Assembly: GCF_018128225.1 (NCBI RefSeq)
Contig: NZ_CP072377.1
Span: 682,001 to 746,000, forward strand
Origin: Leptotrichia sp. oral taxon 218
GTDB taxonomy: Bacteria > Fusobacteriota > Fusobacteriia > Fusobacteriales > Leptotrichiaceae
DNA: 64,000 nt
Direction of reading: 5' to 3'
This document shows positions 1-64,000 of this stretch, piece after piece. The notes under the pieces were generated by a model. It was not told the DNA's origin. It did not search any database and saw only the letters and a list, made by a program, of their open reading frames with translations. Every line of letters begins with the position of its first letter. Within the stretch, counting starts at the first letter, position 1. Both the position numbers and the translations under genes were made by a program.

Positions 1-2
1 CT

Positions 3-812
3 GAAACTGCCCATATACAAAACCAAGCAACGCTTATGGGGTATAAAGATTCTGGAGTTGTTAAGTATGAGTTTTTAGCGGTATTGGATAGTCGAACAAG
101 TCATACTTGTGCTAGTCTTAATGGTGAGGTGTTCAAGACGGAAAATGCAATGGAAGGAGAAAATTATCCGCCAATGCACCCTCGTTGTAGAAGTACAACT
201 GTTCCTTATGAGTATTCAGATGTTTTTTCTGATGAACCTGAAAAAGAAGATTTTGAAAATAATGAAAATGAGGGTATAATCAATAATAATGGTACTGTTT
301 TTGTTGAAGGTGGTAGATACAGAAATATAGGGAATATTAATGCAACGGAGTATAAAGATGAACCGCTGGAATTGTTGCGAAGATATGAACAAAAAATCGT
401 TAAGAAGAGCAAAGAAAATGCGTTAGTAATAGCTAAAAATGGAGATATTTATATTTTGAAAGGAGATGAAAATTCAATACCAAGTCATAAGATGACTAAA
501 ATTAATTTTGAAGACGCTTTGTATACTCACAACCATCCTAAAAATAGTAATCACGAGTGGGGATTTAGCAATGATGATTTTAGTTCGTTCACTAATTTGA
601 AATTGAAATATTTAGCTGCAATTGATGAAAAGTATATTCATGAGTTATCAAAAGACATGTTTGAAATGAAAGATATGATGGCGGAGATAATAGCAAAGCA
701 AGGTGACTTACTAGATAAAATGACATTTAAAATCTGGAGAGAACTAAAGCAGTATGAAACAGCAAAAAAAAAGGGATTAAGGTATAGAAGAAATGAAATT
801 AACGGTAGATAG
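3..812 (+). CDS. Phage minor head (SPP1 gp7 / Mu gpF type) protein, 5' truncated by window, with C-terminal JAMM-like extension
   Basis: The reading frame is open to the left edge, so the true start lies outside; the ATG at 36 is internal. Just after the edge the text reads like the C-terminal signature of Mu gpF/SPP1 gp7 head-morphogenesis proteins: a D-S-R-T-S-x-T-C segment, then a P-P-M-H-P-R-C-R motif, which in this family forms a Cys/His cluster. These proteins sit in the procapsid near the portal. Counting from the ATG at 36, residues from about 100 on are an added domain with an H-N-H-P motif (H165, H167) and S178-N-D-D181, resembling the JAMM metal site (HxH...SxxD). The spacing of ten residues between H167 and S178 is longer than the usual seven. 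The minor head call is firm; the JAMM call is tentative. Confidence 0.75.
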   Translation, partial: ETAHIQNQATLMGYKDSGVVKYEFLAVLDSRTSHTCASLNGEVFKTENAMEGENYPPMHPRCRSTTVPYEYSDVFSDEPEKEDFENNENEGIINNNGTVFVEGGRYRNIGNINATEYKDEPLELLRRYEQKIVKKSKENALVIAKNGDIYILKGDENSIPSHKMTKINFEDALYTHNHPKNSNHEWGFSNDDFSSFTNLKLKYLAAIDEKYIHELSKDMFEMKDMMAEIIAKQGDLLDKMTFKIWRELKQYETAKKKGLRYRRNEINGR

Positions 813-1032
813 TGAATTATATAAAAACTTTAAAAAATTAAAAGAAGCAGAAGAAAGAGTTAGTACTGCTAAGAATAGCGAGGAGAAAAATTACTTGTAT
901 AAGGAATATCTGAGAATGGATAGAGAATTTTTTGAAGAATTGAAATGCTCTGAGGTTGCAAAAGAGATAGGTTTGATTGTTGTACGAGAATTGTATGAAT
1001 TGTATTTTAGTGATAAAAAATCAAAAGAGTAG
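793..1032 (+). CDS. Small hypothetical phage protein
   Basis: A 79-residue, charged and mostly helical protein, rich in Lys and Glu, with no family I recognise. Its start overlaps the end of the minor head gene by 20 bases in another frame, so the two are probably translationally coupled. A good intrinsic terminator begins inside its last codons. Being attached to a head protein with an added enzymatic-looking domain, it could be a partner of that domain, but nothing in the sequence proves this. Confidence 0.5.
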   Translation: MKLTVDSELYKNFKKLKEAEERVSTAKNSEEKNYLYKEYLRMDREFFEELKCSEVAKEIGLIVVRELYELYFSDKKSKE

Positions 1033-1051
1033 TTTAACGACTGCTCTTTTT
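1024..1051 (+). terminator. Intrinsic terminator after the minor head genes
   Basis: A ten-base-pair stem AAAGAGTAGT/ACTGCTCTTT (one G-T pair) with a six-base loop, followed by five T. It overlaps the stop codon of the 79-residue gene and separates it from the scaffold/capsid genes. Confidence 0.7.
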
Positions 1052-1126
1052 ATTTGTCGTACTGAGGGACATTAAACATCTAGGTAGAAAATAATAGTCG
1101 ACAGACTTTAAATGGGAGGGACAGTT

Positions 1127-1615
1127 ATGTCAGAAATCACATTTACACAGGAACAAGTAGATGAAATGATTAAAGAAAGAATTGCAAGAGAGAGAAAAAA
1201 GTTTGAAAGTGAGAAAAAAGAATTGGAGAGAAAGCACGGTGAAACGATTGAAGATTATGAAACAAGAATCAATAATGCCAATCTTACTGCAGAAGAGAAG
1301 TATAATAAGAGCCTTGCTGAACTTCAAAAACAACTTGATACTTCAAATACGGAACTTGCAACATTGAAAACTAATGAGATGAAAAAGGCTATATTAGGGA
1401 AATATAAAATTCCAGATAGTTTTTTAGGCAGCATTACTGGAAATACTCAAGAAGAGATTGAAGATAGTGTGAAATCTTTTTCTGAAAATTTATCTAGCTA
1501 TCTTAAAACACAAAGCGGAGGAACACCAAACTCTTTAAACGGTGGAAGTGAAGGAGAAAAAGATAAAAAAGATATAGGACTTGAAGCATTCGATAAGGTT
1601 TTTAGTTCTTTTTAA
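1127..1615 (+). CDS. Phage capsid scaffold protein (DUF4355-like)
   Basis: A 162-residue, highly charged, coiled-coil protein directly before the major capsid gene, the classic place for a scaffolding protein that guides procapsid assembly and is then lost. It begins M-S-E-I-T-F-T-Q-E-Q-V-D, typical of DUF4355 scaffolds. Long helical Glu/Lys repeats fill residues 10-90, and a low-complexity Gly/Ser linker lies near 135-150. The ATG at 1127 is chosen over the one at 1112 because the GGGAGGG ribosome binding site (1114-1120) lies between them and is well spaced only for 1127. Confidence 0.8.
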   Translation: MSEITFTQEQVDEMIKERIARERKKFESEKKELERKHGETIEDYETRINNANLTAEEKYNKSLAELQKQLDTSNTELATLKTNEMKKAILGKYKIPDSFLGSITGNTQEEIEDSVKSFSENLSSYLKTQSGGTPNSLNGGSEGEKDKKDIGLEAFDKVFSSF

Positions 1616-1635
1616 TTTAAAGGAGATGATAGAAT

Positions 1636-2472
1636 ATGGCAATGATTTATACTGAATTATTTGCAGACAGAATTGATGAAAGATTTACAAGTGAAGCAGT
1701 ATCACAGAAAATAGTAAATAATGATTACAGCTTTGTAGGTGCTAAAACTGTAAAAGTTACTTCGATTAATACGGTTGATAATAGGGACTATAACAGAAAT
1801 ACAGGTTATGGAAATGCGGACATTTTACAAAATTCAATCCAAGAAATGACATTAACAAAAGATAGATCTTTTAAAATGCTTTTGGATAAAATGGACGAAG
1901 ACGAGACAAAAATTAAAGCTGGAGAAGTATTGGCAAGACAATTGAGAGAAAGAGTAATTCCTGAGATTGAGAAATACAGATTTGAAACAATTCTTAAAAC
2001 CTGTGATACAAAATCACAGACAGTAACAGGACTTGCGGCTAATAACGCTTACAATAAATTTTTAGAAGCACAGGAGAAATTAAATGATGCGGATGTACCT
2101 CAAAATAGGATTGCTTATGTTACACCTGAGTTTTTAACAAAATTGAAAAAAGATGACAATTTCATCAAAGCCTCGGATATTGGGCAAAATATAAAAATAA
2201 ATGGATTAGTAGGAATGGTTGACGGAGCACCGATAGTAAGAGTTACTAAAAAATGGATGGAAATTAAAACAGGAGTAGGTGGAGCTACAACTAAAAATTA
2301 CGGTTGTTTAATAGGGCACAATTCGGCAACGGTTGGTCCTGTGAAATTAGCTGAATATAGAGTAGTTACAGATTCAGAAAATTATTCAGGAACTTTATTT
2401 TTAGGTAGATTTTATTATGACTGTTTTATACTTGATAACAAAGTAAAGGGTCTAGTTGCAATTGAAGCTTAA
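1636..2472 (+). CDS. Phage major capsid protein
   Basis: A 278-residue protein straight after the scaffold gene with a strong AAAGGAGATGAT ribosome binding site. Length, position and content fit HK97-fold major capsid proteins of PBSX/Mu-like phages. An N-terminal helix region is followed by a beta-rich body, and a V-T-P-E-F-L-T-K-L segment near 160-170 is typical of N4-gp56/P22-coat-like capsid families. It would form the icosahedral shell. Its presence argues that this is a true phage and not only a tail-like bacteriocin. Confidence 0.8.
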   Translation: MAMIYTELFADRIDERFTSEAVSQKIVNNDYSFVGAKTVKVTSINTVDNRDYNRNTGYGNADILQNSIQEMTLTKDRSFKMLLDKMDEDETKIKAGEVLARQLRERVIPEIEKYRFETILKTCDTKSQTVTGLAANNAYNKFLEAQEKLNDADVPQNRIAYVTPEFLTKLKKDDNFIKASDIGQNIKINGLVGMVDGAPIVRVTKKWMEIKTGVGGATTKNYGCLIGHNSATVGPVKLAEYRVVTDSENYSGTLFLGRFYYDCFILDNKVKGLVAIEA

Positions 2473-2500
2473 TTTTAAGGATTAAAAAAACAAATAAAAC

Positions 2501-2529
2501 TTTTAAAAATATTATAAATAAAGTATAAT
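2501..2529 (+). promoter_or_regulatory. Promoter of the lipoprotein cargo gene
   Basis: A consensus TATAAT (2524-2529) lies 17 bases after a weak -35 TTTTAA (2501-2506), in an AT-rich gap after the capsid gene. The next start codon is 37 bases downstream. A private promoter inside a late phage operon marks the following gene as independently expressed. Confidence 0.55.
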
Positions 2530-2565
2530 ATCAATAATTAATTATATCTAGGAGGAATATTTGGT

Positions 2566-3138
2566 ATGAAAAAAATATTTTTATTTATTGCAATTTTATT
2601 TGTTTTTTCCTGCGGAGAAAAAAATTCATCTTTAAACTCATCAGAGAATGAGTCTTCAAACTCGACAACAGTTTCAGGAAATACTGAAAATTCATCAATT
2701 ACAAAAGTAAAAAATGAAAAGTATAGAATTGAAAATATAATAAAAAAAGGGGCGAATTATTATCTTGCTGATATGAAAAAAGTAACAGAGGGTCTGGATA
2801 ATATATTTTTAGGTGGAGATATTGTCGATATTGATGACTTTTTTGTTCATATAAATAATATGGAAAAAGGATTAAAAAAAGCCTCTGATTATTTTTTAGC
2901 AACAGAATGTGAAAAAACAGGAAATACTAATTTTGATTCTAAATGTACTGATCTGTTGAGATTGGCTAACGAAGATTTACAATTAAAACAACAATGGCTA
3001 GAACAGGTTAAGGTTATTATGACAAGAAATGGAATTTCGAATAAAGATGCAGACAATTTTGCTAAAAAAACTGATAGTTTTCGTAAAAAAGAAGATGAAT
3101 TTTTGGAAGAGTTTAAAGAGTTTAAAAAAGAATTTTAA
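2566..3138 (+). CDS. Prophage-encoded lipoprotein (moron)
   Basis: A 190-residue protein with a bacterial lipoprotein signal: a basic start, a hydrophobic stretch to residue 13, and lipobox F-S-C16-G, then a Ser/Asn-rich linker (about 20-50). The mature part (about 55-190) is helical and charged with two cysteines; I recognise no domain. It interrupts the conserved capsid-connector gene order and has its own promoter and terminator, the architecture of a moron (lysogenic cargo). Phage lipoproteins of this kind often block superinfection or alter the cell surface; that role is an inference from context. Confidence 0.75.
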   Translation: MKKIFLFIAILFVFSCGEKNSSLNSSENESSNSTTVSGNTENSSITKVKNEKYRIENIIKKGANYYLADMKKVTEGLDNIFLGGDIVDIDDFFVHINNMEKGLKKASDYFLATECEKTGNTNFDSKCTDLLRLANEDLQLKQQWLEQVKVIMTRNGISNKDADNFAKKTDSFRKKEDEFLEEFKEFKKEF

Positions 3139-3154
3139 TGGGAATTGTAGATAG

Positions 3155-3186
3155 ATCACAGTTATTAATTTAGCTGTGATTTTTTA
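3155..3186 (+). terminator. Intrinsic terminator of the lipoprotein moron
   Basis: Stem ATCACAG/CTGTGAT with a 12-base AT loop, then a T run. The 31 bases 3155-3185 are identical to 46335-46365, the terminator of the giant autotransporter gene. Confidence 0.85.
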
Positions 3187-3205
3187 TTTTTAAGAGGTAG
3201 TAGAA

Positions 3206-3520
3206 ATGGTTGAATTAATTAATGAAATTTATGAAAAAATAAAAATTATTTCTGATGTAACACCAAATGAAGCAAAGACTAAATTTGCTATTGAGAGCAT
3301 TGTTCAAGATAGTATTAACTATATGAACCGAGAAGACTTCCCAAGAGAATTGATAACTCCTATAACAAAATATATTTTTAAATATAATTTTGATAAAAAT
3401 AGAAATATAAAATCTATGAAAAGTGGAGATAGGCAAGTTGAATTTGTAACTGAGTTAAACGATGATGTAGAATTTAGAAAAAGTTTGAATCGTTTTAGAA
3501 AACTTGGAGTTATAAAATAA
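3206..3520 (+). CDS. Head-tail connector protein (gp6/YqbG-like)
   Basis: A 104-residue helical protein following the capsid module. The I-S-D-V-T-P-N-E-A start and the F-x-I-E-S-I-V-Q-D-S-I-N-Y-x-N motif are typical of small head-completion proteins (gp6-like/YqbG) that bind under the portal ring and join it to the tail. Ribosome binding site AAGAGGTAG lies upstream. The assignment rests on position, length and helical pattern. Confidence 0.6.
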   Translation: MVELINEIYEKIKIISDVTPNEAKTKFAIESIVQDSINYMNREDFPRELITPITKYIFKYNFDKNRNIKSMKSGDRQVEFVTELNDDVEFRKSLNRFRKLGVIK

Positions 3521-3532
3521 AGGTGGTATGTG

Positions 3533-3883
3533 ATGTTTGAAGATTTTTTTGATACCGATGTGATAGAAGAAGTTAAAAGAAATACAAAAACAAAAACTGA
3601 ATATGGGCTAACGGATCAAGATTGGAAAGTTGTTTACACTAATATTAAGTGCCAGTTGAGTGCTGGAATTTTAAGAGCTACTGAGACTGGAGTTATAAAT
3701 AGTTCTAAAAATTCATATAAGATATTTGTTAGTAATGATGTAGAAATAAAGCAGAATGATATTTTGGTTGTAAGTAAAGGCGGAATAAAATATAAATTTA
3801 AAGCTAATAAACCTATAAAGTACACTGATTTTTTGGAACATCAGGAGATATCGGTAGAGGAAGTGGAAAAAAATGAAACTTAG
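3533..3883 (+). CDS. Head closure protein (YqbH-like)
   Basis: A 116-residue mostly beta protein, placed where phages of this type carry the head-closure/stopper ring protein (PBSX YqbH/XkdH, SPP1 gp16 type). The ATG at 3533 is used because AGGTGG (3521-3526) is spaced properly for it; a GTG three bases earlier is possible. Its 3' end overlaps the next gene by 11 bases, implying coupled translation. Confidence 0.55.
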   Translation: MFEDFFDTDVIEEVKRNTKTKTEYGLTDQDWKVVYTNIKCQLSAGILRATETGVINSSKNSYKIFVSNDVEIKQNDILVVSKGGIKYKFKANKPIKYTDFLEHQEISVEEVEKNET

Positions 3884-4247
3884 TGGTGACTGGGAAAAAC
3901 TGGCAAAAAAATTAGAGAAGTTAGCTACTGATACTCCACAAAAAGTAGGAATGACACTCAAACAAGTTGCTGAACAAACAATAAAAGAAGTAAAAGAAGA
4001 AACACCAGCAGATACTGGTCAATTAAGAATGGGTTGGCATAGGGAAAATGGTGGAAGTTTCAAACAGATGGTTTATAACAATGTGGAGTATGTAAACCAT
4101 GTTGAATATGGACATAGAGCGGTGTATTTTGGTAAAGATACGGGTGAAGTAGTACCTGGTGTGTTTATGTTAAAGAAAACAATAGAAAAATTAGAACCTA
4201 TATTTAAAGATGAAATAGGGTCAACAATAAAAGCGGAGTTTGAATAA
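3873..4247 (+). CDS. Tail component, HK97 gp10 family
   Basis: A 124-residue protein with the family pattern of HK97 gp10/XkdI: an N-terminal amphipathic helix, the segment T-P-A-D-T-G-Q-L-R near residue 50, and a V-E-Y-G-H-R motif near 85-90. These small proteins complete the neck between connector and tail. It overlaps the preceding gene and ends two bases before the next, so this is a tightly packed neck operon. Confidence 0.75.
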   Translation: MKLSGDWEKLAKKLEKLATDTPQKVGMTLKQVAEQTIKEVKEETPADTGQLRMGWHRENGGSFKQMVYNNVEYVNHVEYGHRAVYFGKDTGEVVPGVFMLKKTIEKLEPIFKDEIGSTIKAEFE

Positions 4248-4249
4248 TA

Positions 4250-4888
4250 ATGGAATTTATGGATTTTATAAAAGCCCTGAGCAAAAAAATATACGATTTT
4301 ACAGATAAAGAAGTTGGAATTGATAATATAAATGTTTTGACTAAACCATGCTATTATATTCAGGTGATTGACTACAAAAATGAGTTTTTTGCAAATTATA
4401 AAAAACGGATATTTATTAGCGTAGATATTATGTATATTCCTGAAAATGATGAAAATAATACAATGGAAGTTTATAAAGCGCTTGATGAATTGGATAATAT
4501 GTTTGAAATTAAAGGTAATAAGATTTTAAAAGTTAAAGATAGATGTCTAACTTTAAAAAATGAGCATACAAAAATGATAGATGGTTTAGGTCATTATATT
4601 TTCGATTTAGATTTATTTGATGTGTATGGGACTGATTTAAGAACTTTTGACAATAGTATTGAAACAATAAAAGAGGTGTTGAATAATCCTGACACTGAAG
4701 AGATGGAATATGAAATATTAAAAAAATTACAATTATTTGATGAAAAAGGGGAAAAAGTACCGTTATTTGATGAAAATGATAATTTAATTAGTGAAGAAGT
4801 GTTTAAAAAATTATCGTTATTTGATAAAAACGGAGTTCCGTTTAATTACAAGATAATGAGAAATTTAAAAATGAAATTAAAGAAATAG
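4250..4888 (+). CDS. Phage tail terminator/completion protein (YqbJ-like) with repeat extension
   Basis: A 212-residue protein. Residues 1-140 look like the tail-completion (tail terminator) protein placed just before the sheath gene in PBSX-like phages. The last ~60 residues are an added Lys/Asp/Glu-rich tail with a repeating unit built around L-F-D-E-K-G or L-F-D-K-N-G (four imperfect copies), which is not usual for the family. Terminators cap the tail tube and fix its length. The function of the repeat tail is unknown. Confidence 0.55.
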   Translation: MEFMDFIKALSKKIYDFTDKEVGIDNINVLTKPCYYIQVIDYKNEFFANYKKRIFISVDIMYIPENDENNTMEVYKALDELDNMFEIKGNKILKVKDRCLTLKNEHTKMIDGLGHYIFDLDLFDVYGTDLRTFDNSIETIKEVLNNPDTEEMEYEILKKLQLFDEKGEKVPLFDENDNLISEEVFKKLSLFDKNGVPFNYKIMRNLKMKLKK

Positions 4889-4900
4889 GAGAGTGATAAA

Positions 4901-5977
4901 ATGGCAATAGTCGGACAAATTAATGCGAGTCCAAGCATTAGTATTGCATTTAAAACATTAGCAACGACAGCTATTCAAAGAAGTGAAAGAGGTACTGTTT
5001 GTTTGATTTTACAAGATACAAAAGCTACTGAAAAATGGTACACTTTTAAAACCATAGCCGATGTTGAAACTGAAAAATGGGATAAAGATAATATTAAATA
5101 TATTAATTTAGCTATGCATTATGGAGCATTTAAAATATTAATCAGAGTTATACAAAGTGGAGAAGATACAAGCAAAGTATTAAAGGATTTAGAAATGCGA
5201 AAGTTCAACTGGTTAGCTTATCCAAAAGCTTTAGAAACAGAAGACCAAACAGTTGTAAATTGGGTAAAACAACAATTTGGGAATACTGGTCCAATTGGTA
5301 AAACTATAAAATATGTATCAAGCTATGCGAATAAAACAGATCATGTAGCTATTGTAGAACTTGCAAATGGTGGAACATATAAGTCTATTTATGGAGATTT
5401 TACAGCACAGGAATACACAGCGGCTATTGCAGGGCTTATTGCAGGTATGCCATTAAATCGTAGTGCTGATAATCACATTATGAATGATTTGAAAGAAGTT
5501 GAAGATTATGAACCTAAAATTGGTAAATTCAGTTTATATATGGATGAAGATACAGTTAGGGTAAATTATGGTGTTAATTCTAAAACTACATTTGACAGTA
5601 CTTGGAAAAAAGAGACAAGAAAAATTAAAGTCGTTGAGGGTATGTGTTTTATTGTGGATGATATAAGGGACACATTTAAAAAATATTGGCTTGGAAAATA
5701 TATCAATGATTATGACAATAAAATGAATTTCTGCTCAAACGTAACAAAAGTATATTTTAAAGAAATGTCGCCAAATGTATTGAATGGAGATTATGACAAT
5801 AAAGTAGAAATTGATATTGAAGCACAGAAAAGAACGGTTATAGCAGATGGATTAGATTCAGATACTATGACAGATTTAGAGATTCTACAATATCCTACAG
5901 GTGATGATGTATATTTAACAGGTGATGTAAGATTTGCAGATACTATGGCTTCACTTAGCTTAACAATGACAATGTAA
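4901..5977 (+). CDS. Contractile tail sheath protein (XkdK-like)
   Basis: A 358-residue protein of the size of PBSX-type sheaths, directly before the tube gene. The body alternates beta strands with helices, includes the segment G-D-D-V-Y-L-T-G near 340, and ends in a beta strand (S-L-S-L-T-M-T-M), as needed for the interlocking handshake between sheath subunits. Presence of a sheath shows a myovirus-type contractile tail. Ribosome binding site AGGAGAGTG lies upstream. Confidence 0.85.
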   Translation: MAIVGQINASPSISIAFKTLATTAIQRSERGTVCLILQDTKATEKWYTFKTIADVETEKWDKDNIKYINLAMHYGAFKILIRVIQSGEDTSKVLKDLEMRKFNWLAYPKALETEDQTVVNWVKQQFGNTGPIGKTIKYVSSYANKTDHVAIVELANGGTYKSIYGDFTAQEYTAAIAGLIAGMPLNRSADNHIMNDLKEVEDYEPKIGKFSLYMDEDTVRVNYGVNSKTTFDSTWKKETRKIKVVEGMCFIVDDIRDTFKKYWLGKYINDYDNKMNFCSNVTKVYFKEMSPNVLNGDYDNKVEIDIEAQKRTVIADGLDSDTMTDLEILQYPTGDDVYLTGDVRFADTMASLSLTMTM

Positions 5978-5995
5978 TGAAAAGGAGTTGATAAA

Positions 5996-6433
5996 ATGTC
6001 GGAAAATATAAGAGGAAATAGAACAATAACAGGAGCTTATGGGGAGTTATGGCTTGATAATGAAAAAGTAGCGGAGTTAAAATCTGTAGAAGCTAAAATT
6101 ACAGCTGAAAGAAAAGATGTACAGCTGGGGATTTCTGTTGACAGTAAAATAACTGGATTGAAAGGTGAAGGAACTATCAAAGTTTTTAAAGTTTATACTC
6201 GTGGAAAAAAAATACTTGAAAATTGGGTAAAAGGAAAAGATGTGAGAAGCAGAATAGTCACATCTATAAAAGATCCTGATAGTTTACGTGGACAAGAAGA
6301 ACGGGTGTCGATTGATAATGTTTGGTTAAATTCGATTGAACTTGCAAAATTTGAAAGAGGAGAAATTGTGGAAGAAGAAATTCCTTTTGGATTTACTCCT
6401 AGCGATGTTAGATATGAAAATGCGATAAGATAA
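5996..6433 (+). CDS. Tail tube protein (XkdM-like)
   Basis: A 145-residue beta-rich protein right after the sheath gene, matching XkdM/DUF2001-type tail tube subunits in size and order. Family-like features are the N-terminal G-A-Y-G-E-L-W-L strand, the A-K-I-T-A-E-R-K-D-V segment near 35, and the short C-terminal G-F-T-P-S-D strand. It polymerises into the rigid inner tube through which DNA passes. Confidence 0.8.
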   Translation: MSENIRGNRTITGAYGELWLDNEKVAELKSVEAKITAERKDVQLGISVDSKITGLKGEGTIKVFKVYTRGKKILENWVKGKDVRSRIVTSIKDPDSLRGQEERVSIDNVWLNSIELAKFERGEIVEEEIPFGFTPSDVRYENAIR

Positions 6434-6450
6434 GAAAAGGTAGGTACGAA

Positions 6451-6822
6451 ATGAAAAATATAACAGTGGAAATGTTGTTGGAAAACAACAAAAAAATAGA
6501 AAACAAAAATATTATAAAAGTTAAAATTGAAGAATTGGGTGGTGCCGTTTTAGAACTGGAAGTGCTGAGTAGAATGGAAATACTGGATATTTTATCCAGT
6601 AACACCCAAGACAAAGATAGTGAATTGATTTATACTGCAGGAAAAATATTTAAAGATGAAAAATTGATTACTAAATTAGGTTGTCAAATGAATCCGATTG
6701 AAGTTGTGTCAAAAGTGCTAAGTCAATCTACTATAGTAAATATTTCGGAATTACTTATGAAAAAGGCTGGGTGGAATGAAAAATTTACTGTTGAAGAGGT
6801 GGTTGATGAGATAAAAAACTAA
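6451..6822 (+). CDS. Tail assembly chaperone, short (gpG-like) form
   Basis: The 123-residue zero-frame product sits between tube and tape measure genes, the invariant place for tail assembly chaperones (XkdN family in PBSX). It begins M-K-N-I-T-V-E-M-L-L and is acidic and helical. These chaperones bind the tape measure protein during tail assembly and are not in the virion. The frame ends TAA at 6820 directly behind a consensus -1 slippery site, so a fraction of ribosomes should make the longer form listed next. Confidence 0.85.
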   Translation: MKNITVEMLLENNKKIENKNIIKVKIEELGGAVLELEVLSRMEILDILSSNTQDKDSELIYTAGKIFKDEKLITKLGCQMNPIEVVSKVLSQSTIVNISELLMKKAGWNEKFTVEEVVDEIKN

Positions 6823-6965
6823 TCAAGGGCGACTGGAAAGCAAAAACGGTCGCTCACTATTTAAATTGTGGACATAGTTTGCAAAGTCTAAGGGAATTAA
6901 GTAATTCGGAGTTGTTATTTATGTTTTTTATGATTGGAGGTGGATTAGAAAATGAGCGAATATAA
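6451..6965 (+). CDS. Tail assembly chaperone, long (GT-like) form made by -1 frameshift
   Basis: Shifting back one base at A-AAA-AAC (6813-6819) continues translation as L-I-K-G-D-W-K-A-K-T-V-A-H-Y... for 48 codons, stopping at TAA 6963-6965, 14 bases inside the tape measure gene. The total is 171 residues. The added segment has clear coding character (helical, ending I-G-G-G-L-E-N-E-R-I) and no start codon with a ribosome binding site of its own. This mirrors lambda gpG/gpGT: the T part recruits the tail tube while the G part coats the tape measure. The ratio of the two forms is normally set by the slip frequency. Confidence 0.8.
6813..6855 (+). promoter_or_regulatory. Programmed -1 ribosomal frameshift signal
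   Basis: Slippery heptamer A-AAA-AAC (6813-6819) lies in frame immediately before the zero-frame stop. After a seven-base spacer comes a hairpin: a seven-pair stem 6827-6833 with 6849-6855 (core GGCGAC/GTCGCT) and a 15-base loop. Heptamer, spacer and stimulatory stem all match the standard -1 signal. Confidence 0.85.
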
Positions 6966-8997
6966 ATTGAGCGCTTTACTTGAATTGAAAGATAAGTTTA
7001 CTGATGTAGCAAAAAAGGCTGGAAGCTCATTAGGAACATTAAAAGATAAAGTTGGTGGTGTAACTGGAAAAATAAAAAAATCTTTTAGTGGAGTTCAGGG
7101 AGCATTGGCAACTGTTGGAGTTGGTATTGGAGCAGGTGCAGCAGTTAGTGTATTAAAATCTTCTGTTGAAGCTTATGCGAATTTAGAAGACCAAGTTAGA
7201 AGAAATAAGGCTATAATGGGGGCTACAGTACAACAAGAAAAGCAACTTATGCAACAAACAAGAGATTTGGGTAGATCAACTAAATTTACAGCTCAAGAAG
7301 TGGCTGAAGCACAAATGTATCAAGCTATGGCTGGTATGAAAACAAATGAAGTATTGGAAATGACACCTAAACTTTTAAAAATGTCAATTGCGGCTGGAAG
7401 TGATTTTGCTCAAACTTCTGATATAGTCACAGATAACCTGACAGCTTTTGGTATGTCGTTAAAACATTCTGATAGACTTATGGATGTAATGGTTGCAACA
7501 AGTAATAATGCAAATACCAATGTACAAATGTTAGGAGAGGCTTATAAATATGTTGCAGCAACTTCAAGAAATTTTGAGAGCTTTGAAGATGTAAATATCT
7601 TATTAGGAGTACTTGCGGATAATGGAATTAAGTCTGGTCAAGCTGGGCGTAATTTAGCAGGAATTTACAGAAGGTTGGCTAATCCATCGAAAGAAGTGGG
7701 AAATGCTTTAAAAGACTTAAATATTCAACTTTATGACCAGCAAGGACATTTTAGAGGATTAAAAGCATTATCTGATGATTTAAAAGTTGCTACTGCAGGT
7801 CTTACTGAGGAAGAAAGAAATAGATATTTGACAATGATTGCTGGTGGAGAAGGTATGAAAATACTGGCTTCTATTATGGGAACAACAGAAGAAAACTATA
7901 ACAAAGTCGCCAATGCTGTAAGAAATTCTAGTGGGGCAACGGATAAATTTGCTAATGATATGAGTAATACAACAGCTAACAAAATAGCACAATTTAAATC
8001 AGCGATAGATGATTTGAAAATATCGTTAGGAGAAGCATTCGCCCCAATAGCGACTAGGTGGATGGAAGACTTTATGACTAAAGTTGACGAATGGCAAAAA
8101 AGTGGGGCATTAAATCCTGATAAGTTAAAAGGTCAAGCAGAAGGTTTGGTAAAAACTGCAGAACTTGGGATGAGAGGATTTATTGCAGCTAAAGGTGCGT
8201 CTTTGGGTGCCTCACTTGGTTCAGCAATTGCACCTGGAGTAGGAACGGCGGTAGGTGCTGCAATTGGGGGAGCTATTGGATATTTTTCACCAGACATAGT
8301 AAAAAAACTTATAGAACCTAAAGACCCAAAAAAAGAAAAAGAAAAACAAGGAGCTATAGCTAGAGCTTTTACTCCTGGAGCAAGTCAATCTGGTTATAAT
8401 TCTGGCGATGGAAAGTTCCATTATATGGGGTATTCTGGTGTTAAAGTGCCTTCAATGGCAGAAGCGCAAAAAGAAGAATCAGCAAGAATTGCAAGGCAAA
8501 AAGAATATGATAGACGTTCCGCAGAAGCTTTGCAGAAAGTCTTGTTTGATATGAAATCCTTTGCAACAAATTTTGCACCAAAATATGGAATGCAACAACA
8601 AAATCAACCTGTTATTCAACAGGATAAAACATCACAACTGGCTGGTTTAATTTCGCAACTTGTAGCAAAACAACAAAATACGAATCCAATGCAGCCATTC
8701 GACACAAGTGCTATAACAAATGCTATTAGTACTGGATTAAGTCCTTTGAATAGTTTGCCCAGTCAGTTGAATTCTAGTTTAGCTACAATGCAACCACCAG
8801 TTCCACAACCAGTATCAATAGAACAGGTTATAAATCATAGTGCTAATGCACAGATAGCAGCACAATTGTCAAATATAACAATAAATGATACAGCAAAAAT
8901 TGAGAGCATAGCTAGACAGATAGCACAGAATGTTAGTCAAAATACATATAACACTATGATGTCAAATTTACAAGCTCAAATTCAAGCATCACAATAA
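6952..8997 (+). CDS. Tail tape measure protein (TP901/PhageMin type)
   Basis: A 681-residue protein. Residues 1-60 are a charged coil; residues about 80-330 carry the TP901-type tape measure core (R-D-L-G-R-S-T-K-F-T-A-Q-E-V-A-E near 105, A-G-S-D-F-A-Q-T near 145, and G-Q-A-G-R-N-L-A-G-I-Y-R-R-L near 230). Around 400-450 is a hydrophobic Gly/Ala-rich stretch with a predicted membrane-inserting character. The C-terminal third is Gln-rich. The length sets tail length, and the moderate size suggests a fairly short tail. The ATG at 6952 follows GGAGGTGG. Confidence 0.9.
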   Translation: MSEYKLSALLELKDKFTDVAKKAGSSLGTLKDKVGGVTGKIKKSFSGVQGALATVGVGIGAGAAVSVLKSSVEAYANLEDQVRRNKAIMGATVQQEKQLMQQTRDLGRSTKFTAQEVAEAQMYQAMAGMKTNEVLEMTPKLLKMSIAAGSDFAQTSDIVTDNLTAFGMSLKHSDRLMDVMVATSNNANTNVQMLGEAYKYVAATSRNFESFEDVNILLGVLADNGIKSGQAGRNLAGIYRRLANPSKEVGNALKDLNIQLYDQQGHFRGLKALSDDLKVATAGLTEEERNRYLTMIAGGEGMKILASIMGTTEENYNKVANAVRNSSGATDKFANDMSNTTANKIAQFKSAIDDLKISLGEAFAPIATRWMEDFMTKVDEWQKSGALNPDKLKGQAEGLVKTAELGMRGFIAAKGASLGASLGSAIAPGVGTAVGAAIGGAIGYFSPDIVKKLIEPKDPKKEKEKQGAIARAFTPGASQSGYNSGDGKFHYMGYSGVKVPSMAEAQKEESARIARQKEYDRRSAEALQKVLFDMKSFATNFAPKYGMQQQNQPVIQQDKTSQLAGLISQLVAKQQNTNPMQPFDTSAITNAISTGLSPLNSLPSQLNSSLATMQPPVPQPVSIEQVINHSANAQIAAQLSNITINDTAKIESIARQIAQNVSQNTYNTMMSNLQAQIQASQ

Positions 8998-9016
8998 TTA
9001 CGAAAGGAGTTTCAAT

Positions 9017-9574
9017 ATGAGATCAATATTTATGTTATTACACGATACAGAACCGTTTATTTTTGTGATTCCACCATCGGATTTCAAAATTACGAGCAGT
9101 CAAAACAGTGAAGTTGTAAAGATATTAGATGTTGGAGAAGTAGCATTAATAGGAGAAAAAAACATAAAAAAAGTCAATTTTTCTACATTTTTACCATCCA
9201 AAAAATCTAAATTTTTTAATTATTTGCTCAATTCTCATTCTCCGATGGCTGGAATAAAAAAACTGGAAAAATATAAAGATGATAAAGAAATTTTAACTTT
9301 GACAAGTGCTAATTATAATATTTATTTAAAGTGCTATATTGAACAACTAGAATATGAAATAGTTGAAAAAACTGGAGATATTGATATAACAATTGATTTG
9401 ATAGAAGCTGGGGAACAGACAACAATGATTGACGATGTTAATGCACTTTACGAGAGGTATACTGGAAAAACTTCACCGATAAAAGAGTATCAATTAGTAG
9501 AGAGATTTGAGGATTTGAAGAGTGAAATAAAAGGTAAAGTACAAGGTAAAATTAAAAGTTTGATAAAATCTTAG
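9017..9574 (+). CDS. Baseplate/tail tip protein (XkdP-position)
   Basis: A 185-residue protein between tape measure and hub. Its first 60 residues (beta strands with P-P-S-D-F-K-I-T and a V-A-L-I-G segment) resemble the N-terminal part of XkdP-type tail proteins, which usually end in a LysM domain. Here no LysM is visible; the C-terminus is a short Lys-rich coil. It probably links tube end and hub. Confidence 0.6.
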   Translation: MRSIFMLLHDTEPFIFVIPPSDFKITSSQNSEVVKILDVGEVALIGEKNIKKVNFSTFLPSKKSKFFNYLLNSHSPMAGIKKLEKYKDDKEILTLTSANYNIYLKCYIEQLEYEIVEKTGDIDITIDLIEAGEQTTMIDDVNALYERYTGKTSPIKEYQLVERFEDLKSEIKGKVQGKIKSLIKS

Positions 9575-9592
9575 AAAAGGAAATTAAAAAAA

Positions 9593-10636
9593 ATGCTAAA
9601 GATTGTTATAAACGATGAAGAACATATAAAAAAATTTGAAAGAATTGTTTGGAAGGGTGGAATACACGGAACTTCACGAACATTGGAAGTAGCATATTTA
9701 GATGATACTCAAATTACTAAATTAGGAGACAAAGTTGAATTTTATGTCGATGATGACAAATTATTTATTGGTAAAGTTTTTTCTGTGGAAGTTGTCGGAG
9801 AAAGTAAAGTTAAAACTTTTAGATGTTTTGATAACTCCATATATCTTAATAAAAACTTTTTTGTGAAAAATTTTAATAAGAAAAAGCCATCGCAAATATT
9901 AAAAGAAATTTGTGGAGAGTTAAAGTTGGAAGTTGGGAACATACCTGAAGACAAAGTGGATTGCACTTATCCAGCAGTTAATAAGAGCGGGTATCAAATA
10001 ATTTTGAATGCTTATACGATTCAGCATAGAAAAGATAAAAAAATATATTCTATTGTTAGTAACGATGGAAAAATAGAAGTTGTGGAACAAGGGAGTTTGG
10101 CAGATGTCATGCTAAACTCTGGGCAAGATATAAAAAGTTCTAAGTATGGTGAAGATCTTGAGCAAATGGTGAATCAAATTGTTATCTATAAAACTGAAAA
10201 AGAAAAACAACAAATAGTAGATAAAGTAGAAAATAAAGAAGACAAGGAAAAATACGGATTATTTCAAAAAGTAATGCAGTATGACAAGGATAGGGATAAT
10301 ATCAGCAATGCTAAAGAGATGTTGAAAAGTGTTGAAAAAACAGGAAATATCACTTGTCTTGGTAATGTTTTGATACAAAGCGGTTATTCAATAGGAATAC
10401 ACGAGCCACATACAAACCTTGTTGGCAGTTTTTTAGTAAAAAATGATACGCATACTTGGGAAAATGATATGTATTATTGTGATATAGAATTAACTTTTGA
10501 AAATGTGATGGATAAATCCGAATTTGAAGAAAAACCAAAATCGAAAAAATCACAAAGTAAAAAGAGTAAGAAAAACAAGAAAGGTGAGAAAAGTAAGACA
10601 AATGAGAAAAATAAGAAAAAGGTAGGTGCTAAATAA
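9593..10636 (+). CDS. Baseplate hub protein (XkdQ / late control D-like)
   Basis: A 347-residue protein in the hub position. Strand-rich sequence with F-Y-V-D-D-D-K-L-F-I-G-K-V-F (residues about 50-65) and K-P-S-Q-I-L-K-E-I-C (about 100) is typical of the gpD/gp27-like hub. The last 45 residues are an almost pure Lys/Ser/Asn tail, unusual and probably disordered. Hubs form the trimer on which the spike sits. Its stop codon overlaps the next start by one base (TAATG). Confidence 0.75.
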   Translation: MLKIVINDEEHIKKFERIVWKGGIHGTSRTLEVAYLDDTQITKLGDKVEFYVDDDKLFIGKVFSVEVVGESKVKTFRCFDNSIYLNKNFFVKNFNKKKPSQILKEICGELKLEVGNIPEDKVDCTYPAVNKSGYQIILNAYTIQHRKDKKIYSIVSNDGKIEVVEQGSLADVMLNSGQDIKSSKYGEDLEQMVNQIVIYKTEKEKQQIVDKVENKEDKEKYGLFQKVMQYDKDRDNISNAKEMLKSVEKTGNITCLGNVLIQSGYSIGIHEPHTNLVGSFLVKNDTHTWENDMYYCDIELTFENVMDKSEFEEKPKSKKSQSKKSKKNKKGEKSKTNEKNKKKVGAK

Positions 10637-11073
10637 TGAGCATGTTTGAAATACTTAACGATATGATTGATAACGGAGTGCAACAGCAATCCAACAATTT
10701 TATAAGAGCTAGTGTAACTAGTCCACCGCCTGAATTAAAAATAAAATTTGATAATGTGGAAATACCTTCAGAGCAGATTTACTGCTCTAATTTCTTATTA
10801 CCGCATTATCACAGAACTTATAAAATAGACGGTGTTATTGATGAAATAACTATTAATGCTACAACTCAAACAGCGATAGGAAATGGACCCGCTTCACACA
10901 CCCATGACCATTCGACAATTAAAGGTTCTGGAACTTATAAAAGTAGTAAAGATATATGGTTTGAAGACACTTTAAAAGTTGGAGATGAAGTTCTAGTCTT
11001 AGTGCTTGGTATAAATTATGTGGTAGTTAGTAAAATAGTGAAAATGCCAAGTGGTGCAATAGAAGGAGTGTAA
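10636..11073 (+). CDS. Baseplate protein, XkdR (DUF2577) family
   Basis: A 145-residue protein with features of DUF2577/XkdR: N-terminal helix, a Q-I-Y-C-S-N-F-L-L-P-H-Y-H-R-T segment near 50-60, a His-rich T-H-D-H-S element near 95, and a beta C-terminus ending I-V-K-M-P. In PBSX-like phages this gene lies between hub and the gp25-like wedge protein and likely forms part of the central spike/OB-fold assembly. The His cluster could hold a metal ion, as in membrane-piercing spike tips; that is inference. Confidence 0.7.
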   Translation: MSMFEILNDMIDNGVQQQSNNFIRASVTSPPPELKIKFDNVEIPSEQIYCSNFLLPHYHRTYKIDGVIDEITINATTQTAIGNGPASHTHDHSTIKGSGTYKSSKDIWFEDTLKVGDEVLVLVLGINYVVVSKIVKMPSGAIEGV

Positions 11074-11075
11074 AT

Positions 11076-11507
11076 ATGGATTTTGAAGAATTATTTTTGA
11101 GTCAAAATACAGAAAAAGAAAAAAAAGAATTACCCCCTTTTACAGAGTATGCAATTAATTTAGATACATTAGAGCCATTGAAAAACGGCGATAGACTTGT
11201 TGAATTAAATGGAAATGAAGCACTCAAAGTATGGATATTTAAGGCACTTAAAACTAAAAGAAATTTTTACGAAATACATTCGGATAGTTATGGAAATGAT
11301 TTAGATGTACATATTGGTACGGTTTATCAGGAAAGTATAAAAAATGCTTTAATTATTTCGGAAATTAAAGATTGTTTATTAGTTAATCCGTATATTTTGG
11401 ACTGCTATAATTTTGAATTAAACTACAACAATGATGATAATAATTTAAAAGTCTCTTTTAATGTTTCTACCGTTTATGGAGAAAGTGAGGTGTTATACAG
11501 TGAATAA
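11076..11507 (+). CDS. Baseplate wedge protein, XkdS (DUF2634, gp25-like)
   Basis: A 143-residue protein matching XkdS/DUF2634 in order, size and content: an acidic N-terminus, G-N-E-A-L-K-V-W-I-F-K-A-L-K-T-K-R near 50, then beta strands. gp25-like proteins join the baseplate wedges to the sheath and start sheath polymerisation. It overlaps the baseplate J gene by eight bases. Confidence 0.75.
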   Translation: MDFEELFLSQNTEKEKKELPPFTEYAINLDTLEPLKNGDRLVELNGNEALKVWIFKALKTKRNFYEIHSDSYGNDLDVHIGTVYQESIKNALIISEIKDCLLVNPYILDCYNFELNYNNDDNNLKVSFNVSTVYGESEVLYSE

Positions 11508-12564
11508 AATAGAAGCAAGGAATAAGTTTTTATCTAATTTGGAAAATAATTTTTCTAAAATAGAAGGAACATTTAATTTTGACATTGCAAGTGCTTACGG
11601 AATAGAAGCTGAAGCAATATATAAATTGCTAGAATTTTGGGTTAAGCAAACTTTTATTGATACCGCAACAGAAGATGAATTTATAGATTATCATGCGATG
11701 CTTTTCGGAGTGACGAGAAAGCAGGGAACCAAAGCAAGAGGAGAAATATTAATAACTGGGAAAGCTGATACTACAATATCTGCAGGATCAATAGTATTAA
11801 AAACGGACAGCACAAAATACAAGCTGCTTTATGATACGACTATAGCTTTTAACGGAAAAGCAGTTGCGGAAGTGGAGTGCTTGCAAACAGGAGAGGTTGG
11901 GAACTGTGCTATAGGTGAGATAGTAAATTTTGAAATAGCTAACGCCGACATCTTTACAGTGACTAATGAAAAAGCTTTTACAAACGGTTATGAAGAGGAA
12001 CCTAATGACAGTTTAATATCTAGAGCGAAGGAAAGAATATTAAAACCAGCACATAGTGGAAATATTTATGATTATGAGAAATGGGCAAAAGAAATAGACG
12101 GAGTCGGTAAAGTGTTAGTTGAACCACTATGGAATGGAAACGGAACAGTAAGAGTTAGAATCTCGAATTACAATAATACATTAGCTGATAATGAGCTGAT
12201 ACAGAAGGTAAAAAGAAGGATAGAGCAGATTGACGGTAGACCAATCGGAGCCAATGTTACAGTAACAAGTTTCGACAGTAAGAATATTGCTATATCTGTA
12301 AGCGTTATTTTAAGTTCAGGAATAAAGTTAAATACCGTATCGGATCTAATTAGTTCAAAAATAAAGCAGATGATAAAAGATAATTCGGCGCTATACACTT
12401 TAAACAGTAAGGAAATTTTATCAATTAACAGAATTGAAAAAATAGTTTTATCTATTAATGGAGTTGAAGACTGCAAAGTCCTGATAAACAATGACAGCAG
12501 AAACATAACTGTAGATAGCAATGAAATATTAATAGTGACTGGGGTTGTTATCAATGAACAGTAA
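11500..12564 (+). CDS. Baseplate J-like wedge protein (XkdT)
   Basis: A 354-residue protein with baseplate-J features: R-K-Q-G-T-K-A-R-G-E-I-L-I-T-G-K-A-D near 75-90, a G-E-V-G-N-C-A-I-G-E-I loop near 140, and E-E-P-N-D-S-L-I-S-R-A-K-E-R near 165-180. J proteins (gp6 homologues) form the wedge ring that rearranges on contraction. The GTG at 11500 is chosen because GAGGTG (11487-11492) is well spaced for it; an in-frame ATG at 11461 lies deep inside the previous gene. Confidence 0.85.
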   Translation: MNKIEARNKFLSNLENNFSKIEGTFNFDIASAYGIEAEAIYKLLEFWVKQTFIDTATEDEFIDYHAMLFGVTRKQGTKARGEILITGKADTTISAGSIVLKTDSTKYKLLYDTTIAFNGKAVAEVECLQTGEVGNCAIGEIVNFEIANADIFTVTNEKAFTNGYEEEPNDSLISRAKERILKPAHSGNIYDYEKWAKEIDGVGKVLVEPLWNGNGTVRVRISNYNNTLADNELIQKVKRRIEQIDGRPIGANVTVTSFDSKNIAISVSVILSSGIKLNTVSDLISSKIKQMIKDNSALYTLNSKEILSINRIEKIVLSINGVEDCKVLINNDSRNITVDSNEILIVTGVVINEQ

Positions 12565-13102
12565 AATAAAAGTAATTTCCAAAGTTGCAAGAAATAGCTT
12601 ACAAGTTGATTTAATAAAAAGTTTAATAATAGAGGCTCAAAAAATAAAAAATGATATTGAGAAATACAAGGAGTTTATTTTTTTAAACTTTTTTAACGAA
12701 GAACAGATTCTGAAATATGAAAAATTTATGAATCTGGAAGCAGATTCAAGGTTGAATTTACAGGACAGAAGAGAGAGAATTTTGTTCCGTCTGTTATCTA
12801 AAAGAATATTTTCTCTCGATAACTTAAAAGAACAGGCTAGAATATTTACAAATGGGGAAATTGAAGTAACAGAAGTATTTAACGAATACTATTTTATTAT
12901 AAGATTTACAAGTATTTATGGAATACCACCCAATTTAAATAATTTTATCAATTTTATAGAACTGAATAAGCCTGCCCATCTGGGCTACAAAATAGTTTAC
13001 AGCTACATGACTTGGGATGAATTTGACAGATATAACAAGACATGGGATGCTTGGGATAGTTTAAATTTAAATTGGGATGATAGAGAAAAATATAAGGAGT
13101 AG
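12554..13102 (+). CDS. Baseplate protein, XkdU (DUF2313, gp48-like)
   Basis: A 182-residue protein directly after the J gene with the DUF2313/YmfQ pattern: R-x-x-R-I-L-F-R-L-L-S near 75, and a C-terminal Trp-rich M-T-W-D-E-F-D...T-W-D-A-W-D-S-L...N-W-D-D ending. It marks the tip of the wedge where the tail fibre attaches. The ATG at 12554 overlaps the previous gene by 11 bases; GGGGT just upstream supports it. Confidence 0.75.
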   Translation: MNSKIKVISKVARNSLQVDLIKSLIIEAQKIKNDIEKYKEFIFLNFFNEEQILKYEKFMNLEADSRLNLQDRRERILFRLLSKRIFSLDNLKEQARIFTNGEIEVTEVFNEYYFIIRFTSIYGIPPNLNNFINFIELNKPAHLGYKIVYSYMTWDEFDRYNKTWDAWDSLNLNWDDREKYKE

Positions 13103-13112
13103 GAGGTAAAAA

Positions 13113-14063
13113 ATGCCAGCACAGAAAAAAACAAGTTTAGGACTTAATCAATGGATAGGGAGTGAATATCCTAAAAGAATTGATTTTGTTGAAGACAATA
13201 AAATAATAGATGACGAATTAATTAAGAGAGTGAAATATACAGATGTAGCAACGGAAACGAAAGAAGGAATAGCTCGAATACATTCACTAGATACTGTTGA
13301 AAATCAGTCAAATGAATTGCAAAATATGGTTGCAAAGAATTTACAATCACAGATTTCAGATTTTATAAAAACTCTTAATAACGATGAAATACTGACAGCA
13401 AAATCATTAGTAAAATATTTAAGTAAATTGTTGAAACCGGCAACGGAAAATACCTTTGGACTAATTGATTATCAAACAATTAAACAAGTGTCACCTAAGC
13501 CTGATTTAACACCGTATGTACCGTTCTCGAAAGGATATAGAGTGAAAGATAATACAACAGAGTTTGTAAGAAGCAATGGAGTTGATTTATGGAGTGCAAG
13601 GCATCATTATATGTTTGATGAAGCTGGAAATTATGTTGGATGTTATCATCTAAATGGTGGTCGTGCATATTACAAAGTACTGAATAGAAACGGTGGTAAT
13701 TGGAATGAAATTATGGATAATCACGATATGGCTGCACGAGATAATCGTATGAATGCGATAGATGGAAATGTAAATGCGGCACGTGGAAGAGCTGATGATG
13801 CTTGGAATAGGACACAAGATTTGTATAATTTGAGAAATGGAGATAATAATGACAAATGGGTTAATTACATCAGAGAAATTAGATTAGCTGGTTATGCAGT
13901 AAGGGATTTAGGTAGTGCAAATAATGCAGGCGAAATAAATGGATATGTTGTGACTGGTTTAATTAATCACGACGGTCACGATGTTGGTGGAGGAGATTAT
14001 TTACAAATAAGAGCTTTGCAATTTTACAGAAATGGAAATTGGGTTAACGCATATTTTGCATAG
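13113..14063 (+). CDS. Tail fibre / receptor-binding protein
   Basis: A 316-residue protein after the last baseplate gene. The first ~120 residues look like a conserved adaptor (K-T-S-L-G-L-N-Q-W start) with a helical stalk, residues about 120-200 are beta-rich, and the C-terminus is rich in Asn, Gly and Tyr with N-D-G-H-D-like loops, as in tips that bind surface glycans. Short for a fibre; host range would be decided here. No collagen-like repeats or peptidase motif are visible. Confidence 0.75.
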   Translation: MPAQKKTSLGLNQWIGSEYPKRIDFVEDNKIIDDELIKRVKYTDVATETKEGIARIHSLDTVENQSNELQNMVAKNLQSQISDFIKTLNNDEILTAKSLVKYLSKLLKPATENTFGLIDYQTIKQVSPKPDLTPYVPFSKGYRVKDNTTEFVRSNGVDLWSARHHYMFDEAGNYVGCYHLNGGRAYYKVLNRNGGNWNEIMDNHDMAARDNRMNAIDGNVNAARGRADDAWNRTQDLYNLRNGDNNDKWVNYIREIRLAGYAVRDLGSANNAGEINGYVVTGLINHDGHDVGGGDYLQIRALQFYRNGNWVNAYFA

Positions 14064-14076
14064 AAAGGAATTAAAA

Positions 14077-14805
14077 ATGAAAAAATTTATAGTAGACAGA
14101 ATAGAAATAAAAGAAACTGAAACAGGACAAAAATATATTGATATTTATGATGCAAACAATAAAAATTGGTACGAAGAACAAAAAGATTTTAAAGCAGGCA
14201 CATTAAAAGTGATGTATAACAAAGATACAAGATTAGTTTTAAGTAAAAATAAAGATATATCAATGTTGGCACCGACAATGGTTGGAGACGTTGTCGAAGA
14301 AATCGAAAGTGATGACATTTTTATAAATCCATATCAGCATTTTGTTGATGGAAAATTAGTTGAATTACAAACATATGAAAAAATAGAAAATGGTAAAGTT
14401 GTGTTTAATAGAGAAAAAAGAATAGAAGAACTAAAAAAAAAACTCTATGACTTGAGAATAGAATATTCGGAACACCCTTTTGAAGTTGAAATAGATGGAC
14501 AAAAATATTTGCAAAACAATAGGGATTTAGATCAATCAAATTTAACAAGAATTGTCGTAATGTGCCAAGCATTGAAGAAAACAACTTTTGAAAATTGGAA
14601 ATTTTATACAAAGGAAAATAGTGAGAAATATGTAAATTTAACTATACAGGACATGATGAAAATGGCGAACATAATGCAAGAACAGACTACTAAATCAATG
14701 GCTGCAGAAACATTTTTGACTCATCGTTTGGAAAATCTAACTGACGAGGAATTAAAAAAATACAATGCAAAAGAAGAGTATGAAAAAGCATATAAAAATA
14801 TGTAG
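14077..14805 (+). CDS. Tail fibre-associated protein (DUF4376-like)
   Basis: A 242-residue protein coded right after the fibre gene, with a beta-rich N-terminus and a helical C-terminal half. The segment I-E-E-L-K-K-K-L-Y-D-L-R...I-D-G-Q-K-Y-L-Q-N-N-R-D-L-D (about 120-160) resembles DUF4376 domains, common in fibre-assembly or fibre-tip accessory proteins. The ATG at 14077 is chosen for its AAAGGAA site; an in-frame ATG at 14032 overlaps the fibre gene and lacks one. Confidence 0.6.
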   Translation: MKKFIVDRIEIKETETGQKYIDIYDANNKNWYEEQKDFKAGTLKVMYNKDTRLVLSKNKDISMLAPTMVGDVVEEIESDDIFINPYQHFVDGKLVELQTYEKIENGKVVFNREKRIEELKKKLYDLRIEYSEHPFEVEIDGQKYLQNNRDLDQSNLTRIVVMCQALKKTTFENWKFYTKENSEKYVNLTIQDMMKMANIMQEQTTKSMAAETFLTHRLENLTDEELKKYNAKEEYEKAYKNM

Positions 14806-14816
14806 AGGGAGAAATT

Positions 14817-15305
14817 ATGGAATTAGAAAAAGACAAACTATATATATGTTTTCACAAACCTAAACATCTTGTGGGACATTTAATAGCATTGTGGACACTT
14901 GGAAGATATTCACACGCCGAATTTATTTACAATAATCAAGTATTTTTATCTAATCCTGGAGGAGTAAGAACACAAAAATTTAAATATTTGAAAAATATGG
15001 ATATTTATGAGTTAGATAGTAATATTGATGCGAAAGATATTATTGAGTTTTTTAAAACAGCACAAGGCAAAGGATACGACTATCTAGGAATTTTAGGACA
15101 GTTTTTTTATGCTAATAAGGTACAAGATGACGATAGATATTTTTGCAGTGAGTTTTGTTTAAATGCAATAGATTATGCTTTACAGTTCACCTTGACATAT
15201 AAATTGAAATCGTTAAAGGACAGGGTTGGCTATCAGTTCAGTCCAGTCAAATTATACAAATATTTAAAAGATATGGAATTAATTAAAGAAAAGGAAGTGG
15301 CATAG
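14817..15305 (+). CDS. Phage NlpC/P60-like (permuted papain-fold, YiiX-type) protein
   Basis: A 162-residue protein with the circularly permuted NlpC/P60 pattern: histidine first in Y-S-H33-A-E-F, then cysteine in Y-F-C110-S-E-F-C114 and a downstream hydrophobic C-terminus. A G-K-G-Y-D-Y-L-G-I-L-G segment near 84-94 is also typical. Members act as cysteine peptidases, amidases or acyl hydrolases on lipids or peptidoglycan. It opens the lysis cassette, abutting the muramidase gene, so a cell-wall or membrane target is likely, but the true substrate is not shown. Confidence 0.6.
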   Translation: MELEKDKLYICFHKPKHLVGHLIALWTLGRYSHAEFIYNNQVFLSNPGGVRTQKFKYLKNMDIYELDSNIDAKDIIEFFKTAQGKGYDYLGILGQFFYANKVQDDDRYFCSEFCLNAIDYALQFTLTYKLKSLKDRVGYQFSPVKLYKYLKDMELIKEKEVA

Positions 15306-15833
15306 ATGAACGACAGATTTAACAAATTTTTAGATTATATTTTTAAAGTTGAAGGCGGTTATACTAATGATAAAAACGATAAAGGCGGAGCAACAAATTT
15401 TGGAATAACACACGAAGATGCTAAAACATATCTAGGGTATATAGGAGATATGAGGAAATTTAAAAAATCAGATGCTGAAAAGATTTATGAAAAAATATAC
15501 TACAAGGGGAATCATCTTGACAAAATAGTAAGTGATAAAATAGCTCTTTCAATTTTTGACTGGATTGTAAATAGTGGAAAAACAGGAAAGAAGAAAGCTC
15601 AGATTGTAGCAAATAAATTTGGTTCAAATTTAACTGTAGATGGAATAATTGGACCCAAGACAGTTGAAGCTATTAATAAAATAAATCCTGAAACTTTTTT
15701 GAAAGAATATCATGAAATGCAAAGAAATTTTTATAAATATTTAGTAAGTAAGGATAAAACACAACAAGATTTTTTGACTGGATGGTTGAATCGTGTTGAT
15801 AGAAAAGAAAAATATTTAAAGGAGATGATATAA
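15306..15833 (+). CDS. Endolysin, GH108 N-acetylmuramidase
   Basis: A 175-residue protein with the GH108 start F-x-x-I-F-K-V-E16-G-G-Y, where the Glu in the EGGY motif is the catalytic acid, followed by D-K-G-G-A-T-N-F-G-I-T. The C-terminal half (from about 80) fits the PG_binding_3 domain usually paired with GH108 (D-W-x-V-N-S-G and V-D-G-I-I-G-P-K-T near 85-120). It would cut the glycan strand between MurNAc and GlcNAc at lysis. There is no signal peptide, so it should need a holin. Confidence 0.9.
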   Translation: MNDRFNKFLDYIFKVEGGYTNDKNDKGGATNFGITHEDAKTYLGYIGDMRKFKKSDAEKIYEKIYYKGNHLDKIVSDKIALSIFDWIVNSGKTGKKKAQIVANKFGSNLTVDGIIGPKTVEAINKINPETFLKEYHEMQRNFYKYLVSKDKTQQDFLTGWLNRVDRKEKYLKEMI

Positions 15834-16376
15834 ATGAAAGTAATATTGAATGTAGGACATGGTGGAGTGAAAAGAGATCCAGGAGCGTGTGGAAATGGTT
15901 TTGAGGAACACGCTTGGAATAAGGATTTTGTGGAAAACTATGTAAAAAAAGAATGTGAAAATCAAGGTGTAGAGTATGTTGTAGTTTATCAAGAATACTA
16001 TTCTACTTTGCCACAAAAGATAAATGGACTTGCAAATAAAGGAGATGTGACACTATCATTTCATTTAAATGCAGCTGATAAAACAGCTTCAGGTGCTGAA
16101 ATGTTATATTGGCACAACTCAAAAAGGAGTAAGGAACTTGCGGAATTTTTACAGGAAGCTAATATTAAAGCAACGCATTTGAAAGATAGAAAAATCTTGC
16201 CTCGTAATTACGAAGACAGAGGGGCAACTCTTTTGAGAAAAACTTCAACGCCTTGTGTCATAGTTGAAAGCGGATTTATAACAAATTCAGAAGACATGGA
16301 AAAATTGGAAGCAACCAAAAAGGAGCTTGCAAAATATTATGTAGCGGCAGTAAAGAATTATTGGAAAAACAATTAA
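15834..16376 (+). CDS. Endolysin, N-acetylmuramoyl-L-alanine amidase (Amidase_3)
   Basis: A 180-residue, single-domain zinc amidase. Zinc ligand candidates are H9 (N-V-G-H-G-G), E24 or E25 and H77 (S-F-H-L-N-A); the catalytic Glu is E144 (V-I-V-E-S-G-F). It cleaves the bond between MurNAc and the stem peptide. It begins directly at the base after the muramidase stop, so the phage carries two separate lysins with different cut sites side by side. Confidence 0.9.
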   Translation: MKVILNVGHGGVKRDPGACGNGFEEHAWNKDFVENYVKKECENQGVEYVVVYQEYYSTLPQKINGLANKGDVTLSFHLNAADKTASGAEMLYWHNSKRSKELAEFLQEANIKATHLKDRKILPRNYEDRGATLLRKTSTPCVIVESGFITNSEDMEKLEATKKELAKYYVAAVKNYWKNN

Positions 16377-16500
16377 AAAATGACTTTATTACAAGCCGTA
16401 TGAGAATAAAAGGTTGCCTAGTGAGTTAAAATTGACTGTAGGGCTTGCTAGGTGGCTTAGAATTGATTTTAAGAAAAAGAATAAAATAGGAGATGATAAA

Positions 16501-16827
16501 ATGGATAAATTAGCAGCAAAAATATATTTAACAGGTAAAATTTTAGAATTGGGAAAGACTTTAATCTATAAAACAGAAATAGTTGCAAAAGGAAAAGTTG
16601 GAGCAGAAAAGTTTAAGCAGGTGTATGAAGGTTTTTGGGATAAGTTAGAAGATCTGTTGGAAAAAGAAAAATCAATTGATAGAAAATGGATTCCTGACTT
16701 CGCAGAAGAGATTGGTGAAGAAGTTCTAACAGAAGTTTTAAAGGAAGCTAGAAAGACATTTGATTTAAAAGTTATACTGCAACAAATTTTTGATGAGGAA
16801 AAAGCAGGAAATAAAAACATATTATAA
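16501..16827 (+). CDS. Hypothetical phage lysis-region protein
   Basis: A 108-residue, helical, charged protein with no membrane segment. The start at 16501 follows AGGAGATGAT. The same frame is open upstream as far as 16384 and reads as plausible protein (Y-K-P-Y-E-N-K-R-L-P-S-E-L-K), but with no ATG. The position between lysins and a membrane protein suggests a lysis or release role; no motif supports a specific function. Confidence 0.5.
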   Translation: MDKLAAKIYLTGKILELGKTLIYKTEIVAKGKVGAEKFKQVYEGFWDKLEDLLEKEKSIDRKWIPDFAEEIGEEVLTEVLKEARKTFDLKVILQQIFDEEKAGNKNIL

Positions 16828-16845
16828 CAGCATAGGAGAACAGGA

Positions 16846-17475
16846 ATGTATTTTAAAGAAATTAGTGATTTAGGTGCTTTAGTGGTTATATGTGGAATAT
16901 TTTTATATTTTGTGAAGAAAATTTTTGACTTGGTAATAAACGATATTAAAAACAGCTATGAAAAAATAATCAGTGAATTACAACATGCTGAAGCAGGGCG
17001 GGCAGTTCTTATAGCAGGGAATGAAAAACTTATTGAAGTTCTTAACAGGTTAGAAAGTAGATTAAGAACGGAAAAAATAACAGGAGAGGCACTTGGGATA
17101 ATGCTTAATACTAAAGGAAGTCAAATGTGTCTTTGTATAAAGAATGAAGCAATAGATGTAATTAATACAAACAGTATTGATAAAAATTGGGATTCTATAG
17201 AAAATGAAATGGATAATCTTTATGATGATAAAATATTAAAATTTCAGAAAGAATATCATAATTTAATGGAATTCGACACGTTTTCAGAAATTAATAAGCA
17301 GTTTATTGTAGAGCTTGAGAAGTCAAAAGATGGAATAATATCAATATTGTCAAACTTAAAAGAGGCACAGGAGCTTATGGATTATAGAATAGCGATAAGA
17401 AGAGTGAGTGCTGTTATGGATAAGACTAAAAAGAATATGCACAAGATAATAGCAGAAATAACAAATGAAGGATAG
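16846..17475 (+). CDS. One-TM phage membrane protein, possible holin
   Basis: A 209-residue protein with one N-terminal hydrophobic segment (residues about 9-31) followed by a charged helical domain. The N-terminus resembles BhlA/UviB-type small holins (one TM then charged coil), but the C-terminal ~170 residues are much longer than in that family. It is the last gene of the lysis cassette and no other membrane protein is nearby, so it is the best holin candidate. A strong terminator follows at once. Confidence 0.5.
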   Translation: MYFKEISDLGALVVICGIFLYFVKKIFDLVINDIKNSYEKIISELQHAEAGRAVLIAGNEKLIEVLNRLESRLRTEKITGEALGIMLNTKGSQMCLCIKNEAIDVINTNSIDKNWDSIENEMDNLYDDKILKFQKEYHNLMEFDTFSEINKQFIVELEKSKDGIISILSNLKEAQELMDYRIAIRRVSAVMDKTKKNMHKIIAEITNEG

Positions 17476-17497
17476 CCAGAAATGGCTATCTTTTTTT
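17471..17497 (+). terminator. Intrinsic terminator ending the phage late operon
   Basis: Perfect eight-base-pair stem GATAGCCA/TGGCTATC with loop GAAA and a seven-T tail, starting at the stop codon of the last late gene. Confidence 0.9.
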
Positions 17498-17601
17498 GAA
17501 TGAAAAAGTCACAATATTTTTTATAAGGTGGTAAAAAAATACGAAAATTTTAAATCTCTTACATCATTAAAATATCTTGTCTATATTTTATAAAAAAGTT
17601 A

Positions 17602-17630
17602 TTGGTAAAATATAAAACATGTTGTATAAT
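17602..17630 (+). promoter_or_regulatory. Strong promoter at the prophage right side
   Basis: TTGGTA (17602-17607), 17-base spacer, TATAAT (17625-17630). The spacer holds an imperfect palindrome centred on ACATGT. No coding region with a ribosome binding site follows within 100 bases; a hairpin with a T run does. The rest of 17498-17784 is AT-rich with no gene. Confidence 0.65.
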
Positions 17631-17636
17631 AGTCTT

Positions 17637-17696
17637 GTGAAAAAAGAAGAAATGAGAAAAATAAAACAAAAGAGGCTGAAATATGTCTCTTTTTAA
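17637..17696 (+). ncRNA. Candidate small RNA (promoter to terminator, about 60 nt)
   Basis: Starts about seven bases after the TATAAT at 17625. It contains an A/G-rich single-stranded stretch, then stem AAAGAGGC/GTCTCTTT (17669-17693, one G-T pair) with a T run. No open frame of size. It may be a short regulatory RNA or just the remains of a gene leader. Confidence 0.35.
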
Positions 17697-17755
17697 ATTT
17701 TAGTACCTTTTTAGTACTTTTATACTTTATAAATACTTTCAAAATTAATAAATAA

Positions 17756-18207
17756 AATGTTCAGATTAAATCCAACTATTATAGATGATGTACAGAAGTG
17801 GCTGGGCTACTAAGCAAGGACAGGAAAGAATACTGGCAATTGACCTGAAAAGGGAAGGATTTGATGAAATAGTGAAAAATGCTGTACTTTCATCTTTTAG
17901 GGAAGTTTCTGATTTATCTAAGGAAGAATGGAAAGAAAAATTGGAAAATTCAGAAGTAAGATGTCAATGGGATCCGGACAGGGATATTTACGGCAATCCA
18001 ATAGGAAGAAGAGCGATACAGTTAGGTATAAAGGGAGAAATTGTGAAAAAATATGTAAATGAGTGGATTGTAAATATAACGGATATAACAGAGGAAGTTA
18101 TTGAGATAAGAAATAGTATTCAAAGTGGAACTTTTTCAGAGTCTATGCTTCCTAAAGAGAAAAAGTATATTGGGGAACATTTTAAAAGTGTCCATAATTT
18201 TGTATAA
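17756..18207 (+). pseudogene. DUF4291 gene remnant, 5' decayed and 3' end replaced
   Basis: From 17785 the frame reads M-M-Y-R-S-G-W-A-T-K-Q-G-Q-E-R-I-L-A-I-D, the highly conserved middle of DUF4291 proteins, and continues through W-D-P-D-R-D and Y-V-N-E-W-I-V. Intact members are near 190 residues and have about 60 residues before this point (ending W-I-K-P-x-F-L-W). Here the upstream bases still encode I-K-S-N-Y in another frame, with stops, so the 5' part is present but broken by small deletions. The last ~10 codons, from 18180, come from an inserted inverted-repeat element. DUF4291 function is unknown. Confidence 0.7.
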
Positions 18208-18276
18208 ATGTATATACAAATTCAATAATATAAGGATTCTCCAGTTTATTTACACAAAAAAGTTTACATTTTCAAA
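18180..18276. repeat. Small inverted-repeat (MITE-like) element, copy A
   Basis: About 97 bases with imperfect terminal inverted repeats (one end TTTTAAAAGTGTCC, the other the complement of TTTGAAAATGTAAAC). It shares its middle (CAATAATATAAGG, AGTTTATTTA, CAAAAAAGTTTACA) with the copy at 36341-36443. No coding capacity. It supplies the stop codon of the DUF4291 remnant. Confidence 0.65.
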
Positions 18277-18324
18277 TATAGCAATGGAGCGAGATGATAT
18301 ATATATTTTTTTTTAATAAATATT

Positions 18325-18353
18325 CAAAATAGGGAGCATAAATTCCACTCCCT
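18325..18353 (-). terminator. Terminator of the FadL-like gene
   Basis: On the - strand: stem GGGAG/CTCCC with an 11-base loop, flanked by further AT pairing and followed by TATTTT, 40 bases after the stop codon. Confidence 0.6.
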
Positions 18354-18391
18354 TAAAACAATATTTCCCTATTTTTATAAAATTTCAAATT

Positions 18392-19678
18392 TTAAAATTT
18401 ATAAGTATAACCTAAAGAAAATACTCCAACTTCTTTATCATATTTAACTTTCGATTTATCCAATTTTATTCCATGAGTTATTTCTGGCTCTCCATTTTCT
18501 GAATTATATTTAACATATCCAACACCGAATTTCCATTCATGATTTTCTGTCGGCTTAAATGTCAATCCTGTCGTATAAATTTGTGCATTTATAGCATATT
18601 CAGTATCGTTGTACGATTGTTTTGGAGCACCTGTGTGAGCATAATTATAACCTGCGTGCCAAGTCCATTTTGGCGAAAATCTGTAGTCAACTCCAAAGTT
18701 CACTTCATGTCCGTCTCTATAGTCTATTCCATCCATATTTGCTGCTTTATTGAAGTAATGAATATATCCTCCTGAAACAGTCCAGTCATTAATATCTTTA
18801 GAAACTCCTAACGACAATACTCCTGGTAAATCTCTTCTTGAATTTACACCATTTGCATATTTAGGATAAAAATCTGATAATCCAATTTTTCTCCCAGCTA
18901 AAGTCATATCTGTACTTTCTGTAGCTTTTGTCTTGAATTTCAATTTTACAGGCGTTTCATATTTTACAGCAAAATTCAATGTCTCAGTCGCTTTATAATC
19001 TAAACCTAATACCGCTCCAACACCGTCTGCTCTTCTTCTAGAATCTAAATACAATTCATTTCCTTTCAAACCAACTCTTGCACCAACAAATGGATTATAT
19101 CCGAAAGAAGCGTATCCATTTAATTTTCTCATGGCGTGAACATATTTTAGTCCTCCACCGATTGATAATTTATCAGTCAATTGATGCGCTCCTCCAAGCA
19201 TTAATTGATAATATCTATTTTGTCCACTAAATTGGTTTCTAGTAACTTTTGCTCCTAATAATCCGCGAGTCATATTGTCAAATGTTTCTGCTGCCAAATT
19301 TATTCCAGCCACTCCTTCATCATATTTCAAAGTAGCTCCTCCCGCAACAACACTTGCATTAGCAAAAATAGAATTACTTCCCTTCTTTTGAACATAGTTA
19401 AACGACGGTGCTCCAGCATATCTATTTGAAGCCATCTTTTTCCCATTCAATGTCATTGATTCTTGAATCATAGAATTTTGCATATTTACATTAAAATATT
19501 TTCCATCTTCCAAAAATGCCGTTCCCGCTGGATTGTAAAATACTCCTTCTACAGTTATTTTTCCAGTTTGCGATGGATTTTGAAAATATGAAGCCGAATT
19601 ATTTGATAAATAGTCCATACTTACTGCATTCAATGCCAAAGCACTTAAAAAAGCTGCTAATATTATTTTTAATCTCAT
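18392..19678 (-). CDS. Outer membrane protein, OmpP1/FadL/TodX family
   Basis: A 428-residue protein with a Sec signal peptide (about residues 1-20) and a beta-barrel. Family marks: an N-terminal N-P-A-G-T-A segment near residue 45 (cf. N-P-A-G in the FadL hatch), repeated aromatic strands, and the terminal strand S-L-G-Y-T-Y-K-F ending in Phe. FadL relatives let long-chain fatty acids or other hydrophobic compounds cross the outer membrane. The start at 19678 is used because AAGGAG lies six bases before it; a longer frame from 19708 would put this site inside the gene. Transcribed alone, from a promoter with a palindromic operator. Confidence 0.85.
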   Translation of the reverse strand: MRLKIILAAFLSALALNAVSMDYLSNNSASYFQNPSQTGKITVEGVFYNPAGTAFLEDGKYFNVNMQNSMIQESMTLNGKKMASNRYAGAPSFNYVQKKGSNSIFANASVVAGGATLKYDEGVAGINLAAETFDNMTRGLLGAKVTRNQFSGQNRYYQLMLGGAHQLTDKLSIGGGLKYVHAMRKLNGYASFGYNPFVGARVGLKGNELYLDSRRRADGVGAVLGLDYKATETLNFAVKYETPVKLKFKTKATESTDMTLAGRKIGLSDFYPKYANGVNSRRDLPGVLSLGVSKDINDWTVSGGYIHYFNKAANMDGIDYRDGHEVNFGVDYRFSPKWTWHAGYNYAHTGAPKQSYNDTEYAINAQIYTTGLTFKPTENHEWKFGVGYVKYNSENGEPEITHGIKLDKSKVKYDKEVGVFSLGYTYKF

Positions 19679-19828
19679 TTTTCTCCTTAATTTCCTATAA
19701 TTTTTCATTTTTAATATAAGTTTTTATTTTTAATATTTTTACAATTATTTATTCTAAAATCATCAAATTTATTACAAAATAATAAATAAAATCAATTTTA
19801 AAATTGTAACTTATACTATCGTTTGTTT

Positions 19829-19857
19829 AATATAACACATGTTATACTAATTGTCAA
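19829..19857 (-). promoter_or_regulatory. Promoter with palindromic operator for the FadL-like gene
   Basis: On the - strand: TTGACA (19857-19852), 17-base spacer, TATATT (19834-19829). A perfect palindrome TATAACA-TG-TGTTATA (19846-19831) covers the end of the spacer and the -10 box, an ideal repressor site. The same sequence with one change occurs at 26902-26917 ahead of the MlaA operon. Confidence 0.8.
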
Positions 19858-19885
19858 CCAAAAATTATTTGATAATCAAAGAATT

Positions 19886-20590
19886 TTATTGAACATACAC
19901 TCCAAAATCTTTATTATCAACTAAAATCTCAATATTCGGAACATTTTTATATTTTTGATAAATTTCCGTCAAAAACCAAGCTACAAGCTCTTCATCTCTT
20001 TCAATTTCTGTACCATTATTTACAAATACACTTACAACTAGCTCCTTGAAATTTTCCATTCCCTGCTCAATATCGCTTAAAATCTGTTCTTTCGTCTGTC
20101 CTTTTGTACAAATCATTAATAAGCACATTTGATATTCGCTTTTTAATTTTTCCAAAACTCTTTCATTTAAAATAAAATTTTTCTTCAAAACCTTAGCTCT
20201 ATAATTATTGTCAAAAGTTTCCAATCCGAATGCAAATCTTACTTCTTGTTCAGAAAAATATTCTCTAATTTCATTCAATCTATTTAAGTACCCAAAATAC
20301 GCTTCAAAATAAAGTATTTTTATGTTTTTCTCTTTACAAACTTCTCTTATCTTCTCTAATGTCGCACCATTTAGCTCAAACACCGACCCAGAGTTTATAA
20401 CTTCAAGAACTCCATATTCACCAGTAACTCTGCTCAAAGCCTCAAAATTTACTTTTTTCATCTCTTCTTCGTCATTCGTATTATCCAAAATGTAATTACA
20501 AAAAGCGCACTTCCCATAAGCACAGCTAAACCCTTTTAATAATACGATTTCACGAGGATTTTTCTCTTTTATTACACTATATCTTTCCAT
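19886..20590 (-). CDS. Radical SAM protein, candidate queuine lyase (QueL-like)
   Basis: A 234-residue protein with a cluster-binding motif near residues 23-31 (F-S-C-A-Y-G-K-C-A-F-C-N-Y). The spacing is CX4CX2C, not the usual CX3CX2C; the aromatic residue before the last Cys is normal. The rest fits a short TIM-barrel radical SAM domain (G-L-E-T-F-D near 120-126). It lies behind a queuosine-precursor transporter gene in one operon under a preQ1-type riboswitch. Some bacteria salvage queuine with a radical SAM lyase (QueL) that yields preQ1; this gene is a good candidate by context. Function is otherwise unproven. Confidence 0.6.
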   Translation of the reverse strand: MERYSVIKEKNPREIVLLKGFSCAYGKCAFCNYILDNTNDEEEMKKVNFEALSRVTGEYGVLEVINSGSVFELNGATLEKIREVCKEKNIKILYFEAYFGYLNRLNEIREYFSEQEVRFAFGLETFDNNYRAKVLKKNFILNERVLEKLKSEYQMCLLMICTKGQTKEQILSDIEQGMENFKELVVSVFVNNGTEIERDEELVAWFLTEIYQKYKNVPNIEILVDNKDFGVYVQ

Positions 20591-20663
20591 GTTATAATTT
20601 ATACCTTTTTTATTTTTTCATCTTATTTATTTAATTTTAAAATAATTTACAACAAATCTAATA

Positions 20664-21386
20664 TTAATCACTTATTTTACCTTGTTTTTTCCATAAAGTC
20701 GCAATATACACAAAAGGTGTGTCAAGCAGTGAAATTACGATTTTTAATAAATATGTTGAAAATATGATTCCGATTACTGTTTTAAATGGATAAACTCCTG
20801 TAAATGCCAAAAATGAAAATACAATATTATCTAAAATTTGACTTATCATTGTACTCGCATTGTTTCTAATCCAAATATCTCTATAAGATGGTCTAAATTT
20901 TCTAATAAATTGATAAGACCAAATATCAAATGACTGAGAAACCGCAAATCCACACACACTTGAAATTGCAAGTCTTGGCATGAATCCAAATACTGCTGAT
21001 AAAGCACCTTGCATTGTATCATCAGGCGAAACTTTTACTTTTAGCACAATTTGCATTATAAATGTCGTAAATAACATCGCAGCAAAACCTAGCGAAACTA
21101 CTTTTCTTGAATAATGCTTCCCTTCATTTTCTGTCAAAATATCAGATGCCAAATAAATTCCTCCATAAGCAATATTTCCCATTGTAATTCCATCAAAACC
21201 AAACAAAGTCATCATTTTCCCAACTTGAATGTTAGCTAGAACGATTGACAACGGTACAACCGATAGCAGTCCTCCTTTTCCCCAAAATCTGTAAGCCAGT
21301 GCAACTGCTGAAAAATTTAATATTAAATATCCTAGCCACAATAATTCATTTACCCCAAATTGCAGGTGATTTAAAAAATTAAGCAT
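20664..21386 (-). CDS. yhhQ: Queuosine precursor transporter (YhhQ/QPTR family)
   Basis: A 240-residue integral membrane protein with six to seven hydrophobic segments. The pattern N-I-A-Y-G-G-I-Y-L-A-S-D-I-L-T-E (residues 71-86) and S-V-C-G-F-A-V-S-Q-S-F-D-I-W near 145-155 are hallmarks of the VUT/PF02592 family that imports preQ0, preQ1 or queuine. The ATG at 21386 follows AAGGAGGAAATGA. Its leader holds a preQ1-I-like aptamer and a terminator, so uptake should fall when precursor is plentiful. It is followed by the radical SAM gene after 73 bases. Confidence 0.85.
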   Translation of the reverse strand: MLNFLNHLQFGVNELLWLGYLILNFSAVALAYRFWGKGGLLSVVPLSIVLANIQVGKMMTLFGFDGITMGNIAYGGIYLASDILTENEGKHYSRKVVSLGFAAMLFTTFIMQIVLKVKVSPDDTMQGALSAVFGFMPRLAISSVCGFAVSQSFDIWSYQFIRKFRPSYRDIWIRNNASTMISQILDNIVFSFLAFTGVYPFKTVIGIIFSTYLLKIVISLLDTPFVYIATLWKKQGKISD

Positions 21387-21412
21387 TCATTTCCTCCTTA
21401 AAAATTTTTACA

Positions 21413-21449
21413 AATAAAAAAACACATATCCTTTTGAAAATATGTGTTT
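21413..21449 (-). terminator. Attenuator terminator in the yhhQ leader
   Basis: On the - strand: ten-pair stem AAACACATAT/ATATGTGTTT, a ten-base loop holding CAAAAGG, then a T run. It lies between the aptamer and the yhhQ start. CAAAAGG in its loop is fully complementary to CCTTTTG at the aptamer's 3' tail, giving a mutually exclusive antiterminator. Confidence 0.8.
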
Positions 21450-21455
21450 ACAAAA

Positions 21456-21489
21456 GGTTTTTTTTAACGATGGATTTTCCCAAACATCG
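21456..21489 (-). promoter_or_regulatory. preQ1-I-like riboswitch aptamer
   Basis: On the - strand: P1 stem CGATG (21489-21485) with CATCG (21472-21468), a 12-base loop ending in C just before the P1 3' strand (position of the ligand-pairing C in preQ1-I), then an A-rich tail TTAAAAAAAACC. The GGG in the loop can pair with the CC of the tail to make the H-type pseudoknot. Small size, layout, and the downstream queuosine transporter all fit preQ1-I. Binding should lock up the tail and favour the terminator. Confidence 0.7.
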
Positions 21490-21495
21490 AAATAT

Positions 21496-21524
21496 ATTTT
21501 ATCAAAATATTTAAAAAAAATCAA
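21496..21524 (-). promoter_or_regulatory. Promoter of the preQ1 leader / yhhQ operon
   Basis: On the - strand: TTGATT (21524-21519), 17-base spacer, TAAAAT (21501-21496). Transcription would start near 21489, exactly at the 5' side of the aptamer stem. Confidence 0.75.
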
Positions 21525-21554
21525 GAACTTAAAATATTTTAAAGTAAAATTAAT

Positions 21555-22160
21555 TTATTTTTTTAAAAATTTATGTTTATTATCTTTCAAAATTTTAAGA
21601 TTTTTTTTAGCGTGTTCATCTCCCAGAGCTGCTGCCTTCGAGAACCATTCTTTAGATTCATGATAATTTCCTTCATTTGCATAAATCATTCCCAAGTGAT
21701 TCATTGCGTTTTTATCGCCATTCCAAGCCATTTTAGAATATAAATTTTTTTCTTTTTCAATCTGTTTTGTTTCGTTGTAAAAAATTAAAAGATTTTTTTT
21801 GGCATTCTCACAATTTTTTTCTACAGCTTTTAAGTAAAACTTTTCAGCTTCTTTTATTTCTCCAAAATCTTGAAGAAGAATGGCAAGATTAGTTAAAGCG
21901 TTGAAATCATCATGTTTTATCGCAAGTAAATAATATTTTTTAGCATTTTTATAATCTTTTTCTCCAGCGTAAAGATAACCTAAATTATTGGAATATGAAA
22001 AGTCATTTTTTTCAATTGCTCGTAAATACCATTTTTTAGCATTTTCGTTGTCTTTACTGTTTTGAAAAATTAGTCCAATTTCATTCATGGCACTTGTATC
22101 ACCAGCATTTATTTTTTCCATATATTTCTGAAATAATTTATCATTTTCATTAATTTTCAT
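21555..22160 (-). CDS. TPR/Sel1-like repeat protein
   Basis: A 201-residue cytoplasmic protein made of five to six helical repeats of about 34-36 residues with the Sel1/TPR pattern (A-x-x-x-L-G-x-x-Y ... A-x-x-W-Y/F-x-K-A). No signal peptide and no other domain. Such proteins scaffold protein contacts; the partner is unknown. The ATG is preceded by three tandem GGAAA units in place of a single ribosome binding site. It lies between the yhhQ promoter and the rph terminator, so it seems a separate unit. Confidence 0.8.
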   Translation of the reverse strand: MKINENDKLFQKYMEKINAGDTSAMNEIGLIFQNSKDNENAKKWYLRAIEKNDFSYSNNLGYLYAGEKDYKNAKKYYLLAIKHDDFNALTNLAILLQDFGEIKEAEKFYLKAVEKNCENAKKNLLIFYNETKQIEKEKNLYSKMAWNGDKNAMNHLGMIYANEGNYHESKEWFSKAAALGDEHAKKNLKILKDNKHKFLKK

Positions 22161-22360
22161 TTTTTTTCCTTTCCTTTCCTTTCTTTTCTTTTCTTTTGTT
22201 ATTTTATTTTTATTTATTTATTTATTTTTATTTTATTTTCTTTAATTTTTATCTTTTTTTCTTTATTTTATTTTATTTTATTTTATTCTTTAATTTTTAT
22301 ATTTTAATTTTATATAATTTTATATAATTTCGTATAAATTTATGAAAGTATAAAATTTAA
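22161..22360. repeat. Low-complexity tract 5' of the TPR gene
   Basis: The first 40 bases, read on the - strand, are tandem GGAAA and GAAAA units ending at the TPR start codon. The rest is long runs of TTTA and TTTTA repeats with no gene on either strand. Slippage in the GGAAA units would change the number and spacing of ribosome binding sites. Confidence 0.6.
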
Positions 22361-22380
22361 CCCACTTAAAAAAGTGGGTA
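22361..22380 (-). terminator. Terminator downstream of rph
   Basis: Eight-pair stem ACCCACTT/AAGTGGGT with a short loop, lying just after the rph stop. The T run on the - strand is interrupted (TTAAATTTT), so strength is uncertain. Confidence 0.5.
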
Positions 22381-22387
22381 AAAATTT

Positions 22388-23101
22388 TTATAAAGCAAAT
22401 AATTTGTCAAAAGCCTTTTTAGATAATTCAATGAATTTTAGAAGTTCATTTTGAGTAAAAGTAGCTTCTTCACCAGTTCCTTGAATTTCTACAAATTCAC
22501 CTTTATCGGTCATGACAATGTTCATATCGACATCCGCAGCTGAATCTTCATCGTAATCCAAGTCTAAAACTAACTCATTTCGAACTTTTCCTACGCTTAT
22601 TGCGGCAACTTTTGATTTTATCGGAATTTCTTTCAATTTATTTTCATCAATTAATTTTTCAATTGCAAGTTCTACAGCAAGATAAGCTCCTGTGATTGAA
22701 GCAGTTCTTGTACCGCCGTCCGCTTGAATTACATCGCAGTCGACCATAATCGTTCTCTCTCCCAATTTTTCAAGATCAATTGCAGCTCTAAGTGATCTTC
22801 CGATAAGCCTTTGGATTTCCATTGTTCTACCTGAAATTTTTCCTTTTATAGACTCCCTTTGAACACGAGTGTTTGTCGCACGAGGAAGCATACTGTATTC
22901 AGCTGCAATCCAGCCAGAGTGAATTCCTTTGGAAGAATTGTCCATTTTTAGCCATCTTGGTATTTTTTCTTCAATTGTTGCATTGCAGATGACTTTTGTA
23001 TTTCCAAATTCAATTAAAACCGAACCTTCAGGGTGCATAATGTAGTTTTTTGTAACTTTAACTTCACGCATTTCATCGTTTTTTCTGTTATTATTTCTCA
23101 A
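22388..23101 (-). CDS. rph: Ribonuclease PH
   Basis: A 237-residue phosphorolytic 3'-5' exoribonuclease that trims tRNA 3' ends. The family pattern is clear throughout: [14 protein letters not shown] near 26-39, E-Y-S-M-L-P-R-A-T near 68-76, the phosphate-binding [11 protein letters not shown] near 129-139, and the metal/catalytic acidic D-L-D-Y-x-E-D near 178-184. Normal length. It follows glyA by 27 bases on the same strand, so it is cotranscribed with it. Confidence 0.95.
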
Positions 23102-23128
23102 CTTGATTTTTTTCTCCTTTTAGATTTT

Positions 23129-24373
23129 TTATTTATTTTTGTAAAGTGGAAATTTTTTAGTCAATTCCAAAACTTGTTTTTTAACTTCTTCTATAACTTT
23201 ATCATCATCAATGTTATTTAGAACTTCTAAAATGAATTTTGCAACAAGTTTAGTTTCTTCTTCTTTAAATCCACGAGCGGTAATCGCTGGAGTTCCAAGT
23301 CTTACTCCACTTGTAATAAAAGGTTTTTCAGGGTCATTTGGAATAGCGTTTTTGTTACAAGTTATTCCAGCTTTTTCCAATTTTCCTTCTGCCAATTTTC
23401 CAGTAACTTTCATCGGTCTTAAATCAACTAGCATCAAGTGATTGTCAGTTCCGCCACTTACAATTCTAAGTCCACCTTTTGTAAGCTCTTCAGCTAATAC
23501 CTTAGCATTTTTAGCTACTTGAATTTGATATTCTTTGAATTCAGGAGTTAGCGCTTCTTTAAAAGCTACAGCTTTTGCTGCAATAATGTGTGCAAGAGGT
23601 CCACCTTGAATTCCAGGGAAAATTGTCTTATCAACTTTTTTTGCGATTTCTTCATCATTTGTCAAAATGATTCCACCACGAGGTCCTTTTAAAGTCTTGT
23701 GAGTTGTAGAAGTTACAACATCAGCATATTCCATTGGATTTGGATGAACTCCAGCTGCAACTAATCCTGCAATATGAGCCATGTCGACCATAAGATAAGC
23801 GCCAACTTCATCAGCAATTTCTCTAAATTTTTTAAAATCAATAATTCTTGAATAAGCACTTGCACCTGCCACAATTATTCTAGGTCTTTCTTTTAGTGCA
23901 ATTTCACGCACTTTGTCATAATCAATTAATTCAGTTTCAGGATCTAGACCATATTCAAGTCCAATGTAATTTTTTCCAGAAAAGTTAATTTTATATCCGT
24001 GAGTCAAATGTCCACCTGAACTAAGCCCCATTCCTAAAATTTTATCTCCGGCATTTAAAAGTCCAACATAAACTCCCATATTAGCTTGAGATCCTGAATG
24101 TGGCTGAACATTTGCAAATTTTGCACCAAAGATTTTTTTCAATCTTTCAATTGCCAAAGTTTCAACGGTATCAACATTCACACAACCTCCATAATATCTT
24201 TTTCCAGGATAACCTTCCGCATATTTATTAGTAAAAACTGATCCAGCAGCTTCCATCACAGCTTTTGAGACAAAATTTTCTGAGGCAATTAGTTCAATTC
24301 CTTCTTCTTGTCTTTTTTCTTCCGCTTGTATAGCGTTATAAACTTCAATATCGCAATCTTTTATATAACTCAT
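23129..24373 (-). CDS. glyA: Serine hydroxymethyltransferase
   Basis: A 414-residue PLP enzyme converting serine plus tetrahydrofolate to glycine and methylene-tetrahydrofolate, the main source of one-carbon units. Motifs: I-A-S-E-N-F near 29-34, the Y-P-G-x-R-Y-Y-G-G substrate loop near 57, H-x-D-x-A-H-I-A-G-L type PLP segment (V-D-M-A-H-I-A-G-L near 197) and the lysine loop [14 protein letters not shown] near 222-235. Full length. Ribosome binding site GAGGAG. Gap 24374-24459 is AT repeats only. Confidence 0.97.
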
Positions 24374-24459
24374 TTTTTTCTCCTCTTTATTTATTTTATT
24401 TTATTTATTTATTTAATTTTTAATTTATTATGTTTTTTAAATTAAATTTATTTATTTAT

Positions 24460-25470
24460 TTATTTTTTTATTTGAACTTTTCTATAATTCTGATAAAGTA
24501 TTTTTACAAAATCATATTCAAATGGTGAATTTAAATCTCCATATTTTAAATTTATTAATGAACGCAAGTTAAGTCCTGTAACTACAGGTCTTGTAAATCC
24601 ATATGCAGTTTTGTCAAAAATACCTGTGTCAAAAAAAAGTTTATCTTCGACAACGCCTCTGGCTGCACCTTCAATCGCACCGTCAATTCCACTTCCAATG
24701 GCATCTCTAACATTACTTGGACCAGCAAGTGGTAAAATTAAGTAAGCTCCACTTCTAGCACCATAATGTCCGAATGTTTCCCCCATTGTTTCATAGTCTT
24801 TTTTTAATCCCATTTTAGTTGCCACATCAGTCACTCCTAAAACTCCAACAGTCGAATTTACAGCAAATCTTCCAAGTGCATTTATAGCTTTTCCAGGTTT
24901 TAGCTGCAGCATTGAATTTACAAAAGTTGGAATTTCCTTAAAGTTTCCGAAAAAGTTTGAAATCCCTGTCCTTACAGGTTTTGGAACAACTGCTCCGTAA
25001 ATTCGTGACGCTGGATAAGCAATTTTTCTGTCAAATTGAGTGTTAAAAGCATACATTCTTCGGTTAAATGGCTCAAGCGGGTCATTTAATGTGCCTCCCA
25101 TTCCAGTTAAATCAAGAACTTTGCTAGAAACGATGTATTCATCGTCAAGTCCTTCGATATTATTTGCCAAATCTCCGTAACTATCCTGCTCAAAAGCAAT
25201 ATATTTATTGTTATCAATTTTTTTATTTTTCTTTTTTAAATTTGTCATTTTAAATTTTTCTACATTGTTTTTAGCTGGAAGCTCATCTTTTTCATCTACA
25301 AATTCAATATAAATATTATCATTTGCTTCTTTTTCTGACTCATCTAAATAACTAACCGTATCGGTATTTTTAATTTCTGGATAAAATTCGTCGTTATCCG
25401 CATAAGTAATCGCACAAGCTGAAATAACGGCACCAAGTATTAATAATTTATTTTTATTAAATTTTGTCAT
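24460..25470 (-). CDS. mlaA: MlaA (VacJ) family lipoprotein
   Basis: A 336-residue protein. Residues 1-19 form a signal with lipobox I-S-A-C19; residues 20-125 are a poorly conserved acidic/lysine linker; residues about 125-330 are the MlaA domain, starting with the diagnostic D-P-L-E-P-F-N-R-R-M-Y-A-F-N and including V-P-K-P-V-R-T-G-I-S-N-F-F-G-N and G-P-S-N-V-R-D. MlaA sits in the outer membrane and removes phospholipids from its outer leaflet. The linker is longer than in E. coli MlaA. It starts one base after the stop of the hydrolase gene. No other mla gene is in the window. Confidence 0.9.
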   Translation of the reverse strand: MTKFNKNKLLILGAVISACAITYADNDEFYPEIKNTDTVSYLDESEKEANDNIYIEFVDEKDELPAKNNVEKFKMTNLKKKNKKIDNNKYIAFEQDSYGDLANNIEGLDDEYIVSSKVLDLTGMGGTLNDPLEPFNRRMYAFNTQFDRKIAYPASRIYGAVVPKPVRTGISNFFGNFKEIPTFVNSMLQLKPGKAINALGRFAVNSTVGVLGVTDVATKMGLKKDYETMGETFGHYGARSGAYLILPLAGPSNVRDAIGSGIDGAIEGAARGVVEDKLFFDTGIFDKTAYGFTRPVVTGLNLRSLINLKYGDLNSPFEYDFVKILYQNYRKVQIKK

Positions 25471-25471
25471 T

Positions 25472-26797
25472 TTACTCTTCCTCCAATTTTTCTACCATCA
25501 AGTTTGCCATGTCGTTGTGCCAAAGAAGTCCTGTATGTCCTCCAAATGGTACTAAAACTTTATTTGAAAAAGTATTTTTTATAAAATCTAAATCTTTTTT
25601 AGAAAGCAAAATATCATTTTCTGAAGTGATAAAGACAATATTTTTATTATTTTTTTCTATAAAATCTTTATGATTTTTCAAATCAAAGTCAGCTAAAAAT
25701 TGATTCAGCGTCAAATCAGGATGTTTATATTTCTTTAAATAAGGATATAAAATTTCTGTCGCATATTCTTCAAATGAAACAGAAAAACCTTCTTGAAATT
25801 CTTTTGTTACAGAGTCAAATCTTTTATAATGCTTTTTATCTGAAAGTCGTCCATAAGCGTTATTTCCGCTGAAAACTTCTCCTGCGAAAGTCATGTTTGC
25901 CGAATAAAATCTAAATAAAAGTCCAGTCAATATTTCAAAATCTTTTTCTCCAAGATTAAATTTTCCAAGTGATGCAGAAATATCTGTAGAAGAAAATTCA
26001 TTTAATTTGATGGAATCGTCATTTACAATTTTCGAAAAAATATTATCTAAATATTTTTCCAAACTTTTTACATCAAAAATCCCATTTTTTACTAAATAAT
26101 TGTCCAATTTTTTAGTCGATGTAAGAATACTTATTGGAGAATTTAAAAGTAGAGATTTTTCTATTCCAATTTTTTTCTTTTCAGCATCCAATTCTTGTAG
26201 CAAAAGCGATTGAAATCCACCTAAACTATATCCTGAAACATAAGTTTTTGAAATTTTCATTCCATCTTTTTTTTCTTCAGAAATAGCTCGTGTAATCAAA
26301 TCATACATGTTATCAGTTTCATCTTTCATATATCCAGCATATTTATTTTTGTCTTGAGATACGATATAAGGCATGGTTGTTGGTGAACTAAACGATATTA
26401 CATTATAACCTTTATCATAAAATATGTTGGCTAAATAAAGCGATAACCCGCTGTTATAAGTCGATCCAGTTCCTGAGATAATAATCATAAGCGGTGCTTT
26501 TTCTTTTTGTTCCCAGACACCATAATCATATGTACTCCATTGTCTTAAAATTTCAGGTATTTTCTTAGTAGCCTTAAATCTTTTAACTTTAGGTCCTTTT
26601 GCGTGTTTAAATTTATAATATTGTTCTGTCGGTGTTCCAAGGACAGTTGATATTATAGCACTTTCCTTATAAGGATAGTCAGCTGCTATTTGTGAAATGT
26701 CAGTTTCGGAAAATCCAATAATTGAAATTGCAAAAATAGCAGCAAATAATAATTTTTTTAACATATTTTTTTGGGAAAAGTTTAATATTTTCCACAT
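25472..26797 (-). CDS. Exported alpha/beta hydrolase (lipase/esterase-like) linked to MlaA
   Basis: A 441-residue protein with a signal peptide whose hydrophobic core is residues 14-29. The hydrolase marks are I-I-S-G-T-G-S-T-Y near 110 (oxyanion region), the nucleophile elbow G-Y-S-L-G-G near 200, and a late G-G-H-T-G-L-L-W-H (catalytic His candidate near 426). Coupled to mlaA in one operon, it may act on phospholipids or other lipids in the periplasm; no substrate is proven. The ATG at 26797 is kept because it has the GGAG site, although an internal ATG eleven codons later would give a tidier signal peptide. Confidence 0.75.
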   Translation of the reverse strand: MWKILNFSQKNMLKKLLFAAIFAISIIGFSETDISQIAADYPYKESAIISTVLGTPTEQYYKFKHAKGPKVKRFKATKKIPEILRQWSTYDYGVWEQKEKAPLMIIISGTGSTYNSGLSLYLANIFYDKGYNVISFSSPTTMPYIVSQDKNKYAGYMKDETDNMYDLITRAISEEKKDGMKISKTYVSGYSLGGFQSLLLQELDAEKKKIGIEKSLLLNSPISILTSTKKLDNYLVKNGIFDVKSLEKYLDNIFSKIVNDDSIKLNEFSSTDISASLGKFNLGEKDFEILTGLLFRFYSANMTFAGEVFSGNNAYGRLSDKKHYKRFDSVTKEFQEGFSVSFEEYATEILYPYLKKYKHPDLTLNQFLADFDLKNHKDFIEKNNKNIVFITSENDILLSKKDLDFIKNTFSNKVLVPFGGHTGLLWHNDMANLMVEKLEEE

Positions 26798-26898
26798 ACG
26801 CTCCTTTCTTTTTTTCTAAAATTTTTTTTAATATAAATTTGCTTATACATATTTTATCAAAAATAAACTAAAATTTCTAGAAAAACTTTTATTAAATT

Positions 26899-26926
26899 AG
26901 AATAACAGATGTTATACATAGGTGAA
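26899..26926 (-). promoter_or_regulatory. Promoter with operator for the hydrolase-mlaA operon
   Basis: On the - strand: TTCACC (26926-26921), 16-base spacer, TATTCT (26904-26899). Palindrome ATAACA-TC-TGTTAT lies at 26915-26902, part of GTATAACATCTGTTAT, which differs by one base from the operator of the FadL-like gene. The -35 bases belong to the end of a transposon remnant. Confidence 0.55.
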
Positions 26927-26960
26927 CTACTCCCACTTATAGAAAGCCTGCGACTTCTTG
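26923..26960 (-). repeat. IS200/IS605-type right-end remnant, copy 1
   Basis: On the - strand the 38 bases run from CAAGAAGTCG through TTCTATAAGTGGGAG to TAGTTCA. The same end is found at 30295-30331 and 36215-36252. Hairpin-forming ends finishing in TTCAC, without long inverted repeats or a transposase, fit decayed IS200/IS605 elements. The family name is an inference from this pattern. The rest of 26798-27094 holds two promoters and no gene. Confidence 0.5.
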
Positions 26961-27017
26961 TTATCTTTTTGTTAAAAAAAATTTTTTGAAAATAATAAAA
27001 ATAAAATATATAATTTC

Positions 27018-27046
27018 TTGAAAATTTAAGAAAAAATTAGTATAAT
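27018..27046 (+). promoter_or_regulatory. Promoter of gpmI
   Basis: TTGAAA (27018-27023), 17-base spacer, TATAAT (27041-27046), 48 bases before the gpmI start. Confidence 0.8.
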
Positions 27047-27094
27047 AAATGTAGTAAGTGAAAATTTTACATATTAATTTGAAAGGACAATAAG

Positions 27095-28630
27095 ATGAAA
27101 AAAAGACCTGTAGTTTTAGTAATTTTAGATGGTTGGGGAATTAATCACCACGACGATCAAGTTAATGGAATAAAAATGGCAAAACCATTAAATTTCGAGA
27201 GATATAAAAAAGAATATCCTTTTACAGAACTTCGTGCTGATGGAGGACATGTTGGACTTCCAGACGGACAATTTGGAAACTCTGAAGTTGGACATACGAA
27301 TATTGGAGCAGGAAGAACAGTTTTCCAAATGCTTCCAAAAATTTCAAAAGCAATTAACGATGGTTCAATTTTAGAAAACGAAGTTTTAGCAAATGTGATG
27401 GACACAACTAAAAATAATGGTAAAGCTCTTCATATCTTAGGACTTGCATCTGATGGTGGAGTTCACTGTCACATTGACCATATTATTGGATTAGTTGATA
27501 TGGCAGCTAAAAAGGGACTTACAGAAGTTTATGTTCACCCTATTACAGATGGAAGGGATACAGCGCCTGAAAGCGGAGTAAATTATTTGGCTCAGTTGCA
27601 AGAAGGCTTGGATAAAATTGGCGTTGGAAAAATCGCAACTGTAATTGGAAGATATTATGGAATGGACAGAGATAACAACTGGGACAGAGAAAAATTAGCT
27701 TACGATGCGTTGACTATCGGAGATGGAGAAGTTTACCCAACTGCTGATGAAGCAATCAAAGCGTCTTATGCAAAAGGTGTAACTGATGAATTTGTAGTTC
27801 CTGTTAAAATTGGTTCAAAAGACAATGGATTAATCAAAGATGGAGATGGAGTAATTTTTGCAAACTTCAGACCAGATAGAGCAAGACAGCTTACAAGAAT
27901 GTTTATTGATTCAGAATTTAAAGGATTTGACAGAAAAGTTTATCCTAAAGTAAACTTTGTTACAATGGCTCAATATGATGCATCATTTGATTCGCCAATC
28001 GCTTTCCCACCTGAAAAAATAGTAAACTGCTTTGGGGAAGTTGTTTCAAAAGCTGGATTAATTCAAGTAAGAACAGCAGAAACTGAAAAATATGCACATG
28101 TTACATTCTTCTTCAACGGTGGAAAAGAAGAACCTTATCCAGGAGAAATCAGATTGCTTTCTGATTCACCAAAAGTTGCAACTTATGACTTGCAGCCAGA
28201 AATGAGCGCTTACAAAGTAAAAGACAGATTAATCGAAGAATTAAATACAGGAAAAGTTGACACAGTTATCTTAAACTTTGCAAATCCTGACATGGTTGGA
28301 CATACAGGAAATGTACAGGCAGTAATTGAAGCTTGTCAAGCTGTGGATAATTGCTTAGGACAAATTGTAAGAAAAGTGCTAGAAATGGACGGAGCATTAT
28401 TTATAACTGCAGATCACGGAAATGCTGATTTATTAGTAAATCCAGAAACAGGAGAACCTCATACAGCTCACACTGTAAACCCTGTTCCATTCATCTTCAT
28501 TTCAAACGACATGAAAGATGCTAAATTAAGAAAAGGTGGAAAATTAGCTGATATTGCACCTACAATGTTAGAACTTTTAGGATTGGAAAAACCTGCTGAA
28601 ATGGATGGAAGCAGTTTGATAGAAAAATAA
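27095..28630 (+). CDS. gpmI: 2,3-bisphosphoglycerate-independent phosphoglycerate mutase
   Basis: A 511-residue manganese enzyme of glycolysis, turning 3-phosphoglycerate into 2-phosphoglycerate. Motifs: L-V-I-L-D-G-W-G start (metal Asp), catalytic Ser in F-G-N-S-E-V-G-H near 62, H-x-H-x-D-H and D-G-R-D-T near 125-155, F-R-P-D-R-A-R-Q near 260, and the metal-binding T-A-D-H-G-N-A-D near 445 with H-T-A-H-T-V near 460. Full length. Single gene unit with its own promoter. Strong biased codon use suggests high expression. Confidence 0.97.
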   Translation: MKKRPVVLVILDGWGINHHDDQVNGIKMAKPLNFERYKKEYPFTELRADGGHVGLPDGQFGNSEVGHTNIGAGRTVFQMLPKISKAINDGSILENEVLANVMDTTKNNGKALHILGLASDGGVHCHIDHIIGLVDMAAKKGLTEVYVHPITDGRDTAPESGVNYLAQLQEGLDKIGVGKIATVIGRYYGMDRDNNWDREKLAYDALTIGDGEVYPTADEAIKASYAKGVTDEFVVPVKIGSKDNGLIKDGDGVIFANFRPDRARQLTRMFIDSEFKGFDRKVYPKVNFVTMAQYDASFDSPIAFPPEKIVNCFGEVVSKAGLIQVRTAETEKYAHVTFFFNGGKEEPYPGEIRLLSDSPKVATYDLQPEMSAYKVKDRLIEELNTGKVDTVILNFANPDMVGHTGNVQAVIEACQAVDNCLGQIVRKVLEMDGALFITADHGNADLLVNPETGEPHTAHTVNPVPFIFISNDMKDAKLRKGGKLADIAPTMLELLGLEKPAEMDGSSLIEK

Positions 28631-28649
28631 AATTTTTTATTAAAAAATT

Positions 28650-28678
28650 TTGTATTTTTTAACAATATGTAGTATAAT
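28650..28678 (+). promoter_or_regulatory. Promoter of crr
   Basis: TTGTAT (28650-28655), 17-base spacer, TATAAT (28673-28678), 48 bases before the crr start. An AT-only hairpin (AAAATTTTTTA/TAAAAAATTTT) just upstream may end gpmI transcription. Confidence 0.75.
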
Positions 28679-28725
28679 ATATTATAATGATTTAATAAAA
28701 AAATAAATATATTGGAGGAAAGAAA

Positions 28726-29247
28726 ATGGGATTATTTGATTTATTCAAAAAAGGAAAAAAAGAAAAAGAAGAAGTAAAACAAGAATTTGAAGGGAAAATA
28801 ATCGCACCGATTTCTGGTACAATTATGCCTTTATCTCAAGTTCCTGATGAAGTTTTTGCTCAAAAAATGGTAGGAGATGGAATTGCAATTGAACCAAATG
28901 CGTCAGGTGTAATGTTGGCACCAGCTGCAGGAAGAGTTGAAAAAATCTTTGATACTAACCACGCATTTAGTATTGTAACACCAGCAGGAGTAGAAATTTT
29001 CGTTCACTTTGGAATGGACACAGTTCAATTGGAAGGAAAAGGTTTCGAAAGAATTTCAGAAGAAGGTGCAGTTGTAAAAGCTGGAGATCCATTAATTAAA
29101 TACGATTATGATTTCTTAAAAGCAAATGCAAAATCAATAATCACACCAGTAATTATTTCAAACTATGAAGATTACAGTTCATTAAATCCAGTTGAAAGTG
29201 GAGAAGCTAAAGCTGGGGAAACAGTAGTTTTGAATATTCAAAAATAG
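28726..29247 (+). CDS. crr: PTS sugar-specific EIIA component, glucose type
   Basis: A 173-residue cytoplasmic phosphocarrier of the IIA-Glc family. Domain starts near residue 22 (I-I-A-P-I-S-G). H94 in I-F-V-H-F-G-M-D-T is the phosphorylated His and H79 in T-N-H-A-F is the partner His. It takes phosphate from HPr and passes it to an EIIB domain, and can report sugar state to other systems. A lysine-rich N-terminal 20 residues may be a membrane-contact helix, as in E. coli IIA-Glc. Stands alone, with its own promoter and terminator, so it probably serves several permeases that lack a IIA domain. Confidence 0.93.
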   Translation: MGLFDLFKKGKKEKEEVKQEFEGKIIAPISGTIMPLSQVPDEVFAQKMVGDGIAIEPNASGVMLAPAAGRVEKIFDTNHAFSIVTPAGVEIFVHFGMDTVQLEGKGFERISEEGAVVKAGDPLIKYDYDFLKANAKSIITPVIISNYEDYSSLNPVESGEAKAGETVVLNIQK

Positions 29248-29256
29248 TTAATGAAG

Positions 29257-29298
29257 AAATAACTCTTTTAGTTGATTCTAAGAGAGTTATTTTATTTT
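29257..29298 (+). terminator. Terminator of crr
   Basis: Stem AATAACTC...TTTAG with CTAA...GAGTTATT (one bulge on each side), six-base loop, then TTTATTTT. Confidence 0.8.
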
Positions 29299-29394
29299 AC
29301 AGAATATTTTTATTTTATTTAAAAAATTTAAAAATTTTTTAGTTAATTAATATTATTGTGATAAAATTTAAAATAAATTTAGGAGAAAAAATAA

Positions 29395-30138
29395 ATGAAA
29401 AAGTATGGAAAAAGTATTTTGTTAATAATGGTACTTATGATTTTTGCAAGTTGCGGAAAAAAAGAGAGAAGCTTTAAACCAGCTCCTAAGCCAAAAATTG
29501 TGTCGGCAATTGATGAAAAAGTGAAAAAATTGACAGAAGCAGCTCAAAAAGGGGATGTGGCAGCACAAACTGAACTTGGAGAAATGTATCTTTTTGGAAA
29601 AGAAGTTCCAAAAGACCCTAAAAAAGCACTTATGTGGTCGACAAAAGCGATGAAAAAAGGAAATGAAATAGCAACCACAAATGTAGGAATAATATATTTT
29701 GAAGGATTTGGAGTTAAAAAAGATTATAAAAAGGCATCTGAACTTTTTAACAGAGCTATGGACAGAGGAAATATGAATGCTGAAATGAAAGCTCCAAGAT
29801 ATTTGGGAATTATGGCAGAAAAAGGTCTGGGAACAAAAAAAAATTTGGAAGATGCAATTTTTTATTATGAGATGGGAGATAGTGCTGGAGATATTGTTTC
29901 TCAATATAATTTAGCAAAGATTTATGAAAGTCAAAATAATTATAAAAGAGCAATTGAGCTTTATAAAAATGCTGAAGGAAGAAAAGATGTGGAGGCAGCG
30001 CCAATGTTAGTCGCACTAGGAGATTTGTATAAAGAGGGAAAAGGTGTGGCTAAAAATACCAAGGAAGCTAGAAAATGGTATGAAAAAGCAGTGGAAGCGG
30101 GAAGCAGCGAGGCAAAATTAAAATTAGAAAAATTATAA
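29395..30138 (+). CDS. Sel1-repeat lipoprotein
   Basis: A 247-residue protein with a lipoprotein signal (lipobox F-A-S-C20-G) followed by a short basic linker and five Sel1-like repeats (A-x-x-G-x-x-x-A-x-x-x-L-G-x-x-Y...G-V-x-K-D-x-x-K-A). Sel1 lipoproteins are periplasmic or outer-membrane scaffolds that mediate protein contacts in signalling or envelope assembly; the partner is unknown. A TAAAAT -10 box in TGTGATAAAAT context lies about 35 bases upstream. Confidence 0.85.
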   Translation: MKKYGKSILLIMVLMIFASCGKKERSFKPAPKPKIVSAIDEKVKKLTEAAQKGDVAAQTELGEMYLFGKEVPKDPKKALMWSTKAMKKGNEIATTNVGIIYFEGFGVKKDYKKASELFNRAMDRGNMNAEMKAPRYLGIMAEKGLGTKKNLEDAIFYYEMGDSAGDIVSQYNLAKIYESQNNYKRAIELYKNAEGRKDVEAAPMLVALGDLYKEGKGVAKNTKEARKWYEKAVEAGSSEAKLKLEKL

Positions 30139-30196
30139 AATAATGAATAAAAATATAAAAATTTAAAAAGAAATATCAAATTTTAAAAAAATGTGG

Positions 30197-30202
30197 TATA
30201 AT
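30197..30202 (+). promoter_or_regulatory. -10 box of the helicase leader transcript
   Basis: TATAAT preceded by TGTGG; no good -35 is visible 17 bases upstream. It would start a transcript near 30209 with a 240-base leader ahead of the helicase gene. Confidence 0.45.
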
Positions 30203-30230
30203 GATATATACTACAAAAAAATAAAAAAGA

Positions 30231-30334
30231 CAGGGTAGGAACTACCCGAAGAGCTTGGTAAATATATTTGGCTAGTCATGCGCAGATATTTCCCAAGAAG
30301 TTTCCACTTCTAAAAGCGGGAAGTAGTTCACTAT
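30231..30334 (+). ncRNA. Structured leader containing an IS605-type right end (omega-RNA-like)
   Basis: Three stems in a row: GGGTAG/CTACCC (30233-30247); CTTGG/CCAAG plus AAATAT/ATATTT (30254-30297) around a 20-base loop; then the right-end hairpin from CAAGAAGTTTCC to GGGAAGTAGTTCAC (30295-30331) shared with 26923-26960 and 36215-36252. In TnpB-type transposons a guide RNA lies at this end, so this looks like a fossil of one. No tnpB is present. It is now inside the leader of the DEAD-box helicase. The rest of 30139-30448 is AT-rich filler. Confidence 0.4.
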
Positions 30335-30448
30335 AAAAGATAATTGTGAAATTAATTAAGTCAATTAATTAAATAACTGATTAATAATATTAAAATTAAA
30401 TATAAATAAAAAAATAAAAAAAGAGAAAAAGGAAGGTAATTTTAAAAG

Positions 30449-32191
30449 ATGCAGAAATTTGAAGATTTTGGATTAAGTACAGAAATGCTTAATGCATTAA
30501 GTAAAAAAGGATTCGAGGAGCCAAGTGAAATACAAAAGTTGGTACTTCCCGAATTATTAAAGGAAAGAACGCACTTAATAGGACAAGCACAGACAGGAAC
30601 AGGAAAAACGGCAGCATTTAGCATTCCAATCCTAGAAACTATTGAATCTGATAAAACTGTTAAAGCGTTAATTTTAGCACCTACAAGAGAACTTGCAAAT
30701 CAAGTGGCTGATGAAATTTATTCGTTAAAAGGTGAAAAAGACTTAAAAGTTTTGGCAGTTTACGGTGGTGCATCTATCGAAAATCAAATTAGAAGATTAA
30801 AATTAGGAGTTGACATTGTAGTTGGAACTCCTGGAAGAGTTATGGACTTGATGAATAAAAAAGTCTTAAAAGTGGATAATTTAGATTATTTCGTATTAGA
30901 CGAAGCAGATGAAATGTTAAATATGGGATTTATTGAAGATATCGAAGAGATACTTAAAAAGACAAACGATGAGAAAAAAATGTTATTTTTCTCAGCTACG
31001 ATTCCTAAACCAATTTTAGCAATAGCTAAAAAATTTATGCCAGAATATAAATTGTTAAAAGTTGCAAAAAAAGAATTGACTACAAATTTGACGGAACAAA
31101 TTTATTATGAAGTTAAGCAAGAAGATAAGTTTGAAGCATTGTGCAGAGTTTTGGACTATGAACAGGATTTTTATGGAATTGTGTTTTGTAGAACAAAATC
31201 AGAAGTTGACGATGTTACAAATAAACTGAAAGCTAGAAACTATGATGCTGAATGTATTCACGGAGACATCACTCAAGCGTTAAGACAAAAAGCGCTAGAT
31301 TTATTCAAGAAAAAAGTGTTGACAATTCTTGTGGCTACAGATGTTGCGGCAAGAGGAATAGATGTAAGTAATTTAACACATGTAATTAATTATTCAATTC
31401 CACAAGAAGCTGAATCTTATGTTCACAGAATTGGAAGAACTGGAAGAGCTGGACAAAAAGGGATTGCAATTACATTTGTGACACCTAGAGAAGCAAGTAA
31501 ATTGGCACAAATTAAAAGAATTACAAAAACTGACATCAAAAGAGAAGACATACCAAATGTGGAAGAGATTTTGAATGCTAAAAAAGAAGCATTAATCGCC
31601 TATGTTGAAGAAATTATAAAAGAAGACGACCACAGCGCTTACGATGAATTGGCAAATAATTTACTCCAAGGAAGAGATCCAAAACAAGTGTTGGCATCTG
31701 TATTAAGACATGTCTACGAAGATGAGTTTTTACCAGAAAATTATAGTGAAATTCAAGATGTGAAAGTTAAAATTGCGGATAAAACAAGATTATTTATCGC
31801 ACTTGGTTCAAAAGATGGATACAATGTGGGAAGACTGCTTGATTTACTTCACAAAAAAGCAAAAACTCCAGGAAGAAAAGTAAAAGATGTAAAAATTATG
31901 GATAAATATTCATTTATTACAGTACCATTACAAGAAGCGGAATACATCATGAGAGCGTTAAATTCCAAAAATGATTCTAAACCTTTAGTTGAAGAAGCGA
32001 CTGGTGGAAGAAAAAGCGGAGGAAGTGAGAAGAAATCTTCTTCTAAAAAATCTGGAAGAAAAAAATCTTCGAGTAAAAAAAGTTCTTCAAAAAAAGACAA
32101 AAAAGAAAAGAAAGATAAAAAAGATAAAAGAGATAAAAAAGAACGAAAAGATAAGAAAGACAAAAAATCTAAGAAAAAATCTAAAAAATAA
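30449..32191 (+). CDS. DEAD-box RNA helicase (DeaD/CshA type with DbpA-like RNA-binding domain)
   Basis: A 580-residue helicase. Q motif F-x-D-F-G-L-S near 4-10, motif I A-Q-T-G-T-G-K-T near 46-53, P-T-R-E-L-A (Ia), D-E-A-D (II) near 150, S-A-T (III), and H-R-I-G-R-T-G-R-A-G-Q (VI) near 330. Residues about 437-505 match the DbpA RNA-binding fold (I-A-L-G-S-K-D-G-Y-N-V-G-R-L-L). The last ~70 residues are a Lys/Ser tail with K-K-D-K repeats, likely for RNA contact. Roles in ribosome assembly, RNA decay or cold growth are usual. It has a long structured leader and its own terminator. Confidence 0.93.
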   Translation: MQKFEDFGLSTEMLNALSKKGFEEPSEIQKLVLPELLKERTHLIGQAQTGTGKTAAFSIPILETIESDKTVKALILAPTRELANQVADEIYSLKGEKDLKVLAVYGGASIENQIRRLKLGVDIVVGTPGRVMDLMNKKVLKVDNLDYFVLDEADEMLNMGFIEDIEEILKKTNDEKKMLFFSATIPKPILAIAKKFMPEYKLLKVAKKELTTNLTEQIYYEVKQEDKFEALCRVLDYEQDFYGIVFCRTKSEVDDVTNKLKARNYDAECIHGDITQALRQKALDLFKKKVLTILVATDVAARGIDVSNLTHVINYSIPQEAESYVHRIGRTGRAGQKGIAITFVTPREASKLAQIKRITKTDIKREDIPNVEEILNAKKEALIAYVEEIIKEDDHSAYDELANNLLQGRDPKQVLASVLRHVYEDEFLPENYSEIQDVKVKIADKTRLFIALGSKDGYNVGRLLDLLHKKAKTPGRKVKDVKIMDKYSFITVPLQEAEYIMRALNSKNDSKPLVEEATGGRKSGGSEKKSSSKKSGRKKSSSKKSSSKKDKKEKKDKKDKRDKKERKDKKDKKSKKKSKK

Positions 32192-32213
32192 AAAAATAAA
32201 TTTATAAAAAGTA

Positions 32214-32260
32214 AAATTTCTATTAATTTTTGATTATTTGAGTTAATAGGAATTTTTTTT
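32214..32260 (+). terminator. Terminator of the helicase gene
   Basis: Stem AAATTTCTATTAA/TTAATAGGAATTT with a 16-base loop and an eight-T tail. Confidence 0.75.
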
Positions 32261-32354
32261 CTAAAAATAACAAAAAAAATAATGAAAAAAGGTTAAAAAT
32301 GTGATATAATTTTGGAAGTTAAGTTAAAACAAAGAAAAGAAAGGAAATTATAAA

Positions 32355-33884
32355 ATGGATAGTAAAGAAAATAAGGAGAGTTACGACGAACTGGTCTATA
32401 AAGCAAATCCTTTTGCAGACACTGCAATGATGAAATTGGAGGCATATGCGTATTTTTACGGTCTTAATCCACAAAAAGCGACAAAAGCTCGTGTACTAGA
32501 ACTAGGAACATCATTTGGTGGAAACTTGATTGCTCAAGCGATTAATTTTGAAGATAATTATTATGTTGGCGTGGATTTGTCGCATGAGCAGATAAAAAAA
32601 GGAAATGAAATTATAAAAAAATTAGGATTAAAAAATATTGAACTTCATCAAAAAGATATTTTGACAATTGATGAAAGTTTTGGAAAATTTGATTATATAA
32701 TTTCTCATGGAGTTTTTTCATGGGTTCCGAATGATGTAAAAGATAAAATGATAGAAATTTTCAACAAAAATTTAAACGAAAATGGAATTGCATATTTGTC
32801 TTACAACACTTATCCAGGATGGAAAGAAGCGTCAAAAGTAAGAGATATGATGCTTTATGTAAATAAATTTTACCCAAATCTTTCACTTGTTGAAAAAACA
32901 GAAAGAGGAAGACAAGTTGTAGAAATTTTCAAAGAACAAATAGAACTTTATTCAGACTTAAAAGAAAGAAGCAAAGGTTATCTGGAATGGATGGAAAGTG
33001 TGCTAAAACATCAAAATTACTATCTTGGACACGAATATTTAGAAATGTTTAATGATCCGCTATACATTCATGAATTTGCTGAATTAGCTGATAAAAATGG
33101 ATTAAAATATTTTTCTGATACAAATTTAAAATTGTCAATGGCAACTTCTTACAAAAAAGAAACTGTGGAAAGATTGCAGCAGTTATCTGGCGGAGATAAT
33201 GTCATTAAAGAGCAATGTATTGACTTTATTTTGGATACAAAATTTAGAAAATCGCTTATGTGTAAAAAAAGCCAAGCGGATAAATTAAATTTTTCTGAAA
33301 GTATACCTAATAAAATTATTGATTCACTTTATTATGTTATAAAAAATAAAATAGAAATAGCTGAACTTGAAGATAAAGTTTTAGAAGAAACATTAAAACA
33401 TTTATTAAATCAAAAAAATGGTGAATTTGAAGTGGAAGACGCCAAGAAATTTTTGAATGACAAAAACTTATCTAAAGAGCAGGAAGAAAAAATTGTTCAG
33501 GAAATAAGAGGTTTTATTTTAAACAATGTAATAATTGGAAATTTGAATTTTTATTTGACAAGAATTGAAAGAATAAGTTTTGTGGAAAATGAAACTTATG
33601 TTCCAGAAAAATTTATTAAATATGTGGAAGTTATTTTAAGCGAAGATGGACAATATATAGGAATTGGAAACTTTAAAAATGAAATTTTCCCAGTTGATAC
33701 GATTGAATTAATCTTGCTTCAGCATTTAAAAGAACCAACAACTAAAGATAAATTGATAAGCGAATTGGATAAATTGGGACTTAAGAGAATGGTTGATGGA
33801 AAAGAAGAAGATGTAAAATCAGCAGATTACTTAGAAGAATTCTTTAAAAAATATGAAAACTTAAATTTTTTCAGAAAAAAATAG
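32355..33884 (+). CDS. SAM-dependent methyltransferase with methyltransferase-regulatory domain
   Basis: A 509-residue protein. Residues about 40-190 are a class I methyltransferase: motif I V-L-E-L-G-T-S-F-G-G-N near 46, Y-V-G-V-D-L-S near 70-77, and F-D-Y-I-I-S-H-G-V-F-S-W-V near 110-122. Residues about 215-300 match the methyltransferase regulatory domain (PF10119), followed by a C-terminal region with winged-helix-like repeats. Target unknown; relatives are annotated only by domain. A TATAAT with extended TGTGA lies 45 bases upstream. Confidence 0.85.
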   Translation: MDSKENKESYDELVYKANPFADTAMMKLEAYAYFYGLNPQKATKARVLELGTSFGGNLIAQAINFEDNYYVGVDLSHEQIKKGNEIIKKLGLKNIELHQKDILTIDESFGKFDYIISHGVFSWVPNDVKDKMIEIFNKNLNENGIAYLSYNTYPGWKEASKVRDMMLYVNKFYPNLSLVEKTERGRQVVEIFKEQIELYSDLKERSKGYLEWMESVLKHQNYYLGHEYLEMFNDPLYIHEFAELADKNGLKYFSDTNLKLSMATSYKKETVERLQQLSGGDNVIKEQCIDFILDTKFRKSLMCKKSQADKLNFSESIPNKIIDSLYYVIKNKIEIAELEDKVLEETLKHLLNQKNGEFEVEDAKKFLNDKNLSKEQEEKIVQEIRGFILNNVIIGNLNFYLTRIERISFVENETYVPEKFIKYVEVILSEDGQYIGIGNFKNEIFPVDTIELILLQHLKEPTTKDKLISELDKLGLKRMVDGKEEDVKSADYLEEFFKKYENLNFFRKK

Positions 33885-33918
33885 AATTTTAAATTAAAAA
33901 AAGTTTTTTAGAATAGTA

Positions 33919-33946
33919 TTGACTTATGAAAAAATAGGGATATACT
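33919..33946 (+). promoter_or_regulatory. Promoter of the thiamine-precursor uptake operon
   Basis: TTGACT (33919-33924), 16-base spacer, TATACT (33941-33946), about 30 bases before the TPP aptamer. Confidence 0.75.
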
Positions 33947-33977
33947 TAAAGTAAAGATATCAAAGTTAAATATAAAT

Positions 33978-34060
33978 ACAGGGGTGCTATAATGGCTGAG
34001 AGTAGTCTTTTGACTTAACCCGTTTAACCTGATACGGATAATGCCGACGAAGGGAGTATT
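33978..34060 (+). promoter_or_regulatory. TPP (THI) riboswitch
   Basis: All conserved blocks of the thiamine pyrophosphate aptamer are present in order: GGGGTGC (33981), GGCTGAGA (33994), ACCCG (34018), ACCTGAT (34027), GGATAATGCCG (34037) and CGAAGGGA (34048). It controls uptake of a thiamine precursor by the genes that follow. Confidence 0.95.
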
Positions 34061-34090
34061 TTAATATTACAATTTAATATTAATAAATAA

Positions 34091-34126
34091 ATCTCCTTTT
34101 GTTTTTAATAAAATTTGAAAGGAGAT
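34091..34126 (+). promoter_or_regulatory. Ribosome-binding-site sequestering hairpin behind the TPP aptamer
   Basis: ATCTCCTTT (34091-34099) is a full complement of AAAGGAGAT (34118-34126), the ribosome binding site of the next gene. No T run follows, so control is likely at translation initiation. Confidence 0.7.
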
Positions 34127-34132
34127 ATTTTT

Positions 34133-34441
34133 ATGTCTAATAAAATTAATGCAAGTGTTGCAATTCAAGTATTGCCAGATACTTGTGAAAATGAAGAAAT
34201 TATAAGAATAGTTGACAAAGTTATCGAATACATTAAAAGTAAAAATTTGAAAATGGTAGTTGGACCTTTTGAAACGACAATTGAAGGAGATTATGACGAA
34301 CTTATGAATATTGTTAAAATGTGTCAAATTATCGCAGTTGAATCTGGCGCAAAAAGTGTGATGTCATATGTCAAGATAAATTATAAACCGAAAGGAGAAA
34401 TACTTACAATTGAAAAAAAAATCAAAAAATATACACGGTAA
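34133..34441 (+). CDS. Thiamine/precursor-binding protein, MTH1187/YkoF-like
   Basis: A 102-residue protein of the PF01910 family: N-terminal A-S-V-A-I-Q-V-L-P strand, a V-G-P-F-E-T-T-I-E-G-D-Y-D-E segment near 45-58, and a final V-M-S-Y-V-K-I-N strand. These form ferredoxin-like dimers that bind thiamine or its pyrimidine part and go with TPP-controlled ABC uptake systems. The ATG at 34133 is set by the sequestered AAAGGAGAT. It overlaps the permease gene by 32 bases. Confidence 0.85.
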   Translation: MSNKINASVAIQVLPDTCENEEIIRIVDKVIEYIKSKNLKMVVGPFETTIEGDYDELMNIVKMCQIIAVESGAKSVMSYVKINYKPKGEILTIEKKIKKYTR

Positions 34442-35186
34442 ATTATTGAATAAAATTGCACCAGTAATTATTGTTTTATATGTTTTAATAAAATGGCAAA
34501 TATTGTCAATTGCAAAAATTGTGCCGAAGTTTATGCTGCCGTCACCTTTTGATGTGATAAAGGCTTTTGTGAATGATTTTCCGCTTCTTATGCACCATGC
34601 TAGATTTACACTTGTAGAAGCATTTTTGGGATTGGGACTGGGAGTGATTTTGGGATTTTTAGTTGCGGTTATAATGGATATGTTTGAATTTGCCTATAAG
34701 TCGATTTATCCAATATTGATAATTACTCAAACTATTCCAACTGTTGCGATTGCACCACTTCTGGTACTTTGGCTGGGGTATGGAATTTTACCCAAAATTG
34801 TACTTATTGTTTTAACTTCATTTTTTCCAATAACAATCGGACTTTTGGATGGATTTAAGTCGGCGGATAAAGATGCGCTAAAACTTATGAAAACGATGGG
34901 AGCAACACCATTTCAGAATTTTGTTCACATAAAACTTCCAAGTTCAATTGGATATTTTTTTGCGGGACTTAGAATATCTGTCAGCTATTCGATTATAGGT
35001 GCAGTTGTTGCTGAATGGCTAGGTGGATTTGATGGACTTGGAGTGTATATGACGAGAGTCAGAAAGTCGTATTCATTTGATAAAATGTTTGCCGTCATAT
35101 TTTTAATTTCAATAATCAGTTTATTTTTAATGTTTGTTGTAAAAGAAATTCAAAAATTGAGTATGCCTTGGGAAAAAGATATTTAA
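34410..35186 (+). CDS. ABC transporter permease for thiamine precursor (ThiX-like)
   Basis: A 258-residue inner-membrane protein with about six TM helices. The EAA-type loop M-K-T-M-G-A-T-P-F-Q-N-F-V-H-I-K-L-P-S-S (about 170-190) contacts the ATPase. It belongs to the SsuC/TauC/ThiX family. The start is TTG at 34410, 12 bases after AAAGGAG; no better ATG exists upstream of the first helix. Its operon, under the TPP riboswitch, codes for binding protein and permease but not the ATPase. Confidence 0.88.
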   Translation: MKKKSKNIHGKLLNKIAPVIIVLYVLIKWQILSIAKIVPKFMLPSPFDVIKAFVNDFPLLMHHARFTLVEAFLGLGLGVILGFLVAVIMDMFEFAYKSIYPILIITQTIPTVAIAPLLVLWLGYGILPKIVLIVLTSFFPITIGLLDGFKSADKDALKLMKTMGATPFQNFVHIKLPSSIGYFFAGLRISVSYSIIGAVVAEWLGGFDGLGVYMTRVRKSYSFDKMFAVIFLISIISLFLMFVVKEIQKLSMPWEKDI

Positions 35187-35222
35187 TTTTGAAAATTTTT
35201 AAAATAAGGAGAATTTAGTTTA

Positions 35223-36194
35223 ATGAAAAAGAACTTTATTAAAATTTTAATTTTGGCAATAGTGATGATATTGTCAGTTTCCTGTGCAAAAAAATCTAAA
35301 AAAATAAGAATAGTTTTGGATTGGACGCCTAATACAAATCACACAGGACTTTTTGCTGCAAAAGATTTGGGATATTTTAAAGAAGAAGGAATTGATGTGG
35401 AAATTGTGCAGCCACCTGAAGGAAGTACAACTGCATTAATTGGAGCTGGTGGAGCTGAATTTGGGATAAGTTTTCAAGATACACTGGCTAAGACATTTTC
35501 ATCTGATGCTCCAGTTCCAGTGACTGCTGTCGCAGCGATAATAAACCACAACACATCTGGAATTATTTCTCTAAAAGAAAAAGGTATTGATTCACCAAAA
35601 AAATTGGTTGGCAAAAGATATGCGACTTGGGATGATGAAATTGAAAAGGCGATTTTAAAAAAAATAGTTACTGATGACAGCGGCAATTTTAGCGGCGTAA
35701 AAATGATTCCAAATACAGTTACTGATGTTGTGACAGCACTTAAGACAAATATTGACGCAGTTTGGGTCTATTATGCATGGGATGGCGTTGCAACAAAACT
35801 TGCTGGACTTAATACAAATTTTTTGAAAATTGCAGATTACAGTCCTGAACTTGACTTTTACAGTCCTGTAATTATTGCAAACAATGACTATTTGAAAAAA
35901 AATCCAGTTCAAGCTAAAAAAGTGCTAAAGGCTATAAAAAAAGGCTATGAATATTCAATGAAAAATCCTGAAGAAGCTGCAAAAATTTTGATTAAAAATG
36001 CTCCTGAAATAAATCCGCAATTAGCGATTGCTAGTCAAAAGTGGTTAGTTTCGCAGTATAAAGGGGATGCAAAAAATTGGGGAGAAATAGATAAAAAAAG
36101 ATGGGACTTGTTTTATGACTGGCTTTATAAAAATAAATTAATTGCTAAAAAAATTCCTAGCGGATTTGGGTTTAGTAATGAGTATTTGGAATAA
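35223..36194 (+). CDS. Pyrimidine/thiamine-precursor substrate-binding lipoprotein (ThiY-like)
   Basis: A 323-residue NMT1/THI5-like protein with lipobox S-V-S-C21. Typical start of the mature domain is I-R-I-V-L-D-W-T-P-N-T-N-H-T-G-L near 30-45, followed by Y-F-K-E-E-G-I-D-V and a G-A-E-F-G-I-S-F-Q segment near 78-88. Relatives bind the formylated or hydroxymethyl pyrimidine of thiamine. It should feed the permease coded just upstream. The TPP riboswitch supports the substrate. Confidence 0.88.
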   Translation: MKKNFIKILILAIVMILSVSCAKKSKKIRIVLDWTPNTNHTGLFAAKDLGYFKEEGIDVEIVQPPEGSTTALIGAGGAEFGISFQDTLAKTFSSDAPVPVTAVAAIINHNTSGIISLKEKGIDSPKKLVGKRYATWDDEIEKAILKKIVTDDSGNFSGVKMIPNTVTDVVTALKTNIDAVWVYYAWDGVATKLAGLNTNFLKIADYSPELDFYSPVIIANNDYLKKNPVQAKKVLKAIKKGYEYSMKNPEEAAKILIKNAPEINPQLAIASQKWLVSQYKGDAKNWGEIDKKRWDLFYDWLYKNKLIAKKIPSGFGFSNEYLE

Positions 36195-36214
36195 AATGGT
36201 TGAACAATATTTAG

Positions 36215-36252
36215 CAAGAGGTCTCCTTCTTCTATAAGTGAGAGTAGTTCAC
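36215..36252 (+). repeat. IS200/IS605-type right-end remnant, copy 3
   Basis: From CAAGAGGTCTCC through TTCTATAAGTGAGAG to TAGTTCAC; the same end as at 30295-30331 and, reversed, 26923-26960. It lies 20 bases after the thiY-like stop and could form a weak hairpin. Confidence 0.5.
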
Positions 36253-36340
36253 TAGGTATTAGGGAAAGGTTTTATTCAAGTGTAAGAAGTTCATTGAATT
36301 AGTAAAGTACATTTTGAGAGATTCAGTAAATTTGCATAAT

Positions 36341-36443
36341 AAATTTTGAGAGTGTCCAGAATTCTGTGTAAAATATATATAAATCCAATAATATAAGGTT
36401 TTTCTAGTTTATTTACGCAAAAAAGTTTACACTCTCAAAATTT
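36341..36443. repeat. Small inverted-repeat (MITE-like) element, copy B
   Basis: 103 bases bounded by perfect 15-base inverted repeats AAATTTTGAGAGTGT / ACACTCTCAAAATTT, with imperfect pairing continuing to about 29 bases. The middle matches the copy at 18180-18276. There is no reading frame. Another half-match (ATTTTGAGAGATT) at 36311 suggests nested debris. The region 36195-36511 otherwise holds only copy 3 of the IS end. Confidence 0.75.
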
Positions 36444-36511
36444 TAATTTAAATCAGTTCAAATTCCGACTGCGCTTTTTTCATTTCAGTATACATTTTGG
36501 AATATCGCCCT

Positions 36512-37306
36512 TTATTTTTCATAAGTATAAATTCCAAGTCTGTTATTAAAAATGTAAAAGAATGGAATAAACAATTTTTTCCAGCCAGGAAGATGATGTT
36601 TCATTTCATCAGTAAAATTAATAAGTCCAGTTTGCTTTAATTTTGGATTCAATTTTACAACTTCGCTTCCATCTTTCACGCCCCAACTAAATTTTACTTT
36701 CATATTTTTTAAGGTATCATGTTTTTTGCTCATTTTAACTGTTCCTTTATAGAGCAAGTCAAACTGTGCTTCAAAAGAATCAAAATTATCAGTTAATATT
36801 TCCAAGAACTGTTTAATTTGCTGTTCTTCAAAATACATTAATACACCTTCCGAAATAATAAGCAATTTTTTCCCTTCTAGTTTAATATCCTTTGTCCATG
36901 CTGAATCAAATGCAGATTTTGCAATATCTGTAACTCTTTCGTTTGGCTCGAAAAAGAGCTTTCGTTTTTCGATAACTTCTGGCAAGTCAAGATTATACCA
37001 TCTTATTTTTGCATTATCTATTCGTAAAAATCTTGTATCTAATCCACATCCAATCGACACAATTACACAATCTGGATATTTTGTTATAAACTTTTTTACT
37101 TCATTATCCATCACTTTCGCCCGTGAAAGAACTCCATAATACGAAGCCCATGCATTTTTAAATTTCGAGAAGTCATAATCTATTTGAGAAATTATTTCTT
37201 CAGATTTTTTGTCATTTAAAATCGGATTTTCGCTTTTAGCATCGGTCGCTCGCATATACAGAGTAATAAGCATAGTTTCTGAAATATTATTAAGTTTTAT
37301 TTTCAT
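36512..37306 (-). CDS. Leucine-carboxyl-methyltransferase-family (TcmP-like) O-methyltransferase
   Basis: A 264-residue SAM-dependent methyltransferase. The LCM-family motifs are A-x-x-x-Y-Y-G-V-L-S-R-A near 55-65, V-S-I-G-C-G-L-D-T-R-F near 82-92, W-Y-N-L-D-L-P-E-V near 102-110 and S-E-G-V-L-M-Y-F near 152-159. Relatives methylate carboxyl or hydroxyl groups of small molecules or a protein C-terminus; the target here is unknown. The ATG at 37306 is chosen for AAGGAGG. It sits on the opposite strand between the two halves of the thiamine ABC system, next to transposon debris, so it may be an insertion. Confidence 0.8.
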   Translation of the reverse strand: MKIKLNNISETMLITLYMRATDAKSENPILNDKKSEEIISQIDYDFSKFKNAWASYYGVLSRAKVMDNEVKKFITKYPDCVIVSIGCGLDTRFLRIDNAKIRWYNLDLPEVIEKRKLFFEPNERVTDIAKSAFDSAWTKDIKLEGKKLLIISEGVLMYFEEQQIKQFLEILTDNFDSFEAQFDLLYKGTVKMSKKHDTLKNMKVKFSWGVKDGSEVVKLNPKLKQTGLINFTDEMKHHLPGWKKLFIPFFYIFNNRLGIYTYEK

Positions 37307-37500
37307 ATTTCTTTCCTCCTTCAAATATTTTGTTTATCAAACTATTCGATATAATTATACCAATATTTATTAAAAATGCAAATTTTTAAGGTAGAAATAA
37401 AATAGATTTCTTAATTTTAAATTACTATGAATTTTTTACAATTGAAATTATGAATATTCTTTGTTTCATTTGTGTTCATTTGTAAAAAAAGATTTTTTTG

Positions 37501-37529
37501 TTGACATTTTTTTTTTCATATGCTAATCT
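37501..37529 (+). promoter_or_regulatory. Promoter of the ATPase-EndoU operon
   Basis: TTGACA (37501-37506), 17-base T-rich spacer, TAATCT (37524-37529), 37 bases before the ATPase start. No TPP aptamer is seen here. Confidence 0.7.
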
Positions 37530-37566
37530 AATTTTGTGAATAAAATTTTTAAGGTGAAATAAAAAA

Positions 37567-38310
37567 ATGAATGAGATTAAATTGCAGGTTAAAAATGTGT
37601 CTGTCGAATTTGAAGGGAAAAAAATTATTGAAGACATTTCGATTGACTTAAATAAAGGTGAACTAGTATGTATTTTAGGAACGAGCGGAGTTGGGAAAAC
37701 TACTTTATTTAATGTAATTTCTGGATTGATTAGTCCAACTTCTGGAGAAGTTTTTTTAGACGGAAAAAATATTTTGGAAAATTCTGGAAAAATAAGCTAT
37801 ATGCTTCAAAAAGATTTGCTTTTGCCGTTTAAGACAATTATTGACAATGTGTCCTTACCTTTGGTTATAAAAGGCGTAAAAAAATCTGAGGCAAGAAAAA
37901 GAGCGCAAAAATATTTTGCAGAATTTGGACTTTCTGGGACAGAAAAAAAATATCCTAATCAACTTTCAGGTGGAATGAGGCAACGAGCAGCACTTTTGCG
38001 AACTTATATGTTTTCATGCGAAGTAGCTTTACTAGATGAGCCATTTAGCGCATTAGATGCTATAACGAAGCGAAAAATGCAAAACTGGTATTTGAATATA
38101 ATGGAAAAAATAAAGTTATCAACGCTATTTATAACTCACGACATTGACGAAGCAATTTTAATTTCAAAAAGAATTTATATAATTTCTGGAAATCCAGGAA
38201 AAATTACAAAAGAGATAAAAGTTGATTTGCCAAAAACTGGGAATGGCGATGAAGTGACTTTAACAGAAAAATTTATAGAATATAAAAGAGAAATATTAAA
38301 GCTCTTATAA
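37567..38310 (+). CDS. ABC transporter ATPase, SsuB/ThiZ type
   Basis: A 247-residue ATPase: Walker A G-T-S-G-V-G-K-T-T near 38-46, Q-loop L-Q-K-D near 80, signature L-S-G-G-M-R-Q-R near 137, Walker B V-A-L-L-D-E-P near 156, H-loop T-H-D near 192. It is of the sulfonate/nitrate/pyrimidine-importer type, the partner class of the ThiX/ThiY-like genes 1.4 kb upstream, which lack an ATPase gene. It has its own promoter without a TPP aptamer. It is followed after 20 bases by the EndoU toxin gene. Confidence 0.88.
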   Translation: MNEIKLQVKNVSVEFEGKKIIEDISIDLNKGELVCILGTSGVGKTTLFNVISGLISPTSGEVFLDGKNILENSGKISYMLQKDLLLPFKTIIDNVSLPLVIKGVKKSEARKRAQKYFAEFGLSGTEKKYPNQLSGGMRQRAALLRTYMFSCEVALLDEPFSALDAITKRKMQNWYLNIMEKIKLSTLFITHDIDEAILISKRIYIISGNPGKITKEIKVDLPKTGNGDEVTLTEKFIEYKREILKLL

Positions 38311-38330
38311 AAAATGTGTGAGGAGGAAAG

Positions 38331-38939
38331 ATGAAAAAAAATAAGATTTTAAGTATTTTAGTTGTGTTTATAGTTGCACTTTTTGGATTCGGAAAAAGTT
38401 ATTTGGATAGCGTGGCTAAAAAAAATGCGGATAAAAATTATGTAAAAGGTTTAGTTGCAGAAAGTAACGATAAATCCGAAAAGTCTTTGAGTTCTAAAAA
38501 AAATAAAAATTATAGAAAAAAAGATATCGGATCAGTTGAGAGCAGTAAATATAACATAGATTACGAGCATGTAATCGGAGGAGATCAAAATCATTCGGGA
38601 AAAGTTACTGGCGGACATTCGCTTTTAAAAGGTGATGTCAGAATTGTGAAAAAAATTGGACAACCTGCAAAAAATGGAGTCTATAGAGCAACTGTTGAAA
38701 TTAGGGATTCTAGCGGAAAGTGGCAGCAAAAGACTTCAAATGGCGGAGTTAATACGATGTTTCCAAGTGATTGGGACGAAGCTAGAATAATTAGTGAAAT
38801 AAATTCAGCTTGGGAAAATAGAAGAGATGTTCCTGGAAGAGATAAAAATATGTGGCAGGGTTTAAGTAAGAGCAAGGTTTTAATAAGAGGCTATAAAACT
38901 CCAAGAATTACGGCATATCCTGTTTATGAAAACAGATAA
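38331..38939 (+). CDS. Exported EndoU-family RNase toxin
   Basis: A 202-residue protein. Residues 6-20 are a hydrophobic signal or anchor; 25-70 are a Lys/Ser/Asn linker; 75-202 match bacterial EndoU (PF14436): Y-E-H80-V-I-G-G-D, G-G-H96-S, N-G-V-Y-R-A-T-V-E-I (115-124), M-F-P-S-D-W (143-148), W-Q-G-L-S-K-S-K-V-L-I-R-G-Y (175-188) and the end T194-A-Y196-P-V-Y. His, His and Thr/Tyr are the active-site set of CdiA EndoU toxins that cut tRNA or other RNA. Here the domain is not at the end of a giant CdiA but on its own with a Sec-type N-terminus. The next gene is a likely immunity gene. Confidence 0.85.
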   Translation: MKKNKILSILVVFIVALFGFGKSYLDSVAKKNADKNYVKGLVAESNDKSEKSLSSKKNKNYRKKDIGSVESSKYNIDYEHVIGGDQNHSGKVTGGHSLLKGDVRIVKKIGQPAKNGVYRATVEIRDSSGKWQQKTSNGGVNTMFPSDWDEARIISEINSAWENRRDVPGRDKNMWQGLSKSKVLIRGYKTPRITAYPVYENR

Positions 38940-38963
38940 ATTTTGAGAAAGGTGAATACGACA

Positions 38964-39407
38964 TTGAGAGTAAAATTTAGTTATTGTAAAGATGGAGATT
39001 TTGGAATTATGCCAACTTCTGAAGTAAAATTTTTTGATGCAGAAGAATTTGGTGGAAAAAAAATAATAAAATTTAAAGATTTGGAAAAAAAGCAGAATGA
39101 ATATACAAAATTTTTGATAACAGCGATTATGGAAGATTTTCCAGAAGAAAAAATGGTGCAAGATTTTTTGGATGAAGTGAATAAAGTTGCACAAGGAAAA
39201 TTGAATGAAACTTGTTGGGACGGTCAGTCATTTCAGCATAAAATAACGAGGGATAAGGTGAGTTTTGAGCATACAATTTTTGGAATTTGTGAAGAATATC
39301 CAGAATGGAGCTGTCATTTTGACGAATATAAAGCTGTTCTTGAACTTTGGGGAGAATTTTTGGAGATGAAACCAAGTTTGAGAAATGAAGTTGTGGTTGA
39401 AGTTTAA
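38964..39407 (+). CDS. Probable immunity protein for the EndoU toxin
   Basis: A 147-residue, soluble, acidic protein with no signal peptide, directly behind the toxin gene. Its sequence (F-S-Y-C-K-D-G-D-F-G start, Trp- and Phe-rich C-terminal half) fits no family I can name. Position, cytoplasmic nature and opposite charge to the basic toxin are as expected for an immunity protein. The start is set at TTG 38964, about 11 bases after AAAGG; a longer frame from TTG 38943 is possible but has no site. A terminator closes the operon. Confidence 0.6.
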   Translation: MRVKFSYCKDGDFGIMPTSEVKFFDAEEFGGKKIIKFKDLEKKQNEYTKFLITAIMEDFPEEKMVQDFLDEVNKVAQGKLNETCWDGQSFQHKITRDKVSFEHTIFGICEEYPEWSCHFDEYKAVLELWGEFLEMKPSLRNEVVVEV

Positions 39408-39434
39408 TTTTGAAAATAAAGAATATATAAAAAA

Positions 39435-39465
39435 AAATCATAGTGTTGTGCTGTGATTTTTTTTT
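39435..39465 (+). terminator. Terminator of the ATPase-EndoU-immunity operon
   Basis: Stem AAATCATAG/CTGTGATTT (one G-T pair) with a seven-base loop and a long T run. Confidence 0.8.
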
Positions 39466-39593
39466 GAAAAATAATAAAAAATAGAATTAACTGTGGTGTA
39501 GTAGTATAATATTGTTCCTTAAAAAAAAAATGAAAAGAATTACTAAAAACAAAAAAAACTTTATATTTTTTTAAAGTTTCTCAGAAAAAGTAC

Positions 39594-39621
39594 TTGTTTT
39601 TTTTTCTTTTTTTAGTATAAT
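39594..39621 (+). promoter_or_regulatory. Promoter of the autotransporter gene
   Basis: TTGTTT (39594-39599), 16-base T-rich spacer, TATAAT (39616-39621), then a 150-base leader. A second TATAAT occurs at 39629-39634. The leader holds T- and A-runs and no conserved aptamer that I can see. Confidence 0.6.
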
Positions 39622-39770
39622 TGTAGTGTATAATAAAAAGTTTTTTTTGAGGAAATAAAAAATTTCACTTATCACTCACTTAAAAAAATTATTCTTGAAA
39701 TTTTTTTATTTTCAAAAAAAATTCTTTGAAATGTAAAACATATAAAAACAGTTTTGAAAGGAAAAAGATC

Positions 39771-42700
39771 ATGGGAAGCAATAATTTAAGACAACTAAAA
39801 AAAGATTTAAAAGCTTTTGCCAAAAGAGTAAAAGACTTTAAATACACAGATTCAGCATTAATTACGTTTCTTTTGACAGGAATTATAACGTTAGGAATTT
39901 CAAACGTGACATTTTCTGTCGAAGATGCGATAGCTACTCAAACTAGACAGATAAACAGCTCAATAAAAGACATGAGGTTGCAATTCAAAAAAGCAAGAAA
40001 TGAAAATGATAAATTGCTTAGAGATACAAACTTAGAACTAATTCAGTTGATGGAACAGGGAGATCATGTTGTAAAATCACCTTGGAGCAGCTGGCAATAT
40101 GGTATGAATTATTTTAACAACAATTGGAATGGAACATATAAGGGAAGAGGAGATAAGAAAGAAAAATATCCTTACGAAGGAAGATTTGAGAGAAGTAAAA
40201 ACTCATTTGAAAGATATACTTCGCCTTTAAGTAGCCATTACGGAGATTTATCTTTGGGAGCAAACAGACGTTCAGCCTCATCAAATTTAAGAAGTGGAAT
40301 TCCTTCATCATACGGAATAGCAAGTAACGACCCAGCACAAGAACCAATTGTGGAAATGAATGTGGAAGCCTCAATCAGGCCTAAAACAGTAAAGATAGAT
40401 ATTCCAGATTTGGGAATAAGAGCGCCACAGTTAAATGCTTTGGGAGTACCTAATTTATTGCCGCCTTCATTGGAGATACCTGCACCTTCTATAGTTACAG
40501 TGCCAAATAAACTTCCTTCAGTAAGCGCAACACCTATATCTGAATATAAGTTTAATCCACATAATGTACTTTCAACAGAATCTCCTTGGAGCACAAAACC
40601 TCAAGATGGTAAAAGTTATACTTATTACTCGGGATGGGATCCGGGTACAGCACGACCTGCAAATAAATCAGTATACCAATATAATGCTAGTGGAACTTTA
40701 ATGACACCCGCCGCAAGCAGAGTAACAAATGTATTTTATTTGAATACAAATACTCAACCAAATGGAACGCAGCATTGGAAATTAAGTGATGCAACAGTTC
40801 ATGTTGCTGGAGATGCAAACTCTTATCCTAAAGGAACTATTGCACTTCATACAGTCTGGGATGGAGAAATTGAAAATGTGACAGGATATTTGCATGGCTT
40901 GGGAACTTTTATCTCAACAGAAGCATGGCATTCAGGAAAAGTAAAATTAACAAGTACAACAGTTAATATAGATGGAACTAACAACAGTGTGTTTTATGGG
41001 TATCCAACAACTTATTTTGGATTGGCAAAGACAAGCAATTATAGTGCGTATAAACAAAGAGGAGGCTTTACAGGAACTCTTGATGTTAATATTAATAATG
41101 CAAATGATAATTATATTTATTCTGTAATGGGTGTGCAAGGAAGTATGGCAATTAAAAGTAGCGGAAAATACACAATTAATGGTAATAAAAACCTTGTATA
41201 TTTAGGGTTAGGATATGTTCCTAACTGGCAAAATTTAGTAGGCAGTGGAAGTATAGAAAAGGATTATAAAAATGCAACACCTACAGATGCTAAAATGACT
41301 CCGTACATAAAAATAGGAAACAGTACAATTAACGGTAATTCAAATGTTTCGTTATTTTTTGACAATAGACATGGAGATTCATCAATACCACACTATAATG
41401 ACGGTACTGCAAAAGGACAAAGTGGACAGGACTGGGCAAAATCTATAATTGGTATTTATCAAGGAGAAATTGATGTCGCAGCGAATATAGGAGATAGTTC
41501 TGCTTCAGTAGGAAATGTTGGAGTATATTCAAAATCAGGGCAAAGGGTTGAAATAGTTCCTCAAGACGATTTGGGAGCACCTTCACCTGATACAACTTTT
41601 CCTGACTATAACATTGATAAAATTCACAACTTGGAAATAGGGGCTGCTAAAATCTATTTTGGTAAATATTCTACAGATGGTATAATGTTTGCGGCGGATC
41701 AAGGTTCAGTAATTGATGTTGCAAGGCCACAAAAAGCAGATGCCAATGCAACAGGGACTACACCGTATTTAGAAATCACTCCTTCTACAACAATTCAAGA
41801 TTCAGCTTCAGCATTGACAAGTTCAGTTGATGATACTTCAAACCAGGCAGCAACAGGAACTGTGATTGCATATGCGACAGGCACATGGGATAATAAAAAT
41901 ATGCCTGGAGGGGTAGCAGCTGGACTAAGAGGACAAGGAAGTAGAATCAACCTTTATGCTCCTGTAATTATGTCAGGAAGATCAGATGTTACAAGAGCAA
42001 TACCAAATCCCTCTGTAGCATTGTTAGGAGACAATAAAGGTATTGTTAATGCCAAAGAAGATGTAACAGCAAATGGATATGGCTCTATAGTAGCATTGGC
42101 GAAAAGAAATGGAGTTGTAATTGCAGATAAAAATATAACTGCTAAAGATACAGGAGCATCAGGAGATTCAGCCACAAAACCTTACTTATACACAAATATA
42201 GGAGCATATGCAGGTTCTGGCGGAACTGTTACTATAGCAGGAAATGCTGATATTCATGGTATTGGTGGAATGGCAGATGGCAATTCTTCAGTTGTAAACT
42301 TAAATGGAACAGGAAATACAATAAAAACAGGAAAAGATGGAGCGTTGGTGGCAACTAACGGTGGAACAGTTAATTTTGCAGGAGGAATAATAGACCACTC
42401 TGAAAATGAAGCGAAAGATCATGATAAAAGTACACCGATGTTTGCTAATAATACAGGGCACGTAAACTTTACAGGACATACTACTATAAATATTGCCAAT
42501 GGAATATTAATGCCTGGACAAGCATCAGATTATACAGCAGCTTCAGGTACAGCTACAAAATACAATGGAATGCAACATGTAGATGTAAACTTGACAGGAG
42601 ATGGAGTAGTATTGAGTTCACATGACGGACATGCGCCAGTTCATTGGACAGGCGGAACAATAGCCAATGTGATTCAGAGTGAAATGAAACTTAATAGTTT

Positions 42701-45700
42701 CAATGATGGTGGACATTCATACAAAATTTACTATATAAATGGCGATTTCTTTATAGATGGAAATATAGATTTAGACAGTACAACAGAAGCCTTTAACAAA
42801 TTTGTTCTTGCAAGAGAAAAGGTAACAATAAGTCCAGGAGTAACAGTAAGCTCTGCTACGGGGAAAGGACTTGCATTGGGATCTAATAAACATGCTACGA
42901 CAAATATGGATTCAGGATATACAAATAAAGGAACTATAAATATAACAGGAGGTACACCAACTGGAACAACAGCTATTAATACAAGTTATGGATACCTGGA
43001 TAATCAGAGTGCAATAAATATGGACAATGGAATAGCTGCCTATGGAGTAAATGGAAGTAAATTTACAAATAATTCCACAGGAACAATAAACATTACAAAT
43101 GGCGGAGTTGGTATGGCAGCATTTGCTTCAGCAACTTCAGGATTACAGGCATATGGAACTGATGCAAAAGTATTAACTGCAACTGACAAAGTTCTTGAGT
43201 TAGATAATAGAGGTACAATAACAGTAGGTGGAAATCAGTCAATAGGACTTTATGGAGAAACTAACGATATTGCAGGACGTGGGCTGGTAGCTTCAAATGG
43301 AAGTATCACAAACACTGGGAAAATCATAATGACAGGAGATGCAGCAGTAGGAATACTAGCAAAAAGAGCGACTGTCAATCTTGGTGGAACAGGAAGTTCA
43401 GATATAACAGTAGGAACAAATGGAATAGGTGTGTATGCTGAAAATTCGCCTGTAAATATTGTATCTAATACAGGAATAGAAGTAAAAGACAAAGGTGTCG
43501 GAATATTTGTTAAAAATGATGGAAGCACATTGACAGGTTCAGCACTAGAAATAAAATATACAGGTTCTGCAAATAATTCGGCAGCAGGAATTTTCTATGA
43601 AGGTGGAGCAGGACATAATGTTACAAATACCACAGATGTAAATATAGTAAACAGCGGAAGTAATAAAGGAATCGTTGGTGTATATATGAACAATGGTGGA
43701 ACCCTAACAAATGCAGCAACAATAACAGATAAAAGCGGAAAAGCTTATGGAATCTATTCTGAAGGTGCAGATGTGGTAAATAACGGAACACTAAATATTG
43801 GAAACAAAGGTAAGGGAATACTAAGTACAGGTGGAAACGTTAGATTAACAAGCAGTTCTGTAATTAATCTGGGAGAAGATGAAGCAATTGGGGTATACAC
43901 AAAAGGAACAGGAAACAACGTAACAGCGGATGCAGGTTCTACAATGGCAATTGGTAACGGTTCATATGGATTCATAAATGAAGGAACAGGAAACACAATA
44001 ACAAGTAATATGACTTCACAGACAGTTGGAGATAACACAGTCTTCGTATTCTCAAGAGATACATCAGGAACAGTGATAAACAATACACCGTTAACTTCGA
44101 CTGGTTCACTAAACTATGGACTTTATTCAGCAGGAAATGTAGTAAATAATGCAGATATTAACTACAGCTCAGGAATAGGAAACGTAGGAATTTACAGTAT
44201 AAATGGAGGAAGTGCGGTAAATAATCCAGGTGTCTCAATAACAGTAGGAGCTTCAAATTCTGATCCGACAGCTAACCAGTATGCAATAGGAATGGCGGCA
44301 GGATATGTAGGGGATGCGACAACACCGGCTTATACAGGAAATATAGAAAACAAGGGAATAATTAATGTAGTAGGACCATACAGTATAGGAATGTATGGAG
44401 TAAACAAAGGAACAAAGGTAGTAAACAGTGGAATAATTAACTTAAATGCAAGCAACACAACAGGAATGTACCTTGATAACGGAGCAGAAGGAATAAATAA
44501 CGGAACAATCAAGTCAAATGGAACAGGATTAAAGAAGGTAGTCGGAGTTGTAGTTAAGAACGGTTCGACAATAGAAAATAACGGAACAATTGATATTAAT
44601 GCCGATGAAGCGGTAGGATTACTTTCAAAAGGAAATGTGGCAGGACAGAATCCAGGAATAATCAAGAACTACGGAACATTGACTATAAGAGGAGCAGGAT
44701 CAGTAAATACTCAGATTCCGCAGCCAGGACATGAAATATCAAAAGATATGGCGGGAATTAAGATACATGCGCCATCAGGTTCATCAACAGCGACAATAAC
44801 AGTAAACGGAGTGCCAGTAGTACCAGAAGTAGCGACAACGACAGGAGAAGAATACAAACCAATGGAAGTTTCAACAATAGGAATGTATATAGACACTTCA
44901 AACAAACGGTTTACAAGACCAATAGTTGGATTAAGTAATCTGAGTACGTTAAAGAATGCAGATTTGATTATAGGGACAGAAGCGGCACAAAATACAACAA
45001 GTAAATATATTCAATTAAGTCCACAAATACTTGCACCATATAATCAGATGATTTTAAATAATCCACAGATTGGAAAATGGAATATTTATTCAGGTTCACT
45101 TACATGGATGTCAAGTGTAGCACAAAACCAAACAGATGGAACAATAGAAAATGCTTACTTAGCAAAAATTCCATACACTAGATGGGCAGGAAATGAAAAT
45201 ACTCCTGTAAATTCTACAGATTCATATAATTTCCTAGATGGACTTGAACAAAGATATGGAGTTGAAGGTTTAGGAACTAGAGAAAAATCATTATTTGACA
45301 AGTTAAATGGAATAGGAAATAATGAAGAAGTTTTATTATATCAGGCAGCTGATGAAATGATGGGTCATCAATATGGAAATACTCAAATGAGAATAAATGC
45401 AACTGGAAGTATGCTTGATAAAGAATTTAGATATTTAAAACACGACTGGAGAAATCCATCTAAACAAAATAATAAAATTAAAGTATTTGGAATGAGAGAT
45501 GAGTATAATACAGATACAGCTGGAATTATTGACTACACAAGCAATGCTTATGGAGTAGCTTATGTTCATGAAGATGAAGCTATTAAGATGGGAAATTCTC
45601 AAGGTTGGTATGCTGGAGCTGTGACAAATAGATTTAAATTTAAAGATATAGGACATTCAAGAGAAAATCAAACTCAAATTAAAGCAGGAGTCTTTAAAAC

Positions 45701-46316
45701 AATGTCACCAGAAAATGACCATAATGGATCATTACAATGGACAATTGGTGGAGATGTATTTGCAGGTATTAATGAAATGAAACGTAGATATTTGGTTGTA
45801 GATGACATATTCCAAGCAAAATCAAATTATAATTCTTATGGAGCGGCTTTAAAGACAGATTTAGGATATGATATAAGACTTTCTGAAAGAACCCATTTGA
45901 GACCTTATGGAGCTTTGAAAATGGAATATGGGAAATTTAGCAATATAAAAGAAAATTCTGGAGAAATGAGATTAGAAATCAAAGGAAATGACTATTTCTC
46001 AGTAAAACCAGAAGCTGGTGCAGAATTTAAATATGTTCAGCCATTGGCAGTAAGAACAAATCTATCTGTTGGACTTACAGCGGCTTATGAAAATGAGTTA
46101 GGAAAAGTTGGAAATGTAAATAACGAGGGAAGAGTTAGATACACAAATGCAGACTGGTTTGGAATAAGAGGAGAAAAAGACGATAGAAAAGGAAATGGTA
46201 AGTTTGACCTTAACATCGGAGTAGATAACACTAGATTTGGTGTTACAGTAAATGCTGGATACGACACTAAAGGTAAAAATGTAAGAAGCGGTGTAGGATT
46301 TAGATTAATTTATTAG
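39771..46316 (+). CDS. Giant type V autotransporter
   Basis: A 2181-residue surface protein. Residues 1-49: long N-terminal extension (M-G-S-N-N-L-R-Q-L-K-K-D-L) plus signal helix (28-48), a form typical of Leptotrichia/Fusobacterium autotransporters. 50-95: coiled coil. 98-140: aromatic W-x-S-W-Q-x-G-M-N-Y-F...Y-K-G-R-G-D-K block. 150-270: Pro-rich linker. 270-1850: beta-helix passenger with many N-x-G-T-I and A-V-G-I/G-I-G-V-Y repeats. About 1900-2181: barrel, ending G-F-R-L-I-Y. It probably acts in adhesion or aggregation; no protease triad is visible. The ATG at 39771 has GAAAGGA; the upstream in-frame TTG at 39726 is not used. Confidence 0.93.
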   Translation: MGSNNLRQLKKDLKAFAKRVKDFKYTDSALITFLLTGIITLGISNVTFSVEDAIATQTRQINSSIKDMRLQFKKARNENDKLLRDTNLELIQLMEQGDHVVKSPWSSWQYGMNYFNNNWNGTYKGRGDKKEKYPYEGRFERSKNSFERYTSPLSSHYGDLSLGANRRSASSNLRSGIPSSYGIASNDPAQEPIVEMNVEASIRPKTVKIDIPDLGIRAPQLNALGVPNLLPPSLEIPAPSIVTVPNKLPSVSATPISEYKFNPHNVLSTESPWSTKPQDGKSYTYYSGWDPGTARPANKSVYQYNASGTLMTPAASRVTNVFYLNTNTQPNGTQHWKLSDATVHVAGDANSYPKGTIALHTVWDGEIENVTGYLHGLGTFISTEAWHSGKVKLTSTTVNIDGTNNSVFYGYPTTYFGLAKTSNYSAYKQRGGFTGTLDVNINNANDNYIYSVMGVQGSMAIKSSGKYTINGNKNLVYLGLGYVPNWQNLVGSGSIEKDYKNATPTDAKMTPYIKIGNSTINGNSNVSLFFDNRHGDSSIPHYNDGTAKGQSGQDWAKSIIGIYQGEIDVAANIGDSSASVGNVGVYSKSGQRVEIVPQDDLGAPSPDTTFPDYNIDKIHNLEIGAAKIYFGKYSTDGIMFAADQGSVIDVARPQKADANATGTTPYLEITPSTTIQDSASALTSSVDDTSNQAATGTVIAYATGTWDNKNMPGGVAAGLRGQGSRINLYAPVIMSGRSDVTRAIPNPSVALLGDNKGIVNAKEDVTANGYGSIVALAKRNGVVIADKNITAKDTGASGDSATKPYLYTNIGAYAGSGGTVTIAGNADIHGIGGMADGNSSVVNLNGTGNTIKTGKDGALVATNGGTVNFAGGIIDHSENEAKDHDKSTPMFANNTGHVNFTGHTTINIANGILMPGQASDYTAASGTATKYNGMQHVDVNLTGDGVVLSSHDGHAPVHWTGGTIANVIQSEMKLNSFNDGGHSYKIYYINGDFFIDGNIDLDSTTEAFNKFVLAREKVTISPGVTVSSATGKGLALGSNKHATTNMDSGYTNKGTINITGGTPTGTTAINTSYGYLDNQSAINMDNGIAAYGVNGSKFTNNSTGTINITNGGVGMAAFASATSGLQAYGTDAKVLTATDKVLELDNRGTITVGGNQSIGLYGETNDIAGRGLVASNGSITNTGKIIMTGDAAVGILAKRATVNLGGTGSSDITVGTNGIGVYAENSPVNIVSNTGIEVKDKGVGIFVKNDGSTLTGSALEIKYTGSANNSAAGIFYEGGAGHNVTNTTDVNIVNSGSNKGIVGVYMNNGGTLTNAATITDKSGKAYGIYSEGADVVNNGTLNIGNKGKGILSTGGNVRLTSSSVINLGEDEAIGVYTKGTGNNVTADAGSTMAIGNGSYGFINEGTGNTITSNMTSQTVGDNTVFVFSRDTSGTVINNTPLTSTGSLNYGLYSAGNVVNNADINYSSGIGNVGIYSINGGSAVNNPGVSITVGASNSDPTANQYAIGMAAGYVGDATTPAYTGNIENKGIINVVGPYSIGMYGVNKGTKVVNSGIINLNASNTTGMYLDNGAEGINNGTIKSNGTGLKKVVGVVVKNGSTIENNGTIDINADEAVGLLSKGNVAGQNPGIIKNYGTLTIRGAGSVNTQIPQPGHEISKDMAGIKIHAPSGSSTATITVNGVPVVPEVATTTGEEYKPMEVSTIGMYIDTSNKRFTRPIVGLSNLSTLKNADLIIGTEAAQNTTSKYIQLSPQILAPYNQMILNNPQIGKWNIYSGSLTWMSSVAQNQTDGTIENAYLAKIPYTRWAGNENTPVNSTDSYNFLDGLEQRYGVEGLGTREKSLFDKLNGIGNNEEVLLYQAADEMMGHQYGNTQMRINATGSMLDKEFRYLKHDWRNPSKQNNKIKVFGMRDEYNTDTAGIIDYTSNAYGVAYVHEDEAIKMGNSQGWYAGAVTNRFKFKDIGHSRENQTQIKAGVFKTMSPENDHNGSLQWTIGGDVFAGINEMKRRYLVVDDIFQAKSNYNSYGAALKTDLGYDIRLSERTHLRPYGALKMEYGKFSNIKENSGEMRLEIKGNDYFSVKPEAGAEFKYVQPLAVRTNLSVGLTAAYENELGKVGNVNNEGRVRYTNADWFGIRGEKDDRKGNGKFDLNIGVDNTRFGVTVNAGYDTKGKNVRSGVGFRLIY

Positions 46317-46334
46317 TTAAGTATAGAAAATAAA

Positions 46335-46368
46335 ATCACAGTTATTAATTTAGCTGTGATTTTTTTTA
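46335..46368 (+). terminator. Terminator of the autotransporter gene
   Basis: Stem ATCACAG/CTGTGAT with a 12-base AT loop and an eight-T tail; identical over 31 bases to the prophage lipoprotein terminator at 3155-3185. Confidence 0.9.
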
Positions 46369-46369
46369 T

Positions 46370-46404
46370 AAAAAAATCCCTAAATACAATATATATTAGG
46401 GATT
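46370..46404 (-). terminator. Terminator of the NlpC/P60 gene
   Basis: On the - strand: stem AATCCCTAA/TTTAGGGATT type pairing with an AT loop, followed by TTTTTTT. Placed back to back with the autotransporter terminator between convergent genes. Confidence 0.8.
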
Positions 46405-46417
46405 GTAAAAATTTATT

Positions 46418-47080
46418 TTATGATTTTTTTACTCTGACTCCATATCTGTAAGATTTTTTCCAATATGGACTTTTTAGTGAAGACATAACAACTCCTTTTG
46501 AAGAAGAAGCATTTATAAATAATGTATTTCCGACATAAACGGTAGTGTGATTCGTTTTTCCACCGTTAGTTTTGAAAAATAAAATATCTCCTGGCTCCAA
46601 ATTTTTATCGGAAACTTTTTTTCCTGTTTTTACTTGTTGAGCGGCAACTCTTGGCAACTCTTTTTTGTAAACTTCACGATAAACTCGACGAGTTAGTGCA
46701 GAACAGTCAATTCCTTTTTTAGAATCGCCACCAAGTGCATATTTAGTTCCTTTCCAGTGACTATAGGCTGTCAAAAGTTTTTTTTGAGTAAAAACTTTTT
46801 TCTTTTGAGCAGTTGTCCCTGAATGAAGAACTTTTTCGTGATATTTTTTTAATTCACTCATTTTTTCTGTGACAAGTTCTGATTTATTATTTTTTGGAAT
46901 TGAATAAATTCCTGAATTAGAAGAAGTTATTTTTTTTCTTGAAATAGTTTTTGAATTTGAGTTTGTTGCTAAACTATTCTTTTTTATAGGTTTTTTAGTT
47001 TTGGAAACTTTTGCTTGTAAAGTTCCAGGAAGCATTGCGACCATCATAAGCGTCGTAGTTAAAAGTCCCTTTTTTTTCAT
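46418..47080 (-). CDS. Exported NlpC/P60 peptidoglycan endopeptidase
   Basis: A 220-residue protein: signal peptide (1-23), a low-complexity Lys/Ser/Asn linker (25-100) and an NlpC/P60 domain (about 105-220). Catalytic Cys is in G-I-D-C-S-A-L-T near 135-142, His in N-H-T-T-V-Y-V-G near 180. The third polar residue is Asn (I-N-A-S-S-S-K-G) where MepS/Spr has His; Asn or Gln is tolerated in the family. It would cleave stem-peptide cross-links in the periplasm. A TATAAT in TGC context (47164-47159, - strand) is its likely -10 box. Confidence 0.87.
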   Translation of the reverse strand: MKKKGLLTTTLMMVAMLPGTLQAKVSKTKKPIKKNSLATNSNSKTISRKKITSSNSGIYSIPKNNKSELVTEKMSELKKYHEKVLHSGTTAQKKKVFTQKKLLTAYSHWKGTKYALGGDSKKGIDCSALTRRVYREVYKKELPRVAAQQVKTGKKVSDKNLEPGDILFFKTNGGKTNHTTVYVGNTLFINASSSKGVVMSSLKSPYWKKSYRYGVRVKKS

Positions 47081-47251
47081 AAATTTTTAAAAATCCTTTC
47101 TCTTTTTCGATATTTAATATATTTTTATTTTTATGTCTATTTTGGCGACACTTGAAGTATTATAGCATTAATTTAAAAAAAATAAAACTTTAAATTAGAT
47201 AAAAATAATTAAATTTTTTTAATTTTAGAAAAATTTTAAAAATGAAATCAT

Positions 47252-47280
47252 TTGACAAAATAAAAAAAAGAGTATATAAT
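47252..47280 (+). promoter_or_regulatory. Promoter of the riboflavin operon
   Basis: Consensus TTGACA (47252-47257), 17-base spacer, TATAAT (47275-47280), just ahead of the FMN aptamer. Confidence 0.9.
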
Positions 47281-47296
47281 GATTCTAAGAGTAAGA

Positions 47297-47415
47297 CTTC
47301 AGGGCAAGGTGAAATTCCTGACCGGTGGTAAAGTCCACGAGCAAAGCTAAATTAACTATTAGTTGCATGAAACGGTGTAATTCCGTTACCGACAGTAAAG
47401 TCTGGATGAGAGAAG
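47297..47415 (+). promoter_or_regulatory. FMN (RFN) riboswitch
   Basis: The conserved blocks occur in order: TTCAGGGC, GGTG-AAATTCC, ACCGG-GGT-AAGTCC-CGAGC, GCATGAA, GGTG-ATTCCG, ACCGACAGT-AAGTCTGGATG-GAGAAG. It shuts the riboflavin genes down when FMN is high. Confidence 0.96.
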
Positions 47416-47504
47416 CGATATGATTATTTGAATTAAAATAATTTTGATTATTAAATAAATAAAATTCAAAAAATTATAAAAAATTTTCTTAAGTAAAAAA
47501 CGCT

Positions 47505-47529
47505 CTGGATTTCATAATCCAGTTTTTTT
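47505..47529 (+). terminator. FMN riboswitch terminator
   Basis: Six-pair stem CTGGAT/ATCCAG with a six-base loop and a seven-T tail. The same CTGGAT occurs in the aptamer's closing stem (47402-47408), a natural source of an antiterminator by swapping partners. The remainder up to ribH is AT-rich. Confidence 0.85.
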
Positions 47530-47613
47530 ATTTTAAAATAAATTTATTAAAATAAAAAAATAAAAAAATAAAAATTTAAAAAATAAACAAAATAAAATTC
47601 AGGAGGAATAAAA

Positions 47614-48078
47614 ATGAGAACACTAGAAGGAAAATTTAATGGAAAAGGTTTGAGAATAGGAATAGTTGCGGGGAGATTTAATGAGTTTATCACTTCAAAA
47701 TTAGTTGGTGGAGCGGTAGATGTGCTTAAAAGAAATGATGTAAATGACGAAGACATTGATATTGCTTGGGTTCCAGGAGCTTTTGAAATACCTTTAATCA
47801 CTAAAAAAATGGCTGAATCAAAAAAATATGACGCAATTTTAACTTTAGGAGCCGTTATAAAAGGTGCAACACCTCATTTTGACTATGTTTGTGCAGAGGT
47901 TTCTAAGGGAGTGGCTCAAATTTCGTTGCAAACAGGACTTCCTGTAATGTTTGGAGTGCTAACTACAAATAATATTGAAGAAGCAATTGAAAGAGCTGGA
48001 ACAAAAGCTGGAAATAAAGGTGCCGATGTTGCATTTGGCGCATTAGAAATGATTGATTTAATAAAAAATATTGGATAA
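47614..48078 (+). CDS. ribH: 6,7-dimethyl-8-ribityllumazine synthase
   Basis: A 154-residue lumazine synthase, which joins the ribBA product dihydroxybutanone phosphate with the ribityl-pyrimidine. Motifs: V-A-G-R-F-N near 17-22, V-P-G-A-F-E-I-P near 52-59, and [14 protein letters not shown] near 77-90 with the catalytic His (T-P-H). It is the first gene of the operon, ahead of ribD, a gene order unlike the common ribD-E-BA-H. Confidence 0.96.
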
Positions 48079-48138
48079 TTTTAAAAATTAATAAAATTAA
48101 AAAAATTAATTAAAAAAGGAAAATAAAAAAATAATAAG

Positions 48139-49266
48139 ATGGAAGAAAATATAGAAGAAAATATTGATAAAAATTATATGCAAATGGCAATTGAACTGGC
48201 AAAAAAAGGAACTGGAGCGGTAAATCCTAATCCGATGGTCGGAGCGGTTGTTGTTCAAGATGGAAAAGTTATTGGAACTGGCTATCATAAATATTTTGGA
48301 GGGCCTCATGCTGAAGTTTACGCTTTGGAAGAAGCTGCTCAAAATTCAAACGATTTGTCAAATGCAACGATTTATGTCACATTGGAACCGTGTTCGCATT
48401 ATGGAAAAACACCGCCTTGTGCTGAAAAAATTGTGAAAATGGGACTAAAAAGATGTGTTATTGGCTCATCTGACCCAAATCCGAAAGTGGCTGGAAAAGG
48501 TGTGCTAATATTAAGAAATGCTGGGATTGAAGTGCGTGAAAATGTTTTGAAAAGTGAATGTGATAAAATTAATCAAGTGTTTTTTAAATATATTATGACA
48601 AAAATTCCGTATTTGTTTTTAAAATGTGCGATAACTTTAGATGGGAAAATTGCTACAAAGACAGGAAATTCCAAATGGATTACAAATGAAACTGCTCGTG
48701 AAAAAGTTCAGTTTTATCGAAATAAATTTATGGGAATTATGGTTGGAATAAATACGGTTTTAGCTGACAATCCAAGTCTTACTGCAAGAGTTGAAAACGG
48801 TATAAATCCATATAGAATCATTATTGACCCACATTTTAAAACTGGAAAGAATCACAATATTATTAAAGAAAATAGCGATGAAAAGACAATAATTGTCACA
48901 TCAAAAAATAACGAAAATTCTGAAAAGCAGCTGGATTTTTCTGAAAATAGCAAAGTTAAATTTGTATTTTTAAATGGCACAAAATTTAGCTTTAAAGAAA
49001 TTCTTCGTAAAATTGGAGAAATTGGAATTGATTCAATTTTGCTGGAAGGTGGACAATCGCTTATTTCACAGGCATTTGAAGAAAATGTAATTGACGCTGG
49101 AGAAATTTTTATTGCCAATAAAATTTTAGGCGATGAAAAAGGGAAGTCTTTCATTGCAGGATTTGATAGGGAAAAAATGGATGAAGCTGTGATTTTGAAA
49201 AATGTGAAATATAATGTTTATGGCGAAAATGTGGGAATAGAATTTTTGCAAAAAAATTATAATTAA
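48139..49266 (+). CDS. ribD: Bifunctional riboflavin deaminase-reductase
   Basis: A 375-residue fusion. N-terminal deaminase: zinc ligands H-A-E near 56 and P-C-S-H-Y-G-K-T-P-P-C near 84-94. C-terminal reductase from about 150: L-K-C-A-I-T-L-D-G-K-I-A near 158-169, N-T-V-L-A-D-N-P near 206 and L-L-E-G-G near 307. It carries out two middle steps of riboflavin synthesis. The ATG is preceded by an A-rich tract with a weak AAAGGAAAAT site. Confidence 0.94.
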   Translation: MEENIEENIDKNYMQMAIELAKKGTGAVNPNPMVGAVVVQDGKVIGTGYHKYFGGPHAEVYALEEAAQNSNDLSNATIYVTLEPCSHYGKTPPCAEKIVKMGLKRCVIGSSDPNPKVAGKGVLILRNAGIEVRENVLKSECDKINQVFFKYIMTKIPYLFLKCAITLDGKIATKTGNSKWITNETAREKVQFYRNKFMGIMVGINTVLADNPSLTARVENGINPYRIIIDPHFKTGKNHNIIKENSDEKTIIVTSKNNENSEKQLDFSENSKVKFVFLNGTKFSFKEILRKIGEIGIDSILLEGGQSLISQAFEENVIDAGEIFIANKILGDEKGKSFIAGFDREKMDEAVILKNVKYNVYGENVGIEFLQKNYN

Positions 49267-49419
49267 TTTAAATAAATTATTTAATTTATTTGAAAACTAT
49301 ATAAATTTTAACTTTAATGAAATAAATATAATAAAGCAAGAGGTTTTGACCCCTTGTTAAGAAAAAAATAGTTGTCAAATATGTCTATTAAAAAATAAAT
49401 TAAAAATCAGGAGAAAGTT

Positions 49420-50106
49420 ATGTTTACTGGTTTAGTTGAAGAAACTGGAAAAGTTATTAATCTTGCGAAAAAAAATGCAAGTATTGAAATTACAATAAGA
49501 GGAAAAAAGGTTGTAGAAAAGGCACAAATTGGGGATAGTATCGCTGTAAACGGAGTTTGCTTGACTGTTACAAAATTAAAGGGAAGTGACTTTACGGCAG
49601 ATGTGATGTTTGAAACTATTGAAAGAAGTGGCTTGAAACGGGCTAAAGCGGGGGATATTGTCAATCTTGAAAAGTCGCTTACGCTTGCAACTTTTTTAGG
49701 CGGACATCTTGTTATGGGAGATGTTGACTGCGAGGCTAAAATTTTGTCAATTACGGATAAGGGAATTGCGAAAGTTTATGAGTTTCAGCTGGATGAAAAT
49801 CATAGAAATAATATGAAATATATCGTTGAAAAAGGGCGTGTAACCATTGATGGGGCGAGTCTTACGGTAATTGATGTAAATGATGAAGATGGAATTTTCT
49901 CGGTTTCACTTATTCCGCACACGATTGAAAATATTACGGTTGGAATGAAGAAAACTGGGGATTTTGTGAATATTGAAACAGATTTATTTGGAAAATATGT
50001 GGAAAAAATATTGAAATTTGATAATTTTTATAACTCTGAAAATAAAGAAAAAAATCAGAAAAAATCAAAATTGACAATGGAATTTTTACAAAAAAATGGA
50101 TTTTAA
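49420..50106 (+). CDS. ribE: Riboflavin synthase, alpha chain
   Basis: A 228-residue enzyme with two lumazine-binding repeats. The first begins M-F-T-G-L-V-E-E-T-G-K-V, holds V-N-G-V-C-L-T-V near 46-53; the second holds L-G-G-H-L-V-M-G-D-V-D near 91-101 and I-D-G-A-S-L-T-V near 145. It makes riboflavin from two lumazines. The last 25 residues are a Lys/Asn-rich tail. In the 150-base gap before it there is a hairpin GCAAGAGG/CCCCTTGT but no T run. Confidence 0.94.
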   Translation: MFTGLVEETGKVINLAKKNASIEITIRGKKVVEKAQIGDSIAVNGVCLTVTKLKGSDFTADVMFETIERSGLKRAKAGDIVNLEKSLTLATFLGGHLVMGDVDCEAKILSITDKGIAKVYEFQLDENHRNNMKYIVEKGRVTIDGASLTVIDVNDEDGIFSVSLIPHTIENITVGMKKTGDFVNIETDLFGKYVEKILKFDNFYNSENKEKNQKKSKLTMEFLQKNGF

Positions 50107-50148
50107 TAAAAAAAGGAAAAAAAGAAAGAAAAGAAAGAAGTGGTTTAA

Positions 50149-51369
50149 ATGGCAGAAAATAAAGTAAAATTTGATACTGTCGAAGCTGCGATTGAAGACT
50201 TGAAAAAAGGTATTCCAGTTGTGGTTGTTGACGATGAAGATAGGGAAAATGAAGGAGATTTGATAATTCCAGCACAGGTTGCAACTTACGAATGGATGAA
50301 CTTTATTATAAATGAAGCAAGAGGACTTATGTGTGTTCCTGTTTCCCACGAAGTAGCTAAAAGACTTATGTTGGATCCAATGACTCATCACAATACCGAT
50401 CATCACGGGACAGCTTTTACAATTTCAGTAGATGCGGCTGAAGGGACAACAACTGGAATTTCGGTAGCTGACAGATTAAAAACTGTTTTGGATTTGGCAA
50501 ATCCGAATAAAAAGCCAGAAGATTTTTTAAGACCTGGACATATGTTTCCTTTGATTGCTAAGGAAAATGGGGTTTTGGAGAGAAGAGGACATACGGAAGC
50601 AGCAGTTGACCTGGCTAGACTTGCTGGATTTGAGCCAGTTGCAGTTATTATGGAAATGTTGAATCATGATGGAACTATGGCTAGAAGAGACGATTTGTTC
50701 GCATTTTGTCAAAAACATAATTTGAAAATTATTACAGTTGACGAATTAATTCTGTATAGAAAAAATAATGAAAAATTGGTAAAAGGTGAAGCTAGTGTCA
50801 AAATACCGACAAAATTTGGGACATTTGACTTTGTTGGTTACAGCGATAAAATAGAAGATAAAGAATATATTGCTATAATTAAAGGAAATGTGAAAGATAA
50901 AGAAAATGTGAGTGTAAGACTTCATTCTGAGTGTTTGACTGGCGATGTCTTTGGATCAAAAAGATGTGACTGCCAAGATCAGTTGCACAGAGCTTTAAAT
51001 GAAATTGAAAAAAAAGGTGAAGGTCTGGTTATTTATTTAAGACAGGAAGGTCGTGGAATTGGGATTTTGAATAAATTAAAAGCCTATAAACTTCAAGATG
51101 AAGGATTTGATACGGTAGAAGCTAATCATAAACTTGGATTTGAAGAAGATCTTAGAGATTATGCGGTGGCAGCTCAAATAATAAAAGATTTGGGAATAAA
51201 ATCAATTTCACTTATGACAAATAATCCAGCTAAAATTAAAGGTCTTGAAAATTATAAAATAAAAGTTGTAAACAGAGAAGAAATTGAAATTCCTGCAAAT
51301 GAAATTGATGGAAAATATTTGAAAACTAAAAAAGAAAAAATGGGACATATCTTAAAACAGGAATTATAA
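50149..51369 (+). CDS. ribBA: Bifunctional dihydroxybutanone-phosphate synthase / GTP cyclohydrolase II
   Basis: A 406-residue fusion supplying both riboflavin precursors. RibB part (1-205): D-D-E-D-R-E-N-E-G-D near 26-35, T-H-H-N-T-D-H-H-G-T-A-F near 82-93, R-R-G-H-T-E-A near 146. RibA part (from about 215): zinc site C-L-T-G-D-V-F-G-S-K-R-C-D-C near 263-276, R-Q-E-G-R-G-I-G near 301, and N-N-P-A-K near 360. Last gene of the FMN-controlled operon. Confidence 0.95.
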   Translation: MAENKVKFDTVEAAIEDLKKGIPVVVVDDEDRENEGDLIIPAQVATYEWMNFIINEARGLMCVPVSHEVAKRLMLDPMTHHNTDHHGTAFTISVDAAEGTTTGISVADRLKTVLDLANPNKKPEDFLRPGHMFPLIAKENGVLERRGHTEAAVDLARLAGFEPVAVIMEMLNHDGTMARRDDLFAFCQKHNLKIITVDELILYRKNNEKLVKGEASVKIPTKFGTFDFVGYSDKIEDKEYIAIIKGNVKDKENVSVRLHSECLTGDVFGSKRCDCQDQLHRALNEIEKKGEGLVIYLRQEGRGIGILNKLKAYKLQDEGFDTVEANHKLGFEEDLRDYAVAAQIIKDLGIKSISLMTNNPAKIKGLENYKIKVVNREEIEIPANEIDGKYLKTKKEKMGHILKQEL

Positions 51370-51390
51370 AAATTATAAAATATTAACGAA

Positions 51391-51421
51391 ATTACAGCAT
51401 TTAATGTTGTAATTTTTTTTA
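51391..51421 (+). terminator. Terminator of the riboflavin operon
   Basis: Stem ATTACAGCAT/TGTTGTAAT (one G-T pair, short loop) and an eight-T tail. Confidence 0.8.
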
Positions 51422-51453
51422 TAAAAATAATTAAAATTTTAAAATATTTGTGA

Positions 51454-51459
51454 TATAAT
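51454..51459 (+). promoter_or_regulatory. -10 box ahead of the 146-residue exported protein
   Basis: TATAAT in TGTGATATAAT context, the same extended form as at 32301-32310. There is no clear -35. Confidence 0.5.
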
Positions 51460-51540
51460 TAATTGAGAAAAATAAAATAAAAAATAAATTTAAATTCTAA
51501 TTAAAAAGAAATAACATAAATTTTTTATTTTTAAATTAAA

Positions 51541-51650
51541 AAATTTTGAGATAAAAAAATAAAATAAAAAAATAAAATAAAAATAAAAATAATAAAAAAT
51601 AAAATAAAAATAATAAAAAATAAAAAGTAAAAAGTAAAAAGTAAAAGGAG
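51541..51650. repeat. A-rich simple repeat tract
   Basis: About 110 bases made of AAAATA, AATAAAAA and, last, four GTAAAAA units leading into the AAAAGGAG ribosome binding site of the next gene. No gene. Length changes here would alter the leader of that gene. Confidence 0.65.
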
Positions 51651-51657
51651 AAAAAAT

Positions 51658-52098
51658 ATGAAAAAATTATTGATTGCAGTACTAATTTTAAGCTCATTTT
51701 CATTTGCATCAGAAATTTGTACTTTTAAAAGTTCACCAAAATTTGAAAGTAAAGTGGAAAAATTTTCATTTGATAAGTTGGAAGTTTATACAGTAGGAAT
51801 AAAAATGTATGGAGCTGACAAAGTTCAAATTGATTACAGCACATTTAAAATACATGCGCCATCAACAAAAAGTAATAGTGTAACATTGCCTTTGGGAGAT
51901 GAAGTTAAAAAAATTGTTGTAAGTAAATCGGCAGCTGAAATTTTAATTCCAGAAAGTAAAAAAATATTGGTTCCTGGAAACAAAATAGGTACAAATAAAG
52001 GAACATTTGACATTAGACCAAGAAAAATAAATTTTGTTGTCGGAGAAAATGGAATAAAAAATATTTTTATTCAAAATGGAATAATTTATATAAATTAA
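51658..52098 (+). CDS. Small exported protein of unknown function
   Basis: A 146-residue protein with a clean Sec signal (cleavage after F-A-S near residue 18) and a beta-rich mature part of about 128 residues. No lipobox and no domain I recognise. One Cys early in the mature chain (I-C-T-F). It has its own extended -10 and a repeat-rich leader and precedes the polyamine genes by 42 bases, possibly reading through into them. It may be periplasmic or surface-bound. Confidence 0.7.
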   Translation: MKKLLIAVLILSSFSFASEICTFKSSPKFESKVEKFSFDKLEVYTVGIKMYGADKVQIDYSTFKIHAPSTKSNSVTLPLGDEVKKIVVSKSAAEILIPESKKILVPGNKIGTNKGTFDIRPRKINFVVGENGIKNIFIQNGIIYIN

Positions 52099-52140
52099 TA
52101 AATTAATTTAAAAATATTAAATAAAAGCAGGAGGAAAGAA

Positions 52141-53355
52141 ATGGGAAAAAAAGCGTTGATAATAGGAGCAGGAGGAGTATCAAATGTCGTGTGTCATAAA
52201 TGTGCACAAAATTCAGAAGTTTTTAGTTCAATTATGATCGCCAGTAGAACAAAATCTAAATGTGATGCAATTAAAGAAACAATTGAAAAAAGTAAATATG
52301 CGGGAAGAATTGATATTCAGACAGCTAAAGTTGATGCTGACAATGTGCCAGAACTTGTGGCATTAATAAATGAATATAAACCTGATATTGTGATAAATGT
52401 GGCACTACCTTATCAAGATTTGACAATAATGGATGCTTGTCTTGAAACTAAGACAGATTATTTGGATACAGCCAATTATGAACCGCTAGATACGGCGAAA
52501 TTTGAATATAAATGGCAGTGGGACTATCGTAAAAAATTTGAAGATGCTGGGATTACAGCGATTTTAGGTTGCGGATTTGATCCAGGTGTGACTGGAGTAT
52601 TTTCAGCTTATGCACAAAAGCATTATTTTGATGAAATTAATTATATTGACATTCTTGACGCAAATGCTGGAGATCATGGGTATCCGTTTGCGACAAATTT
52701 TAATCCTGAAATAAATATAAGAGAAGTGACTGCTAATGGAAGTTACTGGGAAGATGGAAAATGGGTGGAAACAAAGCCAATGGAAATTAAAAGAGTGTAT
52801 AATTTTCCGCAAATTGGGGAAAAGGATATGTATTTGCTTCATCACGAAGAACTTGAGTCACTTGCATTAAATATAAAAGGTATTAAGAGAATTAGATTTT
52901 TTATGACTTTTGGGCAAAGTTACTTGACTCACTTAAAAGTATTGGAAAATGTGGGAATGACTTCGATTGAGCCAATTGATTTTGAAGGTCAAAAAATTGT
53001 GCCACTGCAGTTTTTAAAAGCTGTGCTTCCAGATCCTGCTTCACTTGGACCTAGAACTAAAGGAAAGACGAATATTGGAAATATTTTTAGAGGGAAAAAA
53101 GATGGAAAAGATAAAACTTATTATCTTTACAATGTCTGTACACATGAAGAATGCTACAAAGAAGTTAGCTCTCAAGCAATTTCATATACAACTGGAGTTC
53201 CAGCGATGATTGGAGCATCTATGGTGCTTACTGGAGAGTGGAAAAAACCAGGAGTTTACAATGTGGAAGAACTTGATCCTGATAAATTTATGGATGCATT
53301 AAACAAATTTGGACTTCCTTGGATTGAAGATTTTAATCCTGAATTAGTGGATTAG
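52141..53355 (+). CDS. Carboxynorspermidine/carboxyspermidine synthase (saccharopine-dehydrogenase family)
   Basis: A 404-residue NADPH enzyme that condenses aspartate semialdehyde with a diamine (putrescine or diaminopropane). Rossmann start A-L-I-I-G-A-G-G-V-S-N-V near 5-16; D-T-A-N-Y-E-P near 107; G-C-G-F-D-P-G-V-T-G-V near 142-152, typical of the LYS1-like carboxynorspermidine synthases. The decarboxylase gene follows after 60 bases. Strong AGGAGGAAAG site. Confidence 0.93.
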   Translation: MGKKALIIGAGGVSNVVCHKCAQNSEVFSSIMIASRTKSKCDAIKETIEKSKYAGRIDIQTAKVDADNVPELVALINEYKPDIVINVALPYQDLTIMDACLETKTDYLDTANYEPLDTAKFEYKWQWDYRKKFEDAGITAILGCGFDPGVTGVFSAYAQKHYFDEINYIDILDANAGDHGYPFATNFNPEINIREVTANGSYWEDGKWVETKPMEIKRVYNFPQIGEKDMYLLHHEELESLALNIKGIKRIRFFMTFGQSYLTHLKVLENVGMTSIEPIDFEGQKIVPLQFLKAVLPDPASLGPRTKGKTNIGNIFRGKKDGKDKTYYLYNVCTHEECYKEVSSQAISYTTGVPAMIGASMVLTGEWKKPGVYNVEELDPDKFMDALNKFGLPWIEDFNPELVD

Positions 53356-53415
53356 TTTTTGTGAAAATTTTTTTAAATCAAAAATTTTAACAAAATATTT
53401 AAATTAGGAGGAAAA

Positions 53416-54603
53416 GTGACAAAAAATAAATATATAGACATAGATATTACAAATCTTCCAACGCCATCATTTTTGGTGGATGAAAGACTTTTGAAAAAAA
53501 ATTTGGAAGTGTTGAAAGGTGTTAAAGATAGAACTGGATGTAAAATTTTGTTGGCACAAAAAGGATTTTCAATGTTTTATTTTTATCCGTTAATAGCGCA
53601 GTATTTGGACGGAACTACAGCAAGTTCACTATTTGAGGCAAAACTTGGCTATGAAGAAATGGAAAAAAAAGTTTCTGATAAAAATATCGAAACTCACATT
53701 TTTAATCCAGCTTACAGAGATGATGAATTTGATGAAATATTAGATTTAACTAATCATATCGTGTTTAATTCGTTTAATCAGTGGGCTAAATTTAAAGACA
53801 GAGTTTTTGCTAAAACAAAAGAAACTGGAAAAAAAATAAGCTGTGGACTTAGAATTAATCCTGAATTTTCAGAAGTTGAAACAGAAATCTACAATCCTGC
53901 GGGAAGATATTCAAGATTTGGAGTGACTTTGGAAAATTTTGACGAAAAAAGACTTTCTGGATTAGAAGGACTTCATTTCCACGCACTTTGTGAGCAAAAT
54001 TCCGACGCTTTGGAAAATGTGCTAAAAATATTTGAAGAAAAGTTTGGAAAGTATCTTTATGATATGAAATGGGTAAATTTTGGCGGTGGACATCATATCA
54101 CTCGAAAAGACTACGACATAGAAAAACTTGTGAGATGCATAAATCATATAAAAAACAAATATGATGTAGAAGTTTATCTTGAACCTGGGGAAGCTGTTGC
54201 GCTAAATACTGGATTTTTGGTATCAGAAGTGCTGGATATGACGAAAAATGAAATTGATATACTTTTGCTTGATACATCGGCTTCGTGTCACATGCCTGAT
54301 GTTTTAGAAATGCCGTATAGACCATATATTTTCGGTTCTGGAATGCCAAATGAGAAAAAATATAATTATAGACTTGGTGGACCAACTTGTCTTGCAGGAG
54401 ATATTATCGGAGATTATTCTTTTGATGAGCCAGTAAAAGTTGGGGATAAACTGATTTTTACCGATATGGCGCATTACAGCATGGTTAAAACAAATACTTT
54501 CAACGGAATAAATCTTCCGTCAATTGCGGTTTATACTGAAAAAGATGGATTAAAAGTTATTCATACATTTAAGTATGAAGATTTTCGTAATAGACTTTCT
54601 TAG
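53416..54603 (+). CDS. nspC: Carboxynorspermidine decarboxylase
   Basis: A 395-residue PLP enzyme of the alanine-racemase-fold decarboxylases. The PLP lysine is in L-L-A-Q-K-G-F near 44; G-L-H-F-H-A-L-C-E near 175-183; G-G-G-H-H-I near 211; E-P-G-E-A near 248; D-T-S-A-S-C-H near 276-282 holds the catalytic Cys region. It finishes norspermidine or spermidine synthesis by the route that needs no decarboxylated SAM. The start is GTG at 53416 behind AGGAGG. Confidence 0.94.
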   Translation: MTKNKYIDIDITNLPTPSFLVDERLLKKNLEVLKGVKDRTGCKILLAQKGFSMFYFYPLIAQYLDGTTASSLFEAKLGYEEMEKKVSDKNIETHIFNPAYRDDEFDEILDLTNHIVFNSFNQWAKFKDRVFAKTKETGKKISCGLRINPEFSEVETEIYNPAGRYSRFGVTLENFDEKRLSGLEGLHFHALCEQNSDALENVLKIFEEKFGKYLYDMKWVNFGGGHHITRKDYDIEKLVRCINHIKNKYDVEVYLEPGEAVALNTGFLVSEVLDMTKNEIDILLLDTSASCHMPDVLEMPYRPYIFGSGMPNEKKYNYRLGGPTCLAGDIIGDYSFDEPVKVGDKLIFTDMAHYSMVKTNTFNGINLPSIAVYTEKDGLKVIHTFKYEDFRNRLS

Positions 54604-54617
54604 TGAAAAGGAAAAGT

Positions 54618-55415
54618 ATGAGAAATATGGAAAATATAAAAAGTTATATATTAAAAATTGTTTTTTTATTGTCAATAACGATAAATATTAATGCTGGAAT
54701 ATTGACGCATGAATTTAGGACAGAAGAATTTGGGAATGTTGAAAAGACGGATAAAGATATTGTTATTTTGATGCATGGTATTTACAGTAAATTGGACAAT
54801 TTGGAGTATATTGAGAAAAAATTGGAGAAAAATGGATATTCAGGAGTTAATATTCAGTATCCAACTACTAAAGATGATATTCAAGATATAGCACGAAAAT
54901 ATATTGAGCCAGAAATTGAGAAAAAAATTAAAGTTTTAGATGAAATAAATAAAAAAAGATTATCGGAAAACAAAAAAAAATTAAAAATAAACTTTGTAGT
55001 TCATTCAATGGGTTCAGTCGTTTTGAGATATCAATTACAAGAAAATACTTTTGAAGAATTAGGAAAAGTAGTGTTTCTTTCGCCACCATCTCACGGAAGT
55101 TCAATGGCAGGAAATTTTTTTACAGAACTGTTAAGTCCATATTTGGGGAAAGCGATAAAACAGATAAATGTTCAAAAAGATAGTTTTGTAAATCAGCTGA
55201 AAGAGCCAGATTACAACTGTTATGTCATGGTTGGAAATAGAGCAAATAATCCGTTATATTCGGTAATAACAGATGGAGAAAGTGACGGAGCAGTTCCAGT
55301 TAAAAGTGCAAAATTGGAAAACTGTAAATTTAAAATAATTGATGGGGAAAGTCATTCAAGCATTTTAAAGTCAGATAAAGTTATGCAAGAAATTTTGAAA
55401 TATTTTAAAGAATAA
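54618..55415 (+). CDS. Exported alpha/beta hydrolase (lipase-like)
   Basis: A 265-residue protein with a signal peptide (hydrophobic about 10-26). Hydrolase marks: V-I-L-M-H-G-I-Y-S near 52-60 (oxyanion loop), nucleophile V-H-S-M-G-S near 132-137, an acidic residue in D-G-E-S-D-G-A-V-P near 222, and final His in G-E-S-H-S-S near 246. The pattern is that of DUF676/PGAP1-like or Bacillus LipA-like lipases. It follows nspC with 14 bases. The start ATG 54618 is chosen because AAGGAAAAG lies before it; a GTG at 54603 overlaps the nspC stop. Substrate unknown. Confidence 0.75.
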   Translation: MRNMENIKSYILKIVFLLSITININAGILTHEFRTEEFGNVEKTDKDIVILMHGIYSKLDNLEYIEKKLEKNGYSGVNIQYPTTKDDIQDIARKYIEPEIEKKIKVLDEINKKRLSENKKKLKINFVVHSMGSVVLRYQLQENTFEELGKVVFLSPPSHGSSMAGNFFTELLSPYLGKAIKQINVQKDSFVNQLKEPDYNCYVMVGNRANNPLYSVITDGESDGAVPVKSAKLENCKFKIIDGESHSSILKSDKVMQEILKYFKE

Positions 55416-55455
55416 TTTAAAAAGTTTAAAAAATTTAAAAAAATAATTTTAAAAT

Positions 55456-55490
55456 AAAGACTAGAAAATAAAAAAATTCTAGTCTTTTTT
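55456..55490 (+). terminator. Terminator of the polyamine-lipase operon
   Basis: Stem AAAGACTAGAA/TTCTAGTCTTT with an AT loop and six T. Confidence 0.85.
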
Positions 55491-55550
55491 AAAAACTAAA
55501 AATAAAAAAATTAAATAAAATATTTTCTTAATAAAGAGAAAATTTAGTGC

Positions 55551-55579
55551 TGGACTTATATTAATCTTTTTAGTATAAT
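55551..55579 (+). promoter_or_regulatory. Promoter of the TerD-domain gene
   Basis: TGGACT (55551-55556), 17-base spacer, TATAAT (55574-55579), 34 bases before the start codon. Confidence 0.65.
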
Positions 55580-55612
55580 TAAGTATAAACTATTTTAAAA
55601 GGTGGAATAAAA

Positions 55613-58054
55613 ATGATAAAATCAATAAATAGCATTACTTTACGACATTTAAACGGAGTTTATGTCCAAGAGCAAAAACTAAATATTAAAAAAGCGAGTA
55701 GAAACAATACTTTGAGTATTGCTGAAATGGCTACAATTACAAAAAAATTTCAAGGTTATGGATATACTTTTGAAAAAAAGTTGGCACAGACAATTTTTAA
55801 AGTTGACAGGGACTATGCCATAGATTTATGTCGTGAAATGCTGGAAAATATTGAAGATTTTAAATCGGATAAAGGATATGAAGTTTTTTACAAAGATTTT
55901 CCAAAAGAAGTGATGAATATGGAAGAGGCTGATATTTACATAAATCAGATGCTTCATTACTGGTTTGGATATATTCCGAAACATAAAAATTTAAAAAATA
56001 AAAATATTGGATATGAAAAAAATGAACTAGCACAGTTAGTTGAACTTTCTCATTTAAAATTAGTAGCTGATTCTGATATTGAAAAATTATTTTATAATTT
56101 GCTTTCTAGCAATGTCACTTTGTCAAGTCAATATTTGGAAGATGTTTGCTTTTTATCAAACGGATTTTCTGAGAAAGAATTGGAAGAATATTCTGAAAAT
56201 ATTTTGATGAAGGAAACACTTACGACACTATCAAGTTATGTTTGGGAAAAAAGAAAAATTTTGATTGGAAATTTTGACACGGCTACGGATGTTTTGAGGT
56301 TTATTACGAAATTATCGAATGGTGAATTGAATACGAAATATATTTGCTTTGCATATTTTAGCAGAACGGAGTTAGCTCAAATTGTAAAAAAATTGGAAAA
56401 AATAAAAAATAGTTTTCCAGATATTAAAAGATACAAAAAACCGTGGCACAAATTTTTTAAATTAAATGCGAAAAAAATTAATTTGAAAAAATATCCAAAT
56501 GTTCAAAAAATTGTGAATATGCTGTTTTCAAAATTTGAATATGAAACGCCAAAAGGTTATTTTGACAAAGTGAAAAAAAATATTCCAAATATGTCAAATA
56601 AAGATTTGGAGAAATTTATTGGACTTTATTTAAAATTTTCTGGCGATTATGCTAGACAAGTTTTGTCGCTTTTGAATATTTCGAATAAAAAACAATATCA
56701 TATTTTGATAAATGGTCTAAAAAAATGCATGAAAGATGTAAATACAAGAGTTTTACTGCAACTTTACGACAGACTTTTAAATTTACAGAAAAAAAAACAA
56801 CTTGAAGAAATTAAAAAAAATAAAGAAATAGAAATAGAAATAAAAATAGAAAAAATTAAAAATTCGCAAATTACAGAAGAAGAAAAAACTGTGGAAGAAA
56901 TTTTTGAGAAAAAAAATTCACCTGAAAAACGCTCAAAAATTAGAAATGTTTTCAGAAATCTTGTTTTCAAGGAAGAACAGAAAGATGAATCTGAATTGGA
57001 AAAGCAAAAAAATATTGAAGAACAAAAAAATAAAACTGAAATTATTGAAACGCTTGAAAAAGAAAGAATTAGAAATTTACAGATGGAAATTCCAAGAGTT
57101 GTGAATAGCAAAGGAACTTGGAGAAAAATAGACGAAACGATATTTTTAAGTGATGAATTGATAGAAGACTTGATGGAAGTTGTAAAAAATGGAATTATTG
57201 AAAAGTTAAAAGAAAAAGATTCACTAAAAAAAGTATTTGTCGATGAAAGTTATAAAAATATTGCAGTTACAACGAGCGAAAAAGATAGCAACATTTCACT
57301 TCGTCCGATGACAAAAGGTTCAAAAATCAAATTTAACAGCGATGCCGAAGTCCTGAGATTTTTTGTTGGTTGGAAAAATTTTGAAAAAGATGGACTAAAA
57401 ATTCGAACAGATATTGATTTATCCGCTGTTTATTTCGATAGTGAGTTTAACTTTTTGAATTCACTTGCATATTATAATCAAATTGAAGAAGGTTTCGCTT
57501 TTAGTGGAGATATTGTGGATGCGCCTGATGGAGCACTGGAATTTATTGATATTTATGATTTGGAGAAAATTAAGAAAAAAGGAATTAATTATATTTTAAT
57601 GACGGTTAGAAGTTACAATGGTTTTAATTTTAAGGAAATTAACAGCGTATTTGCGGGAGTTTTAGAACTTACAAAAGAGGAGTCGCAAGATAGAAAAAAT
57701 ATGTTTAGCGCCGCAATTAGTCAAGGTTTTCAGATTTTATCGAAAAATTATACAACTAGTACAATTTTGGTGGATTTACAAAAATCAGAATACATTTGGA
57801 TTGATATGAATTTGCCTGTCAGTAAAAATTATAGAGATCAAAATAGACTTCAAAATAATGAAGCAGCTTATCTTGAAGATATTTTGAAATATTTTGTAAA
57901 CAAAGAATATATGACAATGTATGATTTGATTGAGATGAATGTGAAAGCTAGAGGAACAAAGGTTTTTGATAAAGAAGTGGCAGATGTCATATTTGATAGA
58001 ATTGATGTAGATAATCCGATTCCACTTGCACAAATTTTATCGAATTTTTATTAA
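55613..58054 (+). CDS. Large TerD-domain protein (MXAN_6230/SCO0854-like architecture)
   Basis: An 813-residue cytoplasmic protein. The N-terminal ~390 residues are helical, with the F-P-K-E-V...H-Y-W-F-G-Y-I-P segment near 100-120 seen in the large TerD-associated family. Residues about 390-490 are a Lys/Glu coiled coil. From about 590 a TerD-like domain reads I-R-T-D-I-D-L-S-A-V-Y-F-D, then F-S-G-D-I-V-D-A-P-D-G-A-L-E-F-I-D-I-Y near 640-660. TerD domains bind calcium and belong to stress or phage-defence-linked ter systems. No other ter gene is nearby. Confidence 0.7.
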   Translation: MIKSINSITLRHLNGVYVQEQKLNIKKASRNNTLSIAEMATITKKFQGYGYTFEKKLAQTIFKVDRDYAIDLCREMLENIEDFKSDKGYEVFYKDFPKEVMNMEEADIYINQMLHYWFGYIPKHKNLKNKNIGYEKNELAQLVELSHLKLVADSDIEKLFYNLLSSNVTLSSQYLEDVCFLSNGFSEKELEEYSENILMKETLTTLSSYVWEKRKILIGNFDTATDVLRFITKLSNGELNTKYICFAYFSRTELAQIVKKLEKIKNSFPDIKRYKKPWHKFFKLNAKKINLKKYPNVQKIVNMLFSKFEYETPKGYFDKVKKNIPNMSNKDLEKFIGLYLKFSGDYARQVLSLLNISNKKQYHILINGLKKCMKDVNTRVLLQLYDRLLNLQKKKQLEEIKKNKEIEIEIKIEKIKNSQITEEEKTVEEIFEKKNSPEKRSKIRNVFRNLVFKEEQKDESELEKQKNIEEQKNKTEIIETLEKERIRNLQMEIPRVVNSKGTWRKIDETIFLSDELIEDLMEVVKNGIIEKLKEKDSLKKVFVDESYKNIAVTTSEKDSNISLRPMTKGSKIKFNSDAEVLRFFVGWKNFEKDGLKIRTDIDLSAVYFDSEFNFLNSLAYYNQIEEGFAFSGDIVDAPDGALEFIDIYDLEKIKKKGINYILMTVRSYNGFNFKEINSVFAGVLELTKEESQDRKNMFSAAISQGFQILSKNYTTSTILVDLQKSEYIWIDMNLPVSKNYRDQNRLQNNEAAYLEDILKYFVNKEYMTMYDLIEMNVKARGTKVFDKEVADVIFDRIDVDNPIPLAQILSNFY

Positions 58055-58094
58055 AAAAACTTGATAAGTAGTGATTTTTATGTTAAAATAAACT

Positions 58095-58222
58095 AAAGAT
58101 TATTGTTAAAAAGTTATTCCTACTTCTGAACTTTGTAGAGCACAAAAGTGCTAATTGAAGGGGATTTCCTGAAATATGGATTCCCTTTCAGTCTAATATG
58201 AATAATTCACACAATAATCTTT
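58095..58222 (+). other. Structured inverted-repeat element upstream of the OPT gene
   Basis: 128 bases closed by perfect 12-base repeats AAAGATTATTGT (58095-58106) / ACAATAATCTTT (58211-58222). Inside are CTAC/GTAG, AGCAC-AAAA-GTGCT (58138-58151) and GAAGGG...CCCTTTC hairpins, giving a branched fold. It is either an unrecognised cis-regulatory RNA or a small mobile inverted-repeat element; no known riboswitch consensus is visible. Confidence 0.45.
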
Positions 58223-58261
58223 GTTTAAAATTTAAAATAGTAAAAAATAACAAATAAAAAG

Positions 58262-58334
58262 TTGCTGTAAAAATTATTCTTATTTCTAAAGTTTTGTTTT
58301 CAACAATTGTGAATAATTGGTGCAGCAATTTTAT
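58262..58334 (+). terminator. Long hairpin before the OPT gene (possible attenuator)
   Basis: TTGCTG...AATTATTC (58262-58279) pairs with GAATAATT...CAGCAA (58311-58328), followed by TTTTATTT, 46 bases before the OPT start. With the upstream branched element it has the layout of an aptamer plus terminator. Confidence 0.45.
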
Positions 58335-58373
58335 TTATAAAATCTTTTTATATAATGAAGGAGAAAGATTGAT

Positions 58374-59960
58374 ATGGCTGGAGCAAAAAAATTAAATATT
58401 ACAATCGCTTCCATTCTTTTGGGAGTTCTTGGAGCAATTTTAGTCTCGTCTAGTGCATTTTACACAGTTTTAAAATTTGGGACTTTAACTTGGTCTTCAA
58501 TTACAGTTACGACAATTTCCATATTAATTTTAAACTTTTTGAAAAGTACAAATGATAAAGAAATAGCAATTACTCAAATGATTATGGGAAGTGGAACTAC
58601 AATTGCAGCTGGAGTAGCTTTTACAATGCCAGTTTACATTCTTTTTGGAGGAAGTATTGAAAGCATTAGCAGAGATACGATGTTTTTTACAATTTTAGTT
58701 GGAAGTATTTTAGGTGGATTTGTGTCGTATATTTTTAGGTCAAAGATGTTAGATGAAGATAAACTTGAATTTCCTGTTGGAGAAGCCACTTTTAATGTGA
58801 TTGATTCTGGAAAAAATATTCAAAATGCCAGAGCAGTTGGATTTGGAGTGGGTGTTAGTTCGATTGTGACAATTTTACGGGATGCGAGTTTTTTCAGAAG
58901 TAAACCGTTAGTTCCAACAGTTTTTTTTCTAAAAAGCGGTCTTAATTTTTATGTTTCTCCAATATTAGTTGGAATAGGATATATTTTAGGTCTTTCAAAA
59001 ACTTTTCTTTGGTTTTTAGGTGGAATTTTAGTTTATTTTATTTCAGCTTTGATTTCAAAATTTTATAAAATAGATGACCTTGTAAATGTAAAATCTAGCT
59101 TGACTATGGGAATTTTAGCTGGAATTGGATTTTGTATTTTCTTAAAGACATTTTCATTTGAAAATTTTATAAAAAATTCGAGTATTTTGGTAAAGCTCTT
59201 ATTTTTGACAATTTTTTATCTTTTTTTTACAAATATGATTTTTAGAATACCGTTATTTTTATCGCTACTTTCGATGTTTTTAGTGATTTTTGCCGTGGTA
59301 ATTTCTGGCTACACAACTGGAAAAACAGGAGTTAATCCAATAGAAATCAATGCTATTATAACAATTTCGCTAATATCATTTTTAAATAAATTGTTTAACG
59401 GATTAAATATTTCTGGAGAAAAGTATGTCGTTGGATTGACAACTTTAATATTATTTTTAATGGCGTGTGTTGTAACCGTTGCCTGTTCTTTTGCAGGGGA
59501 TGTGTTAAACAACTTTAAGTTATGCAGTAAAGTTGGAATAAATCCGAGAGAGCAGTTTTTGGCACAGATGATTGGCGCAGTTGCGAGTTCTTTTATAATA
59601 ACATTTTTGTTTTTTTTATTTTTTTCTTCAGGAAAAACTTTATCGTATGCGAGTTCAAATCTAAAAATTTCGCTTATTTTGAACTCAATAAATCATATTC
59701 CACATTTAAATGTATTTTTTACAGGATTTTTAATCGGAGCAGTTTTAAAATTTTTCAATTTTAATATAATAATTTTTGGAATAGGGATGTATATGCCGTT
59801 TAGTTTCACATTGACAGTATTTTTTGGCGGAATTTTAAGTTTTTTGGCAAATCGGATTTCAAAAGGTTTTTATGGCAGAATGCTGTTATTTGCAAATGGC
59901 TTGATGGGTGGAGAAGCACTCGTTGGAACATTTTTAAGCCTTATTATGCTCACAAGCTAA
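58374..59960 (+). CDS. OPT-family oligopeptide/siderophore transporter
   Basis: A 528-residue membrane protein with about 13-14 TM helices. OPT-family marks are Q-M-I-M-G-S-G-T-T-I-A-A-G near 67-79, L-E-F-P-V-G-E-A near 131-138 (cf. the conserved P-x-G-x-A), and G-G-I-L-S-F-L near 485 towards the end. Proton-driven import of short peptides or metal complexes is the usual role. Somewhat shorter than the 600+ residues of many relatives. Monocistronic, with a long structured leader and its own terminator. Confidence 0.85.
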   Translation: MAGAKKLNITIASILLGVLGAILVSSSAFYTVLKFGTLTWSSITVTTISILILNFLKSTNDKEIAITQMIMGSGTTIAAGVAFTMPVYILFGGSIESISRDTMFFTILVGSILGGFVSYIFRSKMLDEDKLEFPVGEATFNVIDSGKNIQNARAVGFGVGVSSIVTILRDASFFRSKPLVPTVFFLKSGLNFYVSPILVGIGYILGLSKTFLWFLGGILVYFISALISKFYKIDDLVNVKSSLTMGILAGIGFCIFLKTFSFENFIKNSSILVKLLFLTIFYLFFTNMIFRIPLFLSLLSMFLVIFAVVISGYTTGKTGVNPIEINAIITISLISFLNKLFNGLNISGEKYVVGLTTLILFLMACVVTVACSFAGDVLNNFKLCSKVGINPREQFLAQMIGAVASSFIITFLFFLFFSSGKTLSYASSNLKISLILNSINHIPHLNVFFTGFLIGAVLKFFNFNIIIFGIGMYMPFSFTLTVFFGGILSFLANRISKGFYGRMLLFANGLMGGEALVGTFLSLIMLTS

Positions 59961-60034
59961 AAAATATTAATTTAAAATTTATAAATTTAGAATTTTAAAA
60001 TGATGAAAAATAAGTTGAGAATATAAAATAATAA

Positions 60035-60070
60035 GGGAATGTTTCGTAAATTATAAAAACATTCCCTTTT
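60035..60070 (+). terminator. Terminator of the OPT gene
   Basis: Stem GGGAATGTTT/AAACATTCCC with a 12-base loop and a T run. Confidence 0.85.
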
Positions 60071-60141
60071 AAAATTGATTTTTAAATAAAAATTATAAAA
60101 AATTTGTAAATTTAATTATAAAATTATAAAATATAAAAATT

Positions 60142-61926
60142 TTATTTTTCGCTAAAATAAATATTTATATTTAAATTATTAAATTTATCATCTTCACTCA
60201 AATGAATTTCATAAAATACGATTTTATATTTAGAATTTTTAGTTTCAGATAAATATGTTAAATCGTTTTCAGGAAGTTTGACATAACTTTGATTTTGTCT
60301 TTTAGCTTTTTCTTTTATTTTTAAATAAATTTCATTTGCAATTTTGTTCAAATTAATATTTAATATTTCAATATTTTTCTGAATATTTTTAATCGTTAAA
60401 TTTTCATTTTTTAATATAATTTTATAGCCGTTATTGTCAATTTCTTTTGTTTCATTTGTATCCAATGGATATGAAACGCTAAAATCATATATTAAGTAAT
60501 CATATCCCTTTATCTTGGTAATTTCAATATCATCATCTGTTTTTAAAGCAATGTCAGAAACAATGTTTTTTTCTTGAATATCAATATTTTCATAACTTTT
60601 CCAAGAATCATTAACACCGATTACTTTCATAAAATCTTCTGGTTTTTCATATGTTTTTCCTAAAATTTTTATTTTTTTTCGTTTTATTTCCGAAGCGTTA
60701 TTGTAAAAATAATCAATTATTGACATAATTTCATTTTTAGTTCTTTGAGAAAGTTCATTATTTTTATTTATAAATTTTTTGTTTTGAATGATTCCATTTT
60801 TTTTAAGAATTCTCTCAAGCCGTTTATTTTGGCTATTTATTGAAACATTTACTAAATTAAATGGACTAAAAATAGCGACTAAAACTGCAAAAATAAATGA
60901 AATAAGCACCCATTTCACATCAGCTTTTATGATAAAAATCATGTTAAAAAGTAGCCAAAGTATTAAAATTACCACTAAATAACGATTTTCTGTAACTCCG
61001 TATTGAAAAATTCTCTCGTTTATTGAAAAAAGTGCCAGTAAAATAAGTGGGATAGAAATTAACGGAAAATATTTTTTGTAAAATTTAGCAAATTTATTTT
61101 TATAAGTTATCGGAGTTGCCATAATTACTATAAATAAACTAAAAGTCGTATACCATAAAACTAAATGTGACACAATTCCCTTTGGCATTTTTAGAGTAAA
61201 TATAATTTTTACAAAATATAAATATAAAATAGCTGTGTAAATTAAAATTAACGGTATTAAAATATAGCAAATTAAAACTTCTACAATTTTTGGCAAATTA
61301 TAATCTTTTAGACTTTCATCTTTTTCTTTTAATCTTGAAACAAAAAATGCCACTCCAAAAATTGATGCTGAAAATACGAAATTATCAAAATATATCGTAT
61401 TTGGAAGATTTATAAGAAGGACATCAATTGTGCCGACTATAGCAGAAAGTCCTAAAAATAAAACTATAGAAAAACCTATCGTAATCATTTGATTTCCAAC
61501 AACCGACTGTAAATATTTTTCTTTATCTTCATTTCGGTAAATAATCGGAATTAAATAAAAAAGTACATAAAATATTAATATTGTCGCAGTAATATTAATT
61601 GTTTCAGTTGCAAAATGATTTTTAAAAAATATTTTTAAGAAAAAAATAAATAAAAATATTCCAAAAAAGCTAGTAATTCTAAAAAAATTCGAGCGTTTAT
61701 TTTCCAAATATTTTTCTCTTACAAGTTCAACTGACGCAGAAAGAGGGATTGCGATAATCAAATATTTTATCCAAAGGTCCTCTTCAGGAAGAATATAAAA
61801 ATCACTCTCAATTGTAAAAATTGCTACAATAAAAAGTATCAAGCTAAAAACAACAGTTACAGGAAATCTCCCAATACCTTTTTTCATATCAGGAAATAAA
61901 TTTTTAAATTTTTCTTCAAATTTCAT
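60142..61926 (-). CDS. DUF4153-like multi-TM membrane protein
   Basis: A 594-residue protein. Residues 1-370 carry about eleven hydrophobic helices in the DUF4153 manner (E-D-L-W-I-K-Y near 50, Y-F-V-K-I-I-F near 225); residues about 375-594 form a soluble, Asn/Lys/Glu-rich domain. Function unknown. It follows pepF on the same strand with a 50-base gap and may be cotranscribed. The start ATG 61926 has a weak GGGGGAT site upstream. Confidence 0.75.
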   Translation of the reverse strand: MKFEEKFKNLFPDMKKGIGRFPVTVVFSLILFIVAIFTIESDFYILPEEDLWIKYLIIAIPLSASVELVREKYLENKRSNFFRITSFFGIFLFIFFLKIFFKNHFATETINITATILIFYVLFYLIPIIYRNEDKEKYLQSVVGNQMITIGFSIVLFLGLSAIVGTIDVLLINLPNTIYFDNFVFSASIFGVAFFVSRLKEKDESLKDYNLPKIVEVLICYILIPLILIYTAILYLYFVKIIFTLKMPKGIVSHLVLWYTTFSLFIVIMATPITYKNKFAKFYKKYFPLISIPLILLALFSINERIFQYGVTENRYLVVILILWLLFNMIFIIKADVKWVLISFIFAVLVAIFSPFNLVNVSINSQNKRLERILKKNGIIQNKKFINKNNELSQRTKNEIMSIIDYFYNNASEIKRKKIKILGKTYEKPEDFMKVIGVNDSWKSYENIDIQEKNIVSDIALKTDDDIEITKIKGYDYLIYDFSVSYPLDTNETKEIDNNGYKIILKNENLTIKNIQKNIEILNINLNKIANEIYLKIKEKAKRQNQSYVKLPENDLTYLSETKNSKYKIVFYEIHLSEDDKFNNLNINIYFSEK

Positions 61927-61976
61927 AAAAGCAATCCCCCTAAATTTTTAAAAATTTTAAATTTAATTTGTTTATT

Positions 61977-63782
61977 TTATTTATTTATTTTTTTTATCTC
62001 ATTTTCCAACTTATCAAGTAAACCGTCAAGTTGTTTAGAAACCGCTTCAATCGTAGATTTTTTACTCAAATCAACTCCAGCTTTTTTTAATTGATTCATC
62101 GGAAAGTCATTTCCACCTGAACTTAAAAGTTCAATATATCTTTTAAGTGCTTCTTTTCTTGCATTTTCATCTTCAGTTTTTATAACTTTGTCATACAAAA
62201 TTGCTGAAGATGCAAAACAAGTTGCGTATTGATACACATAAAACGGTGAATTAAAGAAATGTGGCACTCTTGACCAGAAAATACTTAATAATTCATCTTT
62301 TTCAATTTCGTCGCCGTAATAAGTGTAAAATAAGTCTTCTGTTATCTTGCTTAAAACATCAGCTGTAATTGGTTGTCCAGTTTCCGCTAATTTATGCGCT
62401 TGGTATTCGTAATCGGCAAGTAATGCTTGAAAATAGAATGTTCCAGTAACATTTCTAATTTCCTGTTCCAAAAGTGCTATTTTTTCAGTCGGATCTTGCG
62501 TTTTTTCAAGCATATAGTCAAGTAGCAGTCTTTCGTTAAAAGTTGAAGCTACTTCTGCGACAAAAATTGTGTAATCTGATGTTGAAAACGGTTGATTTTC
62601 TTGAGAATACAAAGTGTGTAAAGTATGTCCTAATTCGTGTGCCAATGTAAATACGCTGTCAAGAGTTTTGTTGTAATTTAGAAGCATATATGGATGAACT
62701 CCATAAACTCCAGCAGAATAAGCACCTGACCGTTTTCCTTGTGTTTCAAACACATCAAGCCATCCTTGTGAAATCGCATTCTCCATTTTTTTCGTATAAT
62801 CTTTTCCAAGTGGTTCAATTGAATTTAAAACAATTTTTTTAGCATCGTCATATTCATATTCCTTATCAAATTTAACAAGATTTATCGAACCATCATAGTT
62901 ATGATATTCAGAAAGGCCCAAAATTTCTTTTCTCAATTTTATATATCGTTTTAGCGGCGCAGTATTTTCTTTTGCAGTATTTATCAAATTCAAATAAATA
63001 TCTTCAGGAATATTGTTATCTTCTAAGGCACTAGATAAAAATGATTTATAATTGTAGGCTTTTGAACTTGCTATATTTTTTTGCAAAATTGAATTATAAA
63101 TTGCTGCAATCGTATTTTTTCTTTTTTCAAAAACTCCGTAGTAATTTTCAAATATCAATTTTCTATCTTCTTGATTTCTATTTGTAGATACAACTTTACT
63201 GTAATTGGCAGCAGTCGCTTGAATTTCTTTGCCATTATTTAGTTTAATTAAAGGCCAATCTACATCAGTTACTGTTATTTCAGAATAAATGCTTCTTGGT
63301 GCTGAAAAATATGAGCTGTAATAAGAAAGCAGCTTACTCTTATCTTCATCCAAAACATGGCTTTGCAGTCTAAACAAGTTTTCAAGTCCAAATCTGTAAT
63401 CTGAAAATTCTTTTTTTTGAATCCATTTTTCAATATTTTCTCTGTTTTCAATAAGTTCTGGATTTACCCAAGAGAGCTCTGTTCCCATTTTTGCAAACAA
63501 AAACTGAATTTTTTGCATATTTTCAGTTGCTTCTTTGTCCGATGAGTCAAGGTCTCTTGCAAATTGTGGGTATCTATAAAGCTTGTAAGCAATTTTTTCT
63601 GACTCTTCCTGCTTTTTCAAAAATTCCAGAAGTTTATCTTCTTTGTCAAATTTTCCTTTATATCCAACAAGTTCTTCTTGAATTTTTTCCATTTTTGCAA
63701 GATCTTCGTTCCATTCTTCATAATTTTCATAAATGTCGCCTAAATTCCATTTATATTCCTTTGGTATATCTTTTCTTTCCAT
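61977..63782 (-). CDS. pepF: Oligoendopeptidase F
   Basis: A 601-residue zinc M3 peptidase that trims short peptides in the cytoplasm. Zinc motif H382-E-L-G-H386 with third ligand E410 (F-V-A-E-V-A-S-T-F-N-E). N-terminal domain start W-N-L-G-D-I-Y near 12-18 is typical of PepF. Full length. The ATG is preceded by AGGAGG. Confidence 0.95.
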   Translation of the reverse strand: MERKDIPKEYKWNLGDIYENYEEWNEDLAKMEKIQEELVGYKGKFDKEDKLLEFLKKQEESEKIAYKLYRYPQFARDLDSSDKEATENMQKIQFLFAKMGTELSWVNPELIENRENIEKWIQKKEFSDYRFGLENLFRLQSHVLDEDKSKLLSYYSSYFSAPRSIYSEITVTDVDWPLIKLNNGKEIQATAANYSKVVSTNRNQEDRKLIFENYYGVFEKRKNTIAAIYNSILQKNIASSKAYNYKSFLSSALEDNNIPEDIYLNLINTAKENTAPLKRYIKLRKEILGLSEYHNYDGSINLVKFDKEYEYDDAKKIVLNSIEPLGKDYTKKMENAISQGWLDVFETQGKRSGAYSAGVYGVHPYMLLNYNKTLDSVFTLAHELGHTLHTLYSQENQPFSTSDYTIFVAEVASTFNERLLLDYMLEKTQDPTEKIALLEQEIRNVTGTFYFQALLADYEYQAHKLAETGQPITADVLSKITEDLFYTYYGDEIEKDELLSIFWSRVPHFFNSPFYVYQYATCFASSAILYDKVIKTEDENARKEALKRYIELLSSGGNDFPMNQLKKAGVDLSKKSTIEAVSKQLDGLLDKLENEIKKINK

Positions 63783-63849
63783 ATTTTTTCCTCCTGTTTA
63801 TTAAATAAATTTATTTTATGTACATTTCTCCCATTTTTAAAGTTTTTAA

Positions 63850-64000
63850 TCAATCAAAAAATTTTTTATAAATAAAAAGTACAATTGCAATTGGAATAAT
63901 CCATCCAGCAACTGACATAAACACTGAAAAAGCCAATTTCAAAATGCAATTATTGCAACCGCTCCAACAGCTATTCCTAAACATTTTAAAAATAATTCTA
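63850..64000 (-). pseudogene. 3' end of a membrane-protein gene with a probable frameshift, cut by the window
   Basis: On the - strand two frames join to one hydrophobic protein. Upstream frame: E-L-F-L-K-C-L-G-I-A-V-G-A-V-A-I-I-A-F then TGA. Downstream frame: L-K-L-A-F-S-V-F-M-S-V-A-G-W-I-I-P-I-A-I-V-L-F-I-Y-K-K-F-F-D, stop at 63852-63850. Adding one T to the four-T run at 63941-63944 would fuse them. It is either a real one-base deletion or a sequencing error in a homopolymer. The family cannot be told from this piece. Confidence 0.45.

What the first reader, a model, noticed from the sequence alone, without database searches (positions are those of the whole stretch)
38331..39407. Stand-alone exported EndoU RNase toxin with a linked immunity candidate
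Bacterial EndoU toxins are best known as C-terminal tips of CdiA or other very large polymorphic toxins. Here the whole EndoU domain (H80, H96, T194, Y196, plus the GVY, FPSDW and TAYP blocks) sits on a 202-residue protein with only a signal/anchor and a linker. A cytoplasmic 147-residue protein of no known family follows, and both share an operon with an ABC ATPase. The immunity family appears undescribed. The next gene is a giant autotransporter, so the whole stretch may be a competition locus.
Basis: partly seen in the sequence, partly recalled or inferred. Interest (0 to 1): 0.7.

Follow-up and report, generated by a model that had tools for sequence, protein, structure and literature searches.

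The report
Core exported ribonuclease and its inhibitor
A small RNA-cutting enzyme with a membrane-targeting head and a partner gene that looks like its inhibitor sit side by side in every Leptotrichia genome checked, as a fixed pair rather than as one of the swappable toxins this enzyme type is usually known from.

Summary
38331-38939 encodes 202 aa with a complete bacterial EndoU domain (PF14436, E 1.3e-23) behind a hydrophobic head and a Lys/Asn-rich linker; a 147-aa gene follows (38964-39407, TTG start).

The pair occurs in 13 of 13 held genomes of the genus (Leptotrichia) and 6 of 20 others of the family, adjacent in all 19. His80, His96, Lys134 and Thr194 are invariant.

The partner has no curated family but is homologous to the gene directly behind Neisseria MafB-EndoU toxins (hhalign 96.9%, 97.5%; 27 control ORFs at most 4.5%). 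A MafI was shown to block an EndoU MafB (PMC4287609, passages).

The 'competition locus' is not supported: the ABC ATPase (thiamine-type uptake) and the autotransporter adjoin the pair in 3 of 19 genomes; for the autotransporter two could not be judged. The EndoU domain is under strong purifying selection.

Best reading: a fixed, exported or membrane-anchored RNase with a cytoplasmic MafI-type inhibitor, working like barnase-barstar. Topology, binding and activity are inferred, the target is unknown; no structure was obtained.

The parts
38331..38939 (+). EndoU ribonuclease gene, 202 aa: head, linker, EndoU domain
   Evidence: PF14436 E 1.3e-23; 19 orthologues counting the window
38331..38402 (+). 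Residues 1-24: positively charged N-terminus and hydrophobic stretch (signal anchor or signal peptide)
   Evidence: Hydropathy windows in all 19 orthologues, mean KD 2.0-2.75, net +3 to +9 on the N side; no lipobox and no consistent AxA site seen by eye in the alignment; no signal-peptide program was available
38403..38549 (+). Residues 25-73: fast-evolving Lys/Asn-rich linker
   Evidence: Alignment; net charge +1 to +12 in 19 orthologues; head plus linker 25-96% identical over 12 pairs
38550..38936 (+). Residues 74-202: EndoU catalytic domain with H80, H96, K134, T135, T194, Y196
   Evidence: PF14436 match; invariant columns
38964..39407 (+). 147-aa partner without a visible signal peptide, MafI-type inhibitor candidate (TTG start)
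   Evidence: 19 of 19 adjacency; hhalign to the ORFs behind two Neisseria MafB-EndoU genes 96.9% and 97.5%
37567..38310 (+). ABC ATPase of a thiamine-type uptake system; neighbour, not part of the system
   Evidence: Pfam ABC_tran; lies with thiamine-binding protein, permease and NMT1-type binding protein in six other Leptotrichia loci; next to EndoU in 3 of 19
39726..46316 (+). Giant autotransporter; neighbour, not part of the system
   Evidence: PF03797 E 2.1e-24; matched behind the pair in 2 of 18 relatives, 2 of 18 not assessable

Best explanation
The two genes are an EndoU ribonuclease and its cytoplasmic protein inhibitor. The ribonuclease is made with a hydrophobic head that sends it into or across the inner membrane (inferred), so that the EndoU domain ends up on the periplasmic side or outside. 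The inhibitor stays in the cytoplasm and binds the nuclease before export or if it comes back (inferred from MafI). It therefore works like barnase-barstar, or like a MafB-EndoU/MafI pair stripped of the delivery domain, and it has become a fixed gene pair of Leptotrichia and some sister genera instead of a swappable tip. Shown here: EndoU homology, intact catalytic residues, constant adjacency, homology of the partner to the gene in the MafI position, purifying selection. Inferred: export and topology, direct binding, RNA cleavage. Unknown: the RNA target and the benefit.
For: PF14436 E 1.3e-23 with near-complete coverage. Catalytic columns H80, H96, K134, T135, T194, Y196 invariant in 19 of 19. 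Pair present in 13 of 13 genus genomes and 6 of 20 other family genomes, adjacent and in the same order in all 19; reading frames overlap by 1-4 bases in 5 of 18 relatives. Partner homologous to the ORF directly downstream of Neisseria MafB-EndoU: hhalign 96.9% (E 1.5e-10) and 97.5%, against at most 4.5% for 27 mechanical ORFs of 110-175 aa. The closest EndoU domains in the plasmid collection are those same MafB tips, 53.5% and 49.6% identical. With the A7 profile 23 of 35 matches in 98 genomes lie directly behind an EndoU gene; 29 of 35 EndoU rows have an A7-type or DUF5376 gene directly behind (one G045 gene makes two rows). A MafI blocks an EndoU MafB and co-purifies with it (PMC4287609, passages). 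EndoU domain dN/dS 0-0.12 in 11 of 12 pairs, undefined in one.
Against: The hydrophobic stretch is followed by more positive charge in most orthologues, so the positive-inside rule favours N-in/C-out only weakly. The A7 profile was built partly from genes chosen for lying beside EndoU, so 23 of 35 is not independent evidence; of the 16 A7 matches outside the 19 core genes only 4 lie behind an EndoU gene. Six of 35 EndoU rows, all in genus g9, have another kind of gene behind. The sequence of the experimentally tested MafI of strain NEM8013 was not available to compare. Many of the 27 control ORFs may not be real genes.
Confidence: 0.72

Rival explanations
1. An interbacterial toxin proper: the EndoU leaves the cell (vesicles, lysis or an unknown outer-membrane route), enters bacteria outside the Leptotrichiaceae and degrades their RNA. 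The immunity gene protects all kin, so it acts between genera, not between strains.
For: The nearest EndoU domains found are MafB tips; overexpression of one of four MafB toxins of NEM8013 gave an advantage in competition (PMC4287609, abstract passage; it does not say which one). CDI-type EndoU tips with related downstream genes exist in sister genera.
Against: No delivery domain; among the neighbours scanned no secretion gene is conserved beside the pair (many flanking ORFs were not scanned); little variation of the nuclease domain; a genus-wide immunity removes a within-genus advantage.
Confidence: 0.3
2. A resident exported RNase for RNA scavenging or for periplasmic or surface RNA turnover, with a barstar-like safety inhibitor in the cytoplasm.
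For: Core gene pair among housekeeping genes (phosphoglucomutase or holB type outside the genus; thiamine-type uptake or, in L054, a W/Y tRNA synthetase inside); strong purifying selection on the nuclease.
Against: No regulatory or metabolic gene is consistently linked; EndoU domains in bacteria are otherwise described as conflict toxins (PMC3482391, passages).
Confidence: 0.35
3. A membrane-tethered toxin-antitoxin module with the EndoU domain facing the cytoplasm and the 147-aa protein as its antitoxin.
For: Short gaps or overlapping frames; positive charge on both sides of the hydrophobic stretch in most orthologues; partner without a visible signal peptide.
Against: N-out/C-in insertion of a head with net charge +3 to +9 before the hydrophobic stretch would be unusual (rule recalled); the EndoU MafB of NEM8013 is exported by its signal peptide (PMC4287609, passages).
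Confidence: 0.15
4. An orphan toxin tip left behind by a decayed CDI or Rhs-type gene.
For: Tips without a delivery part exist in the same genome and family (own second EndoU at G000:C1:1503388; L073; array in a genus-g9 genome).
Against: 19 orthologues share the same short architecture and full catalytic set, and the domain is under strong purifying selection.
Confidence: 0.03

Closest known systems
Neisseria MafB-EndoU / MafI (PMC4287609)
   Same: EndoU domain 49.6-53.5% identical; gene directly downstream homologous; N-terminal export head
   Different: No MafB domain (PF06255) here; no alternative cassettes seen beside it; present in all 13 genomes of the genus
CDI (CdiA-CT EndoU / CdiI), e.g. 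CdiA-CT STECO31 (PMC9086364, passages)
   Same: EndoU nuclease with His-His-Lys type catalytic residues and a small partner protein
   Different: 202 aa instead of the tip of a giant protein
Barnase-barstar (recalled)
   Same: Small stand-alone exported RNase with a cytoplasmic inhibitor
   Different: EndoU instead of a barnase domain; not compared by sequence here
DUF5376 (PF17346)
   Same: Five of seven phylum matches lie directly behind EndoU genes; similar length and C-terminal pattern
   Different: The window protein itself has no PF17346 match; hhalign of its family to DUF5376 members 4%, of the intermediate A2 family 76%

Membership tests
Bacterial EndoU nuclease (PF14436) | Match above the curated cut-off | tested here: met
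   84.2 bits against 25.3
Bacterial EndoU nuclease (PF14436) | Two catalytic His, Lys and C-terminal Thr/Ser | tested here: met
   H80, H96, K134, T135, T194 invariant in 19 of 19; assignment of K134 rests on my alignment
Bacterial EndoU nuclease (PF14436) | RNase activity, uridylate preference | not testable with these tools
   Needs an assay
Polymorphic toxin system | Long N-terminal delivery part with exchangeable C-terminal tip | tested here: not met
   202 aa, head and linker only; EndoU domain 76-100% identical over 12 ortholog pairs
Polymorphic toxin system | Cognate immunity gene directly downstream | tested here: met
   Position and conservation 19 of 19; immunity itself not tested
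MafB/MafI | MafB N-terminal domain PF06255 | tested here: not met
   PF14436 is the only match to the window protein up to E 1; MafB in L124 has both
MafI-type EndoU inhibitor family | Homology to the ORF directly downstream of MafB-EndoU | tested here: met
   96.9% and 97.5%; 27 control ORFs at most 4.5%
MafI-type EndoU inhibitor family | Blocks the cognate EndoU by direct binding | not testable with these tools
   Needs co-folding of two chains, co-expression and a binding assay
CDI (CdiBAI) | EndoU as the tip of a giant CdiA | tested here: not met
   202-aa protein
CDI (CdiBAI) | CdiB partner | tested here: inconclusive
   None among the 8 window proteins scanned around the pair; PF03865 found nothing in the own genome, but the search's control rang nowhere either
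DUF5376 (PF17346) | Match above the curated cut-off | tested here: not met
   No PF17346 match at E up to 1

The most novel reading that the evidence does not exclude
A conflict-toxin cassette of the MafB-EndoU/MafI kind was captured by an ancestor of Leptotrichia and its sister genera, lost its delivery module, and was domesticated into a resident system: a membrane-anchored, periplasm-facing EndoU ribonuclease with a barstar-like inhibitor, kept throughout the genus for a physiological role such as RNA turnover at the cell surface in the oral biofilm, rather than for killing competitors.
Probability: 0.35. Interest if true: 0.65.

Novelty: new variant of a known kind. Interest (0 to 1): 0.5.

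Why it matters
Bacterial EndoU domains are mostly described as tips of large, variable delivery proteins. A short, nearly constant, genus-wide version with a constant partner would be an EndoU counterpart of barnase-barstar and a test case for how conflict toxins become resident enzymes. It also gives a likely function to an uncurated protein family that spans Leptotrichiaceae and Neisseria MafI-position genes, and suggests that DUF5376 is an EndoU immunity family.

Tried and rejected
Rejected: ABC ATPase as toxin exporter (ATPase of a thiamine-type uptake operon; adjoining in 3 of 19). Autotransporter as delivery partner (matched behind the pair in 2 of 18 relatives, absent from 14, 2 not assessable). 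DUF5376 membership of the window protein (no match; hhalign 4%), although a bridge exists: the A7 profile reaches a DUF5376 gene of G029 at E 3.7e-5. Phage or viral origin: no relative of the partner among 51 pattern matches in viral contigs, none of the toxin in phages. Solved relatives: no match of toxin, partner or their relatives better than E 0.15 in eight PDB sequence searches; these did not reach the known EndoU structure 5HKQ either, so they are insensitive here. Genomes of genus g9 have EndoU tips with unrelated downstream genes (6 of 35 EndoU rows), and so do the Cronobacter and Priestia records, so the partner family is not universal for EndoU. The genome-contig scan returned 4 loci. 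The tree puts the 19 core and 2 MafB domains together with 93/97 support, under the tool's star threshold and with a long-branch warning, so the MafB origin is a lead, not a result. The hhalign controls were meant to be up to 80 ORFs; only 27 met the length limits in the seven sequences used. The PF03865 (CdiB-type) search of the own genome is uninformative. An apparent giant open frame behind the pair in one relative proved to be masked sequence, not a gene.

Full report
Observation. The two ORFs are where the finding puts them. The first, 38331-38939, is 202 aa and matches Pfam EndoU_bacteria over residues 79-198 with E 1.3e-23. NCBIfam gives nothing for it up to E 1. The second ends at 39407. 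Its mechanical start is TTG 38943 (154 aa), but the orthologue in G012 starts with ATG at the place of TTG 38964, so 147 aa is the better reading. It has no Pfam or NCBIfam family (best Pfam E 0.15; best NCBIfam E 0.056).

Organism. The window is G000:C1:682001-746000 of a 2.17 Mb genome in one contig. Two genomes of the same genus have contigs of exactly the lengths of Leptotrichia hongkongensis JMUB5056 and Leptotrichia sp. oral taxon 879 records, so the genus is Leptotrichia.

Conservation of the pair. Among 60 related genomes (G000-G059) 19 hold the partner gene, each at E 1e-28 or better, and all are in the family: 13 of 13 in the genus and 6 of the 20 other family genomes. EndoU is found in 24 of 60. 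In all 19 genomes with the partner the EndoU gene lies directly upstream on the same strand. Over the phylum as held (98 genomes) the partner profile A1 finds the same 19 plus weaker relatives; 20 genomes match at E 0.001, and the one outside the family (G045) is at 9.5e-4. Gaps between the two genes are 9-45 bases in 13 of 18 relatives and overlaps of 1-4 bases in 5 of 18; in the window the gap is 24.

Surroundings. The ATPase at 37567-38310 belongs with a thiamine-binding protein (PF01910), a permease and an NMT1-type binding protein. In 6 other Leptotrichia loci (L053, L058, L060-L063) these four genes lie together, 1-3 kb upstream of EndoU, with one or more opposite-strand genes between. 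Only in the window, L057 and L064 does the ATPase adjoin EndoU; in L054-L056 and L059 the operon is not in the fetched stretch. The autotransporter matches behind the pair in L057 (67% identity) and L064 (pieces of 86% and 63%); 14 relatives with 5.7-6.8 kb readable behind the pair show no match at E 1e-6; L069 has only 0.6 kb and one further relative is mostly masked there. Outside the genus the gene directly upstream is a phosphoglucomutase type in four tested loci (L065, L066, L068, L070), L069 has an ORF of the same length that I did not test, and L067 has a holB-type gene upstream. The pair is therefore a unit of its own in changing, housekeeping-type surroundings, as far as the neighbours were scanned.

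Selection. Over 12 ortholog pairs the EndoU domain is 76-100% identical with dN/dS between 0 and 0.12 (undefined in one pair), the head plus linker 25-96% with 0.055-0.46, and the partner 39-95% with 0.04-0.57. The partner has the higher dN in 10 of 12 pairs; in the two pairs of the window with L057 and L064 it has the lower. The nuclease is kept and the linker drifts. This is the reverse of what a diversifying toxin tip would show. The estimates are simple pairwise counts, and dS is high in several pairs.

Active site. H80, H96, K134, T135, T194, Y196 are invariant in 19 of 19 orthologues. The published residues of CdiA-CT STECO31 are His, His, Lys with a following Thr (PMC9086364, passages). 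The assignment of K134 to that Lys rests on my alignment. Among 15 other EndoU domains aligned, K is kept in 13.

Head and topology. All 19 orthologues carry a hydrophobic stretch near the N-terminus with net +3 to +9 before it and +1 to +3 in the 15 residues after it, except -2 and 0 in two. No lipobox and no consistent signal-peptidase site is seen by eye in the alignment. A signal anchor with the EndoU domain outside the inner membrane is the likeliest reading, but the charge rule is weak here and no signal-peptide program was available.

Relatives of the partner. The A1 family aligns to a second Leptotrichiaceae family A2 (129-132 aa) with 99.5%. One A2 member lies behind a 522-aa EndoU protein in G017. 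Searching plasmid records with the EndoU domain matched 14 records, best of all two Neisseria gonorrhoeae records of chromosome size with 53.5% and 49.6% identity. The first is a MafB protein (PF06255 E 4.3e-165 plus PF14436 E 3.3e-28); the second was read as an ORF only. The ORF directly behind each is homologous to A1: 96.9% (E 1.5e-10) and 97.5%. The same comparison with 27 mechanical ORFs of 110-175 aa gave at most 4.5%; some of these may not be genes. With the enlarged profile the gene behind a Pseudomonas EndoU gives 88.8% and the Listeria one 66.1%; the Cronobacter, Priestia and three genus-g9 ones give 3.2% or less. DUF5376 members give 28.5% or less, but A2 against DUF5376 gives 76% and the A7 profile reaches one DUF5376 gene at E 3.7e-5. 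I take DUF5376 as a probable distant branch, not as proven.

Adjacency over the phylum. With the A7 profile 23 of 35 matches in 98 genomes lie directly behind an EndoU gene; DUF5376 5 of 7; 29 of 35 EndoU rows (one G045 gene makes two rows) have an A7-type or DUF5376 gene directly behind, and the 6 without are all in genus g9. Outside the 19 core genes it is 4 of 16 A7 matches; nine of the other 12 are orphan A2-like genes. A7 contains members picked for their position, so these counts illustrate rather than test. On a Fusobacterium hwasookii plasmid an EndoU gene is flanked on both sides by identical DUF5376 genes.

Function known for relatives. In N. meningitidis NEM8013 an EndoU MafB degrades RNA with a preference for uridylates, needs its signal peptide to appear in the supernatant, is blocked by the downstream MafI, and co-purifies with it (PMC4287609, passages seen). 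I could not compare the sequence of that MafI with the window protein. Zhang et al. list SUKH, SuFu and Imm28 as EndoU immunity families and a signal-peptide (MafB) export mode (PMC3482391, passages).

Mechanism. Shown: homology, intact active site, constant linkage, selection. Inferred: export through the inner membrane by the head, cytoplasmic inhibitor binding at the active site, RNA cleavage. The logic is that of barnase-barstar (recalled). What the enzyme is for is open: RNA turnover outside the cytoplasm, or action on bacteria of other genera. The first fits the fixed, little-varying nature better; the second fits the toxin relatives better.

Literature. No paper in the held library mentions DUF5376. 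Leptotrichia with EndoU gives 4 papers whose titles are on microbiomes and biofilms (listing only); Leptotrichia with contact-dependent growth inhibition gives none; a wider five-term search gave 1,293 papers of which I saw 10 listed; EndoU with Fusobacteri- and toxin gives 15, of which I saw 10 listed. The library holds open-licence papers only, so this does not show absence from print. Michalska et al. 2018 is not held.

Limits. No structure could be predicted because the machine was busy on all 23 tries. The tree groups core and MafB EndoU domains at 93/97, below the tool's own mark, with a long-branch warning.

Noticed in passing
window 1-18207: Prophage with a contractile tail: minor head protein, tail sheath, tape measure, baseplate, tail fibre and fibre assembly matches in PHROGs for 7 of 10 proteins scanned.
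   Followed up: partly
L002:1357-2828 (EndoU match G000:C1:1503388-1503738): Second EndoU ORF in the same genome, without a delivery part, followed by a DUF5376 domain (E 1e-9) with weak ankyrin-repeat matches behind it. The EndoU counterpart in G012 has an in-frame stop.
   Followed up: partly
L071:7688-8080 and L072:7032-7421: Two orphan genes of the partner's A2 family in the own genome, without an EndoU gene beside them; nine such A2-like orphans among the 98 genomes.
   Followed up: partly
L120:2524-4436: Small Fusobacterium hwasookii plasmid with an EndoU gene between two identical DUF5376 genes.
   Followed up: partly
L083:3080-16279: In a genus-g9 genome (G027), a row of many short, similar toxin-tip-like and partner-like ORFs, including three EndoU matches with other downstream genes.
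   Followed up: no
window 55613-58054: 813-aa ORF with no Pfam match at E 1e-5, downstream of riboflavin and saccharopine-dehydrogenase type genes.
   Followed up: no
window 36512-37324: Leucine carboxyl methyltransferase-type gene on the opposite strand between binding protein and ATPase of the thiamine-type uptake operon in the window, L057 (with two more ORFs) and L064, but not in the six other Leptotrichia loci that hold the operon.
   Followed up: partly
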